DNA of 39,980 bases, taken from positions 1 to 39,980 of IMG/VR virus record IMGVR_UViG_3300031972_001471, one strand, 5' to 3'. The notes below the pieces were generated by a model that was not told the DNA's origin, did not search any database, and saw only the letters and a list, made by a program, of their open reading frames with translations. This document shows positions 1 through 39,980 of this stretch, one piece after another. Both the position numbers and the translations under genes were made by a program. The DNA is from a virus. How positions within the stretch are numbered: position 1 is the first letter of the stretch; each line of letters starts with the position of its first letter.

Positions 1-124
1 AGAGCTGATAGCCTCCTTCAGGCCTTGCCACATGGTGACGTCTTCTTGCCCTTGAAGGATTTGCTGTTCCTCGCGGGTGGAGCGGAAGGAAGGTGTGGGA
101 TTAGCGTGCGGTACAGAGAGCCCT
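1..124. repeat. Window-end overlap, copy 1 (matches 39857-39980)
   Basis: This stretch aligns without gaps to 39857-39980 and differs at seven positions. Read in the gp16-like frame, all seven are third-codon changes that keep the amino acid (Ala, Leu, Gly, Gly, Thr, Pro, Pro). It therefore looks like the same locus from two closely related genomes, joined by an assembler, rather than a packaged terminal repeat, which would normally be identical. Confidence 0.85.
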
Positions 125-633
125 TGAGGGAGCCCGGTAGCCTCAGAGAGAGCTGAAGCGACAGTGCCTGTATTGCCTGTAGGAGTGGGGGGTGTAAACT
201 CCCCATTGAATAGGCGTTCAGCGTTGGCGAGGTGGCCGGACATCTGGTTGCGAACCTTGTCAGCAACTGTACCGGGGGCCCCACCATTGTTTGCATCGGT
301 GCGATTGTATCGACCCACGCCACCTGCGTTGATGGCGGAGTAGACGTCGAGGAGGCCCATGCCGGGCTGGACGCCAGTATCCTTCAGGTACCGGACAACG
401 GCACCGTTCGGGCCCAGCTGGGAAGCCATAGCGTTATTCCAATCAACGCCGTAGCGCTGGGCTTGTGGTTCACCGAATTGGATCAATCCACGGTGTTGCC
501 CCCACTGAGTGGTAGGGCCTGCTTTAGTAGGGTCGAAGGTACCTGCAGTCTCATAGGAGATAGCGGTAGCCAGTACGACGGGGTCAATGCCAAGGGCCTC
601 AGCCGATTGACGAATGCCTTCACGGAGTTCCAT
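1..633 (-). CDS. Internal virion protein gp16-like, N-terminal part with lytic transglycosylase domain (continues across the window edge)
   Basis: The minus-strand frame is open from the ATG at 631-633 to base 1, giving 211 residues, and continues in the same frame at 39856 down to 36827. The joined protein would be about 1220 residues, close to T7 gp16 (1318). The first 110 residues look like a lysozyme-type transglycosylase. AISYETAGTFDP (residues 24-35) carries the likely catalytic Glu28, GLIQFG follows near residue 50, and SAINAGG near residue 98 resembles the AYNAG motif. In T7, gp16 is ejected into the cell envelope, where it opens peptidoglycan and helps form the DNA channel. The start is preceded by AAGGAAACATTC, a good Shine-Dalgarno sequence. 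The gene follows a gp15-like gene, as in T7. Confidence 0.9.
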   Translation of the reverse strand, partial: MELREGIRQSAEALGIDPVVLATAISYETAGTFDPTKAGPTTQWGQHRGLIQFGEPQAQRYGVDWNNAMASQLGPNGAVVRYLKDTGVQPGMGLLDVYSAINAGGVGRYNRTDANNGGAPGTVADKVRNQMSGHLANAERLFNGEFTPPTPTGNTGTVASALSEATGLPQGLSVPHANPTPSFRSTREEQQILQGQEDVTMWQGLKEAISS

Positions 634-638
634 GAATG

Positions 639-660
639 TTTCCTTACTGTGGGGGTTAAA
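639..660 (-). promoter_or_regulatory. Possible phage RNA polymerase promoter upstream of the gp16-like gene
   Basis: Seventeen of 22 positions match the promoter-like sequence found at five other places in the window. The upstream TTTAACCC block and the central CACAGTA are kept. The initiating end reads AAGGAAA instead of AGGATAG, so the site also serves as the ribosome-binding site of the gene that starts at 633. It may be a weak late promoter. Confidence 0.45.
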
Positions 661-666
661 TGAGAA

Positions 667-687
667 GAGGCCCCCGAAGGGGCCCCT
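667..687 (-). terminator. UUCG-capped hairpin after the gp15-like gene
   Basis: On the minus strand GGCCCC and GGGGCC pair around a UUCG tetraloop, followed by UCUUCUCAUUU. It lies between the stop of the gp15-like gene (712) and the promoter-like site at 639-660. It could end transcripts or protect their 3' ends. Confidence 0.65.
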
Positions 688-711
688 GTAAGAGTGTCGA
701 TCTGTACCGCC

Positions 712-3006
712 TTACTGCTGTGGTGGAGAGTAAGGGACGCCGTTGCGAACCTCAGGGCTGAAGAATAGGACACCACCGTCGGGGTAGATTTCCTTACCGA
801 ACTGTTCCTGAAGGGAGCGATAGCGGGGACTGTTGATGGACGTCTCGTTGATGTTAACGCGGTGACGCGCGGGGAGGTCAAAGAATGCATCCTTCGCAGC
901 CCGGAAGTCGATGGTGCGATCAATCTGTGCGTTTGCTTGCTCTCGAGCGAGCTCACGTTCAGCTTGCATTGCTACACCATGCCGGTCTTGGATTTCAGTG
1001 ATGTTGTAGGCACCGCCGTTGATCCACTCTTCATGCGGCATCAGTGTATCCTTATAGGACACAACCCATGTCTGCTCTCCATCAAGGGAGGGGATGAGTG
1101 TTAGATCATCAGCGTCGATACCATGTTGACTAGCGAACTGGTCAATCATGATCTCGGCCATATCACCGAAGTTTGGGGGGATGAGCTTGTTGCGGGTATT
1201 GACCGCCACGCCGTTGACGTTCGTGTGGCTCTCATCAAACAACCGAGCAGCCTGTTCAATGGCGCGATCTTGGGGAAGACCAGCCTCAACGAGGATGCGG
1301 GCAGAGCGTTCGATGGTGGAGGAGACCCAGCCAGCATTAGCTACGTCGCCCCGGAAGAAACCAGCACTCGCGCTATTCGCAACGGCAGCGTTGAAGGTGT
1401 TTCGATCAAGCTGGGTGGAGATGCCGTTACGGGTTGCGTCACGGTCGATACGGCCAGCCACGGACAGAGCCGTCTCAGGTTCCATACCACCTCGTTCGAG
1501 GGCTTCAGCATCACGATACACGCGAAGTGCGGTTGGGTCCTTGACGTGCCGAGCCCGGACGTTCGGATACTCAGCGAGGTTCCGCCATGTGCCATAGCCA
1601 GCCAGAGCAGCTTCAGGCAACTCAACATCACCGTCAGGGCCTGCTGCGGCCAGTGCTTGGCCCAGTGAGAGGTACCCATCGGACATTGAGTTCTGCCACA
1701 CTTGGAACGTGGAACCCACACCCCAGCTTGCCAGTGTCGCCGCCATCTCCCCTTCAGAGTACCCGTTACGGGCCATTGAGGTGAGCGTCTCGGTGACGAC
1801 TTCATCCATTACTTGATCACGCTTGATCGTATGTGACTTCCCATCAGCACCGACATAGGTTAGGTCTGTGACGCCATACCCACGGCCAGCTATCAGTTCG
1901 TTGGTGACGTGGTCCTTGTAGGAGCTGTTCTGGAGGTCTGCGAACGAGGAGTTAAGGGCACCCGAACGGGCGTTGGTGTTCTGAACCAGAAGACTTTCGT
2001 GCATTTCCTGAGAGATCAGGCCATCACGTTTCATACCCTCTAACATACCCAGATCATCATCTGTCAGGCCGCCGAGCCCAGCGCGTTGCCGAAGACCAAC
2101 AACTTCACCAGTCATGAACTCTCGATCAAGATCACCACGAACGGTACGCGCGCGGTTGAGGATGGTGTTGGCTTTATCGGAATAGCGAGCGCGGGATGTG
2201 AACGAACCTACTTGTTGACCGTCAGCTCCCGTGATGTTGGTTGAGAGCAGAGCTTCCACAGTTGCTGCATCACCCTTCGCCGCATACTCCTCAGCCAGCG
2301 CAAGGATGTTGTCATCCATCTGCTGGTAGGTGAGCCCGAAGGTTTGGCGATGTTGCTCATAGAGGTTGCGAGCGGCTGCGCTGGGGTCTGACCCATTGGC
2401 AATCGCTTCATCAATCGCAGTCGAGGCAGCACCCCGGAACTGGTCAACGGTTGTTTCTTTGATGACGCTCGAGCGGAACTCGGCGTGGTTATCACGCAGG
2501 CGGGTGAGGAAGTCGCCCATACCCTCTCGGATACCGGAAGCGACGAACTTGTTCTCGCCATACTTGGCTGCATCGGCCCGGACGTTGGACGCGATGAACT
2601 GTTCGATGTCACCGTTGTGCTTGTCAAACTGGCTCTCATAGGCCAGCATGATGTCCCGCTTCCGTTGCCCGGCATATGCAACACCAAACTGTTTCTGGAA
2701 GGCAGCCTCATACCAAGGGTTCTCAGTCTCGCGGAGGGAGCCACTATCAACCATCTGATGGGCTTCGTCAAAGGTCATGCCTTGGAGAGTGTCATAGGCA
2801 CGTTCGGCTTCCTTGACCTCATACTCCTGCTGGGCTTCCTGAAGGTGGGCTTGAAGGGATGGTTCGAGTTGAGACAGAGCTCGGGCCAGCTGTTCCCCCT
2901 TAGAGGAACCTACGCGAGGGGCTCCGGCAGAGACTGCTCCGGGACGGGCGGTAGATTGTAGTGGGACAGACCCTTGCGGGCCTTGAACTTGAACGCGCTC
3001 ACGCAT
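712..3006 (-). CDS. Internal virion protein, T7 gp15-like
   Basis: This 764-residue protein is close in length to T7 gp15 (747) and sits between gp14-like and gp16-like genes, as in T7. It is soluble, helix-rich and Ala/Glu/Gln-rich, with long stretches likely to form coiled coils and no signal peptide. In T7, gp15 is part of the inner core stacked on the portal and is ejected with the DNA to build a conduit across the cell envelope. The start at 3006 (MRERVQVQ) is preceded by AGAAGGAACATTCA, a clear Shine-Dalgarno sequence. The assignment rests on order, length and composition; no catalytic motif is expected in this family. Confidence 0.85.
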   Translation of the reverse strand: MRERVQVQGPQGSVPLQSTARPGAVSAGAPRVGSSKGEQLARALSQLEPSLQAHLQEAQQEYEVKEAERAYDTLQGMTFDEAHQMVDSGSLRETENPWYEAAFQKQFGVAYAGQRKRDIMLAYESQFDKHNGDIEQFIASNVRADAAKYGENKFVASGIREGMGDFLTRLRDNHAEFRSSVIKETTVDQFRGAASTAIDEAIANGSDPSAAARNLYEQHRQTFGLTYQQMDDNILALAEEYAAKGDAATVEALLSTNITGADGQQVGSFTSRARYSDKANTILNRARTVRGDLDREFMTGEVVGLRQRAGLGGLTDDDLGMLEGMKRDGLISQEMHESLLVQNTNARSGALNSSFADLQNSSYKDHVTNELIAGRGYGVTDLTYVGADGKSHTIKRDQVMDEVVTETLTSMARNGYSEGEMAATLASWGVGSTFQVWQNSMSDGYLSLGQALAAAGPDGDVELPEAALAGYGTWRNLAEYPNVRARHVKDPTALRVYRDAEALERGGMEPETALSVAGRIDRDATRNGISTQLDRNTFNAAVANSASAGFFRGDVANAGWVSSTIERSARILVEAGLPQDRAIEQAARLFDESHTNVNGVAVNTRNKLIPPNFGDMAEIMIDQFASQHGIDADDLTLIPSLDGEQTWVVSYKDTLMPHEEWINGGAYNITEIQDRHGVAMQAERELAREQANAQIDRTIDFRAAKDAFFDLPARHRVNINETSINSPRYRSLQEQFGKEIYPDGGVLFFSPEVRNGVPYSPPQQ

Positions 3007-3035
3007 TGAATGTTCCTTCTAAAGGGGTTGTTGGG

Positions 3036-3560
3036 TTAAACCTTGAGGTGATCTTTATAGGCACCGAAGATGCTGGAGCCGGTAGATAAGGCCGTGCCAA
3101 GGTAATCTGGTTGTTGGACAGTTGGGAGGTTGTTGATAGTGCTTTGGTAACCACGACCAGCATTCTCCAACTCAAAGCCAATCTGCTGTTCCTTGTTCTC
3201 AAGGTTCTGAGTGACGTTGTCTTCGAACTGGGCCGACTTACCATACATATCTGCAAGCAGTGCATCGACAGAGAGGCCTGATACCCCACTCTCACCGGCT
3301 GCAGTTTCAGCGGTGGCGGTGGCCTTCAGAAGCTCTTCTTGGTTTTGGTTGATCTGTTGTTCAGCTGCAGCCTTCTCTTGGGCAGCCAGTAGGTTGAGTT
3401 GATCATAGTTACTGTCACGCGCGATCAGGGCGTTCTCAGCGGCGATCTCATTAGCCTCAGTCTGGGCATCAGCGTTACCCTTCGCAGCAGCGAGAGAGGC
3501 ACCACCAGATGCGGCGGCCATGGCTGTAGAGATAGCGAACATGGTGACTGGGTCGCTCAT
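3036..3560 (-). CDS. Internal virion protein, T7 gp14-like
   Basis: The product has 174 residues (T7 gp14 has 196). The N-terminus, with MFAISTAMAAASGGASLAAAK, is a short Ala/Ser-rich hydrophobic helix, and an Ala/Glu/Gln-rich helical body follows, as in other gp14 proteins. In T7, gp14 leaves the virion first and forms the outer-membrane part of the ejection channel. The start ATG (3558-3560) overlaps the TGA of the upstream gp13-like gene (3557-3559), so the two are probably translationally coupled. Identity is supported mainly by position between gp13-like and gp15-like genes. Confidence 0.85.
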   Translation of the reverse strand: MSDPVTMFAISTAMAAASGGASLAAAKGNADAQTEANEIAAENALIARDSNYDQLNLLAAQEKAAAEQQINQNQEELLKATATAETAAGESGVSGLSVDALLADMYGKSAQFEDNVTQNLENKEQQIGFELENAGRGYQSTINNLPTVQQPDYLGTALSTGSSIFGAYKDHLKV

Positions 3561-4012
3561 TTCTGTATCCTTACAAATTCGTGGAAAGGCATCTGTTTCT
3601 CACCCAGATGGTAGGTGTTGATGAAGGTGAAGCCCAAGGACCTCAGCCACCTGATGTGATGGCGATGCCGGGCGTCCTTGATGTTGGCGAGTACCATGAA
3701 GTCCCTGCCTAACCTGTCTAGGATAGCCGGTGTACTTCGGTGGACTTCCCGCCACTCATCAAAAATCTTAGGGGTTGAGAGGGACCAAACGTATCCGGTC
3801 CCCTCATTGGCGCGGACCCCGAAGATAGCGGACGGACTACCTTCAGGGCCCCACGCAAGAACCGTATGGGCATCATGAAAGGCTGACTTAACAAGCACCG
3901 CGAGGGAACCCTTATTCAGGGCGCGTACCTCTGCAGCGTCGTCAGCTTTCATATTTTCTGCAATGAACAGAGCATCCGCCTCAGTGGCGGGACGGACATT
4001 CCGATGCATCAC
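3557..4012 (-). CDS. T7 gp13-like protein with acetyltransferase-type fold
   Basis: The product is about 150 residues (T7 gp13 has 138) and sits between tail tubular protein B and gp14-like genes. The N-terminus, VRPATEADALFIAENM, and the later segment RSLGFTFINTYHLG resemble the first and last parts of a GNAT acetyltransferase fold, which is common in gp13-family proteins. In T7, gp13 is needed to assemble the internal core but is not a stable virion component. Two starts overlap the end of the upstream gene: GTG at 4012 and ATG at 4009. No clear acetyl-CoA loop is visible, so activity as an enzyme is doubtful. Confidence 0.75.
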   Translation of the reverse strand: MMHRNVRPATEADALFIAENMKADDAAEVRALNKGSLAVLVKSAFHDAHTVLAWGPEGSPSAIFGVRANEGTGYVWSLSTPKIFDEWREVHRSTPAILDRLGRDFMVLANIKDARHRHHIRWLRSLGFTFINTYHLGEKQMPFHEFVRIQK

Positions 4013-6372
4013 AGTCTCCGGGTTCTAGCGTTGTACCGACCTTCCCATTCTGCAGCCATAAAGGAGCATGGGAGGAAGTGATCGGAGTTGATGGTGATAT
4101 CGACGTGAGTGTTCCGGGACAGGACGGGGAACTTGAACCGACCCTCTTCCAGACTGACCTCGCCAATCACGTTCTTGATTGCGCCGAGGATGCGGCCAGT
4201 GAATTTGTAGTTGAAAGCGTCGCGCCCGCGAGGGAGGACTTCAACTTCAAAGTAACCTGTCTGGTCATAGTCAAGGGCAAGGTGAGTGATCTGCAGACGA
4301 CCTTCACCAATACTAACCTGTCCACCACCAGTCGCTTCCTCTTTGATGAGGAACGTGCTGAACTTGTAGGAACTGTTGTAGCGCCGTCCGATGCACACCT
4401 TAACGTCCGAGTAGTCACCCCGTGCGCGGATGGTGTCAGAGGTCGGTCGATCATGCTTGATGATATAGGCCTCCGAACGGACGGCATCCCCGGCCCGAAC
4501 AAACAACCACAAGGGTTCATCTTCGGTGTATGGGAGGGTCCATGTGGTGTAACCGTCCTCGTAGACAGTGGACACGACATCGGTCTCATACAGCTTCCGA
4601 TCTACCCGGTAATGGATATCCGTGTCTTCGTCAGCCGCCCCCGCCTCAACGTCAATCTCTTCGAGGTACACCCCGTCAGATCGTTCAATGATGAGGTACA
4701 TCTTACTGGAGATGAAAGCGACGTGGAGGATGTTGTCTCCATCGGCGAAGGTCCACTTAGACCAAGAGCTCTGGAGTTTCCCTTGTTGTCCATGGAAGTA
4801 TTTGTAGACATAGAGGGAGCTTGGTTCATCCGGACTGAGCCCCACGATCATGTCCTCGTTCGAAGAGGAAGCAAGATGCGTAAGGTTCCCCGGAAGGTAC
4901 TTAGGGCAATGGGATGTGATATCCGAAGCGTTGTTCGTGAGAGTGTCAGCTTCCACATAGTATTCCCGGATACCACTGTAGCTCCCTCGGGTGACCGGGA
5001 AGTACACGTTTGGCCCAGCGCCCACTGGACGGACAAGGTCAGAACCTTCGAACTCAGTCGTGGCCGCCACGTTCACTGTCGATGGTGTCAAGATGCTACC
5101 ACCCGACAAGACGAACTGTGTCTGGTCAGAGAAGAGGAGGAGAGAGGAGTTGAAGGGTACCGCGTGATTGATGGTGGACACCTTCACATGACTGACCGCA
5201 ATGTCGATAGGGTCACTGTCCAGCAAGGTCGTCACAGTCTCAGGCCAGAAGTTGAAGAATGAACCTGCACGGGACATGATGACGTTCTCATCTGCGGTGA
5301 GACCCAAACGGTTCTTGAAGAAGAAAATGTCGTTCAGCTGGCGACCCACAAAGGAACCATTGGGTGCGCTATCAGCATCCCCGACTTCCCGCTCTCCCCA
5401 CTCAGCTTCCTGAAATGTGAAGGAACCGTCAGCTTCCCGAACGAGTATGTGAGGCATGGTTGAGGGGTCGTAGCGGTATGGGATGTTCCACTTCACAGTC
5501 TCTTTCCAGACACCTTCGGTGTAATCGTTCGTGCCTGATACCCACTCAACATAGTAGTTATCAAAGCTCGAAGAGGCTTCCCCTACGATCTCACAAACGA
5601 AGCCGGGAGGGGCATGCGGAGGTAGGTCTGAAAAACTCTGCACCCGGTCGGGGGTGGACCGCATGTAGCCCCCGTTGAAGCTATCCGAAGTGGTTACCTC
5701 AAATTCGTTGCCCGGAAGGTGGGTAATAGCTATGACGTTCTTGTACTGAACAATTTCCCAATCAGCGTTAAGGGACACTATGAGGTCATTGTATAGCTGT
5801 GTTGCAATATGTTCGGTACCGATGCGCTCTACGTCAATGTCATCGGTCCCATCTGGTGTAGCGTAAGAGGCGCGATTAACACCATCAATGTCAATCTCAA
5901 AGGTCTTGGAATAGTTACCACCAGTGATTGAGATGAGGGTCTGTGCGGGACGTGATGCGGTCAACTCCGGACCCATCTCAACAGTCTTGGAGCTGTTCAC
6001 GATGAACGAGTAGTCAGCGATTGTGACAACTCGGAACTGGTTCTTGTTGTCAACAGTCAGATAATCTTTCCCATTGGGGAAGCTAACTGTCACTTCATCC
6101 CCGGTGAACAGATCGAACACCTTCAGGTCACCGTTAAGGATAACCACGGCATAGCGTTCGTTACTGTCCCGGTTGATCGTGTGGAGGAAGGCTTCAGACC
6201 AAGAGCTGTCTGTCAATTTGCTTAGGTGGTTCGAGCCGGGGCGGCGCTTCAGCCCTTCAACCACAGAGCTCAGAAAGTTTTCTTGAGCGTCACTTTGTGA
6301 TGCAAGGCGCAGCGCGTCAGGCTGCTGAGATACCCCGTTCACGAGGTTGGGGATAGATGAGCTGATTAGCAT
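4009..6372 (-). CDS. Tail tubular protein B (T7 gp12-like, nozzle)
   Basis: The 787-residue product matches T7 gp12 (794) in length. It begins MLISSSIPNLVNGVSQQPD, the characteristic opening of this family (a short strand, then NGVSQQP). The rest is beta-rich. In T7, six copies form the tail nozzle below gp11 and carry the tail fibres. The gene starts 12 bases after the stop of the gp11-like gene, and its own stop overlaps the start of the gp13-like gene. The opposite strand holds a 394-codon open frame (4078-5262), which I treat as a codon-bias shadow. Confidence 0.95.
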   Translation of the reverse strand: MLISSSIPNLVNGVSQQPDALRLASQSDAQENFLSSVVEGLKRRPGSNHLSKLTDSSWSEAFLHTINRDSNERYAVVILNGDLKVFDLFTGDEVTVSFPNGKDYLTVDNKNQFRVVTIADYSFIVNSSKTVEMGPELTASRPAQTLISITGGNYSKTFEIDIDGVNRASYATPDGTDDIDVERIGTEHIATQLYNDLIVSLNADWEIVQYKNVIAITHLPGNEFEVTTSDSFNGGYMRSTPDRVQSFSDLPPHAPPGFVCEIVGEASSSFDNYYVEWVSGTNDYTEGVWKETVKWNIPYRYDPSTMPHILVREADGSFTFQEAEWGEREVGDADSAPNGSFVGRQLNDIFFFKNRLGLTADENVIMSRAGSFFNFWPETVTTLLDSDPIDIAVSHVKVSTINHAVPFNSSLLLFSDQTQFVLSGGSILTPSTVNVAATTEFEGSDLVRPVGAGPNVYFPVTRGSYSGIREYYVEADTLTNNASDITSHCPKYLPGNLTHLASSSNEDMIVGLSPDEPSSLYVYKYFHGQQGKLQSSWSKWTFADGDNILHVAFISSKMYLIIERSDGVYLEEIDVEAGAADEDTDIHYRVDRKLYETDVVSTVYEDGYTTWTLPYTEDEPLWLFVRAGDAVRSEAYIIKHDRPTSDTIRARGDYSDVKVCIGRRYNSSYKFSTFLIKEEATGGGQVSIGEGRLQITHLALDYDQTGYFEVEVLPRGRDAFNYKFTGRILGAIKNVIGEVSLEEGRFKFPVLSRNTHVDITINSDHFLPCSFMAAEWEGRYNARTRRL

Positions 6373-6384
6373 GTGAAGGTTTCC

Positions 6385-6969
6385 TTAACGGGCAAGGATG
6401 CGGGCGATAGAGACGTTCCCTGTGAGGAGGTTCTTATCGCGCACCCGGCTGTTGGCTTTACGGAACCGCGCGCGGGCCTGATACTCATCTCGTTCGCCGA
6501 AGCTATAGAGGGTTTCAGAGCCAACGGCACCGGCTTGGAAGATGCGGGCGGCGCGGATGGTGATGTACCGGCGGGCAGTTTCGGGTAGGTCCTCGAAGTC
6601 CATGCGCCAGATGATGTCACAGTCGATAGTTGTTGTTGAAGGGAACTCGAAGGTGTGGTTCTCGAGGTCGTAGAGACGGTCCCCGCGAACGATGACCTTA
6701 GAGGATTTGTCCGACGGGTCGCACATGAGGGCGGTATCCGGGACATAGAATACATAAGGAGCGAAGGCTTGCCGCGTCAGCGGGTACTCCTTCTCCAGAT
6801 TGAAGACCCATCCCTCGGATTGAACCTCGCGGGACACGTCATCAAGCACTTGCTCGGCAGTCACCGCGTCAACAACGGTACCACCTTCAAGGGTATTCAC
6901 CGGGCTTTCCCCGATGGTGAAGAGCATGCTGTTAACAGCGCTCAGTTTGGTTGTGATGTTCAGAGACAT
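6385..6969 (-). CDS. Tail tubular protein A (T7 gp11-like, gatekeeper)
   Basis: The product has 194 residues (T7 gp11 has 196). The N-terminus contains LSAVNSMLFTIGESPVNTLE, followed by DVSREVQSEGWVFNLEKEY. This combination is typical of the family (AVN.ML..IGE.PV..L, then a W.FN strand). In T7, twelve copies bind the portal and close the head channel until adsorption. The start at 6969 (MSLNITTKL) is preceded by a GAGGTACCTAT ribosome-binding region. It lies directly downstream of the capsid gene and its terminator, as in T7. Confidence 0.95.
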   Translation of the reverse strand: MSLNITTKLSAVNSMLFTIGESPVNTLEGGTVVDAVTAEQVLDDVSREVQSEGWVFNLEKEYPLTRQAFAPYVFYVPDTALMCDPSDKSSKVIVRGDRLYDLENHTFEFPSTTTIDCDIIWRMDFEDLPETARRYITIRAARIFQAGAVGSETLYSFGERDEYQARARFRKANSRVRDKNLLTGNVSIARILAR

Positions 6970-6979
6970 AGGTACCTCG

Positions 6980-7015
6980 AAAAAAATGGGGCCAGTAGAT
7001 TTCTCTACCAGCCCC
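6980..7015 (-). terminator. Rho-independent terminator after the major capsid gene
   Basis: The minus-strand RNA folds into a 12-bp stem capped by GAAA, with two adjacent G-U wobble pairs that would be mismatches on the opposite strand. AUUUUUUU follows. The wobbles show that it acts on minus-strand transcripts. Its position after the capsid gene matches the T7 late terminator T-phi. Confidence 0.9.
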
Positions 7016-7023
7016 GGTTGGGA

Positions 7024-7983
7024 TTAAGCGAACGCTAGTTCGACAGCACCTTCAGGGCGCAGGATGCCGTGACCAACAGCGAACTTCGACACGATCTGGT
7101 TGCCCAGACGGCGAGGGTCGTAGTCCATGCGAGTGGACAGGTCCAACAGCTTCACTGTACCAACAGCAGACTTGTGCATGACAAGACCGGCGGTGTTGGA
7201 GAAGTCGCCAACGTAGCTGTCGCGGGAACCCGCAGCAACAGTGGATGCAACGACATCAGTCGAAGGCAGGTTGTTCGTCTTCACGATTTCCATGCCTGCA
7301 ACACGAGGGATGAAGCCAGCGGCACGGTCGCCACCATTTGCACTGTAGTCCTTCGAGATCAGCTTGTCGTTGTTGATCAGGTTCCAGTATTGAGCTGGGC
7401 GTATGTACGCAACGCGGTCCATTTCAGGGACGTTCTTCTCGTCCAAGCGCTGGGCAGCGGTTGTCAGAGCAGCAGCCAACTTCTCAGGGTCGTCCCAATC
7501 AGATGCAACAGACTCAGTGATAACGGTACCGCCATCACCTTCGCCGGGGATGTTCGCAACAGTTGTACGGGCAGCCAGAACACCCACTTGAAGGACGTGC
7601 TTGTCCCAAGTCTGAGCCAGCACACGGCCAGTCTCAGTCGAGTAGTGCGAGCGAACGTCGTAGTGGTTCTTGGCTTCGTCGATGTCGGCAATGAATGTCG
7701 GAGCGATCAACAGGTCGTCGATCACGATGACTTTCTCATTGTGCTTGATAGAGCCGCCGAGAATTTCGTTACCGGGAGTGTGGTAGTACGCAGACGCGCG
7801 ACCCATGACAGGGAACTGTGCGGACTTACCGTTGGAGATTTGGCGCACTTGTGTGCGGCCCATGGTGACGTTCTCAGCTTCGAAGATCGTCAGAACTTCG
7901 CCAGAGAACAATTTCAGGAAGAGGGCGTCGCTATCACCGGCGGCGAGAGCTTGGCCCAAACGGGATGGATTTGTATCAGCCAT
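7024..7983 (-). CDS. Major capsid protein (T7 gp10A-like)
   Basis: The product has 319 residues when started at MADTNPSRLGQA. This start has AAGGT nine bases upstream. An in-frame GTG further up (8040) would add 19 residues without Shine-Dalgarno support. Segments such as LKLFSGEVLTIFEAENVT, TSIKHNEK-type loops and ADIDEAKNHYDVRS near residue 95 fit the T7-type HK97-fold capsid proteins, which run about 320-345 residues. The protein forms the icosahedral shell on the scaffold encoded at 8853-9689. Unusually, the scaffold is not directly upstream: a lysis cassette and a tRNA-like gene lie between them. A strong terminator follows. Confidence 0.93.
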   Translation of the reverse strand: MADTNPSRLGQALAAGDSDALFLKLFSGEVLTIFEAENVTMGRTQVRQISNGKSAQFPVMGRASAYYHTPGNEILGGSIKHNEKVIVIDDLLIAPTFIADIDEAKNHYDVRSHYSTETGRVLAQTWDKHVLQVGVLAARTTVANIPGEGDGGTVITESVASDWDDPEKLAAALTTAAQRLDEKNVPEMDRVAYIRPAQYWNLINNDKLISKDYSANGGDRAAGFIPRVAGMEIVKTNNLPSTDVVASTVAAGSRDSYVGDFSNTAGLVMHKSAVGTVKLLDLSTRMDYDPRRLGNQIVSKFAVGHGILRPEGAVELAFA

Positions 7984-8148
7984 TGAGGTTGTACCTTGTG
8001 TATGAGTTGTGTGGAAGGGTTGGCTTCCCCTCGCGCTCACCTCACCTCACAGAAGTTATCCGCCGCAGCGGGCTACGTTCGTGTGTGTGTTTGCTTGGAA
8101 TATGCCGATTGCTGATGTTTTGTAGACCGACCTAGCAAGCCGGTGTTC

Positions 8149-8229
8149 TGGACCCTCGAGCAGGAGTTGAACCTGCATAACCTCCGTACCACGTGGTTGA
8201 GGTGCTCTAACCTATTGAGCTATCGAGGG
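8149..8229 (-). tRNA. tRNA-like gene with encoded CCA and an enlarged anticodon loop
   Basis: The minus strand forms a 7-bp acceptor stem (CCCTCGA with TCGAGGG), a D arm (GCTC with GAGC around a 9-base loop), a perfect 5-bp T arm (GCAGG with CCTGC around TTCAACT), then T and an encoded CCA. The anticodon arm is odd. The region that should be 17 bases is 22: CCTC pairs with GAGG around a 14-base loop containing the palindrome ACCACGTGGT. No anticodon can be assigned with confidence. The 5' end overlaps the last 18 bases of the o-spanin gene. It may be a decayed tRNA, an integration-site relic or an unusual functional RNA. Confidence 0.65.
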
Positions 8230-8445
8230 AGTATCTGGACATGCGGCCACGAACTTGTCGTAAGCGATGCCAATATCAATCTGGGTTTGTTCAGTATCTG
8301 AACGGGACCGTGAAGGGAGACTTTCTCCCCAGACTTTACAGAGAGCTTTCTCAGTCTCGGTAGCCACGGTTATCTGTTGGGTCGAGCTGCACGACATCAG
8401 GGACATCGTCAACACGATCAAGAATGCTTTGAGCGCGTTGCTCAT
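8212..8445 (-). CDS. Putative o-spanin lipoprotein (Rz1-like)
   Basis: The product has 77 residues when started at MSNALKAFLIV. A hydrophobic signal segment ends in LMSC (Cys19), a plausible lipobox, so the mature protein would be an outer-membrane lipoprotein. The remainder is short and polar, without a membrane segment. The gene begins inside the 3' half of the preceding i-spanin gene in another frame, the classic overlapping Rz/Rz1 arrangement. In known systems the pair spans the periplasm and disrupts the outer membrane at lysis. Its last codons overlap the acceptor stem of the tRNA-like gene. Confidence 0.7.
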   Translation of the reverse strand: MSNALKAFLIVLTMSLMSCSSTQQITVATETEKALCKVWGESLPSRSRSDTEQTQIDIGIAYDKFVAACPDTPSIAQ

Positions 8446-8590
8446 CTCGCTTCTCCATTTCATCGAAGGCATCTTCCATAGCATCTTCGCGGATACCTTC
8501 ACGGACCTTTAACAGGAGCATGACGACGACTGCGAAGGCCGTGAGAAATTGGACGACCTTCGAGCGGAGTGCTGTCAGGAATGAGATCAT
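8351..8590 (-). CDS. Putative i-spanin (Rz-like)
   Basis: The product has 79 residues. A single N-terminal membrane segment (about residues 12-28, VVQFLTAFAVVVMLLLKV) is followed by a charged helix rich in Arg, Asp and Glu (REGIREDAMEDAFDEMEKRDEQ), likely a periplasmic coiled coil. This is the usual layout of an inner-membrane spanin. Its ATG overlaps the TGA of the upstream holin-like gene, and its 3' half encloses the start of the o-spanin gene. Function is inferred from topology and gene overlap, because spanins are poorly conserved in sequence. Confidence 0.7.
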   Translation of the reverse strand: MISFLTALRSKVVQFLTAFAVVVMLLLKVREGIREDAMEDAFDEMEKRDEQRAQSILDRVDDVPDVVQLDPTDNRGYRD

Positions 8591-8841
8591 TTCAATGCCT
8601 TTGGATTGAGGGTGTAAGGACGGGCTGCACCGGAACGCTGATGTAGCGATGCAATGAAGAGGACCGCTGGGGCGACCTTGATAGCCTTAGCTGCGAGAGC
8701 CTCGGCTTCATAATCGGTGAACCAGCTGATGACCTCAGCGAACGCTTTGATAGCAGCCACGTCCGAGGCGAGAAGAGCCCCCACGCCGAGAGCCGCTAAC
8801 CAGAAGGAACGGGTCCAAAAGATGAAGATAGGGTTCTGCAT
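8587..8841 (-). CDS. Putative holin with two membrane segments
   Basis: The product has 84 residues with two hydrophobic segments, about residues 10-27 (SFWLAALGVGALLASDVA) and 55-66 (VAPAVLFIASLH). A charged stretch lies between them and the C-terminal tail is polar and basic. Size and topology fit class II holins, which open the inner membrane and time lysis. It overlaps the i-spanin start by ATGA, so holin and spanins form one cassette. The endolysin is elsewhere (18976-19497). AAGGAT precedes the ATG. I see no similarity to T7 gp17.5, so the call rests on topology and context. Confidence 0.6.
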   Translation of the reverse strand: MQNPIFIFWTRSFWLAALGVGALLASDVAAIKAFAEVISWFTDYEAEALAAKAIKVAPAVLFIASLHQRSGAARPYTLNPKALK

Positions 8842-8852
8842 GGGGGTTATCC

Positions 8853-9689
8853 TTAGAAGATGTCTGAACGGGCTAGGCGCTGTTCAACGTCTGCGCGGTA
8901 CGCAGGGTCGCGTGAATAACGTGGGTCATTCATTGCAGCTGTCAGTTCAGCAGTAGAGCGGAAGACCGAGCCGCTTGAGGCTTTGGTTGCTCCGCCGAGG
9001 AGTTTGGGTTCTGAGCCTTCAGACTTCGCGAACTTCGCCATCAGACCATCCATTGCCAACTTCACGCCAGCTTCGTCAGCCTTATCGATTGCGTTGTTGA
9101 ACGCTGTCTGTTCTTCAGCTGTTAGACCTGTCTGAGCCCATTCAAGAGCTGCGGACAGTTTGTCAGCACCGCCGACGTGAGCTTCGATGCGCGCTTGCAT
9201 CTGTTCACCGAGGGCTTGTTGACCAGCTATGTATGCGTCCACAGTGTTCTTGTCGAAACCAGCCTTAGAGAGCTTCTCATAGGTGGCATCAGACAAGGCA
9301 CCATCTGTCATGAACTCAGCTTCAACAGCGGACATGTCAATGCCTGCAGCTTCAGCAGCTTCAGCGGCCTCATCACGGGATGCAGCATCGCCTTCAGGGG
9401 AAGCTTCAGTATCACCTTCAGTAGCAACTTCTGCATCACCTTCAGGTTCCTGAGCAGGTTCACCCTTAGGGGCACCCTCTTGGCTCATCTTCGTGCGGAG
9501 TTCGTTGTAGGCTTTCGCCATTGCTTCTGGGCTTTCGAAGTCACCCAGCCATTCAGGCTTTCCATCTGTCGGAGCAGCCTGTGGTTGTCCACTGTTCGGT
9601 GTGACACCGTCTTCAGCTTTCTTCACCATTGCGTCAATGTACGCTTGGTCTTCCGTGTTTTCATTTACGGGGATTTGCACTTCAGCCAT
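8853..9689 (-). CDS. Scaffolding (capsid assembly) protein, T7 gp9-like
   Basis: The 278-residue product is very acidic and Ala/Glu-rich, with an early segment KPEWLGDFESPEAMAKAYNELR that is typical of gp9-family scaffolds, a low-complexity acidic middle (residues 80-115) and a C-terminal YSRDPAYRADVEQRLARSDIF. In T7, gp9 shapes the procapsid and leaves before DNA packaging. The C-terminal helix normally contacts the capsid protein. The gene follows a 54-residue reading frame by one base, and GAAAGG precedes its start. Confidence 0.88.
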   Translation of the reverse strand: MAEVQIPVNENTEDQAYIDAMVKKAEDGVTPNSGQPQAAPTDGKPEWLGDFESPEAMAKAYNELRTKMSQEGAPKGEPAQEPEGDAEVATEGDTEASPEGDAASRDEAAEAAEAAGIDMSAVEAEFMTDGALSDATYEKLSKAGFDKNTVDAYIAGQQALGEQMQARIEAHVGGADKLSAALEWAQTGLTAEEQTAFNNAIDKADEAGVKLAMDGLMAKFAKSEGSEPKLLGGATKASSGSVFRSTAELTAAMNDPRYSRDPAYRADVEQRLARSDIF

Positions 9690-9690
9690 A

Positions 9691-9855
9691 TCAGCCTTTC
9701 ACGTAAAGTTTCACGCCGTTGACGACCCGGAGTTCGCCACGGTCGGCTTTGGTTTTCTTCTTCTTCGCAGGTTTTGCGATGGTTACCTGAGGGGCGGCGG
9801 CAGGGGTGTTATCCCCCGCCTGTGTGACCTCAGGAGCTTCATTGGTCTGAGCCAT
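9691..9855 (-). CDS. Small basic protein between portal and scaffold
   Basis: The product has 54 residues from MAQTNEAPEV, which has GGAG at a good distance upstream. The start lies inside the last codons of the portal gene, and the stop is one base from the scaffold start, so it is probably coupled to both. The N-terminal half is Ala/Pro/Thr-rich and the middle is a run of lysines (AKPAKKKKTKADRG). I do not recognise a family. A role in head assembly or DNA contact is only a guess from position and charge. Confidence 0.6.
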   Translation of the reverse strand: MAQTNEAPEVTQAGDNTPAAAPQVTIAKPAKKKKTKADRGELRVVNGVKLYVKG

Positions 9856-11410
9856 TTTGCTCCATTCCTTTTTGTGCCATACCACCAAGTTGATTGATGG
9901 CGTTTGGACCAAGCTGCTGTATCATCTGAGCCATCTGGGCTTGTTGCTGAGCAGCCTGCTGTTCTTCTTGAGACTTGATAAGGCCTTGCATATCGATGCC
10001 GAGAGCCGTACCGCGTCGGGTGATGTAGTCCCCAACATTCAAGACTTGCATCAAGGCCTCTGGCCCGATGGACTGAGCGAGACCTGCGATGAACATGTCG
10101 AGTTTGTTGAGATCGTGGCCACGGCCAAGAGCTTCGAGACCTGTGGTGACGTTTGGTTTCACCGAGCCTTTTGGCAGGGCCGGTAGTTTCTTTGCACGGG
10201 CCATTGAGTGTAAAAGCCGCGTAACGAGAGGGAGTTGTAGTTCCTGAGTGAGGATGGAGTAGACACCTCCAAGGGCATCTTCCAGTTCACCTGCCATGTA
10301 CCGAATTTCTTCGGCTGTCACGCGTTCCCCACCACGTTGAACTGCGGTGTTGAGCATGAAGGCAAAAGACAGGCGCTGTTCAATGTTCTGAGCTGTCGCT
10401 TGAGCAACACCAAAGTCGGCGAACTTGGCTACCTGTAGGAATGTGACGTCTTGGGCGTTACCAGAGACAAATTCGAAGTTCTCAGCTTCAGCCAGATCAT
10501 CCTCGTCAGTGGTACCGTTAGGGTCCACGAGCGGGATAACTCGAGCAGCAACTGCGGAGCCTTCAACGATGGCCTTAGAGAGCCCTTCAAGGGACTTGAG
10601 GTCACCGATGTAATCGTCACAATGGGCACGGCCATAGGCCTCACCGTCAATGCGGGACCACCGAAGCGGTATCCACGGGGACTTGTCGATGGGGTATGAA
10701 CCTTCAGAACCTTCAACGACGATGTCTTTAACTTCCTGATGGACTTTCCACTTATCATCCTCACGCCACACGCGAGTGTAGAGAGAGACGGTGTCGGTTG
10801 TTCCAGCAGTGTCGCGCTTGACGATAGAGATTGTCTTACCTTCAACTTCCAAGACTTCTCGGATTTCTTTAGGGAGAACTTCTGGATCAACGTCTTCTTT
10901 CGTGATGATCTCTAGGACATTGCCCATAGGGTCACGACTGACTACGAAGCGATCAAGACGAAATACGCGGATGCCGCCTTCGGGGGAGATGAAGATGAGG
11001 GCGTTTCCGCAAACCACCAATTGCTTGAGAGCTTCGTGGATACCGACACGCATTGCGGTACCTTCGATCTCAGACATAACGGCCCGTTCGATCTTACCGA
11101 GAGCTTCTTCGACCTTCGCGCGCATCCCATCTTGTCCTGTCATCTCTTGGAGAGTGAAGTCGTCGATGGTCATACGGAAGAAGGGAGAGTTGGGTGGGAG
11201 GAGAGCTAGGAGGAGCTTTGAGGCGAGGTTGTTAACGCCGCGCGCGCCAAGGCCTTGATAAGGGGTCGGGAGTTTGGACGTACCTGAGTGCCCACTCTCG
11301 GGCATCAGGCTTGGGATGGTCAGCTTGGCAGCTTCACGCGCACGATCTAGGAAAGGCTGACGGTCGGTCTCAAGCTGGCTATAACGCCCGGCTGCTGTAG
11401 TTGCCGTCAT
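9839..11410 (-). CDS. Portal protein (head-tail connector, T7 gp8-like)
   Basis: The 523-residue product matches T7 gp8 (536). The N-terminus has RYSQLETDRQPFLDRAREAAKLTIPSL, followed by GARGVNNLASKLLLALLPPNSPFFR, both characteristic of podoviral portals. The C-terminus is Gln/Met-rich (EEQQAAQQQAQMAQMIQQL). Twelve copies form the channel at one capsid vertex, bind terminase during packaging and later hold the tail. The start is preceded by TAGGAGTAGATA. It follows a gp7.3-like gene, as in T7. Confidence 0.95.
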   Translation of the reverse strand: MTATTAAGRYSQLETDRQPFLDRAREAAKLTIPSLMPESGHSGTSKLPTPYQGLGARGVNNLASKLLLALLPPNSPFFRMTIDDFTLQEMTGQDGMRAKVEEALGKIERAVMSEIEGTAMRVGIHEALKQLVVCGNALIFISPEGGIRVFRLDRFVVSRDPMGNVLEIITKEDVDPEVLPKEIREVLEVEGKTISIVKRDTAGTTDTVSLYTRVWREDDKWKVHQEVKDIVVEGSEGSYPIDKSPWIPLRWSRIDGEAYGRAHCDDYIGDLKSLEGLSKAIVEGSAVAARVIPLVDPNGTTDEDDLAEAENFEFVSGNAQDVTFLQVAKFADFGVAQATAQNIEQRLSFAFMLNTAVQRGGERVTAEEIRYMAGELEDALGGVYSILTQELQLPLVTRLLHSMARAKKLPALPKGSVKPNVTTGLEALGRGHDLNKLDMFIAGLAQSIGPEALMQVLNVGDYITRRGTALGIDMQGLIKSQEEQQAAQQQAQMAQMIQQLGPNAINQLGGMAQKGMEQNGSDQ

Positions 11411-11419
11411 TATCTACTC

Positions 11420-11629
11420 CTATGTGTTAGGAACGTTGACGCCAGTACCACCGGCACCTGCGCTACCGCTTTGAAGGTCAATGCGGAGGGCGGAACGGCC
11501 CTTCCGTTTACTTGTTGATTGGGCCCGTGTGGTGCTCCCTTCAGTACGCAACTTGTTGATCTTCATGTTGGGTGTAGGGGCGGCAACAGCGGGCGTGTCA
11601 GGAACCTTCGGTTTGAACATGTTGCTCAT
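11420..11629 (-). CDS. T7 gp7.3-like small virion protein
   Basis: The product has 69 residues: a Pro/Ala/Thr-rich N-terminus, then a basic stretch (TSKRKGRSALRIDL) and a Gly-rich end (GSAGAGGTGVNVP). That C-terminal pattern, a basic-serine segment leading into Gly repeats and a final GVNVP or GINI, is shared by T7 gp7.3 and relatives. In T7, gp7.3 is a minor tail-associated protein needed for adsorption. It lies directly before the portal gene, as in T7, and its start overlaps the stop of the upstream 62-residue gene. Confidence 0.65.
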   Translation of the reverse strand: MSNMFKPKVPDTPAVAAPTPNMKINKLRTEGSTTRAQSTSKRKGRSALRIDLQSGSAGAGGTGVNVPNT

Positions 11630-11814
11630 AAGATTTCCTTTGGGTTATGTTGTTTCGTGAACTCCCGCCGTAAGAACCGGATGATACTTTGTTGTCCTAC
11701 CAGAACACCTGTTGCAGCAGGGTCCGGGACGGCGTCAGGTATCCGGTCACGAAACCGTTCTTCGAGGGCTTCGATCAGTTCACGGGGCACGACAGGGAAT
11801 TGGGGTTTTGACAT
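11626..11814 (-). CDS. Small conserved-looking protein upstream of gp7.3-like gene
   Basis: The product has 62 residues with no membrane segment: MSKPQFPVVPRELIEALEERF, then VLVGQQSIIRFLRREF. I cannot name a family. The composition is that of a compact folded helical protein. Its TGA overlaps the ATG of the gp7.3-like gene, so the two are probably coupled. It is the first gene after the promoter-like site at 11829-11850 and so opens the head-tail transcription unit. Confidence 0.65.
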   Translation of the reverse strand: MSKPQFPVVPRELIEALEERFRDRIPDAVPDPAATGVLVGQQSIIRFLRREFTKQHNPKEIL

Positions 11815-11828
11815 GAGAGAGTGCCTCT

Positions 11829-11850
11829 TTATCCTACTGTGTGGGTTAAT
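11829..11850 (-). promoter_or_regulatory. Phage RNA polymerase promoter-like site before the structural genes
   Basis: The minus strand reads ATTAACCCACACAGTAGGAT, nearly identical to the sites at 18959, 21103, 23880 and 31952. The core ACACAGTAGGA resembles the T7 promoter core ACTCACTATAGGG. It lies about 15 bases before the first gene of the head-tail block. Confidence 0.75.
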
Positions 11851-11856
11851 CGATTT

Positions 11857-11880
11857 GCCCCACCCCCTTAGGGATGAGGC
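11857..11880 (-). terminator. Hairpin after the dNMP kinase gene
   Basis: The minus-strand RNA forms a 10-bp stem (GCCUCAUCCC with GGGGUGGGGC, three G-U pairs) around a four-base loop. There is no U-tract, since CAAAUCG follows. It could be a terminator for phage polymerase or a 3'-end stabiliser just before the promoter-like site at 11829-11850. Confidence 0.5.
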
Positions 11881-11886
11881 GGTATT

Positions 11887-12447
11887 TTAGGTGAGGTTGA
11901 GGGTGGTGAGTATCCGGTCCCAGAACACTTCAAGGGGGACATTGTTTCGAACAACTGCGTCCGGGTCGAAGTTAAATGCTTCGCTGGAATGGGACGGTAC
12001 TGTCCGGCGTGTAACACCTTCAAGCTTCACGACCTCTCCGCCGAGGGAGCGAACCGCAGCAGCTTCATTCGTATGTCGAAGATCATCAGTTACGACTGAG
12101 AGGCCAGCCTTCAGCTGTAGCTCAACACGTCTCTGCCAGATCGAGACCCAAAGGTCTTCAGCTACACAGTCCCTACCCCATTCAGTACCAAGCGTTTGCA
12201 TGGCCCGACGAGGTGAGACACCACGTAGGTATCTGTCTGGTTTCTCTTTCAGGTCACCTTCAAGGCGTGCTTTGATCTCATCCTCATCAAGCCCGCACAG
12301 TTCATAGACTGTGGCGATCATGGACTTCAGTCCTTCAGCAAACTTCACAGGAACGAAACCACGGTCGGTCAGGAGCTTTGAGGCTTCCGACTTACCAACA
12401 CCTGCAGGGCCCGCGAAGGCGATCAACCGAGGAGCTTGGGTGTCCAT
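11887..12447 (-). CDS. Deoxynucleoside monophosphate kinase-like protein
   Basis: The 186-residue P-loop protein has a Walker A motif GPAGVGKS at residues 13-20. A basic region (PDRYLRGVSPRRAMQTLGTEWGR, residues 71-93) and VVTDDLRHTNEAAAVRSLGG near residue 119 are typical of phage dNMP kinases of the T4 gene 1 kind. Such enzymes phosphorylate dNMPs recovered from degraded host DNA. The gene overlaps the end of the exonuclease gene by 25 bases and has AAAGGA upstream. It ends the replication block before a hairpin and a promoter-like site. Confidence 0.8.
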   Translation of the reverse strand: MDTQAPRLIAFAGPAGVGKSEASKLLTDRGFVPVKFAEGLKSMIATVYELCGLDEDEIKARLEGDLKEKPDRYLRGVSPRRAMQTLGTEWGRDCVAEDLWVSIWQRRVELQLKAGLSVVTDDLRHTNEAAAVRSLGGEVVKLEGVTRRTVPSHSSEAFNFDPDAVVRNNVPLEVFWDRILTTLNLT

Positions 12448-13286
12448 AGTTTTGGTTCCTTTGTCTTAAAGTTGTAGTCGGAGGAGCGGAGGATACGGGC
12501 AACTTGGAACTGCTGCAGGGCATATTCCTCATTGTAGCCAGCCTTGGCGTAGAGGGAGACGATACCATCCCAGAGAGAGGGGCACTCAGGGGCTTTAACC
12601 CACTTGATGCCCTGCGCGCCTTTCCGCTTCCCACGCGAGATTGTGTATTCCTGAGGTTCAAGGAGGTAGGGTTCGTTCAGAAACTCTTCAGCCTTGGACA
12701 TGCCAATGCCGGGGCAGCCGGTATAGCCGTCAGTCACGTCGCCTGCGATGCCCTGTAGAAGGTGGAAGTGATCAGCCTCCTCAAGGGTCACCTCAAAGAT
12801 GCCGTCATAGGGGCGTCCGCTGTTGAAGTGGAAACCCGGAACAGTCTTGAGGTCCTTGTCGATGGTGACCACGATCTTCTCACCGGGGATGGCTGCGTTG
12901 TTCGTTGCGAGGATGCCAAGGATATCGTCACCTTCGAGGCCGGGGCGTTCCCAGCACTCATAGGTTTCCCGTGCATACTGACGCAGGTCAGCCAGAACGA
13001 GCGGGCGGCGGACAGCTTTCCGGTTTCCCTTATAGGTAGGGAGAACGTCAACGCGCCAGTTCACCTTATCGGTCAATGCGAGGATGACCCGATCTCCACC
13101 GAGGCGCTCCTTCAAAGTTTCGATGGAAGCGTCGAGGGTCAGCTTGGCGTCGTCGATCTCGGCATGTAGGGTATAGAGACAGGTGTCATCGTCTTCACCG
13201 TCACCCCAGTTGATTGTGCGTTCAACAGCAGCAGCGGCTTGGTAGCAATAAACATCCCCGTCCAGAAGGAGGGTGCGTTCACTCAT
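12423..13286 (-). CDS. 5'-3' exonuclease (T7 gp6-like)
   Basis: The product is about 287 residues from the ATG at 13286 (a GTG lies one codon upstream). It is a FEN/5'-exonuclease: LLLDGDVYCYQAA near the start gives the first metal-binding Asp, ERPGLEGDDILGILA gives the Glu-x-Asp-Asp cluster, VVTIDKDLKTVPG follows, and GIAGDVTDGYTGCPGIGMSKA is the helix-hairpin-helix segment. In T7, gp6 removes RNA primers and degrades host DNA. The start sits in ATGAGTGA, overlapping the stop of the small membrane protein gene upstream. Confidence 0.93.
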   Translation of the reverse strand: MSERTLLLDGDVYCYQAAAAVERTINWGDGEDDDTCLYTLHAEIDDAKLTLDASIETLKERLGGDRVILALTDKVNWRVDVLPTYKGNRKAVRRPLVLADLRQYARETYECWERPGLEGDDILGILATNNAAIPGEKIVVTIDKDLKTVPGFHFNSGRPYDGIFEVTLEEADHFHLLQGIAGDVTDGYTGCPGIGMSKAEEFLNEPYLLEPQEYTISRGKRKGAQGIKWVKAPECPSLWDGIVSLYAKAGYNEEYALQQFQVARILRSSDYNFKTKEPKLWTPKLLG

Positions 13287-13506
13287 CACCAATCACCCAC
13301 TGTTCTATCTTACCCACCAAACTGTTCACGGTCGGGAACCGGACGGCGAGGATGACAACGAGGACGCTGAGGGGCCAGACAGCAACCACAGCTGCTGTGT
13401 AAATAGCCACTCGAGTGTTTGTGAGAAATTCGCCCCGCCGCAGCCACACCGATAAGGCGAAGGGTACGAGGACCAGAAAGTAGATTATTGTGAAGATTGT
13501 ATTCAT
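13279..13506 (-). CDS. Small membrane protein with two predicted transmembrane helices
   Basis: The product has 75 residues from MNTIFTIIYF. Hydrophobic segments at about residues 3-21 and 34-56 are separated by a basic turn (WLRRGEFLTNTR), and a short polar tail ends DE. The start overlaps the stop of the HNH-like gene (ATGA), and its stop overlaps the exonuclease start. The position corresponds to the T7 gene 5.x cluster of small accessory genes. No family is recognised. Confidence 0.6.
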   Translation of the reverse strand: MNTIFTIIYFLVLVPFALSVWLRRGEFLTNTRVAIYTAAVVAVWPLSVLVVILAVRFPTVNSLVGKIEQWVIGDE

Positions 13507-13856
13507 GGTTTCATCCAATCGTTGTTGATGTGAGTTTCGAGGAAGTCCGCAATCGCGCGGAGCTCATGGACGGCGGCATTGTTTTTGATGCGGTTCGCCC
13601 GGTTAGAGAGGACCATCACATTCCCTTTGACATACCCTAGGGAGGGCATCACACGGTCCAGCGAAGGGGCATGATCAAGGTCACCTTCAAGGGCGATCTC
13701 GATACCAAGCGCTGGGCATGTCTCGGGGATGGTGAAGTCACTCACAGTGATGTTGAACGGGAGACCTTTCTGCTTGGCCCTATGGCGGGCTGAGCGGAGC
13801 ATCATCCGTTTTCGTGATAGGAGGCCCGAGCGGGCCACCTTGTTGGTTTCTGTCAT
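13503..13856 (-). CDS. HNH-like nuclease family protein
   Basis: The product has 117 residues from MTETNKVARS. The longer frame upstream only reads the DNA polymerase gene in another phase. The pattern CPALGI, then SLDRVMPSLGYVKGNVMVLSNRANRIKNN resembles small phage proteins annotated as HNH or His-Me finger endonucleases, in which SLDRI, GYxxGNV and NxxK supply the metal site. The usual His is not obvious (DLDHAPSLD is the closest), so activity is uncertain. The position between DNA polymerase and exonuclease matches T7 gene 5.3, a homing-type HNH gene. Confidence 0.55.
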   Translation of the reverse strand: MTETNKVARSGLLSRKRMMLRSARHRAKQKGLPFNITVSDFTIPETCPALGIEIALEGDLDHAPSLDRVMPSLGYVKGNVMVLSNRANRIKNNAAVHELRAIADFLETHINNDWMKP

Positions 13857-13866
13857 GGGCGTATCC

Positions 13867-15996
13867 TTAGTGACACTCCGCCCAGCTAACTCCCGTCTTA
13901 CAGTCGGCAGCAAGTTCAATGCGGAAATTGAAGAACTCGCCCGCTTCTTTGGCGCACTGGTCGGATAGTATCTCCACTTCCGACAATGTGTCCTCATTCT
14001 TACAGGCGATTTGAAGTTCGTCGTGAACCCACGCAAGGAAGGCAAAGTCACCATCCCAGCCGTGTTTATACCCGCGCTCAACTAGCTTCTCTTCGAGCAG
14101 GCACATCCACTTCTTACAAAGCAGAGCACCGGCTGATTGAAGTAGGGTGTTTAGGGCGGAGTGTTCAGAGCGAACATGGAGGTGACGGCCATCAAGGCCT
14201 GTCAGATACCCACGCTTGGCAGCAACCTTGACCGCTTTGGTCAGCTTACCCATCGCAGGAATTTTGGCTTCGAAGTTAGCGCGCAGGCGCTTCCCATCCT
14301 TGGCACCGCGACCAGTGATCGACCCTAGCTTTCCATCACCTGCCCCATAGAGGAAGGCGTAGATGAAGGTCTTGGCCATGTCGCGTGTCGGTAGACCAGC
14401 AGCGATCTGGTTCACGGTGTGAATGTCACCGCCCAGCACTTCGCTACCGTAGTCCCCATTGTCATAGCGAGCCATGAAGTGAGAGAGGCAGCGGAGCTCG
14501 AGGCCAGCGGCGTCAGTACCGATCATGAACCAGCCCAGAGGGACAGTGAACAAGGAGCGACACTCCCAGCCATATCCACCCTCAAGTCCAGTCAAGATGC
14601 ACTCAACCTTCCCGTTCTCTTCCAAAGCCCAGAGAGGGATGGCGTAGTCAGGGATAGCGTCGGTTGGGAACTTCTTGATCTTGACCTTCGGAACCTGTGC
14701 GACGTTCGGGAACGAGTGTGTCCCACGCCCCGTCACGGCACCGTTAGGGTTGATCGATCCATGGATGCGACCATTCTTCACTACCTTCAACCATGCTTGG
14801 TTACCTTCAGCCACCTGCCCGATGCGCTTCTGAACAAGGAAGTATTCATTCAGAAGGGGGGCCGCCGGATAATCCAGACCTTCGAGAACTGTCTCGTCGA
14901 TCTTAGGGTCACCTGAGGGGGTGAACTCCTGAGGTTCCCAGCCATAGAGAGTAGTCAAACGGTTGGCGATGTGGTGACGGGAGCCGGGATTAAACTCGAC
15001 ATACTTGATCTTGGTGTAGGGGTAACCGTTGAACTTGAACTTCAAGCCTTCGCGTTTAGCCTCAGCTGAAAGGGAACCTGAAGGTGTAAGCCAAGAGGAT
15101 GCATCGTCGGTGATCTCGTTACCGAGGGCGTCCACAATGATCTTTTCGCCCCACGCTCCGGTGGCCTTACTAGCTGAACGGGGGTGGGTTACGACCTGCT
15201 TACCCTTCACACGGACAGGTTCGGCCCACGTGCCAAAGAACTCTTTCAGCTTCTGCTCAAGCTCCGCACGCTTAGCCGCTAAGGTACCGTAGAGCGCAGC
15301 GCCTCCAGCTTCATCGAAGGGGAAGCCGTTGCGTTCGATCTTGGCACAGAGGGTGGCCGTCTGGTGTTCAAGGTCCAGAGCATCCTGTGCATAGGATTTC
15401 TTCAGAACCTGCCGGTAAAGGGCGGTGGTGACGATGACGTCCTGCACACAGTAGTCCTGCATCTCAGGGTTCCATGTGCCCCAAACGTGAGCGCGTAACT
15501 CTTCTTCGGTCGGAGCCGGTAGACCCATGCGTTCGTGCTTAGCTTTCAGTTCGGCGGTACGCTCTTTCGAATAGTCGCCCTTCCATTTACCGAGGCGGTA
15601 GCCCCAAGCCTCAAGCCCGTGGGAGCCCCGGAGTTTCCCCGGAAGGGTGCCCTTACGGATGCGGCCCATGTCGCTATCTTTGATATTGGACCAGATAAGA
15701 CGGGACATGACGAGGGTGTCCTCAACTTTCCCACGATAGGTCCAGTCGGGGTAGAGCTTCTGTTGAGCGGGGATATCGAACTTGATACCGTTGTGATAGA
15801 CAAGGACATCAGCCTCGCTCAGTTCGGCCAAGCCCTCAGCAATGGTGAGGTGGCGGTCAGCGCCCTTAGCCTTGTAGTTGTGGTCGCAACAGGACGTGAT
15901 GATACCTGTCTCGAAGTCTTCATAGACGATGGAGTGAAGGGTCGTGATGTCGTCTAAGAGACCGTCGCCTTCAAGGTCAGTGATGTAAATTTTCAT
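13867..15996 (-). CDS. DNA polymerase (T7 gp5-like, family A with 3'-5' exonuclease)
   Basis: The 709-residue product matches T7 gp5 (704). The exonuclease domain begins ITDLEGDGLLDD, with the metal ligands Asp7 and Glu9 kept. The palm has motif A (MIGTDAAGLELRCLSHFM), the O-helix region (RDMAKTFIYAFLYGAGDGK) and motif C (WVHDELQ) near the C-terminus. It copies the phage genome, in T7 with host thioredoxin as processivity factor. The gene follows a kinase gene and a strong terminator, so read-through or polymerase resistance to the terminator must be assumed. Confidence 0.97.
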   Translation of the reverse strand: MKIYITDLEGDGLLDDITTLHSIVYEDFETGIITSCCDHNYKAKGADRHLTIAEGLAELSEADVLVYHNGIKFDIPAQQKLYPDWTYRGKVEDTLVMSRLIWSNIKDSDMGRIRKGTLPGKLRGSHGLEAWGYRLGKWKGDYSKERTAELKAKHERMGLPAPTEEELRAHVWGTWNPEMQDYCVQDVIVTTALYRQVLKKSYAQDALDLEHQTATLCAKIERNGFPFDEAGGAALYGTLAAKRAELEQKLKEFFGTWAEPVRVKGKQVVTHPRSASKATGAWGEKIIVDALGNEITDDASSWLTPSGSLSAEAKREGLKFKFNGYPYTKIKYVEFNPGSRHHIANRLTTLYGWEPQEFTPSGDPKIDETVLEGLDYPAAPLLNEYFLVQKRIGQVAEGNQAWLKVVKNGRIHGSINPNGAVTGRGTHSFPNVAQVPKVKIKKFPTDAIPDYAIPLWALEENGKVECILTGLEGGYGWECRSLFTVPLGWFMIGTDAAGLELRCLSHFMARYDNGDYGSEVLGGDIHTVNQIAAGLPTRDMAKTFIYAFLYGAGDGKLGSITGRGAKDGKRLRANFEAKIPAMGKLTKAVKVAAKRGYLTGLDGRHLHVRSEHSALNTLLQSAGALLCKKWMCLLEEKLVERGYKHGWDGDFAFLAWVHDELQIACKNEDTLSEVEILSDQCAKEAGEFFNFRIELAADCKTGVSWAECH

Positions 15997-16022
15997 GGTC
16001 TTCTCGCTGGAATGACAAACGA

Positions 16023-16055
16023 AAAAAGGCCCACCGATTTCTCGGCAGGCCCTTT
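16023..16055 (-). terminator. Rho-independent terminator before the DNA polymerase gene
   Basis: The minus-strand RNA folds into a 14-bp stem with a GAAA loop, with GGGCC and GGGCC-type arms and two G-U pairs, followed by a U-tract. It lies between the P-loop kinase (stop at 16078) and DNA polymerase (start at 15996), an unusual place to end transcription. Confidence 0.85.
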
Positions 16056-16077
16056 AAGGAGTTATTTAGGTGGACCC

Positions 16078-16476
16078 TTAGGTCAGGTTGAGAGGCTCCC
16101 ACGCAGCGGCCATCCCGGCCAGTACCTCCTCCGGTACATCGTGGATGTTACCGTGATTGGCTTCAGCTGTAAGGACTGTGAAGCTACACCCGAGGTACTC
16201 GCAACCATCTTTCAAAGACTGTAGCGTCTTGTTATATGGGAAGACGCCTGCGAGAACTACGTTCTGTCCTGAGCGGATTAGGTTAGTCACGGTTTCTTTG
16301 GTCCACTCCCAAGCGTGGGTCTTGTTCTTGATGTCGAACTCGTAGGCCCCAGTCTTGTTGTTGATGTGGCACATGTCCGCTTCGAGAAAGGAGTATCCAG
16401 CGGCAATCAGTTTCTTAGCGGCTGTTGACTTACCCGAACCGGGAAGGCCGCGTATAACTACGAGGTGTGTATTCAT
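16078..16476 (-). CDS. Small P-loop NTPase, probable kinase
   Basis: The product has 132 residues with a Walker A motif GLPGSGKS at residues 10-17, FLEADMCHIN around residue 30 and later VVLAGVFPY. The layout is that of AAA_33 or polynucleotide-kinase-like phage proteins of minimal size. The substrate cannot be told from sequence; a nucleotide or nucleic-acid end is likely. It lies between the primase-helicase and DNA polymerase genes, and its stop is followed by a terminator. Confidence 0.65.
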   Translation of the reverse strand: MNTHLVVIRGLPGSGKSTAAKKLIAAGYSFLEADMCHINNKTGAYEFDIKNKTHAWEWTKETVTNLIRSGQNVVLAGVFPYNKTLQSLKDGCEYLGCSFTVLTAEANHGNIHDVPEEVLAGMAAAWEPLNLT

Positions 16477-16487
16477 GGAAAGGTTCC

Positions 16488-18203
16488 TTAGAAGTCGTTG
16501 GTCCCGGTCTCATCTGCGAACTCGTCGGTCTCATCGCCAAACCCCTCAACGAGGTCTGGGTCAGTTCCGAGTTCCATGCAGCCGGTCTCTTTGTTGAAGG
16601 TGATGAAGTCAGCAGGCCCCGTCTCCCCAGTACGCCGACACTTGAGAGAGTGAAGCTGGGAGGTGTTTCGAACGACAGGGTTCTCTGCTTGCTGGTTGCG
16701 GCTCAGCGCATAGACTGAGTTCGAGAGTTGCTTGATGGAGCCTGAGCCCCGGAGGTCATCAAGGGAAGGGACAGCGCCTTGCTCAAACGATGGACCGGAG
16801 CCGGACGTCTTGCGGAGGTGCGTGATCAGTCCAATGTAAATCCCCAGCTCGACCGTCAGGTCTTTGAGGTTGTGCATGATACTGTCGATGCGCTTCCGTT
16901 CGTCACCGTTATCAGTCCCCATGTCGGACACGAGGATAGAGAGGTGATCGAGCCAGATGATCTTACACCCGCAGCCTTGTGCGAAGTATCTGATCTTGTT
17001 GTAGAGGGCGTCGTCTCCCATAGAACCGAAGGCATCGTGCAGGACAATGCGGTGGTCACCATGCTCATCCACTGAAAGGAAGAGCTCTTCAGCAGATGCG
17101 AACTTATCCTCCTCGGTCACCGTAGCGGCCACCTCGGGGAGCTCTAAGCGCTTCTGCATATGGATGCCTACGAGACTGTCAGCGGTGTCCTCAAGGGGCT
17201 CCTCAAGGTGCAGGATGGCTTGGTTGAACGGGGTCGTTTTCCAGAAGTGATGCTGCAGTTGCTTGATCACCGTTGTCTTACCCATGCCAGAGCCGGACGT
17301 CCAAGTGTCCAGTTCACCCATGCGGATGCCGAGGACCTTGCCATTCATTTGAGGCATCCAATCAGGGTATACGTAGCTGACCACTTCGGGGCGGTTCTTC
17401 ATCCGCTCGATGATGTCAGAACCAGTGACGACACTGTCAGGACGGAAGGGCTTGGCATTCCAGATGGCCGGAACAATCTCCTCAGCTTTCCCATTGAGGA
17501 AGCACTCATTGGCATCCTTCATTGAGAGGGAGGCTATGCGTACCTTACCTACTGGTAGAACTTCAGCAGCTTCGCGCGCTGCTTGGCGGCCCGGCTCATC
17601 CATGTCGAAACAGAGCACGATCTCTTCGAACGAGCTAAGGTATTCGATCTGCTTGGCGAGGTCACGCTTGGCGCTGGAAGCACCATTAATCAGTGAGACC
17701 ACGGGCCACTTGTTGCCCTGCATCTGGCTCACAGTCATTGCGTCGATCTCACCCTCGGTGATCACGATGCGCTTACCTTTGCCCCAGAGGTGGGCACCAA
17801 ATAGGACCGCACCTTTGTTGGAGCCTACCCATGGCATGCCTTCGCTCTTCTCACGGAACCGCAGTTTCTGTCCGATGACAGAACCATCAGTGTCGCGGTA
17901 CTCTGCGATCTGGACAGGCTGGCCTTTGAATGACCCGACCTTGTAACCAAACTTCCGGGCTGTCTCTTCAGAGATGCCACGCTTGGTTAGGGCAGTGACT
18001 TCGCCATTGATCAAGTCGCTCATGCGTCTGTCCTTTCGTTGTGTTTGGGGTTGATATTCTTCACCGTCGGCTGGCTCGTAATGGCCACAACCCTGCCCGA
18101 AGCAGAAGGCGTGACCATCTGAGTAGCGGGCGAGGTTATCATTGGAACCGCACGAAGGGCACGGCTCCTTACCGACGAGGAAGCTCTCGTCGTGTTCGTT
18201 CAT
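16488..18203 (-). CDS. Primase-helicase (T7 gp4-like)
   Basis: The 571-residue product matches T7 gp4A (566). A zinc-binding domain (CPSCG near residue 15, then CFGQGCGHY near residue 37) is followed by a TOPRIM primase core (VITEGEIDAMTVSQ) and a RecA-type helicase with Walker A GSGMGKTT and a Walker B-like KIIWLDHLSIL. It unwinds DNA and makes primers at the fork. Codon 61 is an ATG (18021-18023) preceded by AAAGGACAGACGC. It would give a shorter helicase-only form lacking the zinc domain, like T7 gp4B. Its start overlaps the stop of the 110-residue gene upstream. Confidence 0.96.
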   Translation of the reverse strand: MNEHDESFLVGKEPCPSCGSNDNLARYSDGHAFCFGQGCGHYEPADGEEYQPQTQRKDRRMSDLINGEVTALTKRGISEETARKFGYKVGSFKGQPVQIAEYRDTDGSVIGQKLRFREKSEGMPWVGSNKGAVLFGAHLWGKGKRIVITEGEIDAMTVSQMQGNKWPVVSLINGASSAKRDLAKQIEYLSSFEEIVLCFDMDEPGRQAAREAAEVLPVGKVRIASLSMKDANECFLNGKAEEIVPAIWNAKPFRPDSVVTGSDIIERMKNRPEVVSYVYPDWMPQMNGKVLGIRMGELDTWTSGSGMGKTTVIKQLQHHFWKTTPFNQAILHLEEPLEDTADSLVGIHMQKRLELPEVAATVTEEDKFASAEELFLSVDEHGDHRIVLHDAFGSMGDDALYNKIRYFAQGCGCKIIWLDHLSILVSDMGTDNGDERKRIDSIMHNLKDLTVELGIYIGLITHLRKTSGSGPSFEQGAVPSLDDLRGSGSIKQLSNSVYALSRNQQAENPVVRNTSQLHSLKCRRTGETGPADFITFNKETGCMELGTDPDLVEGFGDETDEFADETGTNDF

Positions 18204-18532
18204 CCCACGCCGTTCCCATCATTGTAGAGATCGTCGGACAATTCTTTGATGCTTTGGTTGAAAGCGTCATTGAAGAGTGCTGATGAGTAATCCCGCATAA
18301 CTTCTGTAGATAGAGCGCCCTGCTTGAAAGCGATGTCGATCAGCTGAGCACCGAGAGCGGCGGCGTCTTCAGGTGTTAGAGAACAGTAAGAGATACCACC
18401 AATAACATTGACACTGTCTTTGATGAAGATTTCGACAGAGCCATCAGCGACCGGGGCGGCACTGAGAATGTCGGCATGTAAGTCGCAGTCATGGAAAATC
18501 GCAGGCGCGGCTGTTGAAATTGAATGAGACAT
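18200..18532 (-). CDS. Uncharacterised 110-residue protein upstream of primase-helicase
   Basis: The product is soluble and slightly acidic, with a predicted strand-rich first half (SVEIFIKDSVNVIGGISYCSL) and helices after (PEDAAALGAQLIDIAF, NDAFNQSIKELSDDLY). I do not recognise it. Its TGA overlaps the ATG of the primase-helicase gene, so translation is probably coupled. AAGGAACCTTTCA precedes its start. It is probably a replication accessory by position, nothing more. Confidence 0.6.
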   Translation of the reverse strand: MSHSISTAAPAIFHDCDLHADILSAAPVADGSVEIFIKDSVNVIGGISYCSLTPEDAAALGAQLIDIAFKQGALSTEVMRDYSSALFNDAFNQSIKELSDDLYNDGNGVG

Positions 18533-18543
18533 TGAAAGGTTCC

Positions 18544-18861
18544 TTATGAGCGGAAGTCGTCGGTGTTGGAGGAGGCGGGCGTTGTCACAGCAGTACCGCG
18601 CTGGCTTGGAAGAGCGAACTCAGGTAGGCCGTGCGGGTTGATGTCAATGAAGTTCGGTTCACCCAACACGTACTCGGCATAGACAGAGCCGTTGGCGTCA
18701 CGCTTCTCGTTGGTGATAATGTTCCAACCTTTCTGCTTCAGCTCGTGGACACGGGCGGCAAGGCGGAACAGAGAGTAGAGGCCGATGGCTTCCAGCTGTG
18801 TGATGGTCTTCCCAGACAGGAAGTGCTCGCGGAGGAGTTCGATCTTGGTGGTCTTTTTCAT
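18544..18861 (-). CDS. Small helix-turn-helix protein
   Basis: The product has 105 residues from MKKTTKIELLREHF. Residues 3-55 form a compact helical unit: LLREHFLSGKTITQLEAIGLY, then LFRLAARVHELKQKGWNI. This matches a class of phage winged-helix proteins in which T-Q-L-E-A and the RxHELxxxG recognition region are typical. The C-terminal 35 residues look disordered (TAVTTPASSNTDDFRS). It may bind phage DNA or regulate transcription in the replication block. AGAAAGACC precedes the ATG. A promoter-like site and a terminator-type hairpin lie just upstream. Confidence 0.6.
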   Translation of the reverse strand: MKKTTKIELLREHFLSGKTITQLEAIGLYSLFRLAARVHELKQKGWNIITNEKRDANGSVYAEYVLGEPNFIDINPHGLPEFALPSQRGTAVTTPASSNTDDFRS

Positions 18862-18893
18862 GAGTGGTCTTTCTCGGCTGTTGAGGTCCAAAC

Positions 18894-18926
18894 AAAAAAG
18901 GCCCCCACCCGGTTAAGGGCGGAGGC
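18894..18926 (-). terminator. GC-rich hairpin with U-tract, just downstream of a promoter-like site
   Basis: The minus-strand RNA pairs GCCUCCGCCC with GGGUGGGGGC (10 bp, with G-U pairs) around UUAACC, then CUUUUUUG. Outer CCAAAC and GUUUGG arms could extend it. It lies about 35 bases after the promoter-like site at 18959-18980, so it also starts the leader of any RNA made from that site. Confidence 0.8.
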
Positions 18927-18958
18927 AGTTTGGAGACATGATGAAAGGAAAGCAGGTG

Positions 18959-18980
18959 CTATCCTACTGTGTGGGTTATT
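18959..18980 (-). promoter_or_regulatory. Phage RNA polymerase promoter-like site after the amidase gene
   Basis: The minus strand reads AATAACCCACACAGTAGGAT, matching the conserved set. The upstream edge overlaps the TAA stop of the amidase gene (18976-18978). Confidence 0.75.
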
Positions 18981-19497
18981 TCTCCCAGCGGGACGGGAAC
19001 CCGTTCGGGTAAACTTCAGGGTACTCTTCAGGGAACATTGCTTTCATCTTCAGGTTCACTGAAAATGATGGGCAGGCTTTCGATACGCCGGGGATGTCCC
19101 GGTGACCGATAACAGGGATGCGACCATACCGCTCCCAGACCTGCTTGATGAAGCCGAACCACGCCACGAATTGTTCATGCGTGAAGTTGTCCTCGGCATC
19201 GCTGCCATTCCAAGGGTTCCCCGGAACGTGCTTGAGAGGGTTCTCGGAAACGCCGCCGACGAGGCAGACCCCAAGGGCCTTCTTATTGAAGCCTCCGTCG
19301 CGGGCATGCGCGCCGATGTCATCCCAGTTTCTGCCGGGTTCGATCACACCGTTGCGCCGGATGACGGCGTGGTATCCGATTGAGAGGTAACCCTGCGCCC
19401 GGTGCATCCGGTCGATCTCGTAAGCGCCGATGTCCTGTGAAGGAGGAGTTGCACTGCAATGGGTTACAAGGTGAGTTGTGGATTGGCGCTTAGCCAT
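18976..19497 (-). CDS. N-acetylmuramoyl-L-alanine amidase (T7 gp3.5-like lysozyme)
   Basis: The product has 173 residues from MAKRQSTTHLVTHCSAT; this ATG has AAGGATACGAAACG upstream and overlaps the end of the endonuclease I gene. It aligns with T7 lysozyme: zinc ligands His13, His132 and Cys142, plus Lys140 in GHRDIPGVSKACPSF and Tyr42 in SIGYHAVI. It cuts the bond between muramic acid and the peptide in cell walls. In T7 the same protein also binds and inhibits the phage RNA polymerase; the basic N-terminus needed for that is present in short form. It is about 20 residues longer than T7 gp3.5 at the C-terminus. Confidence 0.95.
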   Translation of the reverse strand: MAKRQSTTHLVTHCSATPPSQDIGAYEIDRMHRAQGYLSIGYHAVIRRNGVIEPGRNWDDIGAHARDGGFNKKALGVCLVGGVSENPLKHVPGNPWNGSDAEDNFTHEQFVAWFGFIKQVWERYGRIPVIGHRDIPGVSKACPSFSVNLKMKAMFPEEYPEVYPNGFPSRWEK

Positions 19498-19948
19498 CGT
19501 TTCGTATCCTTTGGAGCGCAGCAAGAGATGCCTCGTTCGGTTCCTCTAAGAGCCACTCGAGGGGAGGGAACTTGTCTGCGAAAGGAAAGCCATGCTTTAC
19601 ACACCATAGCGCGTAAGTGGTCTTGGAGGTCTTGCTGATCTTGGTTGCGGAGCGGGAGAACACCATCCGGATGTCGAGGTCGGGATGCTGCTCTTTGACA
19701 AGGGCCATCTTCTGCCTATCGGCGGTGACCCAGCGTCCTTTGGTTTCAATGATGATGCCGTTAGGCAGGATGAAGTCGGCTGTGTAGCGAGCGAGACGGG
19801 CAGGCACTTCGTAGCGAAGCGTGGTTTCTTCAAACTCGAAACCTACGCCGTGCTTATCGATGAATGCCCCGACCTTTTCTTCAAGGCCGGAGCGCCACCC
19901 GTGTTTCTTACCCGCCTGTGCCTGTGACAGTTTGGCGGGACGTGGCAT
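19490..19948 (-). CDS. Endonuclease I, Holliday junction resolvase (T7 gp3-like)
   Basis: The product has 152 residues (T7 gp3 has 149). The four catalytic residues line up with T7 at a constant offset of three: Glu23 (SGLEEKV), Asp58 (YTADFILPNG), and Glu68 and Lys70 (IIIETKG). In T7 the dimeric enzyme resolves branched DNA and breaks down host DNA. The N-terminus is basic. The start overlaps the SSB stop in TAATG, and its own end overlaps the amidase start. Confidence 0.95.
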   Translation of the reverse strand: MPRPAKLSQAQAGKKHGWRSGLEEKVGAFIDKHGVGFEFEETTLRYEVPARLARYTADFILPNGIIIETKGRWVTADRQKMALVKEQHPDLDIRMVFSRSATKISKTSKTTYALWCVKHGFPFADKFPPLEWLLEEPNEASLAALQRIRNDG

Positions 19949-20661
19949 TAGAAGTCTGCCGCGCCATCTGGATCGTCGTCACTTTCGTCGCCGAACTCAT
20001 CGTCTTCGTCTTCGTCATCGGTTTTGTCTTCGTATTCGTAGCCGTCTTCTTCACCGAAGCCGTAGTCGTCAGCCTTACGCTGACCACCTGATACGAGGTC
20101 GATGATCTGAACAGCTTCAAGCTGGAAGCTGATGCCACATGCGCCGGTGGCGGGGATGAAGTAGCCATCGGTCACAAAGGAGAATGAGACCTTACCGATT
20201 GTACCACCCCAGATGTCAGGTGTCTTCAGCATAGGCTTACCTTTGGCGTCGAACAATTGAGGCTTACGCTCCCATTTCTTCCCGGCGCGTGGGCCCTTCT
20301 TGACTGTGCCACTAGCTTTCATTGAGACCTTCATCTCAACTTCACCTGTCGGCTCTTCAGTCTCTTGATCATAGACCATGGTGAAAGGTTCATTGATGGT
20401 GACCTGACCCAACTTCTTACGGGTGGCGACCTTCAGTTCGGTGAACTTCTCTTCACCATTAGCAACAGCTTTCGCATGCGCTTTCTCGATCTTGGCACGG
20501 AAGGCTTGGAACGCTGGGTCGCTCTCGTCGAAGATCAACTTGACGGAGTAAGCGCCGTCGGGGTTCGGATATTGGTTCGTACCGTAGTCAGGCTCAGTCA
20601 GCTTGGGCCATTTGAATGCGGCGCGTGGGGTTGTCATCTTGGTTACATCGCGGTTTGCCAT
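19948..20661 (-). CDS. Single-stranded DNA-binding protein (T7 gp2.5-like)
   Basis: The 237-residue product matches T7 gp2.5 (232). The OB-fold core is followed by a long acidic tail from about residue 205 (EYEDKTDDEDEDDEFGDE) ending in Phe, the feature that in T7 contacts the polymerase and helicase. KWPKLTEPDYGTNQYPNPDG and RAGKKWERKPQLFDAKGKP fit the family core. It coats single-stranded DNA and helps recombination and replication. AAGGACCTTTAAAC precedes the start. Confidence 0.93.
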   Translation of the reverse strand: MANRDVTKMTTPRAAFKWPKLTEPDYGTNQYPNPDGAYSVKLIFDESDPAFQAFRAKIEKAHAKAVANGEEKFTELKVATRKKLGQVTINEPFTMVYDQETEEPTGEVEMKVSMKASGTVKKGPRAGKKWERKPQLFDAKGKPMLKTPDIWGGTIGKVSFSFVTDGYFIPATGACGISFQLEAVQIIDLVSGGQRKADDYGFGEEDGYEYEDKTDDEDEDDEFGDESDDDPDGAADF

Positions 20662-20663
20662 GT

Positions 20664-20831
20664 TTAAAGGTCCTTTGAGGTGTCAGAGAAGTCGAACTCG
20701 AGCTGCTCTTCATCAGTGATTGTGAGTTGACCGACGTCGATGCCCTGCTCGAGCAGGTCAGCGGTCAGGTCTACGGGAATGGGAAGGCCGTCAGCGATAC
20801 ACGCCAACGCCGTTTCAAGTTTAGTTTGCAT
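20664..20831 (-). CDS. Small acidic protein upstream of SSB
   Basis: The product has 55 residues: MQTKLETALACIADGLPIPV, LTADLLEQGIDVGQL, then an acidic end EEQLEFDFSDTSKDL. It overlaps the end of the 75-residue gene upstream by 11 bases and stops two bases before the SSB start codon, which fits a packed translation-coupled operon. I do not recognise a family. By position it corresponds to the T7 gene 1.x-2 interval, where host-inhibiting proteins such as gp2 lie, but there is no sequence support for that role. Confidence 0.55.
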   Translation of the reverse strand: MQTKLETALACIADGLPIPVDLTADLLEQGIDVGQLTITDEEQLEFDFSDTSKDL

Positions 20832-21048
20832 CTAAGGCTCCATCGCCTACGGCCATGAGCAGATAGATCAACGGTGCTGGGAAATGGTGGCCACGAAGGG
20901 CACCCTTCCGGGACAGCGAGATCAAGCGACGGCGTGCCGCCCGGTCGAGGCCCGCAGACTTCATACGGTCAATAAGTGAAGGGGTGGCCACCCGTGCAAG
21001 CTGTTCTGCGTAGCGAGTGGCGGGGTCTCGGGGATTAAGTGTGTTCAT
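20821..21048 (-). CDS. Small basic helical protein
   Basis: The product has 75 residues, rich in Arg and Ala: RYAEQLARVATPSLIDRMKSAGLDRAARRRLISL, then GALRGHHFPAPLIYLLMAVG. The basic centre could bind nucleic acid. It begins 20 bases after a terminator-type hairpin that itself follows a promoter-like site, so it opens the replication operon. The family is unknown. Confidence 0.55.
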   Translation of the reverse strand: MNTLNPRDPATRYAEQLARVATPSLIDRMKSAGLDRAARRRLISLSRKGALRGHHFPAPLIYLLMAVGDGALDAN

Positions 21049-21067
21049 TATCGGTCTCCAAAAACGA

Positions 21068-21099
21068 AGAAAACCCCACCTCCGAAAAGGAGGCAGGGC
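21068..21099 (-). terminator. Hairpin with U-tract directly downstream of a promoter-like site
   Basis: The minus-strand RNA pairs CCCUGCCUCC with GGAGGUGGGG around UUUUC, followed by UUUUCUU. It starts only four bases after the promoter-like site at 21103-21124, so an RNA started there would begin with this hairpin. Confidence 0.8.
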
Positions 21100-21102
21100 T
21101 AA

Positions 21103-21124
21103 CTATCCTACTGTGTGGGTTAAA
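21103..21124 (-). promoter_or_regulatory. Phage RNA polymerase promoter-like site after the 59-residue gene
   Basis: The minus strand carries TTTAACCCACACAGTAGGAT, the most common form of the conserved site. Its upstream edge overlaps the stop codon of the gene at 21120-21299. Confidence 0.8.
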
Positions 21125-21299
21125 TGGTTGGCTTGTTTTTCAAGGCTTCGATAGCCTTCTCTTCGCGTTCGATGCTAACGCGGCACCGTCTGATGATCTC
21201 CTCGAACCCGTAGGCCTCTGCCATCTGGGCACGCAGGCGATACTGAGCGATCTGGTCGAGGTGCATTGCAATGTTCCGTTGTTTTCTTTCAGTCGTCAT
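21120..21299 (-). CDS. Small charged helical protein downstream of RNA polymerase
   Basis: The product has 59 residues, nearly all helix-forming and rich in Arg, Glu and Lys: MTTERKQRNIAMHLDQIAQYR, then EEIIRRCRVSIEREEKAIEAL. GAAAGAACTGAC precedes the ATG. It follows the RNA polymerase gene by 40 bases and ends inside the promoter-like site at 21103-21124. The family is unknown. In T7 this interval holds gene 1.1, also a small basic protein of uncertain role. Confidence 0.6.
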   Translation of the reverse strand: MTTERKQRNIAMHLDQIAQYRLRAQMAEAYGFEEIIRRCRVSIEREEKAIEALKNKPTI

Positions 21300-21339
21300 G
21301 TCAGTTCTTTCGTTGGAATGTTTACGTTAGTGGAAGAGT

Positions 21340-23820
21340 TCAGGCAAAGCAGAACGAACTCTCGAGGACCGCAGTGCGATCAAGCGTACCGGAGGCTGGC
21401 ACCTCCTTGAGTTTCTCCCGTTGCTTAGGAGATAGTTGCTCCATGATCTCGGAGCGGAAGTTGTCAATGACTTCCACTGAGCTATACATTTCGACCAGTG
21501 TCTCACGTAGTAGGGTGAAGAACCGGGGAGTGTCAGCTGCGTGAACACCGAAGCTGTCATGAACAAGTGCGAAGTGTTTCATCCCTTCCTCAGCGGCGCG
21601 CACAACCGACAGGCGGAGGTGGGTACCATCAAGGGAGTGGACGAAGTTCGGGCTGATGCCCTGAGCTTGCGCCCGCTTGTCCACGGTGGGGAGGTCAGAC
21701 ACCATCATCATCACGACGCGGCTGCCATTGATCATGGTCTCGACCCGCTGCCGCTTCAGATCACGGTAGGCTTGTAAGACAGGGAACCCATCAGGTGTCG
21801 TCCAGTGAACCGGAAGACCTTCCTTAGCGACGAGCGTTGCGGTGTCCTTCAGCCACTCCATAGCCTCGGCAGCTTTGACAACCACCCGATCAACAGCTTC
21901 AGCGATCACCTTAGCCATGTAGAGAGAGGCTTGGAAACCATCAGCTTCGAACGGCCATGAACCTTCACCCTTCTGGTAGGCCCGATAAGCTGGCCGTAAG
22001 GTGTCGGTCATGATCTGGTCACGGAACCCGTACTCGCGGGAGCCATAGCCATAGGTCATTGTCGGGCGCTTGAAGCAACCGCGACCGGGCTTGAAGGTCA
22101 GCCACTGCAGAGCGATGTCCCGCTTGGCTGGGTCACCATCCTGAGAAGCATCTGCTTCCATCTGTTCGTATACCCGCTCCATCACCAGTGAGTAGATGTC
22201 AGCTGGCTTGTCGGCTGGTGTGAGGTTAACGGCTGCACCGCCTATCTCATCTTTAAGAGCCATGCTGAAATGCTGAATACCAGAGCAAGACCCATCCAGA
22301 GCAACGGCAAGGCGCGACGGATAACCGACCCCATGCTCGCACCACCCCGCCCACTCGTTACAAGCCGCAAGGAATTGGAAGGGGCTGTCAGCTTCGGTCC
22401 ACCATAGATCATCGAATGGGCCACGCGCGGCTGCGATAATACGCTCTTCGTTTTCGTAGACCCATGCAACGCGGTCTTCGAGGGGGGCTTTGTCGATCTT
22501 ACCGAACGCCCCGCAGTTGGCGAGGTGGATGGCAAGGAAGGGTGCGCTCTCTTCGTCGAGTGGTTTTGGTTCTGCAAAGTGTAACAATCCTTTCATGTAA
22601 TCGGGGCCCTGAGGGTTAAACTGGGGGACAGCATAGACCCGGCCACGAAAGTCCATCTGATAGGGGAAGTACAGGCGCTCGAAGAGTTTGAACTTGGTCG
22701 CGGTGTTCAAGGCATATGCGAACTGTGTCCGGGAGGACATGAGCTCGCGGTTCTCGGTGTATATCTTGGCGGCTTGGATACGCCAGTTCTTCCGAGCTTC
22801 CTCATTCTCTTCGATGTCATGCGGCTTAGGAGGCAGCTCGATATCGTACTTGGGTGGAATGTTTCCCATAGTGGAAGAGTTGTCCCAAATGTTAGAGATC
22901 ACGTCGAGGATGAAGAGGTTCACCGACCAAGCTGCGCGCTGGGCTGTGTTCAGGGCGGCATAGACCATCGGCATATCGGTGTTCTCAAGCTCTTCACGGT
23001 ACCCTTTGTTGCGGCTCTTCACCATGTCCAGTGGATGGACGTAGCGTGTGAGGTAGCCACCACCGCGCGGGGTCTCCCAGTCCTGCGGCTCATAAACCAT
23101 CGGCTCATAGACTGGCTGCAAGAGTTCAGCAGCAGTGTTCCGATCTTCGATCCACTTCCGTGTCTCCTCAGTTGGCTTGAGGTAGACCACGGTTTTGTTC
23201 TTACCTTCCTTGTCGTGTGCCACCTCGACCAGACCCACCTTCTCAATGATGATGTCGATGAGTTTGGTACCGAGGTGCTGGCGGTGAACCTGAGGCCACT
23301 CATCCCACTCCTGTTCGAAGCGGTTGAGGAGGAAGTTAACGGTGGTCCGCTTGTTACGTAGGTCGTCACGCTTGCGTGCTTCACCCTTCAGGTAGTTGTA
23401 GAGACCGCGATCTTCCTTGCGTATCTCAGCATAACGGACTTCGTCCTCGATAGACCCCGCGATCTGGAGGGCTACGCTCTGCATGCGAGCTGCCTTAGAG
23501 ACACCGCGAAGGACATTCTTCAGGGCCAGATAGGCAGCCACCCGAGCATCAACCTGCTTGAGGTATTTGATGGCGGCATGACGACGACCGGGACGCCCTG
23601 TCTCAGCGTCACGAAGGAACTCTCGGATACCCTCTGCAACAATCTCAGTACAACGGGATATGATGGTGTTGCCATAGGCTGTCTCGTCTTCAGCACCCCG
23701 TTGCACATCCTTCTCAAGGCGTGAACGGTACCGATCAATACCCATCTGTGTCATCCCTCTCTCCAACTCAATCTGTTGAGTAGCTAAGTTGTCATGAGGT
23801 GTGATAGTAAGATAGTCCAT
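21340..23820 (-). CDS. T7-type single-subunit RNA polymerase
   Basis: The 826-residue product (T7 RNAP has 883) has all catalytic landmarks. Asp509 lies in VALDGSCSGIQHFS, Lys584 and Tyr592 in GCFKRPTMTYGYGSREYGF, and Asp755 in ALVHDSFGVH. QMDFRGRVYAVPQFNPQG and the terminal FCFA, equivalent to the T7 FAFA foot, are also present. It transcribes the phage genome from its own promoters, which here are probably the TTTAACCCACACAGTAGGAT sites. AGAGAGAGAAACAT precedes the start at 23820. The shorter length compared with T7 lies mainly in the N-terminal domain that reads the upstream promoter. Confidence 0.98.
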   Translation of the reverse strand: MDYLTITPHDNLATQQIELERGMTQMGIDRYRSRLEKDVQRGAEDETAYGNTIISRCTEIVAEGIREFLRDAETGRPGRRHAAIKYLKQVDARVAAYLALKNVLRGVSKAARMQSVALQIAGSIEDEVRYAEIRKEDRGLYNYLKGEARKRDDLRNKRTTVNFLLNRFEQEWDEWPQVHRQHLGTKLIDIIIEKVGLVEVAHDKEGKNKTVVYLKPTEETRKWIEDRNTAAELLQPVYEPMVYEPQDWETPRGGGYLTRYVHPLDMVKSRNKGYREELENTDMPMVYAALNTAQRAAWSVNLFILDVISNIWDNSSTMGNIPPKYDIELPPKPHDIEENEEARKNWRIQAAKIYTENRELMSSRTQFAYALNTATKFKLFERLYFPYQMDFRGRVYAVPQFNPQGPDYMKGLLHFAEPKPLDEESAPFLAIHLANCGAFGKIDKAPLEDRVAWVYENEERIIAAARGPFDDLWWTEADSPFQFLAACNEWAGWCEHGVGYPSRLAVALDGSCSGIQHFSMALKDEIGGAAVNLTPADKPADIYSLVMERVYEQMEADASQDGDPAKRDIALQWLTFKPGRGCFKRPTMTYGYGSREYGFRDQIMTDTLRPAYRAYQKGEGSWPFEADGFQASLYMAKVIAEAVDRVVVKAAEAMEWLKDTATLVAKEGLPVHWTTPDGFPVLQAYRDLKRQRVETMINGSRVVMMMVSDLPTVDKRAQAQGISPNFVHSLDGTHLRLSVVRAAEEGMKHFALVHDSFGVHAADTPRFFTLLRETLVEMYSSVEVIDNFRSEIMEQLSPKQREKLKEVPASGTLDRTAVLESSFCFA

Positions 23821-23879
23821 ATGTTTCTCTCTCTCAGTGAATTGGAAGGTGAACCTTTAAGGTAAGCTTTCCATCAGCA

Positions 23880-23901
23880 TCATCCTACTGTGTGGGTTAA
23901 A
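23880..23901 (-). promoter_or_regulatory. Phage RNA polymerase promoter-like site upstream of its own gene
   Basis: The minus strand carries TTTAACCCACACAGTAGGAT. It lies 60 bases before the polymerase start and would give positive autoregulation. A partial second copy (AATTAACCCACACATAGCC, 23914-23929) lies just upstream, as also seen at 31979-31996. Confidence 0.75.
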
Positions 23902-24040
23902 CCCCCAGTCAGGCTATGTGTGGGTTAATTGCGGGCGGGTGACCTGCATTGGAGCAAGTCTTCCGAGTGTGTAAAGGTGCGTGTGAGGGTGGACGCTATG
24001 TCATCGCCCCGCGTTCGCTAGGGTTTAGCACCCTGCATCG

Positions 24041-24082
24041 TTTCCACTGGTGGTGTCAATCCCTTTAGTGGAAAGTTCCACT
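24041..24082. repeat. Inverted AGTGGAA repeats
   Basis: TTTCCACT (24041-24048) pairs with AGTGGAAA (24067-24074), and the same AGTGGAA also pairs with TTCCACT (24076-24082) two bases further on. The two hairpins exclude each other. The same eight bases, CTTCCACT on the minus strand, recur just after stop codons across the early region. Confidence 0.6.
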
Positions 24083-24154
24083 CGAGATTAGCCAGAGGAT
24101 TTTGAATGCCCCGGCATACCGGAACACTCTGTTTTCATTGAGCTTTTCTTCGCC

Positions 24155-24205
24155 CAAGTCACTCGATCATGACTTCATGTCACTCTCAAGTCACAGTCAA
24201 GTCAC
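24155..24205. repeat. Phased GTGACTTG direct repeats
   Basis: Minus-strand GTGACTTG occurs at 24155-24162, 24187-24194 and 24198-24205, with a one-mismatch copy at 24176-24183. Start-to-start spacings are 21, 11 and 11 bases, roughly two, one and one helical turns, so all copies face one side of the DNA. This is what operator or iteron arrays look like. Confidence 0.55.
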
Positions 24206-24208
24206 TTA

Positions 24209-24394
24209 TCAGTGGACCTTATAGGGCTTGGAAGGTGTGGTGATCGGCGGTATCCGAGCGCGTAGGGTTGACACCTCTTTTCGTAGACACCGCGCTTCGA
24301 AGTTTGAAACGAAGTAATGACGCAGCAGGCTGTTGTATTGAGAAGCAGGGACGCCGCCTAAGCTTTTGATGAGTTTCAGTTTCCAGTTTGGCAT
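24209..24394 (-). CDS. Small basic protein upstream of the RNA polymerase region
   Basis: The product has 61 residues and is strongly basic (MPNWKLKLIKSLGG, then NFEARCLRKEVSTLRARI), with a probable helix in the middle. AAGGAACTATTCC precedes the ATG, a good ribosome-binding site. Its position directly beside the repeat array at 24155-24205 makes a DNA-binding role possible, but no known domain is visible. Confidence 0.5.
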   Translation of the reverse strand: MPNWKLKLIKSLGGVPASQYNSLLRHYFVSNFEARCLRKEVSTLRARIPPITTPSKPYKVH

Positions 24395-24419
24395 GGAATA
24401 GTTCCTTGTGTGGATATGT

Positions 24420-24668
24420 TTAAGCGAAGAAGAATGAGCTGCATCCTATGCAGACACCGCTTTGTATATGTGTGACCTCGCCGAGAGTTACTGACCCAGC
24501 CCCATAGAGTCCACTCAGCGTTACCGGGTCGGGGGAGTAGAGACGTTGGAAAGCTAAGCTCTTGGTGGTTTGATAACCTTCAGGACCAATGAATAGCTTC
24601 GGCTGAGTGAGCATTTCATTGACGATCTTGAGGCGCGGGTCTCCGGGGTACATGAAACGATCAGTCAC
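24420..24668 (-). CDS. Uncharacterised 82-residue protein with GTG start
   Basis: The reading frame starts at GTG (24666-24668), which has an excellent GGGAGGTGAGCG just upstream and overlaps the stop of the preceding gene. An ATG five codons in has weaker support. The sequence (MYPGDPRLKIVNEML, PKLFIGPEGYQTTKSL, CIGCSSFFFA) shows no recognised family. The C-terminal CxxC and aromatic end are notable. Confidence 0.5.
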   Translation of the reverse strand: MTDRFMYPGDPRLKIVNEMLTQPKLFIGPEGYQTTKSLAFQRLYSPDPVTLSGLYGAGSVTLGEVTHIQSGVCIGCSSFFFA

Positions 24669-25119
24669 CGCTCACCTCCCGGAACTTGTAGAAGCATCCT
24701 AAACACCGTTCTATCTCAGAGGCCGCACCACATCCACCACAGGAGGTACCTTCCCCTACAATCGGGCCGGGGTTATTCACGGCATCGACGAGGACGAAGT
24801 CATCCGACATGAAGTCAAAGTAGCCCCGTTCGATATCTTCCCGCGTGGCTTCAGTCCCGCAGGGCCACCTGAACAGATCGTCTGGGTGATCTTCAGAGTT
24901 GGTACCCTTCCCCGGACTTGAACCGGGACGACTTGCGTCAAAGCATTTTGAATGCTTCGTGTCTACCATTCCACCAGAAGGGCTCTCGTCCTTCTCATAC
25001 GTGGTCAGAACGCGGGTTGCAAGGGTGTGTTGAGGGTGACCGGCGGGCCACTCGGTCAGTACCATACGGCACATGTGTTCGATGGTGTCTAGCTGAGCTT
25101 GAAGGATTTGCTGTTTCAT
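24661..25119 (-). CDS. Open reading frame of 152 codons that spans a tRNA-Leu gene
   Basis: The frame starts at an ATG with AAGGACACTTCC upstream and runs without a stop through the tRNA gene at 24900-24983. Residues 1-45 (QILQAQLDTIEHMCRMVLTE) look like a normal helical protein. Residues 46-75 are simply the translated tRNA (SGGMVDTKHSKCFDASRPGSS). Residues 76-152 look like a second protein segment with two CxxC-type pairs (CGGCG, RCLGCF), possibly zinc-binding. Either the tRNA landed in frame in a real gene, or two shorter genes flank it and the frame is accidental. A start within the second half (MSDDFVLVDAV) is possible. Confidence 0.45.
   Translation of the reverse strand: MKQQILQAQLDTIEHMCRMVLTEWPAGHPQHTLATRVLTTYEKDESPSGGMVDTKHSKCFDASRPGSSPGKGTNSEDHPDDLFRWPCGTEATREDIERGYFDFMSDDFVLVDAVNNPGPIVGEGTSCGGCGAASEIERCLGCFYKFREVSGD
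24900..24983 (-). tRNA. tRNA-Leu (anticodon CAA)
   Basis: The 84-base gene folds fully. The acceptor stem pairs GCCCTTC with GAAGGGT (first pair G-U), the D stem is GTG with CAC, and the anticodon stem pairs AAGCA with TGCTT around TTCAAAA, giving anticodon CAA. The long variable arm (TGACGCAAGTCG) is typical of class II tRNAs, and the T arm pairs CCCGG with CCGGG around TTCAAGT. A73 and an encoded CCA follow. It would read UUG codons. Its position 660 bases from the integrase gene also makes it a candidate attachment site. Confidence 0.95.
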
Positions 25120-25146
25120 GTGGAAGTGTCCTTTCAGTGGAAGGTT

Positions 25147-25608
25147 TCAGTAACGGGACATGGCCATGACGCGATGATCTTCGATCATGTTTGTGAAGCT
25201 CATGGCTGGCACATCGACCCGTATCTCAGTGCCTATTCGCTCAGCGTGGTAAGATACTGACACACGGATGGCTTCTTCCAAAGGCATGCCAGACTTCGTC
25301 ATCATGTTCCAGACTTCTTCAGCACATCTGATGGCGATAGACCCCGGTGTCCCGGCTTCATCAGCCTTCTCAGCAATCAGCCGACCGAGCTGTGCGCCTG
25401 CTTCCTTCAGCATCATCTCCGCGATTGGGTGTGCCATCAGGGCCTGCATGTTTCTCGCAGCCTGTTCACCCACCTGACGCCCCTCGACGTGGGCTTTTCT
25501 GACGGCCTTCTCCTGTTCGAGGGCTTTCTCTTGGCGCTGTAGTTCTTCGAGCTGACGGGCGCGCTCGCGGGCCATGCGGTCAGCTTCAATTCTCTTTTGG
25601 ATGTTCAT
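25147..25608 (-). CDS. Uncharacterised protein with N-terminal coiled coil
   Basis: The product has 153 residues. Residues 1-45 are a charged helix (ADRMARERARQLEELQRQEKALEQEKAV) likely to form a coiled coil. The C-terminal part (AIRVSVSYHAERIGTEIRVDVPAM) may fold as a small domain. There is no membrane segment and no recognised family. GAAAGGACTGACAG precedes its start. It lies between the integrase and the tRNA-spanning frame and is followed by the recurring CTTCCACT motif. Confidence 0.55.
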   Translation of the reverse strand: MNIQKRIEADRMARERARQLEELQRQEKALEQEKAVRKAHVEGRQVGEQAARNMQALMAHPIAEMMLKEAGAQLGRLIAEKADEAGTPGSIAIRCAEEVWNMMTKSGMPLEEAIRVSVSYHAERIGTEIRVDVPAMSFTNMIEDHRVMAMSRY

Positions 25609-25648
25609 CTGTCAGTCCTTTCAGTTTGCTTTCTGTGAAGCAAAGGTT

Positions 25649-26671
25649 TCAGTTTGCAGTCAGCGCTTCTAGCGCGTCATCAAAAGCGTTCGGCGCGAGG
25701 TGCGCGTAACGCATGGTGGTTTGGATGGTCGCATGTCCCATCCACTTCTGAACCACCGCAAGGGACACCCCAGCCTGCACCAATCGGGAGCAGCAAGTGT
25801 GCCTGAAGCTGTGGAACACGGCCTCGTCATCGCCGGGCAGCTTGGCCCATGCCTTCCATGCGCGGAGGCGGCGCGATACTGAGCTGGAGTTGACCGTTGG
25901 AGGAAACAAAAGCTCCCAGTCCCGGACATCTGAGCGGCGTCTGAGTACGATCTCCCTAGCGCGGGGTGTTAGGGGTACCGAACGGGGCTCATCGCCCTTG
26001 GTGACCCACGTTGAGAGCTTCCCCGTCGAGGGGTTCCAGTCGCGCGGTGTGATCTTGATCAGCTCACCGAACCGGAAGCCGGTGTCGAGCGCGAGGATGA
26101 ACAGGTCGAGGAAGTCCCGGTCGTCACTGAAGAACTGCTCCATTGACGCGATCTCGTCCTCACTAAACCAGCGGATGCGGCCCTTGTATTCCTTCTTCTG
26201 CTTCACCTTGAAGTCGTGGCTCAGAGCGCCCTGCTCCTTGGCGATACGTAGCATCACCGATAGAGCGGCGATCTTCCTGTTGATGGTGCCCGTCTTCACC
26301 TCCTCAGCCCAGCCTGAGACGATCTGATCGATCACCTGACGGTTCAACTTAGCAGTTGGGAAGTCCGGCCCCAACGCATCAACCCAAGCGTGGGCGTTAC
26401 GCTCCGAGGAGGCTTCGCTTTTCTTGCCCCGCCAGTGGTGCATCACGCAGTAGTGAGCTAGTTGGGTTATGGTACTGACCCCGGTCTTCTTGACGGGGCC
26501 TGATCGGTTCTGCGAGGGGGCGCAAGGCATGATACCCGCCATGAGTGAGGCCTTAAAGTCGGTCTCAATCTGGTGGGCTTCCTCGAAGGTAGCGACAGTG
26601 ACGCGAGGGGCGCGAACCCCTTTCCATGTCACGTCTACTTGGAACTTAGTTCCCTTGTTGCGGATTGCCAT
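25649..26671 (-). CDS. int: Tyrosine recombinase (phage integrase)
   Basis: The product has 340 residues. An N-terminal arm-binding region and a SAM-like core-binding domain (about residues 65-150) are followed by the catalytic domain. Its active site is complete: Arg200 (DTGFRFGELI), Lys225 (TWVTKGDE), His287 and Arg290 (HSFRHTCCS), His313 (KWMGHA) and Tyr322 (MRYAHL). Such enzymes insert phage DNA at a short attachment site, often in a tRNA gene. A full tRNA-Leu lies 660 bases downstream. AAAGGAGGAACAC precedes the start. An integrase beside a T7-type RNA polymerase is uncommon and suggests a temperate or formerly temperate phage. Confidence 0.95.
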   Translation of the reverse strand: MAIRNKGTKFQVDVTWKGVRAPRVTVATFEEAHQIETDFKASLMAGIMPCAPSQNRSGPVKKTGVSTITQLAHYCVMHHWRGKKSEASSERNAHAWVDALGPDFPTAKLNRQVIDQIVSGWAEEVKTGTINRKIAALSVMLRIAKEQGALSHDFKVKQKKEYKGRIRWFSEDEIASMEQFFSDDRDFLDLFILALDTGFRFGELIKITPRDWNPSTGKLSTWVTKGDEPRSVPLTPRAREIVLRRRSDVRDWELLFPPTVNSSSVSRRLRAWKAWAKLPGDDEAVFHSFRHTCCSRLVQAGVSLAVVQKWMGHATIQTTMRYAHLAPNAFDDALEALTAN

Positions 26672-26729
26672 GTGTTCCTCCTTTGGAATTATCCTTTAAG
26701 TGGAAGGGGTTAGTGGAGAAAGCGGGGTA

Positions 26730-27083
26730 TTAACCCGCGATCTCTATGAGTTGGTTGATGAAAGAGAGACCCTTAGGGGTCAGGATGTGTTGCTTCTTAC
26801 GGCGTTCGAAAGGGTCCTCGCGGTTCAGAACCAGCCCATGTCCGGGCTTCCCCTTGCGGTGGACTGTGGATAGAGATGCCACGTTGCGGGATGTGGAGGA
26901 CGTCGCCTGCCGTGTTCGTTCTGTGAGGTCTGATAAAGATATGCCTTCGTTCAAGGCAACGGTTAGTAAGGTCACAGCTTGAGGCATCTGCATTTCTGCG
27001 TCGAGCTCTCGGAACCTATTAAGCACCTGAAGCAGCTTCAACAGTGTCCGGCGGTCCTCCTGTGTGAACTTTTCTTTCGTCAT
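26730..27083 (-). CDS. MarR-like winged-helix protein, candidate lysogeny regulator
   Basis: The product has 117 residues. A first helix (QEDRRTLLKLLQVLNRFRELDAEM) is followed by QAVTLLTVALNEGISLSDLTERTRQATSSTSRNVASL, where helix-turn-helix and recognition helix are clear. Then comes a wing (LVLNREDPFERRKKQHILTPKGLSFINQL) ending in the typical LTPKG. This is MarR-family architecture at slightly reduced length. GGGAGAGAAAG precedes the ATG. Its place directly before the integrase makes it the best candidate for a repressor or integration regulator. Confidence 0.75.
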   Translation of the reverse strand: MTKEKFTQEDRRTLLKLLQVLNRFRELDAEMQMPQAVTLLTVALNEGISLSDLTERTRQATSSTSRNVASLSTVHRKGKPGHGLVLNREDPFERRKKQHILTPKGLSFINQLIEIAG

Positions 27084-27261
27084 CTTTCTCTCCCGTGTAA
27101 TAATCGGCCACCATCTTGAGGTTGGTTAGCGTGACCGACAGTCGTCTAAAATCAATGAACAATTCCCCTCTACCCGACTTTTGAAAGCGGAACAATCCCC
27201 GCTGTGGGATAGAGTGGACTTCGAAAAAGGCCTCGAAAGGCCAAACCTTGAGTGTCAGCAT
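27019..27261 (-). CDS. Possible 80-residue protein overlapping the winged-helix gene
   Basis: The frame (MLTLKVWPFEAFFEVHSIPQ, then RGELFIDFRRLSVTLTNL) has GGGA about ten bases upstream and a plausible strand-rich core. Its last 20 codons overlap the start of the winged-helix gene in another frame, which is more overlap than elsewhere in this genome. It is probably real, but the exact role and family are unknown. Confidence 0.4.
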   Translation of the reverse strand: MLTLKVWPFEAFFEVHSIPQRGLFRFQKSGRGELFIDFRRLSVTLTNLKMVADYYTGEKDDERKVHTGGPPDTVEAASGA

Positions 27262-27328
27262 CCTTTTGTCCCTAAAATGGTTGCAATGTGAGTGGTGTGG
27301 CTACCCACCATCAGCGGGCATCCGCTTA

Positions 27329-27520
27329 TTATGCGAAGCAATCAGAGGGTGCAAGGCCAATCTGTCCTGCCCGTTTGATCAGTCGTCGGGCGCTCTTCAT
27401 GGATACCTTAACACCCCCGCGACGGGCGGCGCGAGCGTCCTTCTCAAGCTGCCTGTGGACGGCCAGAGGCGAAGCTTTGATATCGGAGGCCTTGAAGGGG
27501 ACTGTTGAGGTGCCGATCAT
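27329..27520 (-). CDS. Small basic protein
   Basis: The product has 63 residues and is strongly basic (VHRQLEKDARAARRGGVKVS, KSARRLIKRAGQIGL). GGGGAGCCTCGA precedes the start codon, which overlaps the TGA of the preceding 88-residue gene. A nucleic-acid-binding role is possible from charge alone. No family is recognised. Confidence 0.5.
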   Translation of the reverse strand: MIGTSTVPFKASDIKASPLAVHRQLEKDARAARRGGVKVSMKSARRLIKRAGQIGLAPSDCFA

Positions 27521-27783
27521 TCGAGGCTCCCCATCAGTGAGACGCAGCGGGCGTGTAAATCGATAGCCATCGATAGATCACCCCTGAAAAGTGCTTCAAT
27601 AGACTGTGCATGGGTGGCCATGGCATTATCCAAGACCTGCTTACGGGCGGGGCACTCTAGGATGTACTTGAGCATGACTGATTTCCCGCGGCAGCGTCCG
27701 CCAGCTGTGAGAGGGCCGGTCACTTGCCGGGTCGAGGCGCTGGGCGGGTTCATCTGCATTTTCATTGCGTTTGTGCTCTTCAT
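27517..27783 (-). CDS. Uncharacterised 88-residue protein
   Basis: The product is soluble, with a polar Ser/Thr-rich first third (QMNPPSASTRQVTGPLTAGG) and a helical remainder (KQVLDNAMATHAQSIEALFRGDLSMAIDLHARCVSL). AAAGGAGCTGGAGAA precedes the ATG. It overlaps the next gene by ATGA. The family is unknown. Confidence 0.5.
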   Translation of the reverse strand: MKSTNAMKMQMNPPSASTRQVTGPLTAGGRCRGKSVMLKYILECPARKQVLDNAMATHAQSIEALFRGDLSMAIDLHARCVSLMGSLE

Positions 27784-27840
27784 TTCTCCAGCTCCTTTGG
27801 TAGGTTAGAGGGTACGCGGTCGAGGATATCTTCCCAGTAA

Positions 27841-28194
27841 TCAAGCATTGTCTTCAGCCTTCTTGAGTTCATATGCAGCGGCGTCCAGCCGGTTTGTACA
27901 AAGTGAGATTATGGAGCAAAGGTCCACCAGATCAGCGGCGTCTACGACGTCTCGGAGGATGACCCTTTGACCTTGCTTTGGTGTCGCCGGTGACGACTGC
28001 GCGGCGGCCTGTTCTTGCTGTCCGTCCGATTGTGCGGTGAGCTCGGCTATCAGACCTGATATGGGGCGGAGCATCCCTGCCCACTGTTCAGGGGTTACTT
28101 TGTTCGCGCGGGCTGACTTAGCCAGCGGTCCTACCAGCATTTCATACATCTTTTGGATGCGTGCATAGTTTGTGGGGTTTTCAAAACCGGACAT
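27841..28194 (-). CDS. Uncharacterised 117-residue helical protein
   Basis: The sequence is mostly helical: NYARIQKMYEMLVGPLAKSARANKVTPEQWAGMLRPISGLIAEL, a Gln/Ala-rich linker, then RDVVDAADLVDLCSIISLCTNRLDAAAYELKKAED. AGGGGGTCCAA precedes the start. The start codon lies inside a possible 23-codon membrane peptide gene (28181-28252). No family is recognised. It sits in the early region and may be a host-interaction gene. Confidence 0.55.
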   Translation of the reverse strand: MSGFENPTNYARIQKMYEMLVGPLAKSARANKVTPEQWAGMLRPISGLIAELTAQSDGQQEQAAAQSSPATPKQGQRVILRDVVDAADLVDLCSIISLCTNRLDAAAYELKKAEDNA

Positions 28195-28252
28195 TTGGAC
28201 CCCCTGCAGTGAAGGTCAGCGCCAGTGCGGCGATTAAGATAAAGTCAAGCAC
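28181..28252 (-). CDS. Possible 23-residue membrane peptide
   Basis: GTG start with AAAGGAGAAACT just upstream. The product is MLDFILIAALALTFTAGG followed by PNVRF, essentially one hydrophobic helix. The ribosome-binding site is good and the peptide begins just after the type II ribozyme at 28269-28328. The length makes it uncertain, and it overlaps the start of the next gene. Confidence 0.35.
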   Translation of the reverse strand: MLDFILIAALALTFTAGGPNVRF

Positions 28253-28268
28253 AGTTTCTCCTTTGGTT

Positions 28269-28328
28269 GCTCATCAGCGGCCAGCCACCCGGCGACCGGA
28301 CGGTGCCCTTGCGGGTTCACCGTTTCGC
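28269..28328 (-). ncRNA. Type II hammerhead ribozyme, diverged copy
   Basis: The minus strand has GAAA (28323-28326), then stem III ACGGUG with CACCGU enclosing CCC-GCAA-GGG with a GNRA loop. UC follows, with predicted cleavage after 28299. Stem I starts CGGUCG and ends UGGCCG (six pairs including G-U), and CUGAUGAG is at 28277-28270. Stem II is only two pairs (GC with GC). Its 5' end lies inside the last codons of the gene at 28317-28493, whose stop is in the ribozyme. Confidence 0.75.
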
Positions 28329-28493
28329 TTTCTCTTCAAGTTTCCAGATGGGGTGTTCTGACCAGTCATCGTGTGGGTCATCGGTAAGGTCATGGACGAT
28401 GGTACCAATAAGAATGACCACCCAAACCGTTATGATCACTTCCGCGACGATATCCCAGAAAGCCCGTCCATAATAAAAGTGACGGTATCTCAT
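28317..28493 (-). CDS. Small single-pass membrane protein
   Basis: The product has 58 residues from MRYRHFYYGRAF, which has GAGGTGAGCGC upstream. One hydrophobic helix (residues 13-33, WDIVAEVIITVWVVILIGTIV) is followed by an acidic and then basic tail (DDPHDDWSEHPIWKLEEKAKR). The ATG overlaps the stop of the interrupted frame at 28490. The last four codons form the 5' edge of a hammerhead ribozyme, so cleavage of the transcript would leave the coding part intact. Function is unknown. Confidence 0.55.
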   Translation of the reverse strand: MRYRHFYYGRAFWDIVAEVIITVWVVILIGTIVHDLTDDPHDDWSEHPIWKLEEKAKR

Positions 28494-28667
28494 GCGCTCA
28501 CCTCGACCGGCCAACAGTTTGTGCGTTCGTTGATGCAGTGATATTCCTGTTCAACCGGCATCTGTTTTTGCACCGCTTGGTACTGTTCGGCTAAGATGAT
28601 CACAGCAGCACCAAGAGCAGTGCCAGTGATAAGAGAGAGAGAGAGCTAAAATGAATGTCGTTTGCAT
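28490..28667 (-). pseudogene. Small membrane protein gene interrupted in a CT dinucleotide tract
   Basis: An ATG with AAGGATAAGCAGG upstream starts MQTTFILALSLS and then loses frame in (CT)6. A second frame continues LITGTALGAAVIILAEQYQ and runs to VEVSA with a TGA overlapping the next ATG. Adding one CT unit would join them into a 59-residue single-pass membrane protein. This is either repeat-length variation in the phage population, an assembly error, or a true decay event. Confidence 0.5.
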
Positions 28668-28690
28668 CCTGCTTATCCTTTCGTTGTTCG

Positions 28691-28754
28691 CAGTCTCATC
28701 AGGCGGTGCATGCGAAGCCCCACGACGGCCCCGTTAAGGGAACCGTTTCGACAG
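28691..28754 (-). ncRNA. Type II hammerhead ribozyme, copy 1
   Basis: Minus-strand order is stem II strand CUGUC, GAAA, stem III ACGG with CCGU (outer) and CCC with GGG (inner), UC with predicted cleavage between 28724 and 28723, stem I GUGG.GC with GC.CCGC around UUCGCAU, then CUGAUGAG (28702-28695) and stem II strand GACUG. All conserved core bases are present. It lies between the stop of the gene at 28763 and the start at 28667. Confidence 0.85.
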
Positions 28755-28762
28755 TGGAAGGG

Positions 28763-29215
28763 TTAAGGCGAGAGGTCTTCGTCAGTGGCATAGACGGGCT
28801 GCTCTCGGGGTAGGTAGTGGACCGCATCAAACTCTTGACGACTATCCGCCTTATCGCGCCTGAATAGAACCTGATGGGAACCGCGAAGGACATAGTCATC
28901 AGGAACGCTGAACTTGAAGAGCTTGCAGCCCTTCTCTTCCATCGCTTGGCGACCTTCTGGGCAGCTAAACCAATCGTCTAACTGTTCGAGGCTCTCGAAA
29001 CCAAAGTGAAAACCCTTAAGGCCAGCGGTTATTACGTGTTTGTGTGCGTCTGTGCCTTCTTCCGTATGGTTGAATAAGGTTGGCCCGTCATATGCGGAAG
29101 AGAACCCTAATGATGTAGCGACTTTGTCGTAAGCTAAGCTCGGTTGCGTACCATGATCACCCCCGAAAGGGCCATCACGCTCATCTGTTGTTTTCTCAAA
29201 TCTGAAAATGATCAT
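28763..29215 (-). CDS. Uncharacterised 150-residue early protein
   Basis: The product is soluble and acidic: MIIFRFEKTTDERDGPFGGD, HVITAGLKGFHFGFESLEQLDDWFSC, LFKFSVPDDYVLRGSHQVLFRRD. Alternating strands and helices suggest one compact alpha/beta domain. No family is recognised. AGGGATAAACGAAG precedes the start. It is flanked on both sides by type II hammerhead ribozymes, and its TAA is the first base block of the downstream ribozyme repeat. Confidence 0.6.
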   Translation of the reverse strand: MIIFRFEKTTDERDGPFGGDHGTQPSLAYDKVATSLGFSSAYDGPTLFNHTEEGTDAHKHVITAGLKGFHFGFESLEQLDDWFSCPEGRQAMEEKGCKLFKFSVPDDYVLRGSHQVLFRRDKADSRQEFDAVHYLPREQPVYATDEDLSP

Positions 29216-29244
29216 CTTCGTTTATCCCTCATCATACTTGTTGG

Positions 29245-29309
29245 CAGTCTCATCAGCAGGGCCATGCCAAGGCCCCGGACGGTGCCCGTTAAGGGAACCG
29301 TTTCGACAG
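29245..29309 (-). ncRNA. Type II hammerhead ribozyme, copy 2
   Basis: The core is complete: GAAA, stem III ACGGU with ACCGU plus CCC with GGG around UUAAC, then UC with cleavage predicted between 29278 and 29277. Stem I is seven pairs, CGGGGCC with GGCCCUG around UUGGCAU, and CUGAUGAG is at 29256-29249. Stem II joins CUGUC to GACUG with one U-U mismatch. It occupies the gap between the HhH gene (stop at 29318) and the next start (29215). Confidence 0.88.
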
Positions 29310-29317
29310 TGGAAGGG

Positions 29318-29923
29318 TTAAGCCATAGCGACAGCATCAAAGTGATAGGCGCTGACCTGATCACCAGTCTTGAGGGGCGACCCGCGCCGACCGGCGACAT
29401 AGTCACACCAGCGGTTCCACCAGTGTTCAGAACCACCAGTTTCATCACATAGGTTGACGTAGTCCAGAACCTTGCGCCGCGCCGTCTCAGGCTTCAGCTT
29501 GGGGCCGATCTTGACCGCCGCGTCACTCATGCCCAGCGCCTTCAAGTTGTGAGTATCGAGGCAGGCTGTTTCGCCGCCGATCATCTGGACCACGAAGGCC
29601 GCCTTGACCATGCCCAGTCCCGGCACCTGCATGAAGTGCTGGATTAGGTCAGCCTTACGGTCAGCGCTTTGGGGCCGCTTCAGGGTGTCATGCATGACCC
29701 GCCACAGATAACCCTTGTTCTCTTGAGTGAATGACCACCCGGCCCGCTTAGAGCCAAACAGAAAGGGGCTTTCGCTTCCCCGCGCGCTGATATCCTTGCG
29801 CTGGGCGATCACCTGTTGCAGTGGTTGACGGATAGTCAACAGTGTGAACTCGATCACATCAGCCAGCCCTGAAGGTGTTGCTAGGGCGTGTTCTGCGATC
29901 TTGTGAGCATCGCGGTCATACAT
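29318..29923 (-). CDS. HhH-GPD-like protein, possible DNA glycosylase
   Basis: The product has 201 residues. The segment QHFMQVPGLGMVKAAFVVQM (residues 95-114) is a helix-hairpin-helix, and GGETACLDTHN follows with Asp123 in the DTH context used by endonuclease III and other HhH-GPD glycosylases. The catalytic Lys of bifunctional enzymes is shifted by one position (GLGMVK), so activity is uncertain. C-terminal cysteines do not form the usual iron-sulphur pattern. It may recognise modified or damaged bases. AAAGGAGAATGAACG precedes the start. Ribozymes lie on both sides. Confidence 0.6.
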   Translation of the reverse strand: MYDRDAHKIAEHALATPSGLADVIEFTLLTIRQPLQQVIAQRKDISARGSESPFLFGSKRAGWSFTQENKGYLWRVMHDTLKRPQSADRKADLIQHFMQVPGLGMVKAAFVVQMIGGETACLDTHNLKALGMSDAAVKIGPKLKPETARRKVLDYVNLCDETGGSEHWWNRWCDYVAGRRGSPLKTGDQVSAYHFDAVAMA

Positions 29924-29940
29924 CGTTCATTCTCCTTTGG

Positions 29941-30004
29941 CAGTCTCATCAGTAACGCCATGCCAAGGCGCTAGACGGCCCCGTAAAGGGAACCGTTTCG
30001 ACAG
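29941..30004 (-). ncRNA. Type II hammerhead ribozyme, copy 3
   Basis: GAAA is followed by stem III ACGG with CCGU plus CCC with GGG around UUUAC, then UC with cleavage predicted between 29974 and 29973. Stem I is seven pairs, UAGCGCC with GGCGUUA, around the same loop UUGGCAU as copy 2. CUGAUGAG is at 29952-29945. Stem I differs from copies 1 and 2 at several positions on both strands, yet pairing is kept. Confidence 0.9.
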
Positions 30005-30012
30005 TGGAAGGG

Positions 30013-30396
30013 TTAAGCCGCAACCTCTTCACGTTCGGCCAGCAGAGCGGACACGCTGAAGTGACGACCAGTCATTGGTGTTTCGGTGACGTGAACCCAG
30101 TTTGTATCCACACCATGCTTGAGCACTGCGTCGCAGATTGCTTGCTGTACTGCGAAGTAAGCGCGCTCTGCCTTGTGCTCTTCACAAGTCAGTTCCAGCT
30201 CAAAGCAATGTTCGGCGAACAGGTGCCCCCTGAAGGTATCCTTTTTAGCGTCGCCGTCATCCATCCACCAGCCATCCTTGCTGGATGTGGTGCAACCGCC
30301 ACAATGACGCGACGCGGCGGTAATTATGTCAGCTTCAAAGGCATCGTTTTGCTTGGCATAGCCAATCTGAAAGGTGAACTTGATCTGGTTGCGCAT
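30013..30396 (-). CDS. Uncharacterised 127-residue early protein
   Basis: The product starts MRNQIKFTFQIGYAKQND, with AGAGGAACACAAC upstream; the longer frame only adds the intergenic repeat. Residues about 25-35 hold SRHCGGC. The rest mixes aromatic and charged residues (KDGWWMDDGD, HLFAEHCFELELTCEEHKAERAYF). His and Cys residues could bind a metal. No family is recognised. Its TAA is embedded in the conserved block that starts ribozyme copy 3. Confidence 0.55.
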   Translation of the reverse strand: MRNQIKFTFQIGYAKQNDAFEADIITAASRHCGGCTTSSKDGWWMDDGDAKKDTFRGHLFAEHCFELELTCEEHKAERAYFAVQQAICDAVLKHGVDTNWVHVTETPMTGRHFSVSALLAEREEVAA

Positions 30397-30410
30397 GTTG
30401 TGTTCCTCTA

Positions 30411-30441
30411 AGGTAAGTGTTTCGACAGTGGAAGGGTTTAG
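30411..30441 (-). repeat. Remnant of the ribozyme repeat
   Basis: The block TAAACCCTTCCACTGTCGAA matches the 5' flank of ribozyme copies 1-3 up to GAAAC, but stem III, stem I and the CUGAUGA core are missing. It lies between the 39-residue and 127-residue genes, where a ribozyme would be expected. It looks like a deletion remnant. Confidence 0.65.
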
Positions 30442-30557
30442 CGACAGGCTTTGTAAGCAAGCCATACAGCGGCCACCACCCAAGCTACCCCGTAAAGCCA
30501 AAGCATATCGGGTGCTGTAAGGTCGATTGAAGGTGCGTTGACGGTGATCGTTTTCAT
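30438..30557 (-). CDS. 39-residue membrane peptide
   Basis: ATG with AGGACGCTTAACA upstream. The product is MKTITVNAPSIDLTAPDML followed by one hydrophobic helix (WLYGVAWVVAAVWLAY) and a basic end KACR. The good ribosome-binding site, clean stop within the conserved repeat block, and fit into the gap between neighbours all support it. Short membrane peptides are common among phage early genes. Function is unknown. Confidence 0.55.
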   Translation of the reverse strand: MKTITVNAPSIDLTAPDMLWLYGVAWVVAAVWLAYKACR

Positions 30558-30568
30558 TGTTAAGCGTC

Positions 30569-30754
30569 CTAGTGAGGTGAGGGAAGGTCGGGGTTAGCAG
30601 CGTTGATCAGATGAAAGGCTTTCTTGTTCTCTTTAAGCATCGACTTGATAGTGCCCTTCTTAAGGCCTGCACTTTCATCGTCCTGCAAATCATCAATCAG
30701 TACATGGGCAGTCATCAGGGCTTCCCAAACGGCTTCTAGTGCAGCATCATTCAT
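30569..30754 (-). CDS. Small acidic early protein behind a type III hammerhead
   Basis: The product has 61 residues and is helical and acidic (DAALEAVWEALMTAHVLIDDLQDDESAG, then a basic stretch KKGTIKSMLKENKKAFHLI). The ribosome-binding site AAGGAGGG lies in the predicted stem II loop of the ribozyme at 30753-30808, and the AUG is partly within stem III. Folding and cleavage could therefore control its translation. No family is recognised. Confidence 0.6.
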   Translation of the reverse strand: MNDAALEAVWEALMTAHVLIDDLQDDESAGLKKGTIKSMLKENKKAFHLINAANPDLPSPH

Positions 30755-30808
30755 TGTTTCGGCCCTCCTTAGGCCATCATCAGTGACGCGGTATCAGCGC
30801 CAGACAAT
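30753..30808 (-). ncRNA. Type III hammerhead ribozyme overlapping a start codon
   Basis: Minus-strand order is stem III AUUGU, C (cleavage predicted between 30803 and 30802), stem I UGGCGC with GCGUCA (six pairs) around UGAUACC, CUGAUGA (30783-30777), stem II GGCC with GGCC around UAAGGAG, GAAA, then stem III ACAAU. A single U sits between the core and stem II, a departure from the usual G-C closing pair that may lower activity. It resembles the type II copies in its CATCAG-type flank. Confidence 0.7.
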
Positions 30809-31200
30809 TCTGGAGGCGGCTCTGAGTGGCCATTGTAGACGCCCCTATCAAGGCGACCCTACCCCCTGCCCTTATCGGTCTCCCCACCTATCGTGTCGGT
30901 GGTTCGTGAACTGACAGTCCCAAGCTCTCTATGCCGTGGCCCTTGGTGGCCGTGATCGTCGTTTCGATGCTCATAACCTTTCATAACCGGAACAGTTCCA
31001 CAAGAGGAAATGTTAGAAAAACACAGATAAATCGTATAAGTGATTGAAAACTAACGAAACTTTGTACCTCTCATCACCCTCCCATCACCTTAGATGAACC
31101 GTTACAAGCCCGTGATGGTGTCCCTGATGGTGATCGTAATGGTCTATGAATGTGACCTATAGCGCGTGGGTGTGATGGTTGTCGTGATGGTATCCCTGAT

Positions 31201-31260
31201 GGTGCATGTGAAGGTGTATGTGAAGGTGTATGTGAAGGTGTATGTGAAGGTGTATGTGAA
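31201..31260. repeat. Five tandem 12-base repeats
   Basis: The unit GGTGTATGTGAA is repeated five times head to tail, the first copy with one change (GGTGCATGTGAA). On the minus strand the unit reads as TTCACATACACC. Any open frame here (for example Ser-His-Thr-Pro repeats) is a by-product of the repeat. Similar short repeat arrays lie near the ends of other T7-like genomes. Confidence 0.9.
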
Positions 31261-31342
31261 GGTTTCCTGAGGGTGAACATGTGTTTCCTCACAGGAATAA
31301 CAAAACAACTGATACACCGAAGCGAGAGAGCGTAAGTGTTAT

Positions 31343-31372
31343 ATTATAACAATAAGACCAATGATGGGTCGA
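31343..31372 (-). promoter_or_regulatory. Candidate host sigma-70-type early promoter
   Basis: A perfect TATAAT (31348-31343) is preceded by 18 bases and TCGACC (31372-31367), a four-of-six match to TTGACA. It lies in the gene-poor region upstream of the early genes, where a T7-like phage needs host-recognised promoters before its own polymerase is made. The TATAAT is part of the palindrome TGTTATAATATAACA. Confidence 0.4.
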
Positions 31373-31560
31373 TATGGCACCCCCACCCCCTCTAAGGGAT
31401 ACTTAATCCCCCTTCACATCAATGAAAACAACCACTTAGTAGGGCCCTGTGACGTGACTGGTGACGTGGGGCAGAGAAAAGTGTGTGTGATCGTGCCCGT
31501 GAAGGGAACTTGAAGGGGGCCGAGGGGGGATTTCGCGCGCTCTATTATAATCAAAGGGGC

Positions 31561-31728
31561 TTAGATTTTTGTGACGGAATATTCCGACCTTCGGTGGAGA
31601 CCCCCAACATCGCTCAGGCACCTTCGGTCCACCTTCACAGGCACGTACCGGGCACCACAAGAGGGGCATTGCACAGGTGCTGTGGCCGGTACCAGAGGGG
31701 TCAGGCAGAAGTTGCATGATCGGGTCAT
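31561..31728 (-). CDS. Possible small zinc-ribbon protein, first early gene
   Basis: From the ATG at 31728 the product has 55 residues: MTRSCNFCLTPLV, then VQCPSCGARYVPV and a basic end. Two CxxC pairs 14 residues apart would make a small zinc ribbon. The same frame is open upstream to an ATG at 31905 with GAGGTTAGTAG before it, but that part reads through sequence resembling low-complexity repeats. If real, this is the first gene after the promoter-like site at 31952-31973, the place of the T7 anti-restriction gene 0.3. Confidence 0.4.
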   Translation of the reverse strand: MTRSCNFCLTPLVPATAPVQCPSCGARYVPVKVDRRCLSDVGGLHRRSEYSVTKI

Positions 31729-31951
31729 GTTGAGGGTAACCTTTGGGTGTATGTGGAGGTGAGATGGAGGAGGAGACACACCCTCACAGTCCCTTCTACT
31801 AAAACCTAGCAGACACCTAAGGGGTATAGAGGTGAACCTGAGAGGGAACCTTAAAGGGTATGTGATGATATATGATATAAAGAAGTACACCTTCTCTATC
31901 ACCATCTACTAACCTCTAACATACACCTTTATATGTAACCTTTCTTTGCAC

Positions 31952-31973
31952 CTATCCTACTGTGTGGGTTAAA
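31952..31973 (-). promoter_or_regulatory. Phage RNA polymerase promoter-like site downstream of terminase
   Basis: The minus strand carries TTTAACCCACACAGTAGGAT. It points toward the early genes. A partial copy of the upstream half (TTTAACCCACCC, 31985-31996) precedes it, as at 23914-23929. Promoters near the genome ends are used for replication initiation or packaging in T7. Confidence 0.75.
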
Positions 31974-32040
31974 CCCCTCAGCACGGGTGGGTTAAATATC
32001 CAAGTCGTTGATATCTAACAGTCCTTCCCGGTTGAGGAGA

Positions 32041-32064
32041 GAGGGCCCCCGAAAGGGCCCCCTG
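32041..32064 (-). terminator. Hairpin after the large terminase gene
   Basis: The minus-strand RNA pairs GGGCCC with GGGCCC around UUUCGG, with adjoining G and C runs, followed by UCUCUCCUC. It lies seven bases after the terminase stop codon and closes the late transcription unit. It closely resembles the hairpin at 667-687. Confidence 0.7.
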
Positions 32065-32070
32065 AGAGGG

Positions 32071-33750
32071 TCATGCGAAGCGCTTCTTACGGCGTCCGCG
32101 TTTACCAAAGACGTTCTTGGTGAAGTCTATCAGTTCCTTTCGGAGCATCTTGTCTTTGTATTTCTCGACCGACTTGTTGTTGTCCTGAGCCATTTGCTCG
32201 ACCCAGTATCCAACAGCTATTGCGAGCGCGTCTAAGCGGTCGTCATGCTGTAAGGAGCCTCGGTCGCGGGTAACCCTAGTCAGCTGATAGAAGAGGCTGT
32301 AGCGCGGGTCTGAGGCGCTCTCATAGTCCTTGTTGATCAAGTCCAGATCGACGGTCAGGCGGTGTTGCATCAAGACAGGTTCGAGGGTGTCGATGATACG
32401 GAGCTCTTTCTGCTTGCTGTGCCGTACCTCCTCAATCGTGCATGGGTAGCCGATCTTGGTGAGGTGAGGTTGGAGGAGCTTGGTGAACATACCGCCACCG
32501 AAGTTCTCCTCGACAATGATGAGCTTGACGTTGTTGCGCTGGGCTGTCCGCGCCAGAGCTTCAAGGACGTCATCATCATAGCCGCCTTGGATACCCCCAG
32601 CATCGGTCAGGAAGAGTTGACCCATGAGGTGCTTCACGACAGCGAAGGAGGTTTCATCCTTACCGCGCCCTGAGGGGTCAATCGACATGATGCTTCCGGT
32701 GAACTCAGTCATCTCAGCTGAAATGAACATGGGTCGGTAGAAGCGATCTCCAGTCAGGCCGGGCGTGTGGACGTCGGACAGGATGCGCTCAGGCTCCCTA
32801 CCCCACACCAGCTTGGTTGGGCCCATCACACGGTCCAGCGCCATGACCATGAGGTCCTGTAGCTTCAGGGGGAAGCGGTAGGCATCACTGTCGGCGGTGT
32901 TGAGCATGAACTGTAGGGCGAAACCAGCGGCCCCATATGACTTCTCACGACCCTGAATGTCCTCTTCAGTGAACCGTTTGGGGTCAACCGGGGTTCCAGC
33001 TGCACAGCCGTTCTTGATCATCCGGAGAATGAACGGAGCGAGGGTGCCATTGTAGTCGTCAGGCTTGCCCGGTACGCGCACAGTCCACACGCGGATGGTG
33101 TAGCCACGCTCGGGGAGCTTCTTATACATCGACATGAAGGTCTGAGGGGTACCCAGATAGGTGACACGGGTGTGATTACCCGTCTTCAGGATGGCGTCAA
33201 ACTCCCGGACAGCTTCAGAGAGCCGTTCACGGGCGCTTTCAGTGGCTGAGTTGGACAAACTCTCAACGTCATCGGCGAGGATTTCGTCAGCACGGGAACC
33301 AGCAAGCTGACCGAAGATACCCACAGACTTGACTGAGGGGTCCTTTGACAGTTTCGCGGGACCAACGTCGAACTTATCGTTCGCATCACGCTGATCTTTG
33401 CCCGGCTTGAGGTGGTGGAGGATGGGCATACCGTAGATCAGCTGCTTGACGAACTTGGAGAAGTCGTCAGCGTAGGGCTTCGTGGCAGACACAACCATGA
33501 TCTTCCAATCGGGGTTGCAGAATAGACGCCATGCTACGAAGGCACCATAAATCCATGTCTTACCGACGCCTCGGTAGGCCATAATCATCTTCCGGCGGGG
33601 GCCATGCTGCATCCAGTACGCGATGTCGTATTGAACATCGGTCGGTTCCGGCAGGCCAAGGTATTGCCATGTGTGATAGAGGAAAAGACGGAAGTCTTTC
33701 TTCAGCTTGTCGTTGAAAACATTCTGAGGGACAGGGGATTTCTTGTCCAT
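32071..33750 (-). CDS. Terminase large subunit (T7 gp19-like)
   Basis: The product has 559 residues (T7 gp19 has 586). The ATPase has a Walker A-like MAYRGVGKTWIYG at residues 58-70 and ADEILADDVESLSNS as the acidic strand. The C-terminal nuclease begins SIDPSGRGKDETSFAVV, with further acidic residues in IVEENFGGG and DDRLDALAIAVG. It drives DNA into the procapsid and cuts concatemers. It lies at the right end of the T7-type map. AAGGAACAATCCCAC precedes the start. Confidence 0.97.
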   Translation of the reverse strand: MDKKSPVPQNVFNDKLKKDFRLFLYHTWQYLGLPEPTDVQYDIAYWMQHGPRRKMIMAYRGVGKTWIYGAFVAWRLFCNPDWKIMVVSATKPYADDFSKFVKQLIYGMPILHHLKPGKDQRDANDKFDVGPAKLSKDPSVKSVGIFGQLAGSRADEILADDVESLSNSATESARERLSEAVREFDAILKTGNHTRVTYLGTPQTFMSMYKKLPERGYTIRVWTVRVPGKPDDYNGTLAPFILRMIKNGCAAGTPVDPKRFTEEDIQGREKSYGAAGFALQFMLNTADSDAYRFPLKLQDLMVMALDRVMGPTKLVWGREPERILSDVHTPGLTGDRFYRPMFISAEMTEFTGSIMSIDPSGRGKDETSFAVVKHLMGQLFLTDAGGIQGGYDDDVLEALARTAQRNNVKLIIVEENFGGGMFTKLLQPHLTKIGYPCTIEEVRHSKQKELRIIDTLEPVLMQHRLTVDLDLINKDYESASDPRYSLFYQLTRVTRDRGSLQHDDRLDALAIAVGYWVEQMAQDNNKSVEKYKDKMLRKELIDFTKNVFGKRGRRKKRFA

Positions 33751-33875
33751 GTGGGATTGTTCCTTGTGTGGATGGGTGGACGCCCGCCTACGGTGAGGCT
33801 GTGGCAGGCATCCTGAGGTTCCCCGGCAGGGTTACCTATCAATTCAACTGAAGGCCCTGAGAGGGGCGCTCAGCG

Positions 33876-34139
33876 TTAGTAGACATCCTCATCATCAAAG
33901 GTAGGGAGAGCTTCGATCAAACCTTCCATGGGACTTCCATCAGCCAGCTCAGCTGTGATGTCGTTGTCCTTCAGGAATTTGATGGCTGTTGCGAAGTAGG
34001 CAGCGGACGCAGGGGCCCGTCCTGTGATCTCGCCTGTCCCTTTGTTGACGATAGGTACACCTTCAGTGATCACCTTGGTAAGCTCCATAGCGGTGAGGTT
34101 GTGAAGCTCTTCAAGGGCCAGCATTTTTGCTTTTGCCAT
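33876..34139 (-). CDS. Terminase small subunit (T7 gp18-like)
   Basis: The product has 87 residues (T7 gp18 has 89). An N-terminal helical part (MLALEELHNLTAMELTKVITEG) is followed by PASAAYFATAIKFLKDNDIT and an acidic tail ending FDDEDVY, typical of podoviral small terminases. In T7, gp18 recognises DNA and assists gp19. Its ATG overlaps the stop of the holin-like gene in TAATG. The 125 bases to the large subunit hold no gene that I can support. Confidence 0.88.
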   Translation of the reverse strand: MAKAKMLALEELHNLTAMELTKVITEGVPIVNKGTGEITGRAPASAAYFATAIKFLKDNDITAELADGSPMEGLIEALPTFDDEDVY

Positions 34140-34405
34140 TAGAGAAGTCCTAGTTTCTTAGTGATGATGGTGATTGCGGTAGGGACAACGATGCCAACTG
34201 CAGTGGCGAACACCCCTATACGAAGCTTGAAGTTCTCAAGTTTCTGGAGGCGTCCATCATGCTCGTCGATCTTTGTCTCGATACCAGCTTCAATGTCGTC
34301 CATCCGACGGGATGTTGAGCGACGGTCTTCCACAAGCCACTTCAGGTCACCTCGGATTTCACCGAGCATGAGCCATAGGGCGTCTGGGTTGTTGTTATCT
34401 GACAT
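34139..34405 (-). CDS. Coiled-coil protein with C-terminal membrane anchor, holin-like position
   Basis: The product has 88 residues from MSDNNNPDALWLM. Residues 10-60 form a charged helix with heptad character (GEIRGDLKWLVEDRRSTSRRMDDIEAGIETKIDEHDGRLQKLE). A single C-terminal hydrophobic helix follows (IGVFATAVGIVVPTAITII) and the end is KKLGLL. This is the layout of XhlA-type haemolysin or accessory lysis proteins. Its place between tail fibre and small terminase is that of the T7 holin gene 17.5. Function is inferred from layout and position. Confidence 0.55.
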   Translation of the reverse strand: MSDNNNPDALWLMLGEIRGDLKWLVEDRRSTSRRMDDIEAGIETKIDEHDGRLQKLENFKLRIGVFATAVGIVVPTAITIITKKLGLL

Positions 34406-34460
34406 GAGTGTGATGGTTTCTGTTGTGGGGAGCGAGAAGTTAATCCCGCCCCCGGTTGTG

Positions 34461-36767
34461 TTAACGCAGCATGCACAGTGCAACCGCATAACCCTTCGAG
34501 CTGTCGAAAGGCTGCGTGATGCGCATGACAGTGAGAGGTGAGGCTTCGGCGGTAGTGCCGTCAGGCCCTACAAGGCCACCTACAGCGACACCTTCACCCA
34601 CCCGTACATGTACCTGCCCAAGGACACCGACCGTGGTCCATGCGTCCTTACGCTCGCTGCGAGGGATGTTTGGTTGTGCAGGGTCGTAGTCAGGGTTGAG
34701 CTTCCGTTCCCGGACGATCTCACCTGTATCCTCATCGACCACGTCCTCATAGAGGGGTTCACCGAACTCACCTGTTAGGTACCGTCCACCCCATGTGAAG
34801 GGGCTGTCACCGGCCACGATGAGGGCTGTCCCAGAGACTACCCCGAGGATAGCATCACCGACCTTAGAGGGACGTACCTTGTCCCCTTCAAGGGCCACGA
34901 TAGTACCCAGAGGGATTTCCCCTTCGGTGAGGTTCTCGAACATCTCTGCATAGTCAGCAAACGTGGTTGAGCCAGAGAAGGTACCGGCTGCCGCAACGTT
35001 CCCGCTGTCTGATGCTAGCTGGATTGTTCGGTTGGCTGTTGAAGCTGCACCTGAGGATGCGTTACCCAAGACCAAAGTCCGTGGAGATGTAGTCTCAACC
35101 CGGCGGCTGGCGATGATTAGCGACTGGGCATCGGGCACGCTGCAGAGAGAACTGGACAGGATGCCTGAGACTTCACCTGTGACTTCAGATGAGGCTGACC
35201 ACAACGCGCCTGATTGGTTCGCTGTCACAGTCACTTCATCACAGCCCCCGATAAAGTTTCGAGCAGCTTCCCCAATGTGACACTGAGTGGAACCGAGGAT
35301 TGCACCGACAGAGCCGCGCATGGTTGAGACACCAGTGACGCCCGCTGCAAAGTTGTACGAAGCTGCACCACTCTCAATGTAGATGCGTGTGTCGCCATCG
35401 ACGTAACCAGAACCACCAGTGAAGCCAATAAGGCCCACCACTGTGCCAGATGCATCAATGTCCAACGTAGCAGACGCGCCGCTACCTTTACCGCCGAGGC
35501 TTTCAAATATCAGAACGCTTGCTGGGTCATAACCAACACCACCGTCGATGATGGTAAAGTTCGTGATCTCTCCTGTTTCAGTCAACGTGTAGGTGAATTT
35601 GAAGCCATAGCCCACGCCGATGAAGACGTTTGTCGAGCTGATAGCTGAGTTGTAGCCAACCTGAGTGCCTGTGGTGGTGATCTCTACATCTTTCGAGGAG
35701 ATGGCAGAGCTAAATTCACCTGACAGGACTGCCCGGATACTGCCTGCAGAGAAGCCTTTACGCCCATTGACGATACTTTCCTCACTCGCCAAGACGGCGG
35801 AGGAGTTGCCACCGACGATAGAGAGACGGCTAGCAGCAGCAAATGAGCCGTTACCATTCGCCTCAGTGGCGTTCGATGCAATGACAACAGCCCGGACGAA
35901 GGAAGCCTTAGAGCCCTTACTGGCGATCACTGCGATCTGATTGAAAGTTGTCCGACCACCGCTGCTTTCTGTCACCAGACTACCAGCTGTGTTAGGGTCA
36001 TCAACATCACCTGTGGTGTAGTCAGTCGTCGATACGGAGATGGTTGTTGGGTCATCGTTGGCTGGATAGCTTTCAGAACCCACCACCCACATACCGTTGA
36101 TGTAGCAAGCGAGTTGGGGGATTGCATCAACAGCGAATGTGTAACCCTCAAGGTCCACGATCTCACCTGCCAGAAGGCTATCGAGGGCTGTGAACAGGGC
36201 TGTCTCGTTCGTGACACCATCGCCAACCATCGAGTAGGATGTGATGTAGTGGGCACGCGCTGTTGCAAGCGTGTCACGGATGGCCTCAACTTCATCAGTT
36301 GCTGCGATGGCCTGCGCCAGTTGAGAGCTCATAGCTGTCTCTGCCCACAGCTTCGTCACAGCGTCTTGGTTCGCCGTAGGGTCACCGACGGAACTAATGC
36401 GCCGCCCTGAAGCAGATAGTGAGCCATCACCGATCACGCTCAGAGTATACCCTGTCAGGTCCACCGCTTCCTGCATGATGTGGAGCAGTTGAGTGTCGGC
36501 GAGGTTAAGATCATCCTCAACGAGAACAGACCCGTCGGAGAACTCGACCAAGCGAGATCGCTCAGTCTCCCGTGAGATGACAACTGTTGTCCCTGATGCA
36601 GGGGCTTCAGTGATGCTGATAGCCTTCTCACCAGTGAATGTGAAGTCGACGTCAGAACCATCAACCCGCACAGCGACGTAGTCTGAGCTGAGGTAATCGA
36701 ATTGGAATGTGTAGTTGGTTGTTGAACCGTCCCCCACGTAGGAGACGATTGTTGGTTGTACCGTCAT
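34461..36767 (-). CDS. Tail fibre protein with T7-type N-terminus and intramolecular-protease-like C-terminus
   Basis: The product has 768 residues from MTVQPTIVSYVGDG, which has GGAG upstream; an earlier ATG lacks a ribosome-binding site. Residues 1-150 match the T7 gp17 N-terminal domain that binds the tail (YTFQFDYLSSDYVAVRVDG, EDDLNLADTQLLHIMQEA). The middle is Ser/Ala/Gly-rich with short repeats suggesting a beta-helix. Residues 600-768 (FADYAEMFENLTEGEIPLGTIV, VVSGTALIVAGDSPFTW, WTTVGVLGQVHVRVGEG) resemble the Peptidase_G2 self-cleaving chaperone domain. It probably determines host recognition. Confidence 0.88.
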   Translation of the reverse strand: MTVQPTIVSYVGDGSTTNYTFQFDYLSSDYVAVRVDGSDVDFTFTGEKAISITEAPASGTTVVISRETERSRLVEFSDGSVLVEDDLNLADTQLLHIMQEAVDLTGYTLSVIGDGSLSASGRRISSVGDPTANQDAVTKLWAETAMSSQLAQAIAATDEVEAIRDTLATARAHYITSYSMVGDGVTNETALFTALDSLLAGEIVDLEGYTFAVDAIPQLACYINGMWVVGSESYPANDDPTTISVSTTDYTTGDVDDPNTAGSLVTESSGGRTTFNQIAVIASKGSKASFVRAVVIASNATEANGNGSFAAASRLSIVGGNSSAVLASEESIVNGRKGFSAGSIRAVLSGEFSSAISSKDVEITTTGTQVGYNSAISSTNVFIGVGYGFKFTYTLTETGEITNFTIIDGGVGYDPASVLIFESLGGKGSGASATLDIDASGTVVGLIGFTGGSGYVDGDTRIYIESGAASYNFAAGVTGVSTMRGSVGAILGSTQCHIGEAARNFIGGCDEVTVTANQSGALWSASSEVTGEVSGILSSSLCSVPDAQSLIIASRRVETTSPRTLVLGNASSGAASTANRTIQLASDSGNVAAAGTFSGSTTFADYAEMFENLTEGEIPLGTIVALEGDKVRPSKVGDAILGVVSGTALIVAGDSPFTWGGRYLTGEFGEPLYEDVVDEDTGEIVRERKLNPDYDPAQPNIPRSERKDAWTTVGVLGQVHVRVGEGVAVGGLVGPDGTTAEASPLTVMRITQPFDSSKGYAVALCMLR

Positions 36768-36794
36768 GCGGAACTCCATTGTTGTAAGAGGAAC

Positions 36795-36820
36795 CCCCGC
36801 ACAGTGTGAGCTGCGCGAGG
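36795..36820 (-). terminator. Hairpin between the gp16-like and tail fibre genes
   Basis: The minus-strand RNA pairs CCUCGCGCAG with CUGUGCGGGG (10 bp, with G-U pairs) around CUCACA, then GUUCCUCUU. It lies seven bases after the gp16-like stop codon and 28 bases before the tail fibre start. Partial termination or mRNA processing are both possible. Confidence 0.6.
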
Positions 36821-36826
36821 AGTTGT

Positions 36827-39800
36827 TTATTCAGAGAACCGTGGAAGGTTCTGACCGAGGAGGTGATAGGCGTTGCGAATACCCATGGCGTTGTTGAACG
36901 GAACAAGAGACTTTGCAGCGTTCAAGTCTTGCTGACTGAAGTCATAGTCATCACGCAGAAGCGCTGCTGACATGCCCTGCCCGGCCCGTGCCGTCTTGGA
37001 GATCAAGTCGAACGTAGGGTTCCCGAACAATGTCTCGGAAGCCAGACCAGTGGTTCGGCCATAAGAGAACACAGGTTCATATCCCAGCCCCCAGACAAGC
37101 GTGTTGTCCACGATGCTTGGGGCGATGGTTGCAAACCCAGCCCGTTGGAAGGCAGCCCGGCCCAGCGCCGCCGGTTCAAGGCGATCTTGGAGGTACTTCT
37201 TCCGATCATCACGGGCGATTGAGTTTACGTGCGTCTGAGCGATGTAGCTCATCCCACCAAACAGGATACCCATCGACCACATCATGAATGTTTCCATGTC
37301 GCGGTGATGAAGCCCACTCAATGTCTGCTTGGTCCATGCCGCCACCATAAAGGAGCGGAACTGGATTAACGTCCGACCTAAGTCAGTTGTCATCCATTGA
37401 GACATTTGCCCGATATCATTCTCTTGGATGATCTTCCGGGACCACCTATCAATCGCGTTGATGAACGTCGAGGCAGCTTCGCTATCGGCCCAGTCTTCGA
37501 GGTTGAGCCGTTTGACGTTACGCCCTAGCATGCCCTTCTGGGTATCCACATGGTCCACCATCTGGGCCCGGATACGGGTAGCCATCTCATCACTCACACC
37601 CATCGCTGCGAGGCGGGACTGAGAGAAGCCCTTACCTGAGCCAAGGGCGTCATTCATCCAGCGCTGAACAGCTGCCCGTCCGGCCATCCGTTGGAGTGCC
37701 ATGTTGACAGGGGCCATCAAGCTGAGGTCTGCGGTGATGTGCTTGGCTTTCTGAAGGGCGTTATCCACCCGACCGAACATTGCACCTTCGTAGATGCCGT
37801 AGTCATCCATCCGGTTAGACGTCGTGTGACGAAGCCGGTCAGTACCGATGCCCCAGATGCTCTCGATCTCATCAAGCAGTTCATCATCCATGCGACCGTT
37901 GGAGGCACGCTTGTAGATGTTCCGCAAGGCGGGGACGTGTTGCAGCGTAGCTTTGAAGCCAGCTGCCCCGAGGATGTTCCCGATCTCGGCGATCTGTGCG
38001 AAGCCTACTTGGTTCATCACTCGGATGAAGTTGTAGTCCCGCAGGAAGCGCAAGCTCTCGGACATGTTACCGCGCTTGTTGAGGGGGATACCCATCACGG
38101 CCTTGTAGAGAGTGTCGAGCTTCCCGATCTCGCTATCGAGCTGGTGAGGCTTCATGTTGAATTGACCTGCCGTCTCCCGGATGTGGCCGAGGATGGTCTC
38201 GAACGAGGGGGTGCCCCCATCTATCTCACCATCAAGACGTGCCACACGGAAATTACTCAGGGCATCTTCCATGAAACCAGCGCCGGTCATCTGACGGGTA
38301 TAGAGGGTCATCAACCGCTCAGCATTATTGTCGAGGAAGTCCTCAACGCCGAACGTATGGCGTACCTGATTGGCGTCGATGAAGGTGTCCCGATAGGTTT
38401 CATCAAGGCGCAGCCGGTGCTTGGACCGAGCAATGGCCCCTTCAGTTCCCGATGTGGGTTTCTTCACAGCCGAGACGATCTGTGTGATGCGTTCAGCTGA
38501 TACGTCACCACTCTCAATCAGCATCCTCTCCAACAGTTCCGTCTGATCATCACTGAACACACGGCTGAGCTGGACGTCTTGGTACTTCTGAGAGCGGATG
38601 GAGCGGAGATATGACTGGGCGATGACCAGAGTGTCCTCATAATCAAGGTGAGGGGAACCCCGGCCCACGGCCTTACCGAGCATCCGCGTAACGGCACCTT
38701 CACCAAACCGGGTGATCATGTCGTCAAGCTTGCGGTGGTTGAATACACGCATGAGATACTCAGAGTTCTCGCCCACATCATCAAAGCCCCGAAGACCTTT
38801 GTCCTTGGCAAACCGCAGGAGATCAGCCTGAGCTGACCGCATGGCATCAGCCACCTTATTGATGTTGACGTCGTCAGTATGCATCCCGGCCTGACGCCGG
38901 ACAGCCTTACCGACTTGCTCGAAGAAGTCCTCACGATGTGCGCCACGCTTCCACATAGGGATACCGGCATCCTTAACCCACGCCCGAAATGCAGGCTCAA
39001 CTGTCCGATAGAACTCAGACATCCGGACCTTCATCGCGCGGTTCACCTCTTCAGAGGCGGAGCGGGTTAGAACAGCACCGTTGGCGTTGGCTACACCGTC
39101 CTCAGCGAGGGCGTTGGCGAGGCGTCGGACGACGGGGTGTTCAGATTGCTTCAGCGTCCCTACCATATCGATACGGGCACCTCCCATGGCTGATCGAGGG
39201 GCGTCCTCGGCAGCGGCCAGTTGGCGTTGAGCTGCTGTAAGGTTGGGGTCCTCAGGGGCTACACGCGCAGCGCCCAGTGACTGAGTGTCGCCGGGAGTAC
39301 GGGTAACCTCGCGTTGAAGATCACGGGCAACCGTTTCCAGCTCTCGATCCATACGGGCAGGAACAAAGGCACCTAGAGCGCCACCTACGACGAGCCCTGT
39401 AGCACCCGCAAGGAGGACTGAACGGGCACCGCGACGGGGGTCCTGAGAGGCGATGTACCCTTCAACACCAGCGTTAGCCGCACCAGCAGATAGACCCATG
39501 CGCACAGCGCGTTGACCACGGGAGAGCTTGTTAGCCAGCATGGCTGGTGCCGCGATACCATCAGTCATTACCATGGCACCGATAGCGACAGGGTCAAACA
39601 CAGCTGCACCAATCCGCATTGTGGTTCCCCAGCCGCCCAGTTGGGCCAGCTTCTGATCACTTTCCACCATCTCAGCGGCACGATCTCGGATAGCCCGAGC
39701 ATGGGCTTCAGACACTGCATCATCAAAGATGTCATGGTAGGCGACAGGGATGCCGTCAGTCAGCTCGCCCCAGAGCTCCTCATTATAGCGGAACTCAGTG

Positions 39801-39980
39801 TCAGGCTTGAACTCATCAGCACCCATCTGGGCCAGCATGTAGGAGCCTGCCCATTCAGAGCTGATGGCCTCCTTTAGACCTTGCCACATGGTGACGTCTT
39901 CTTGGCCTTGAAGGATTTGCTGTTCCTCGCGGGTGGAGCGGAAGGAAGGGGTAGGATTAGCGTGGGGTACAGAGAGCCCT
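36827..39980 (-). CDS. Internal virion protein gp16-like, C-terminal part (start lies at 633 across the window edge)
   Basis: The frame is open from 39980 to the stop at 36827 and is the continuation of 1-633. The internal ATG at 39889 is not the true start, because reading upstream gives PSFRSTREEQQILQGQEDV in both window ends. The segment holds long amphipathic helices, hydrophobic Ala/Gly-rich stretches (about 39400-39600), and a C-terminus with ALLRDDYDFSQQDLNAAKSLVPFNNAMGIRN, a type of ending common in gp16 proteins. In T7 this part forms the conduit through the inner membrane and helps pull DNA in. Confidence 0.9.
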   Translation of the reverse strand, partial: GLSVPHANPTPSFRSTREEQQILQGQEDVTMWQGLKEAISSEWAGSYMLAQMGADEFKPDTEFRYNEELWGELTDGIPVAYHDIFDDAVSEAHARAIRDRAAEMVESDQKLAQLGGWGTTMRIGAAVFDPVAIGAMVMTDGIAAPAMLANKLSRGQRAVRMGLSAGAANAGVEGYIASQDPRRGARSVLLAGATGLVVGGALGAFVPARMDRELETVARDLQREVTRTPGDTQSLGAARVAPEDPNLTAAQRQLAAAEDAPRSAMGGARIDMVGTLKQSEHPVVRRLANALAEDGVANANGAVLTRSASEEVNRAMKVRMSEFYRTVEPAFRAWVKDAGIPMWKRGAHREDFFEQVGKAVRRQAGMHTDDVNINKVADAMRSAQADLLRFAKDKGLRGFDDVGENSEYLMRVFNHRKLDDMITRFGEGAVTRMLGKAVGRGSPHLDYEDTLVIAQSYLRSIRSQKYQDVQLSRVFSDDQTELLERMLIESGDVSAERITQIVSAVKKPTSGTEGAIARSKHRLRLDETYRDTFIDANQVRHTFGVEDFLDNNAERLMTLYTRQMTGAGFMEDALSNFRVARLDGEIDGGTPSFETILGHIRETAGQFNMKPHQLDSEIGKLDTLYKAVMGIPLNKRGNMSESLRFLRDYNFIRVMNQVGFAQIAEIGNILGAAGFKATLQHVPALRNIYKRASNGRMDDELLDEIESIWGIGTDRLRHTTSNRMDDYGIYEGAMFGRVDNALQKAKHITADLSLMAPVNMALQRMAGRAAVQRWMNDALGSGKGFSQSRLAAMGVSDEMATRIRAQMVDHVDTQKGMLGRNVKRLNLEDWADSEAASTFINAIDRWSRKIIQENDIGQMSQWMTTDLGRTLIQFRSFMVAAWTKQTLSGLHHRDMETFMMWSMGILFGGMSYIAQTHVNSIARDDRKKYLQDRLEPAALGRAAFQRAGFATIAPSIVDNTLVWGLGYEPVFSYGRTTGLASETLFGNPTFDLISKTARAGQGMSAALLRDDYDFSQQDLNAAKSLVPFNNAMGIRNAYHLLGQNLPRFSE
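39857..39980. repeat. Window-end overlap, copy 2 (matches 1-124)
   Basis: Seven differences from bases 1-124, all synonymous in the gp16-like frame. Joining the copies closes the gene and the genome with a unit length of about 39,856 bases. Confidence 0.85.

What the first reader, a model, noticed from the sequence alone, without database searches (positions are those of the whole stretch)
28269..30808. A family of hammerhead ribozymes fills the gaps between the early genes of a T7-like phage
On the minus strand, five sites have the full hammerhead core: CUGAUGA, GAAA, an A-U closing pair in stem III and C at the cleavage site. Four have type II order (28269-28328, 28691-28754, 29245-29309, 29941-30004) and one has type III order (30753-30808). 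A sixth gap holds a remnant (30411-30441). Each lies between the stop of one small gene and the start of the next. The hammerhead core is established knowledge. Its repeated use as gene spacers in a podovirus is, to my knowledge, unusual. If active, the early transcript would cut itself into separate mRNAs, a job done by host RNase III in T7. That last step is inference.
Basis: partly seen in the sequence, partly recalled or inferred. Interest (0 to 1): 0.96.

Follow-up and report, generated by a model that had tools for sequence, protein, structure and literature searches.

The report
Self-cutting RNA arrays in T7-like phages
Between the early genes of this T7-like virus sit five RNA sequences with the complete, conserved design of self-cutting hammerhead ribozymes; similar arrays sit in the same place in many other T7-like phages, including cultured viruses of the abundant ocean bacterium Pelagibacter, and they probably cut the early transcript into separate messages, though the cutting itself has not been tested.

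Summary
All five hammerheads (four type II, one type III) are at the stated places with intact catalytic cores. Chance predicts about 0.18 per window, both strands together. Rfam's Hammerhead_II model ranks the four type II copies; one passes its curated cut-off. In eight homologous copies the stems and a loop I/3'-tail pseudoknot covary: 10 pairs changed on both sides, 0 of 500 shuffles as high. The 'remnant' is an exact 18-nt copy of the family's 5' end.

The arrangement is recurrent. In 80 T7-like polymerase loci from IMG/VR, 40 hammerheads lie upstream of the polymerase gene on its strand and none opposite (0.4 and 0.2 expected). Cultured pelagiphages (HTVC019P, 031P, 109P, 021P) and roseophage CRP-125 carry them, missed by Rfam cut-offs where run. 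Position follows topology: type III precedes the first early gene; types I and II directly follow stop codons.

Best reading: ribozyme processing of the host-transcribed early message, the role T7 gives to RNase III. Clusters in prophages and this processing idea were published in 2011 (PMC3088659). The T7-like early-region arrays and the topology rule appear new in the literature searched. Cleavage is untested.

The parts
30753..30808 (-). Type III hammerhead ahead of the first early gene; predicted cleavage after C30803; stem III AUUGU/ACAAU, stem I UGGCG/CGUCA, stem II GGCC/GGCC with the Shine-Dalgarno in its loop; one extra U after A9
   Evidence: Descriptor; same design at L005:698-754 in the phage with the nearest polymerase (52% identity), with stem changes
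29941..30004 (-). Type II hammerhead between early genes C and D; predicted cleavage after C29974; loop I UUGGCA pairs with 3' tail UGCCAA
   Evidence: Rfam 36.2 bits; descriptor; covariation; minimal sequence folds to the hammerhead as its energy minimum
29245..29309 (-). Type II hammerhead between early genes D and E; predicted cleavage after C29278; same pseudoknot
   Evidence: Rfam 29.0 bits
28691..28754 (-). Type II hammerhead between early gene E and the next small gene; predicted cleavage after C28724; pseudoknot UUCGCA/UGCGAA, changed on both sides relative to the other copies
   Evidence: Rfam 23.2 bits
28269..28328 (-). Type II hammerhead of a more distant sequence, with a 2-bp stem II; predicted cleavage after C28299; overlaps the stop codon of the upstream gene
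   Evidence: Rfam 46.7 bits, above the cut-off of 37
30411..30441 (-). Remnant: exact 18-nt copy of the 5' end of the type II family (30419-30436) in the gap before gene C, without stem I or CUGAUGA
   Evidence: Pattern search, 4 exact copies in the window, 0.02 expected
30569..30754 (-). First early gene, 61 aa; its start codon overlaps stem III of the type III hammerhead
   Evidence: ORF with AGGAGG 9 nt before ATG; no family match
30438..30557 (-). Early gene, 39 aa, one membrane-type stretch by eye
   Evidence: ORF with AGGA
30013..30396 (-). Early gene C, 127 aa; homologues in L009, L016, L010
29318..29923 (-). Early gene D, 201 aa; homologues in L009 (79%), L010 (65%), L011-L015 (about 43%)
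28763..29215 (-). Early gene E, 150 aa, phrog_1106 (function unknown)
   Evidence: PHROGs 4e-23
28317..28493 (-). Early gene, 58 aa; its stop codon lies in stem III of the 28269 hammerhead
31343..31372 (-). Candidate host (sigma-70 type) early promoter, TCGACC-18-TATAAT with TG, about 540 bases ahead of the first ribozyme
   Evidence: Consensus match only, count at chance level
25649..26671 (-). Tyrosine integrase
   Evidence: PHROGs 3.5e-52, Pfam 4.4e-24
21340..23820 (-). T7-like RNA polymerase, 826 aa, downstream of the array
   Evidence: phrog_414, E 1e-262

Best explanation
The five elements are genuine hammerhead ribozymes kept by selection in the early operon of an integrase-carrying T7-like phage. 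When host RNA polymerase transcribes the early region as one long RNA, each hammerhead cuts itself just after a stop codon and just ahead of the next ribosome-binding site, giving gene-size mRNAs. The type III copy trims the leader from the first gene; the type II copies separate the later genes. Each cut leaves a 2',3'-cyclic phosphate on the upstream RNA and a 5'-hydroxyl on the downstream RNA. In a type II cut the upstream message keeps the stem III hairpin at its 3' end and the downstream message begins with the stem I hairpin, which should slow decay. This is the job that host RNase III does for T7. Shown here: sequence, covariation, core integrity, strand, position, recurrence. Inferred: cleavage in the cell, end protection, benefit to the phage.
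For: Intact cores and all stems in five places, about 0.18 expected by chance. Rfam Hammerhead_II matches. Covariation in eight homologous copies: 96.9% of cells paired, 10 pairs and 25 cells changed on both sides, 0 of 500 shuffles as high, slid controls 29-46% paired. Recurrence on the polymerase strand, upstream of the polymerase gene: 40 same strand against 0 opposite in 80 loci; 100 against 0 in 70 further, partly overlapping loci; cultured phages. Core integrity: 63 intact against 3 weak one-substitution candidates. Placement: Shine-Dalgarno plus ATG within 60 nt in 53 of 63 (16% of random sites), gene stop at the 5' edge in 38 of 63 (16%). Related clustered phage hammerheads cleave in vitro and in E. 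coli (PMC3088659). T7 itself has none.
Against: No cleavage or RNA-end data exist for these sequences. Alone, the minimal 28691, 28269 and 30753 sequences have alternative folds 1-3 kcal/mol better than the core-open fold (the pseudoknot is not scored), and pieces with flanks do not fold better than shuffles, except the L009 one. The nearest named T7-like phages (BB8, YIMV22061, LUZ100) and several pelagiphages have no hammerhead, so it is not essential to this life style. Recent repeat spread inside the window family explains part of the sequence likeness. The early promoter is only a consensus match.
Confidence: 0.77

Rival explanations
1. Translation control or insulation: cleavage mainly serves to free or standardise the ribosome-binding site of the downstream gene, as the engineered RiboJ insulator does. 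In the type III copy the Shine-Dalgarno lies in loop II and the start codon is partly paired in stem III until the RNA is cut.
For: Shine-Dalgarno in loop II and AUG in stem III in the window and in L005. Start codons follow the ribozyme closely, 17-39 nt for most type I and II copies.
Against: In other genomes the type III copy lies 11-31 nt ahead of the start codon and does not include it. Types I and II also keep a tight link to the upstream stop codon, which translation control alone does not need.
Confidence: 0.12
2. Recombination linkers: the ribozyme-bearing repeats are mainly homologous spacers by which small early genes are gained and lost, and cleavage is incidental.
For: Four exact copies of an 18-nt block in the window. 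L016 has an extra gene plus hammerhead between genes C and D relative to the window and L009 (after its second type II copy the next gene begins MYDRD, as gene D does, sequence). A partial copy remains at 30411.
Against: Stem I and the pseudoknot have diverged with compensating changes while the core stayed intact. Arrays in other genomes mix types I, II and III with unlike sequences, so they give little homology for recombination.
Confidence: 0.07
3. Circular RNA or ligation: pairs of hammerheads release gene units that are then ligated into circles.
For: Hammerheads can ligate (general knowledge); multiple copies flank single genes.
Against: No sign of it was found here; the 2011 study of clustered phage hammerheads looked for spliced or circular products and saw none (PMC3088659).
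Confidence: 0.02
4. Chance or relic motifs without present activity.
For: Only one of five passes the Rfam cut-off; one remnant is present.
Against: Chance expectation, covariation, strand and position bias, intact cores.
Confidence: 0.02

Closest known systems
Clustered hammerheads in prophages (Perreault et al. 2011, PMC3088659), type II Rfam RF02276
   Same: Type II fold with loop I/3'-tail pseudoknot; several copies flanking single genes or short gene blocks; processing of phage transcripts was proposed there
   Different: That paper does not name podoviruses or Pelagibacter phages. Here the arrays sit in the early region ahead of a T7-like RNA polymerase gene, mix types I, II and III by position, and lie between stop codon and ribosome-binding site
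RNase III processing sites of T7 early mRNA
   Same: Position: one site between the early promoters and the first gene, others between early genes (general knowledge of T7; gene map)
   Different: T7 uses a host enzyme on long hairpins and has no hammerhead; here the RNA carries its own catalytic core
RiboJ-type ribozyme insulators of synthetic biology
   Same: Hammerhead in the 5' untranslated region ahead of a ribosome-binding site (general knowledge)
   Different: Engineered, single copy, not placed after the stop codon of an upstream gene
Integrase-carrying T7-like phages (LUZ100, BB8, pelagiphage HTVC019P group)
   Same: T7-like polymerase with an integrase upstream and many small early genes
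   Different: LUZ100 and BB8 have no hammerhead; HTVC019P has

Membership tests
Hammerhead ribozyme, type II (RF02276) | Conserved core CUGANGA, GAAA, UH cleavage site in type II order | tested here: met
   Four copies
Hammerhead ribozyme, type II (RF02276) | Three stems kept by compensating changes | tested here: met
   Eight homologous copies, 96.9% of cells paired, 10 pairs with changes on both sides
Hammerhead ribozyme, type II (RF02276) | Pseudoknot between loop I and the 3' tail | tested here: met
   91.7% of cells paired in the eight copies, two pairs changed on both sides; about 3 pairs in the 28269 copy by eye
Hammerhead ribozyme, type II (RF02276) | Score above the Rfam cut-off (37 bits) | tested here: inconclusive
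   46.7 for one copy; 36.2, 29.0 and 23.2 for the others
Hammerhead ribozyme, type II (RF02276) | Self-cleavage after C17 | not testable with these tools
   Needs an in vitro assay
Hammerhead ribozyme, type III | Core and stems in type III order | tested here: met
   30753-30808 and the matching element in L005; one extra U after A9
Hammerhead ribozyme, type III | Match to an Rfam hammerhead model | tested here: not met
   No hammerhead family match at 30753-30808 up to E = 5. A database threshold, not a structural criterion; design and relatives support it
Autographiviridae (T7-like phages) | Single-subunit T7-type RNA polymerase and T7-type gene set | tested here: met
   phrog_414 1e-262, T7-type replication, tail, internal virion and terminase proteins
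RNase III-type processing of early mRNA | Cutting by host RNase III at long hairpins | not tested
   Analogy of position and outcome only; not claimed as membership

The most novel reading that the evidence does not exclude
The phages use the three hammerhead permutations as a position code. Type III stands only where the upstream piece is a disposable leader, because it hands both hairpins (stems I and II) to the 5' end of the first mRNA. Types I and II stand after stop codons, because they leave one or two hairpins on the 3' end of the upstream mRNA (type II also gives one to the 5' end of the next). Topology would thus be selected by which RNA end needs protection.
Probability: 0.35. Interest if true: 0.85.

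Novelty: new variant of a known kind. Interest (0 to 1): 0.78.

Why it matters
What hammerheads do in phages has been open since clusters were described in 2011. A regular array, in a fixed place and order, in the early operon of cultured T7-like phages makes that question directly testable. It also points to a protein-free counterpart of T7 RNase III processing in phages of abundant ocean bacteria. The link between ribozyme topology and gene position, if causal, would give a functional reason why all three permutations occur in nature. It also shows that Rfam cut-offs miss most of these elements.

Tried and rejected
Whole-region blastn against named phages: no match. A 91-base ribozyme query against phages: only short chance-like matches. 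Hammerheads in the nearest named T7-like phages BB8, YIMV22061 and LUZ100: none. Energy folding with flanks as a test: not informative, z-scores near 0 for most pieces. The idea that the conserved 5' flank CCCTTCC masks the downstream Shine-Dalgarno before cleavage: short complementarity exists, but folding gave no consistent support; dropped. Promoter scan: one plausible early promoter, count not above chance. Search for the repeated L010 element elsewhere: only its own contig. No paper in the library holds hammerhead with Autographiviridae; the only one with pelagiphage is a general essay on virus evolution.

Full report
What was checked. The window is a 39,980-base IMG/VR virus record. A descriptor demanding the core and all three stems found 18 hits in 100 Markov shuffles of the window over both strands, about 0.18 per window, against five real ones within 2.6 kb on one strand. 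Rfam's Hammerhead_II model scores 46.7, 36.2, 29.0 and 23.2 bits for the four type II copies (cut-off 37) and gives nothing for the type III copy. The remnant at 30411-30441 is an exact 18-nt copy of the family's 5' end.

The type III copy is not between two genes: it stands ahead of the first early gene, with that gene's Shine-Dalgarno in loop II and its start codon touching stem III; L005, whose polymerase is the nearest found with an upstream region (52% identity), has the same design. The 28269 copy overlaps the stop codon of the gene before it. The type III core carries an extra U after A9, as in L005 and L273; natural hammerheads with an extra nucleotide there are known (from memory: the chrysanthemum chlorotic mottle viroid ribozyme).

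Evidence of selection. Three window copies align with five from related contigs L009 and L016. On a structure with stems I, II, III and the loop I/tail pseudoknot, 96.9% of cells pair; 10 of 24 pairs and 25 cells are changed on both sides; no shuffle of 500 reached any measure; partners slid by 1-3 columns pair in only 29-46% of cells. The pseudoknot covaries: UUGGCA/UGCCAA in two window copies, UUCGCA/UGCGAA in the third. Among 55 upstream regions, nearly all of T7-like phages, 63 cores are intact and only 3 weak candidates with one core substitution turned up (stem thresholds for the two counts differ slightly, and in a closely similar set 59 of 63 intact ones pass thresholds close to the stricter ones).

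The phage. T7-like RNA polymerase, ssDNA-binding protein, primase/helicase, DNA polymerase, exonuclease, head-tail adaptor, tail, internal virion and terminase proteins, plus a tyrosine integrase. The early region runs from a candidate promoter near 31,350 through the ribozyme array to the integrase and polymerase.

Recurrence. T7-like polymerase genes were present in eight records that carry a hammerhead locus, and where scanned the hammerheads lie on the polymerase strand 2.6-6 kb upstream, except in G061, where the fetched stretch showed none. A sample not chosen for hammerheads, 80 T7-like polymerase loci, has 40 hammerheads upstream on the polymerase strand, none on the other strand and 3 downstream (expected 0.4, 0.2 and 1.6). 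Of its 34 loci with more than 3 kb upstream, 13 have at least one. Seventy loci close to pelagiphage polymerases have 100 against 0, and 35 of 44 with more than 1.4 kb upstream carry one (a few loci are shared with the first sample and some are near-duplicates). Cultured phages: HTVC019P (type III 972-1028, type I 2947-3009), HTVC031P (III, II, I), HTVC109P (II, I, II), HTVC021P (III), CRP-125 (III at 38169-38225, ahead of gp1 if the map is closed). T7, LUZ100, BB8, YIMV22061, HTVC105P, 119P, 120P, 134P and 200P gave none (for the last five only the first 8-9 kb were read). Rfam cut-offs find none of the pelagiphage copies. On a quick polymerase tree of 56 rows the trait needs at least six changes, but some rows were chosen for having hammerheads and some long branches are unsure.

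Placement rule. Of 63 hammerheads in 25 genomes or contigs, 53 have an ATG with Shine-Dalgarno within 60 nt downstream and 38 have a gene stop at their 5' edge, against 16% each at random positions. The types differ: types I and II directly follow stop codons in most cases; type III is first in 15 of 15 arrays that have one, with no gene stop close ahead of it in 14 of 16. In the pelagiphage-like set, 0 of 14 distinct type III and 47 of 59 distinct type I/II sequences follow a stop (Fisher p = 2.6e-8; related sequences are not independent), and no type I or II precedes a type III. By the geometry of the three permutations (established knowledge), type III gives both hairpins to the downstream RNA, type I leaves both on the upstream RNA, type II leaves one on each. 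That fits a rule in which the leader is discarded and mRNA ends are capped by hairpins. Common descent of a first-position type III is an alternative for part of the pattern.

Interpretation. The simplest account is self-processing of the long early transcript made by host RNA polymerase into single-gene mRNAs, the outcome that RNase III gives T7. Translation gating is a real possibility for the type III copy of the window and L005. Gene-cassette exchange at the repeats probably happens too: L016 has an extra gene and ribozyme between C and D. None of this has been tested by experiment.

Prior knowledge. Perreault et al. 2011 (PMC3088659) described type II hammerheads, the pseudoknot and clustered phage hammerheads, showed cleavage of some clusters in vitro and in E. 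coli, and suggested processing of phage transcripts. Searches of the open-access library found no paper with hammerhead and Autographiviridae, and nothing relevant with pelagiphage; subscription papers are not covered.

Noticed in passing
L010:5923-5985, 6613-6680, 6950-7010, 7205-7265: In a related T7-like phage with the same genes C and D, the gaps hold a different repeated element of about 65 nt (GCGGATTGCCAAGAAGTGCGGCCCTAAGGGGCTGCATCACTCG), also set between stop codon and Shine-Dalgarno. No Rfam match, and a pattern search found it only in this contig. It may be another processing element.
   Followed up: partly
window 28551-28667 (minus): The small early gene after the 28691 ribozyme runs through a CTCTCTCTCTCT tract and stops after 38 aa; a second frame after the tract stays open up to the next gene's start. 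A slippage tract or a sequencing error.
   Followed up: no
window 24900-24983 (minus): tRNA-Leu (CAA) between integrase and polymerase genes, a likely attachment site; LUZ100 also has a tRNA-Leu next to its integrase and YIMV22061 one near its polymerase.
   Followed up: no
window 8149-8229 (minus): A second tRNA with an unclear anticodon in the structural-gene region.
   Followed up: no
window 31074-31310 (minus): Tandem short repeats (CACATACACCTT and CCATCA-type units) between the candidate early promoter and the first ribozyme, perhaps the terminal-repeat or packaging region.
   Followed up: no
window 1-711 and 36827-39889: The large internal virion protein lacks about 220 N-terminal residues at the record's end (PHROGs match starts at 223 of 1235), which suggests that the record was cut open inside this gene.
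   Followed up: no
L053 (7 type II), L127 (1 type III then 8 type II), L188: Long hammerhead arrays in records where no T7-like polymerase was found (L053, L127) and in a bacterial contig (L188), again with type III first in L127 and L188.
   Followed up: no
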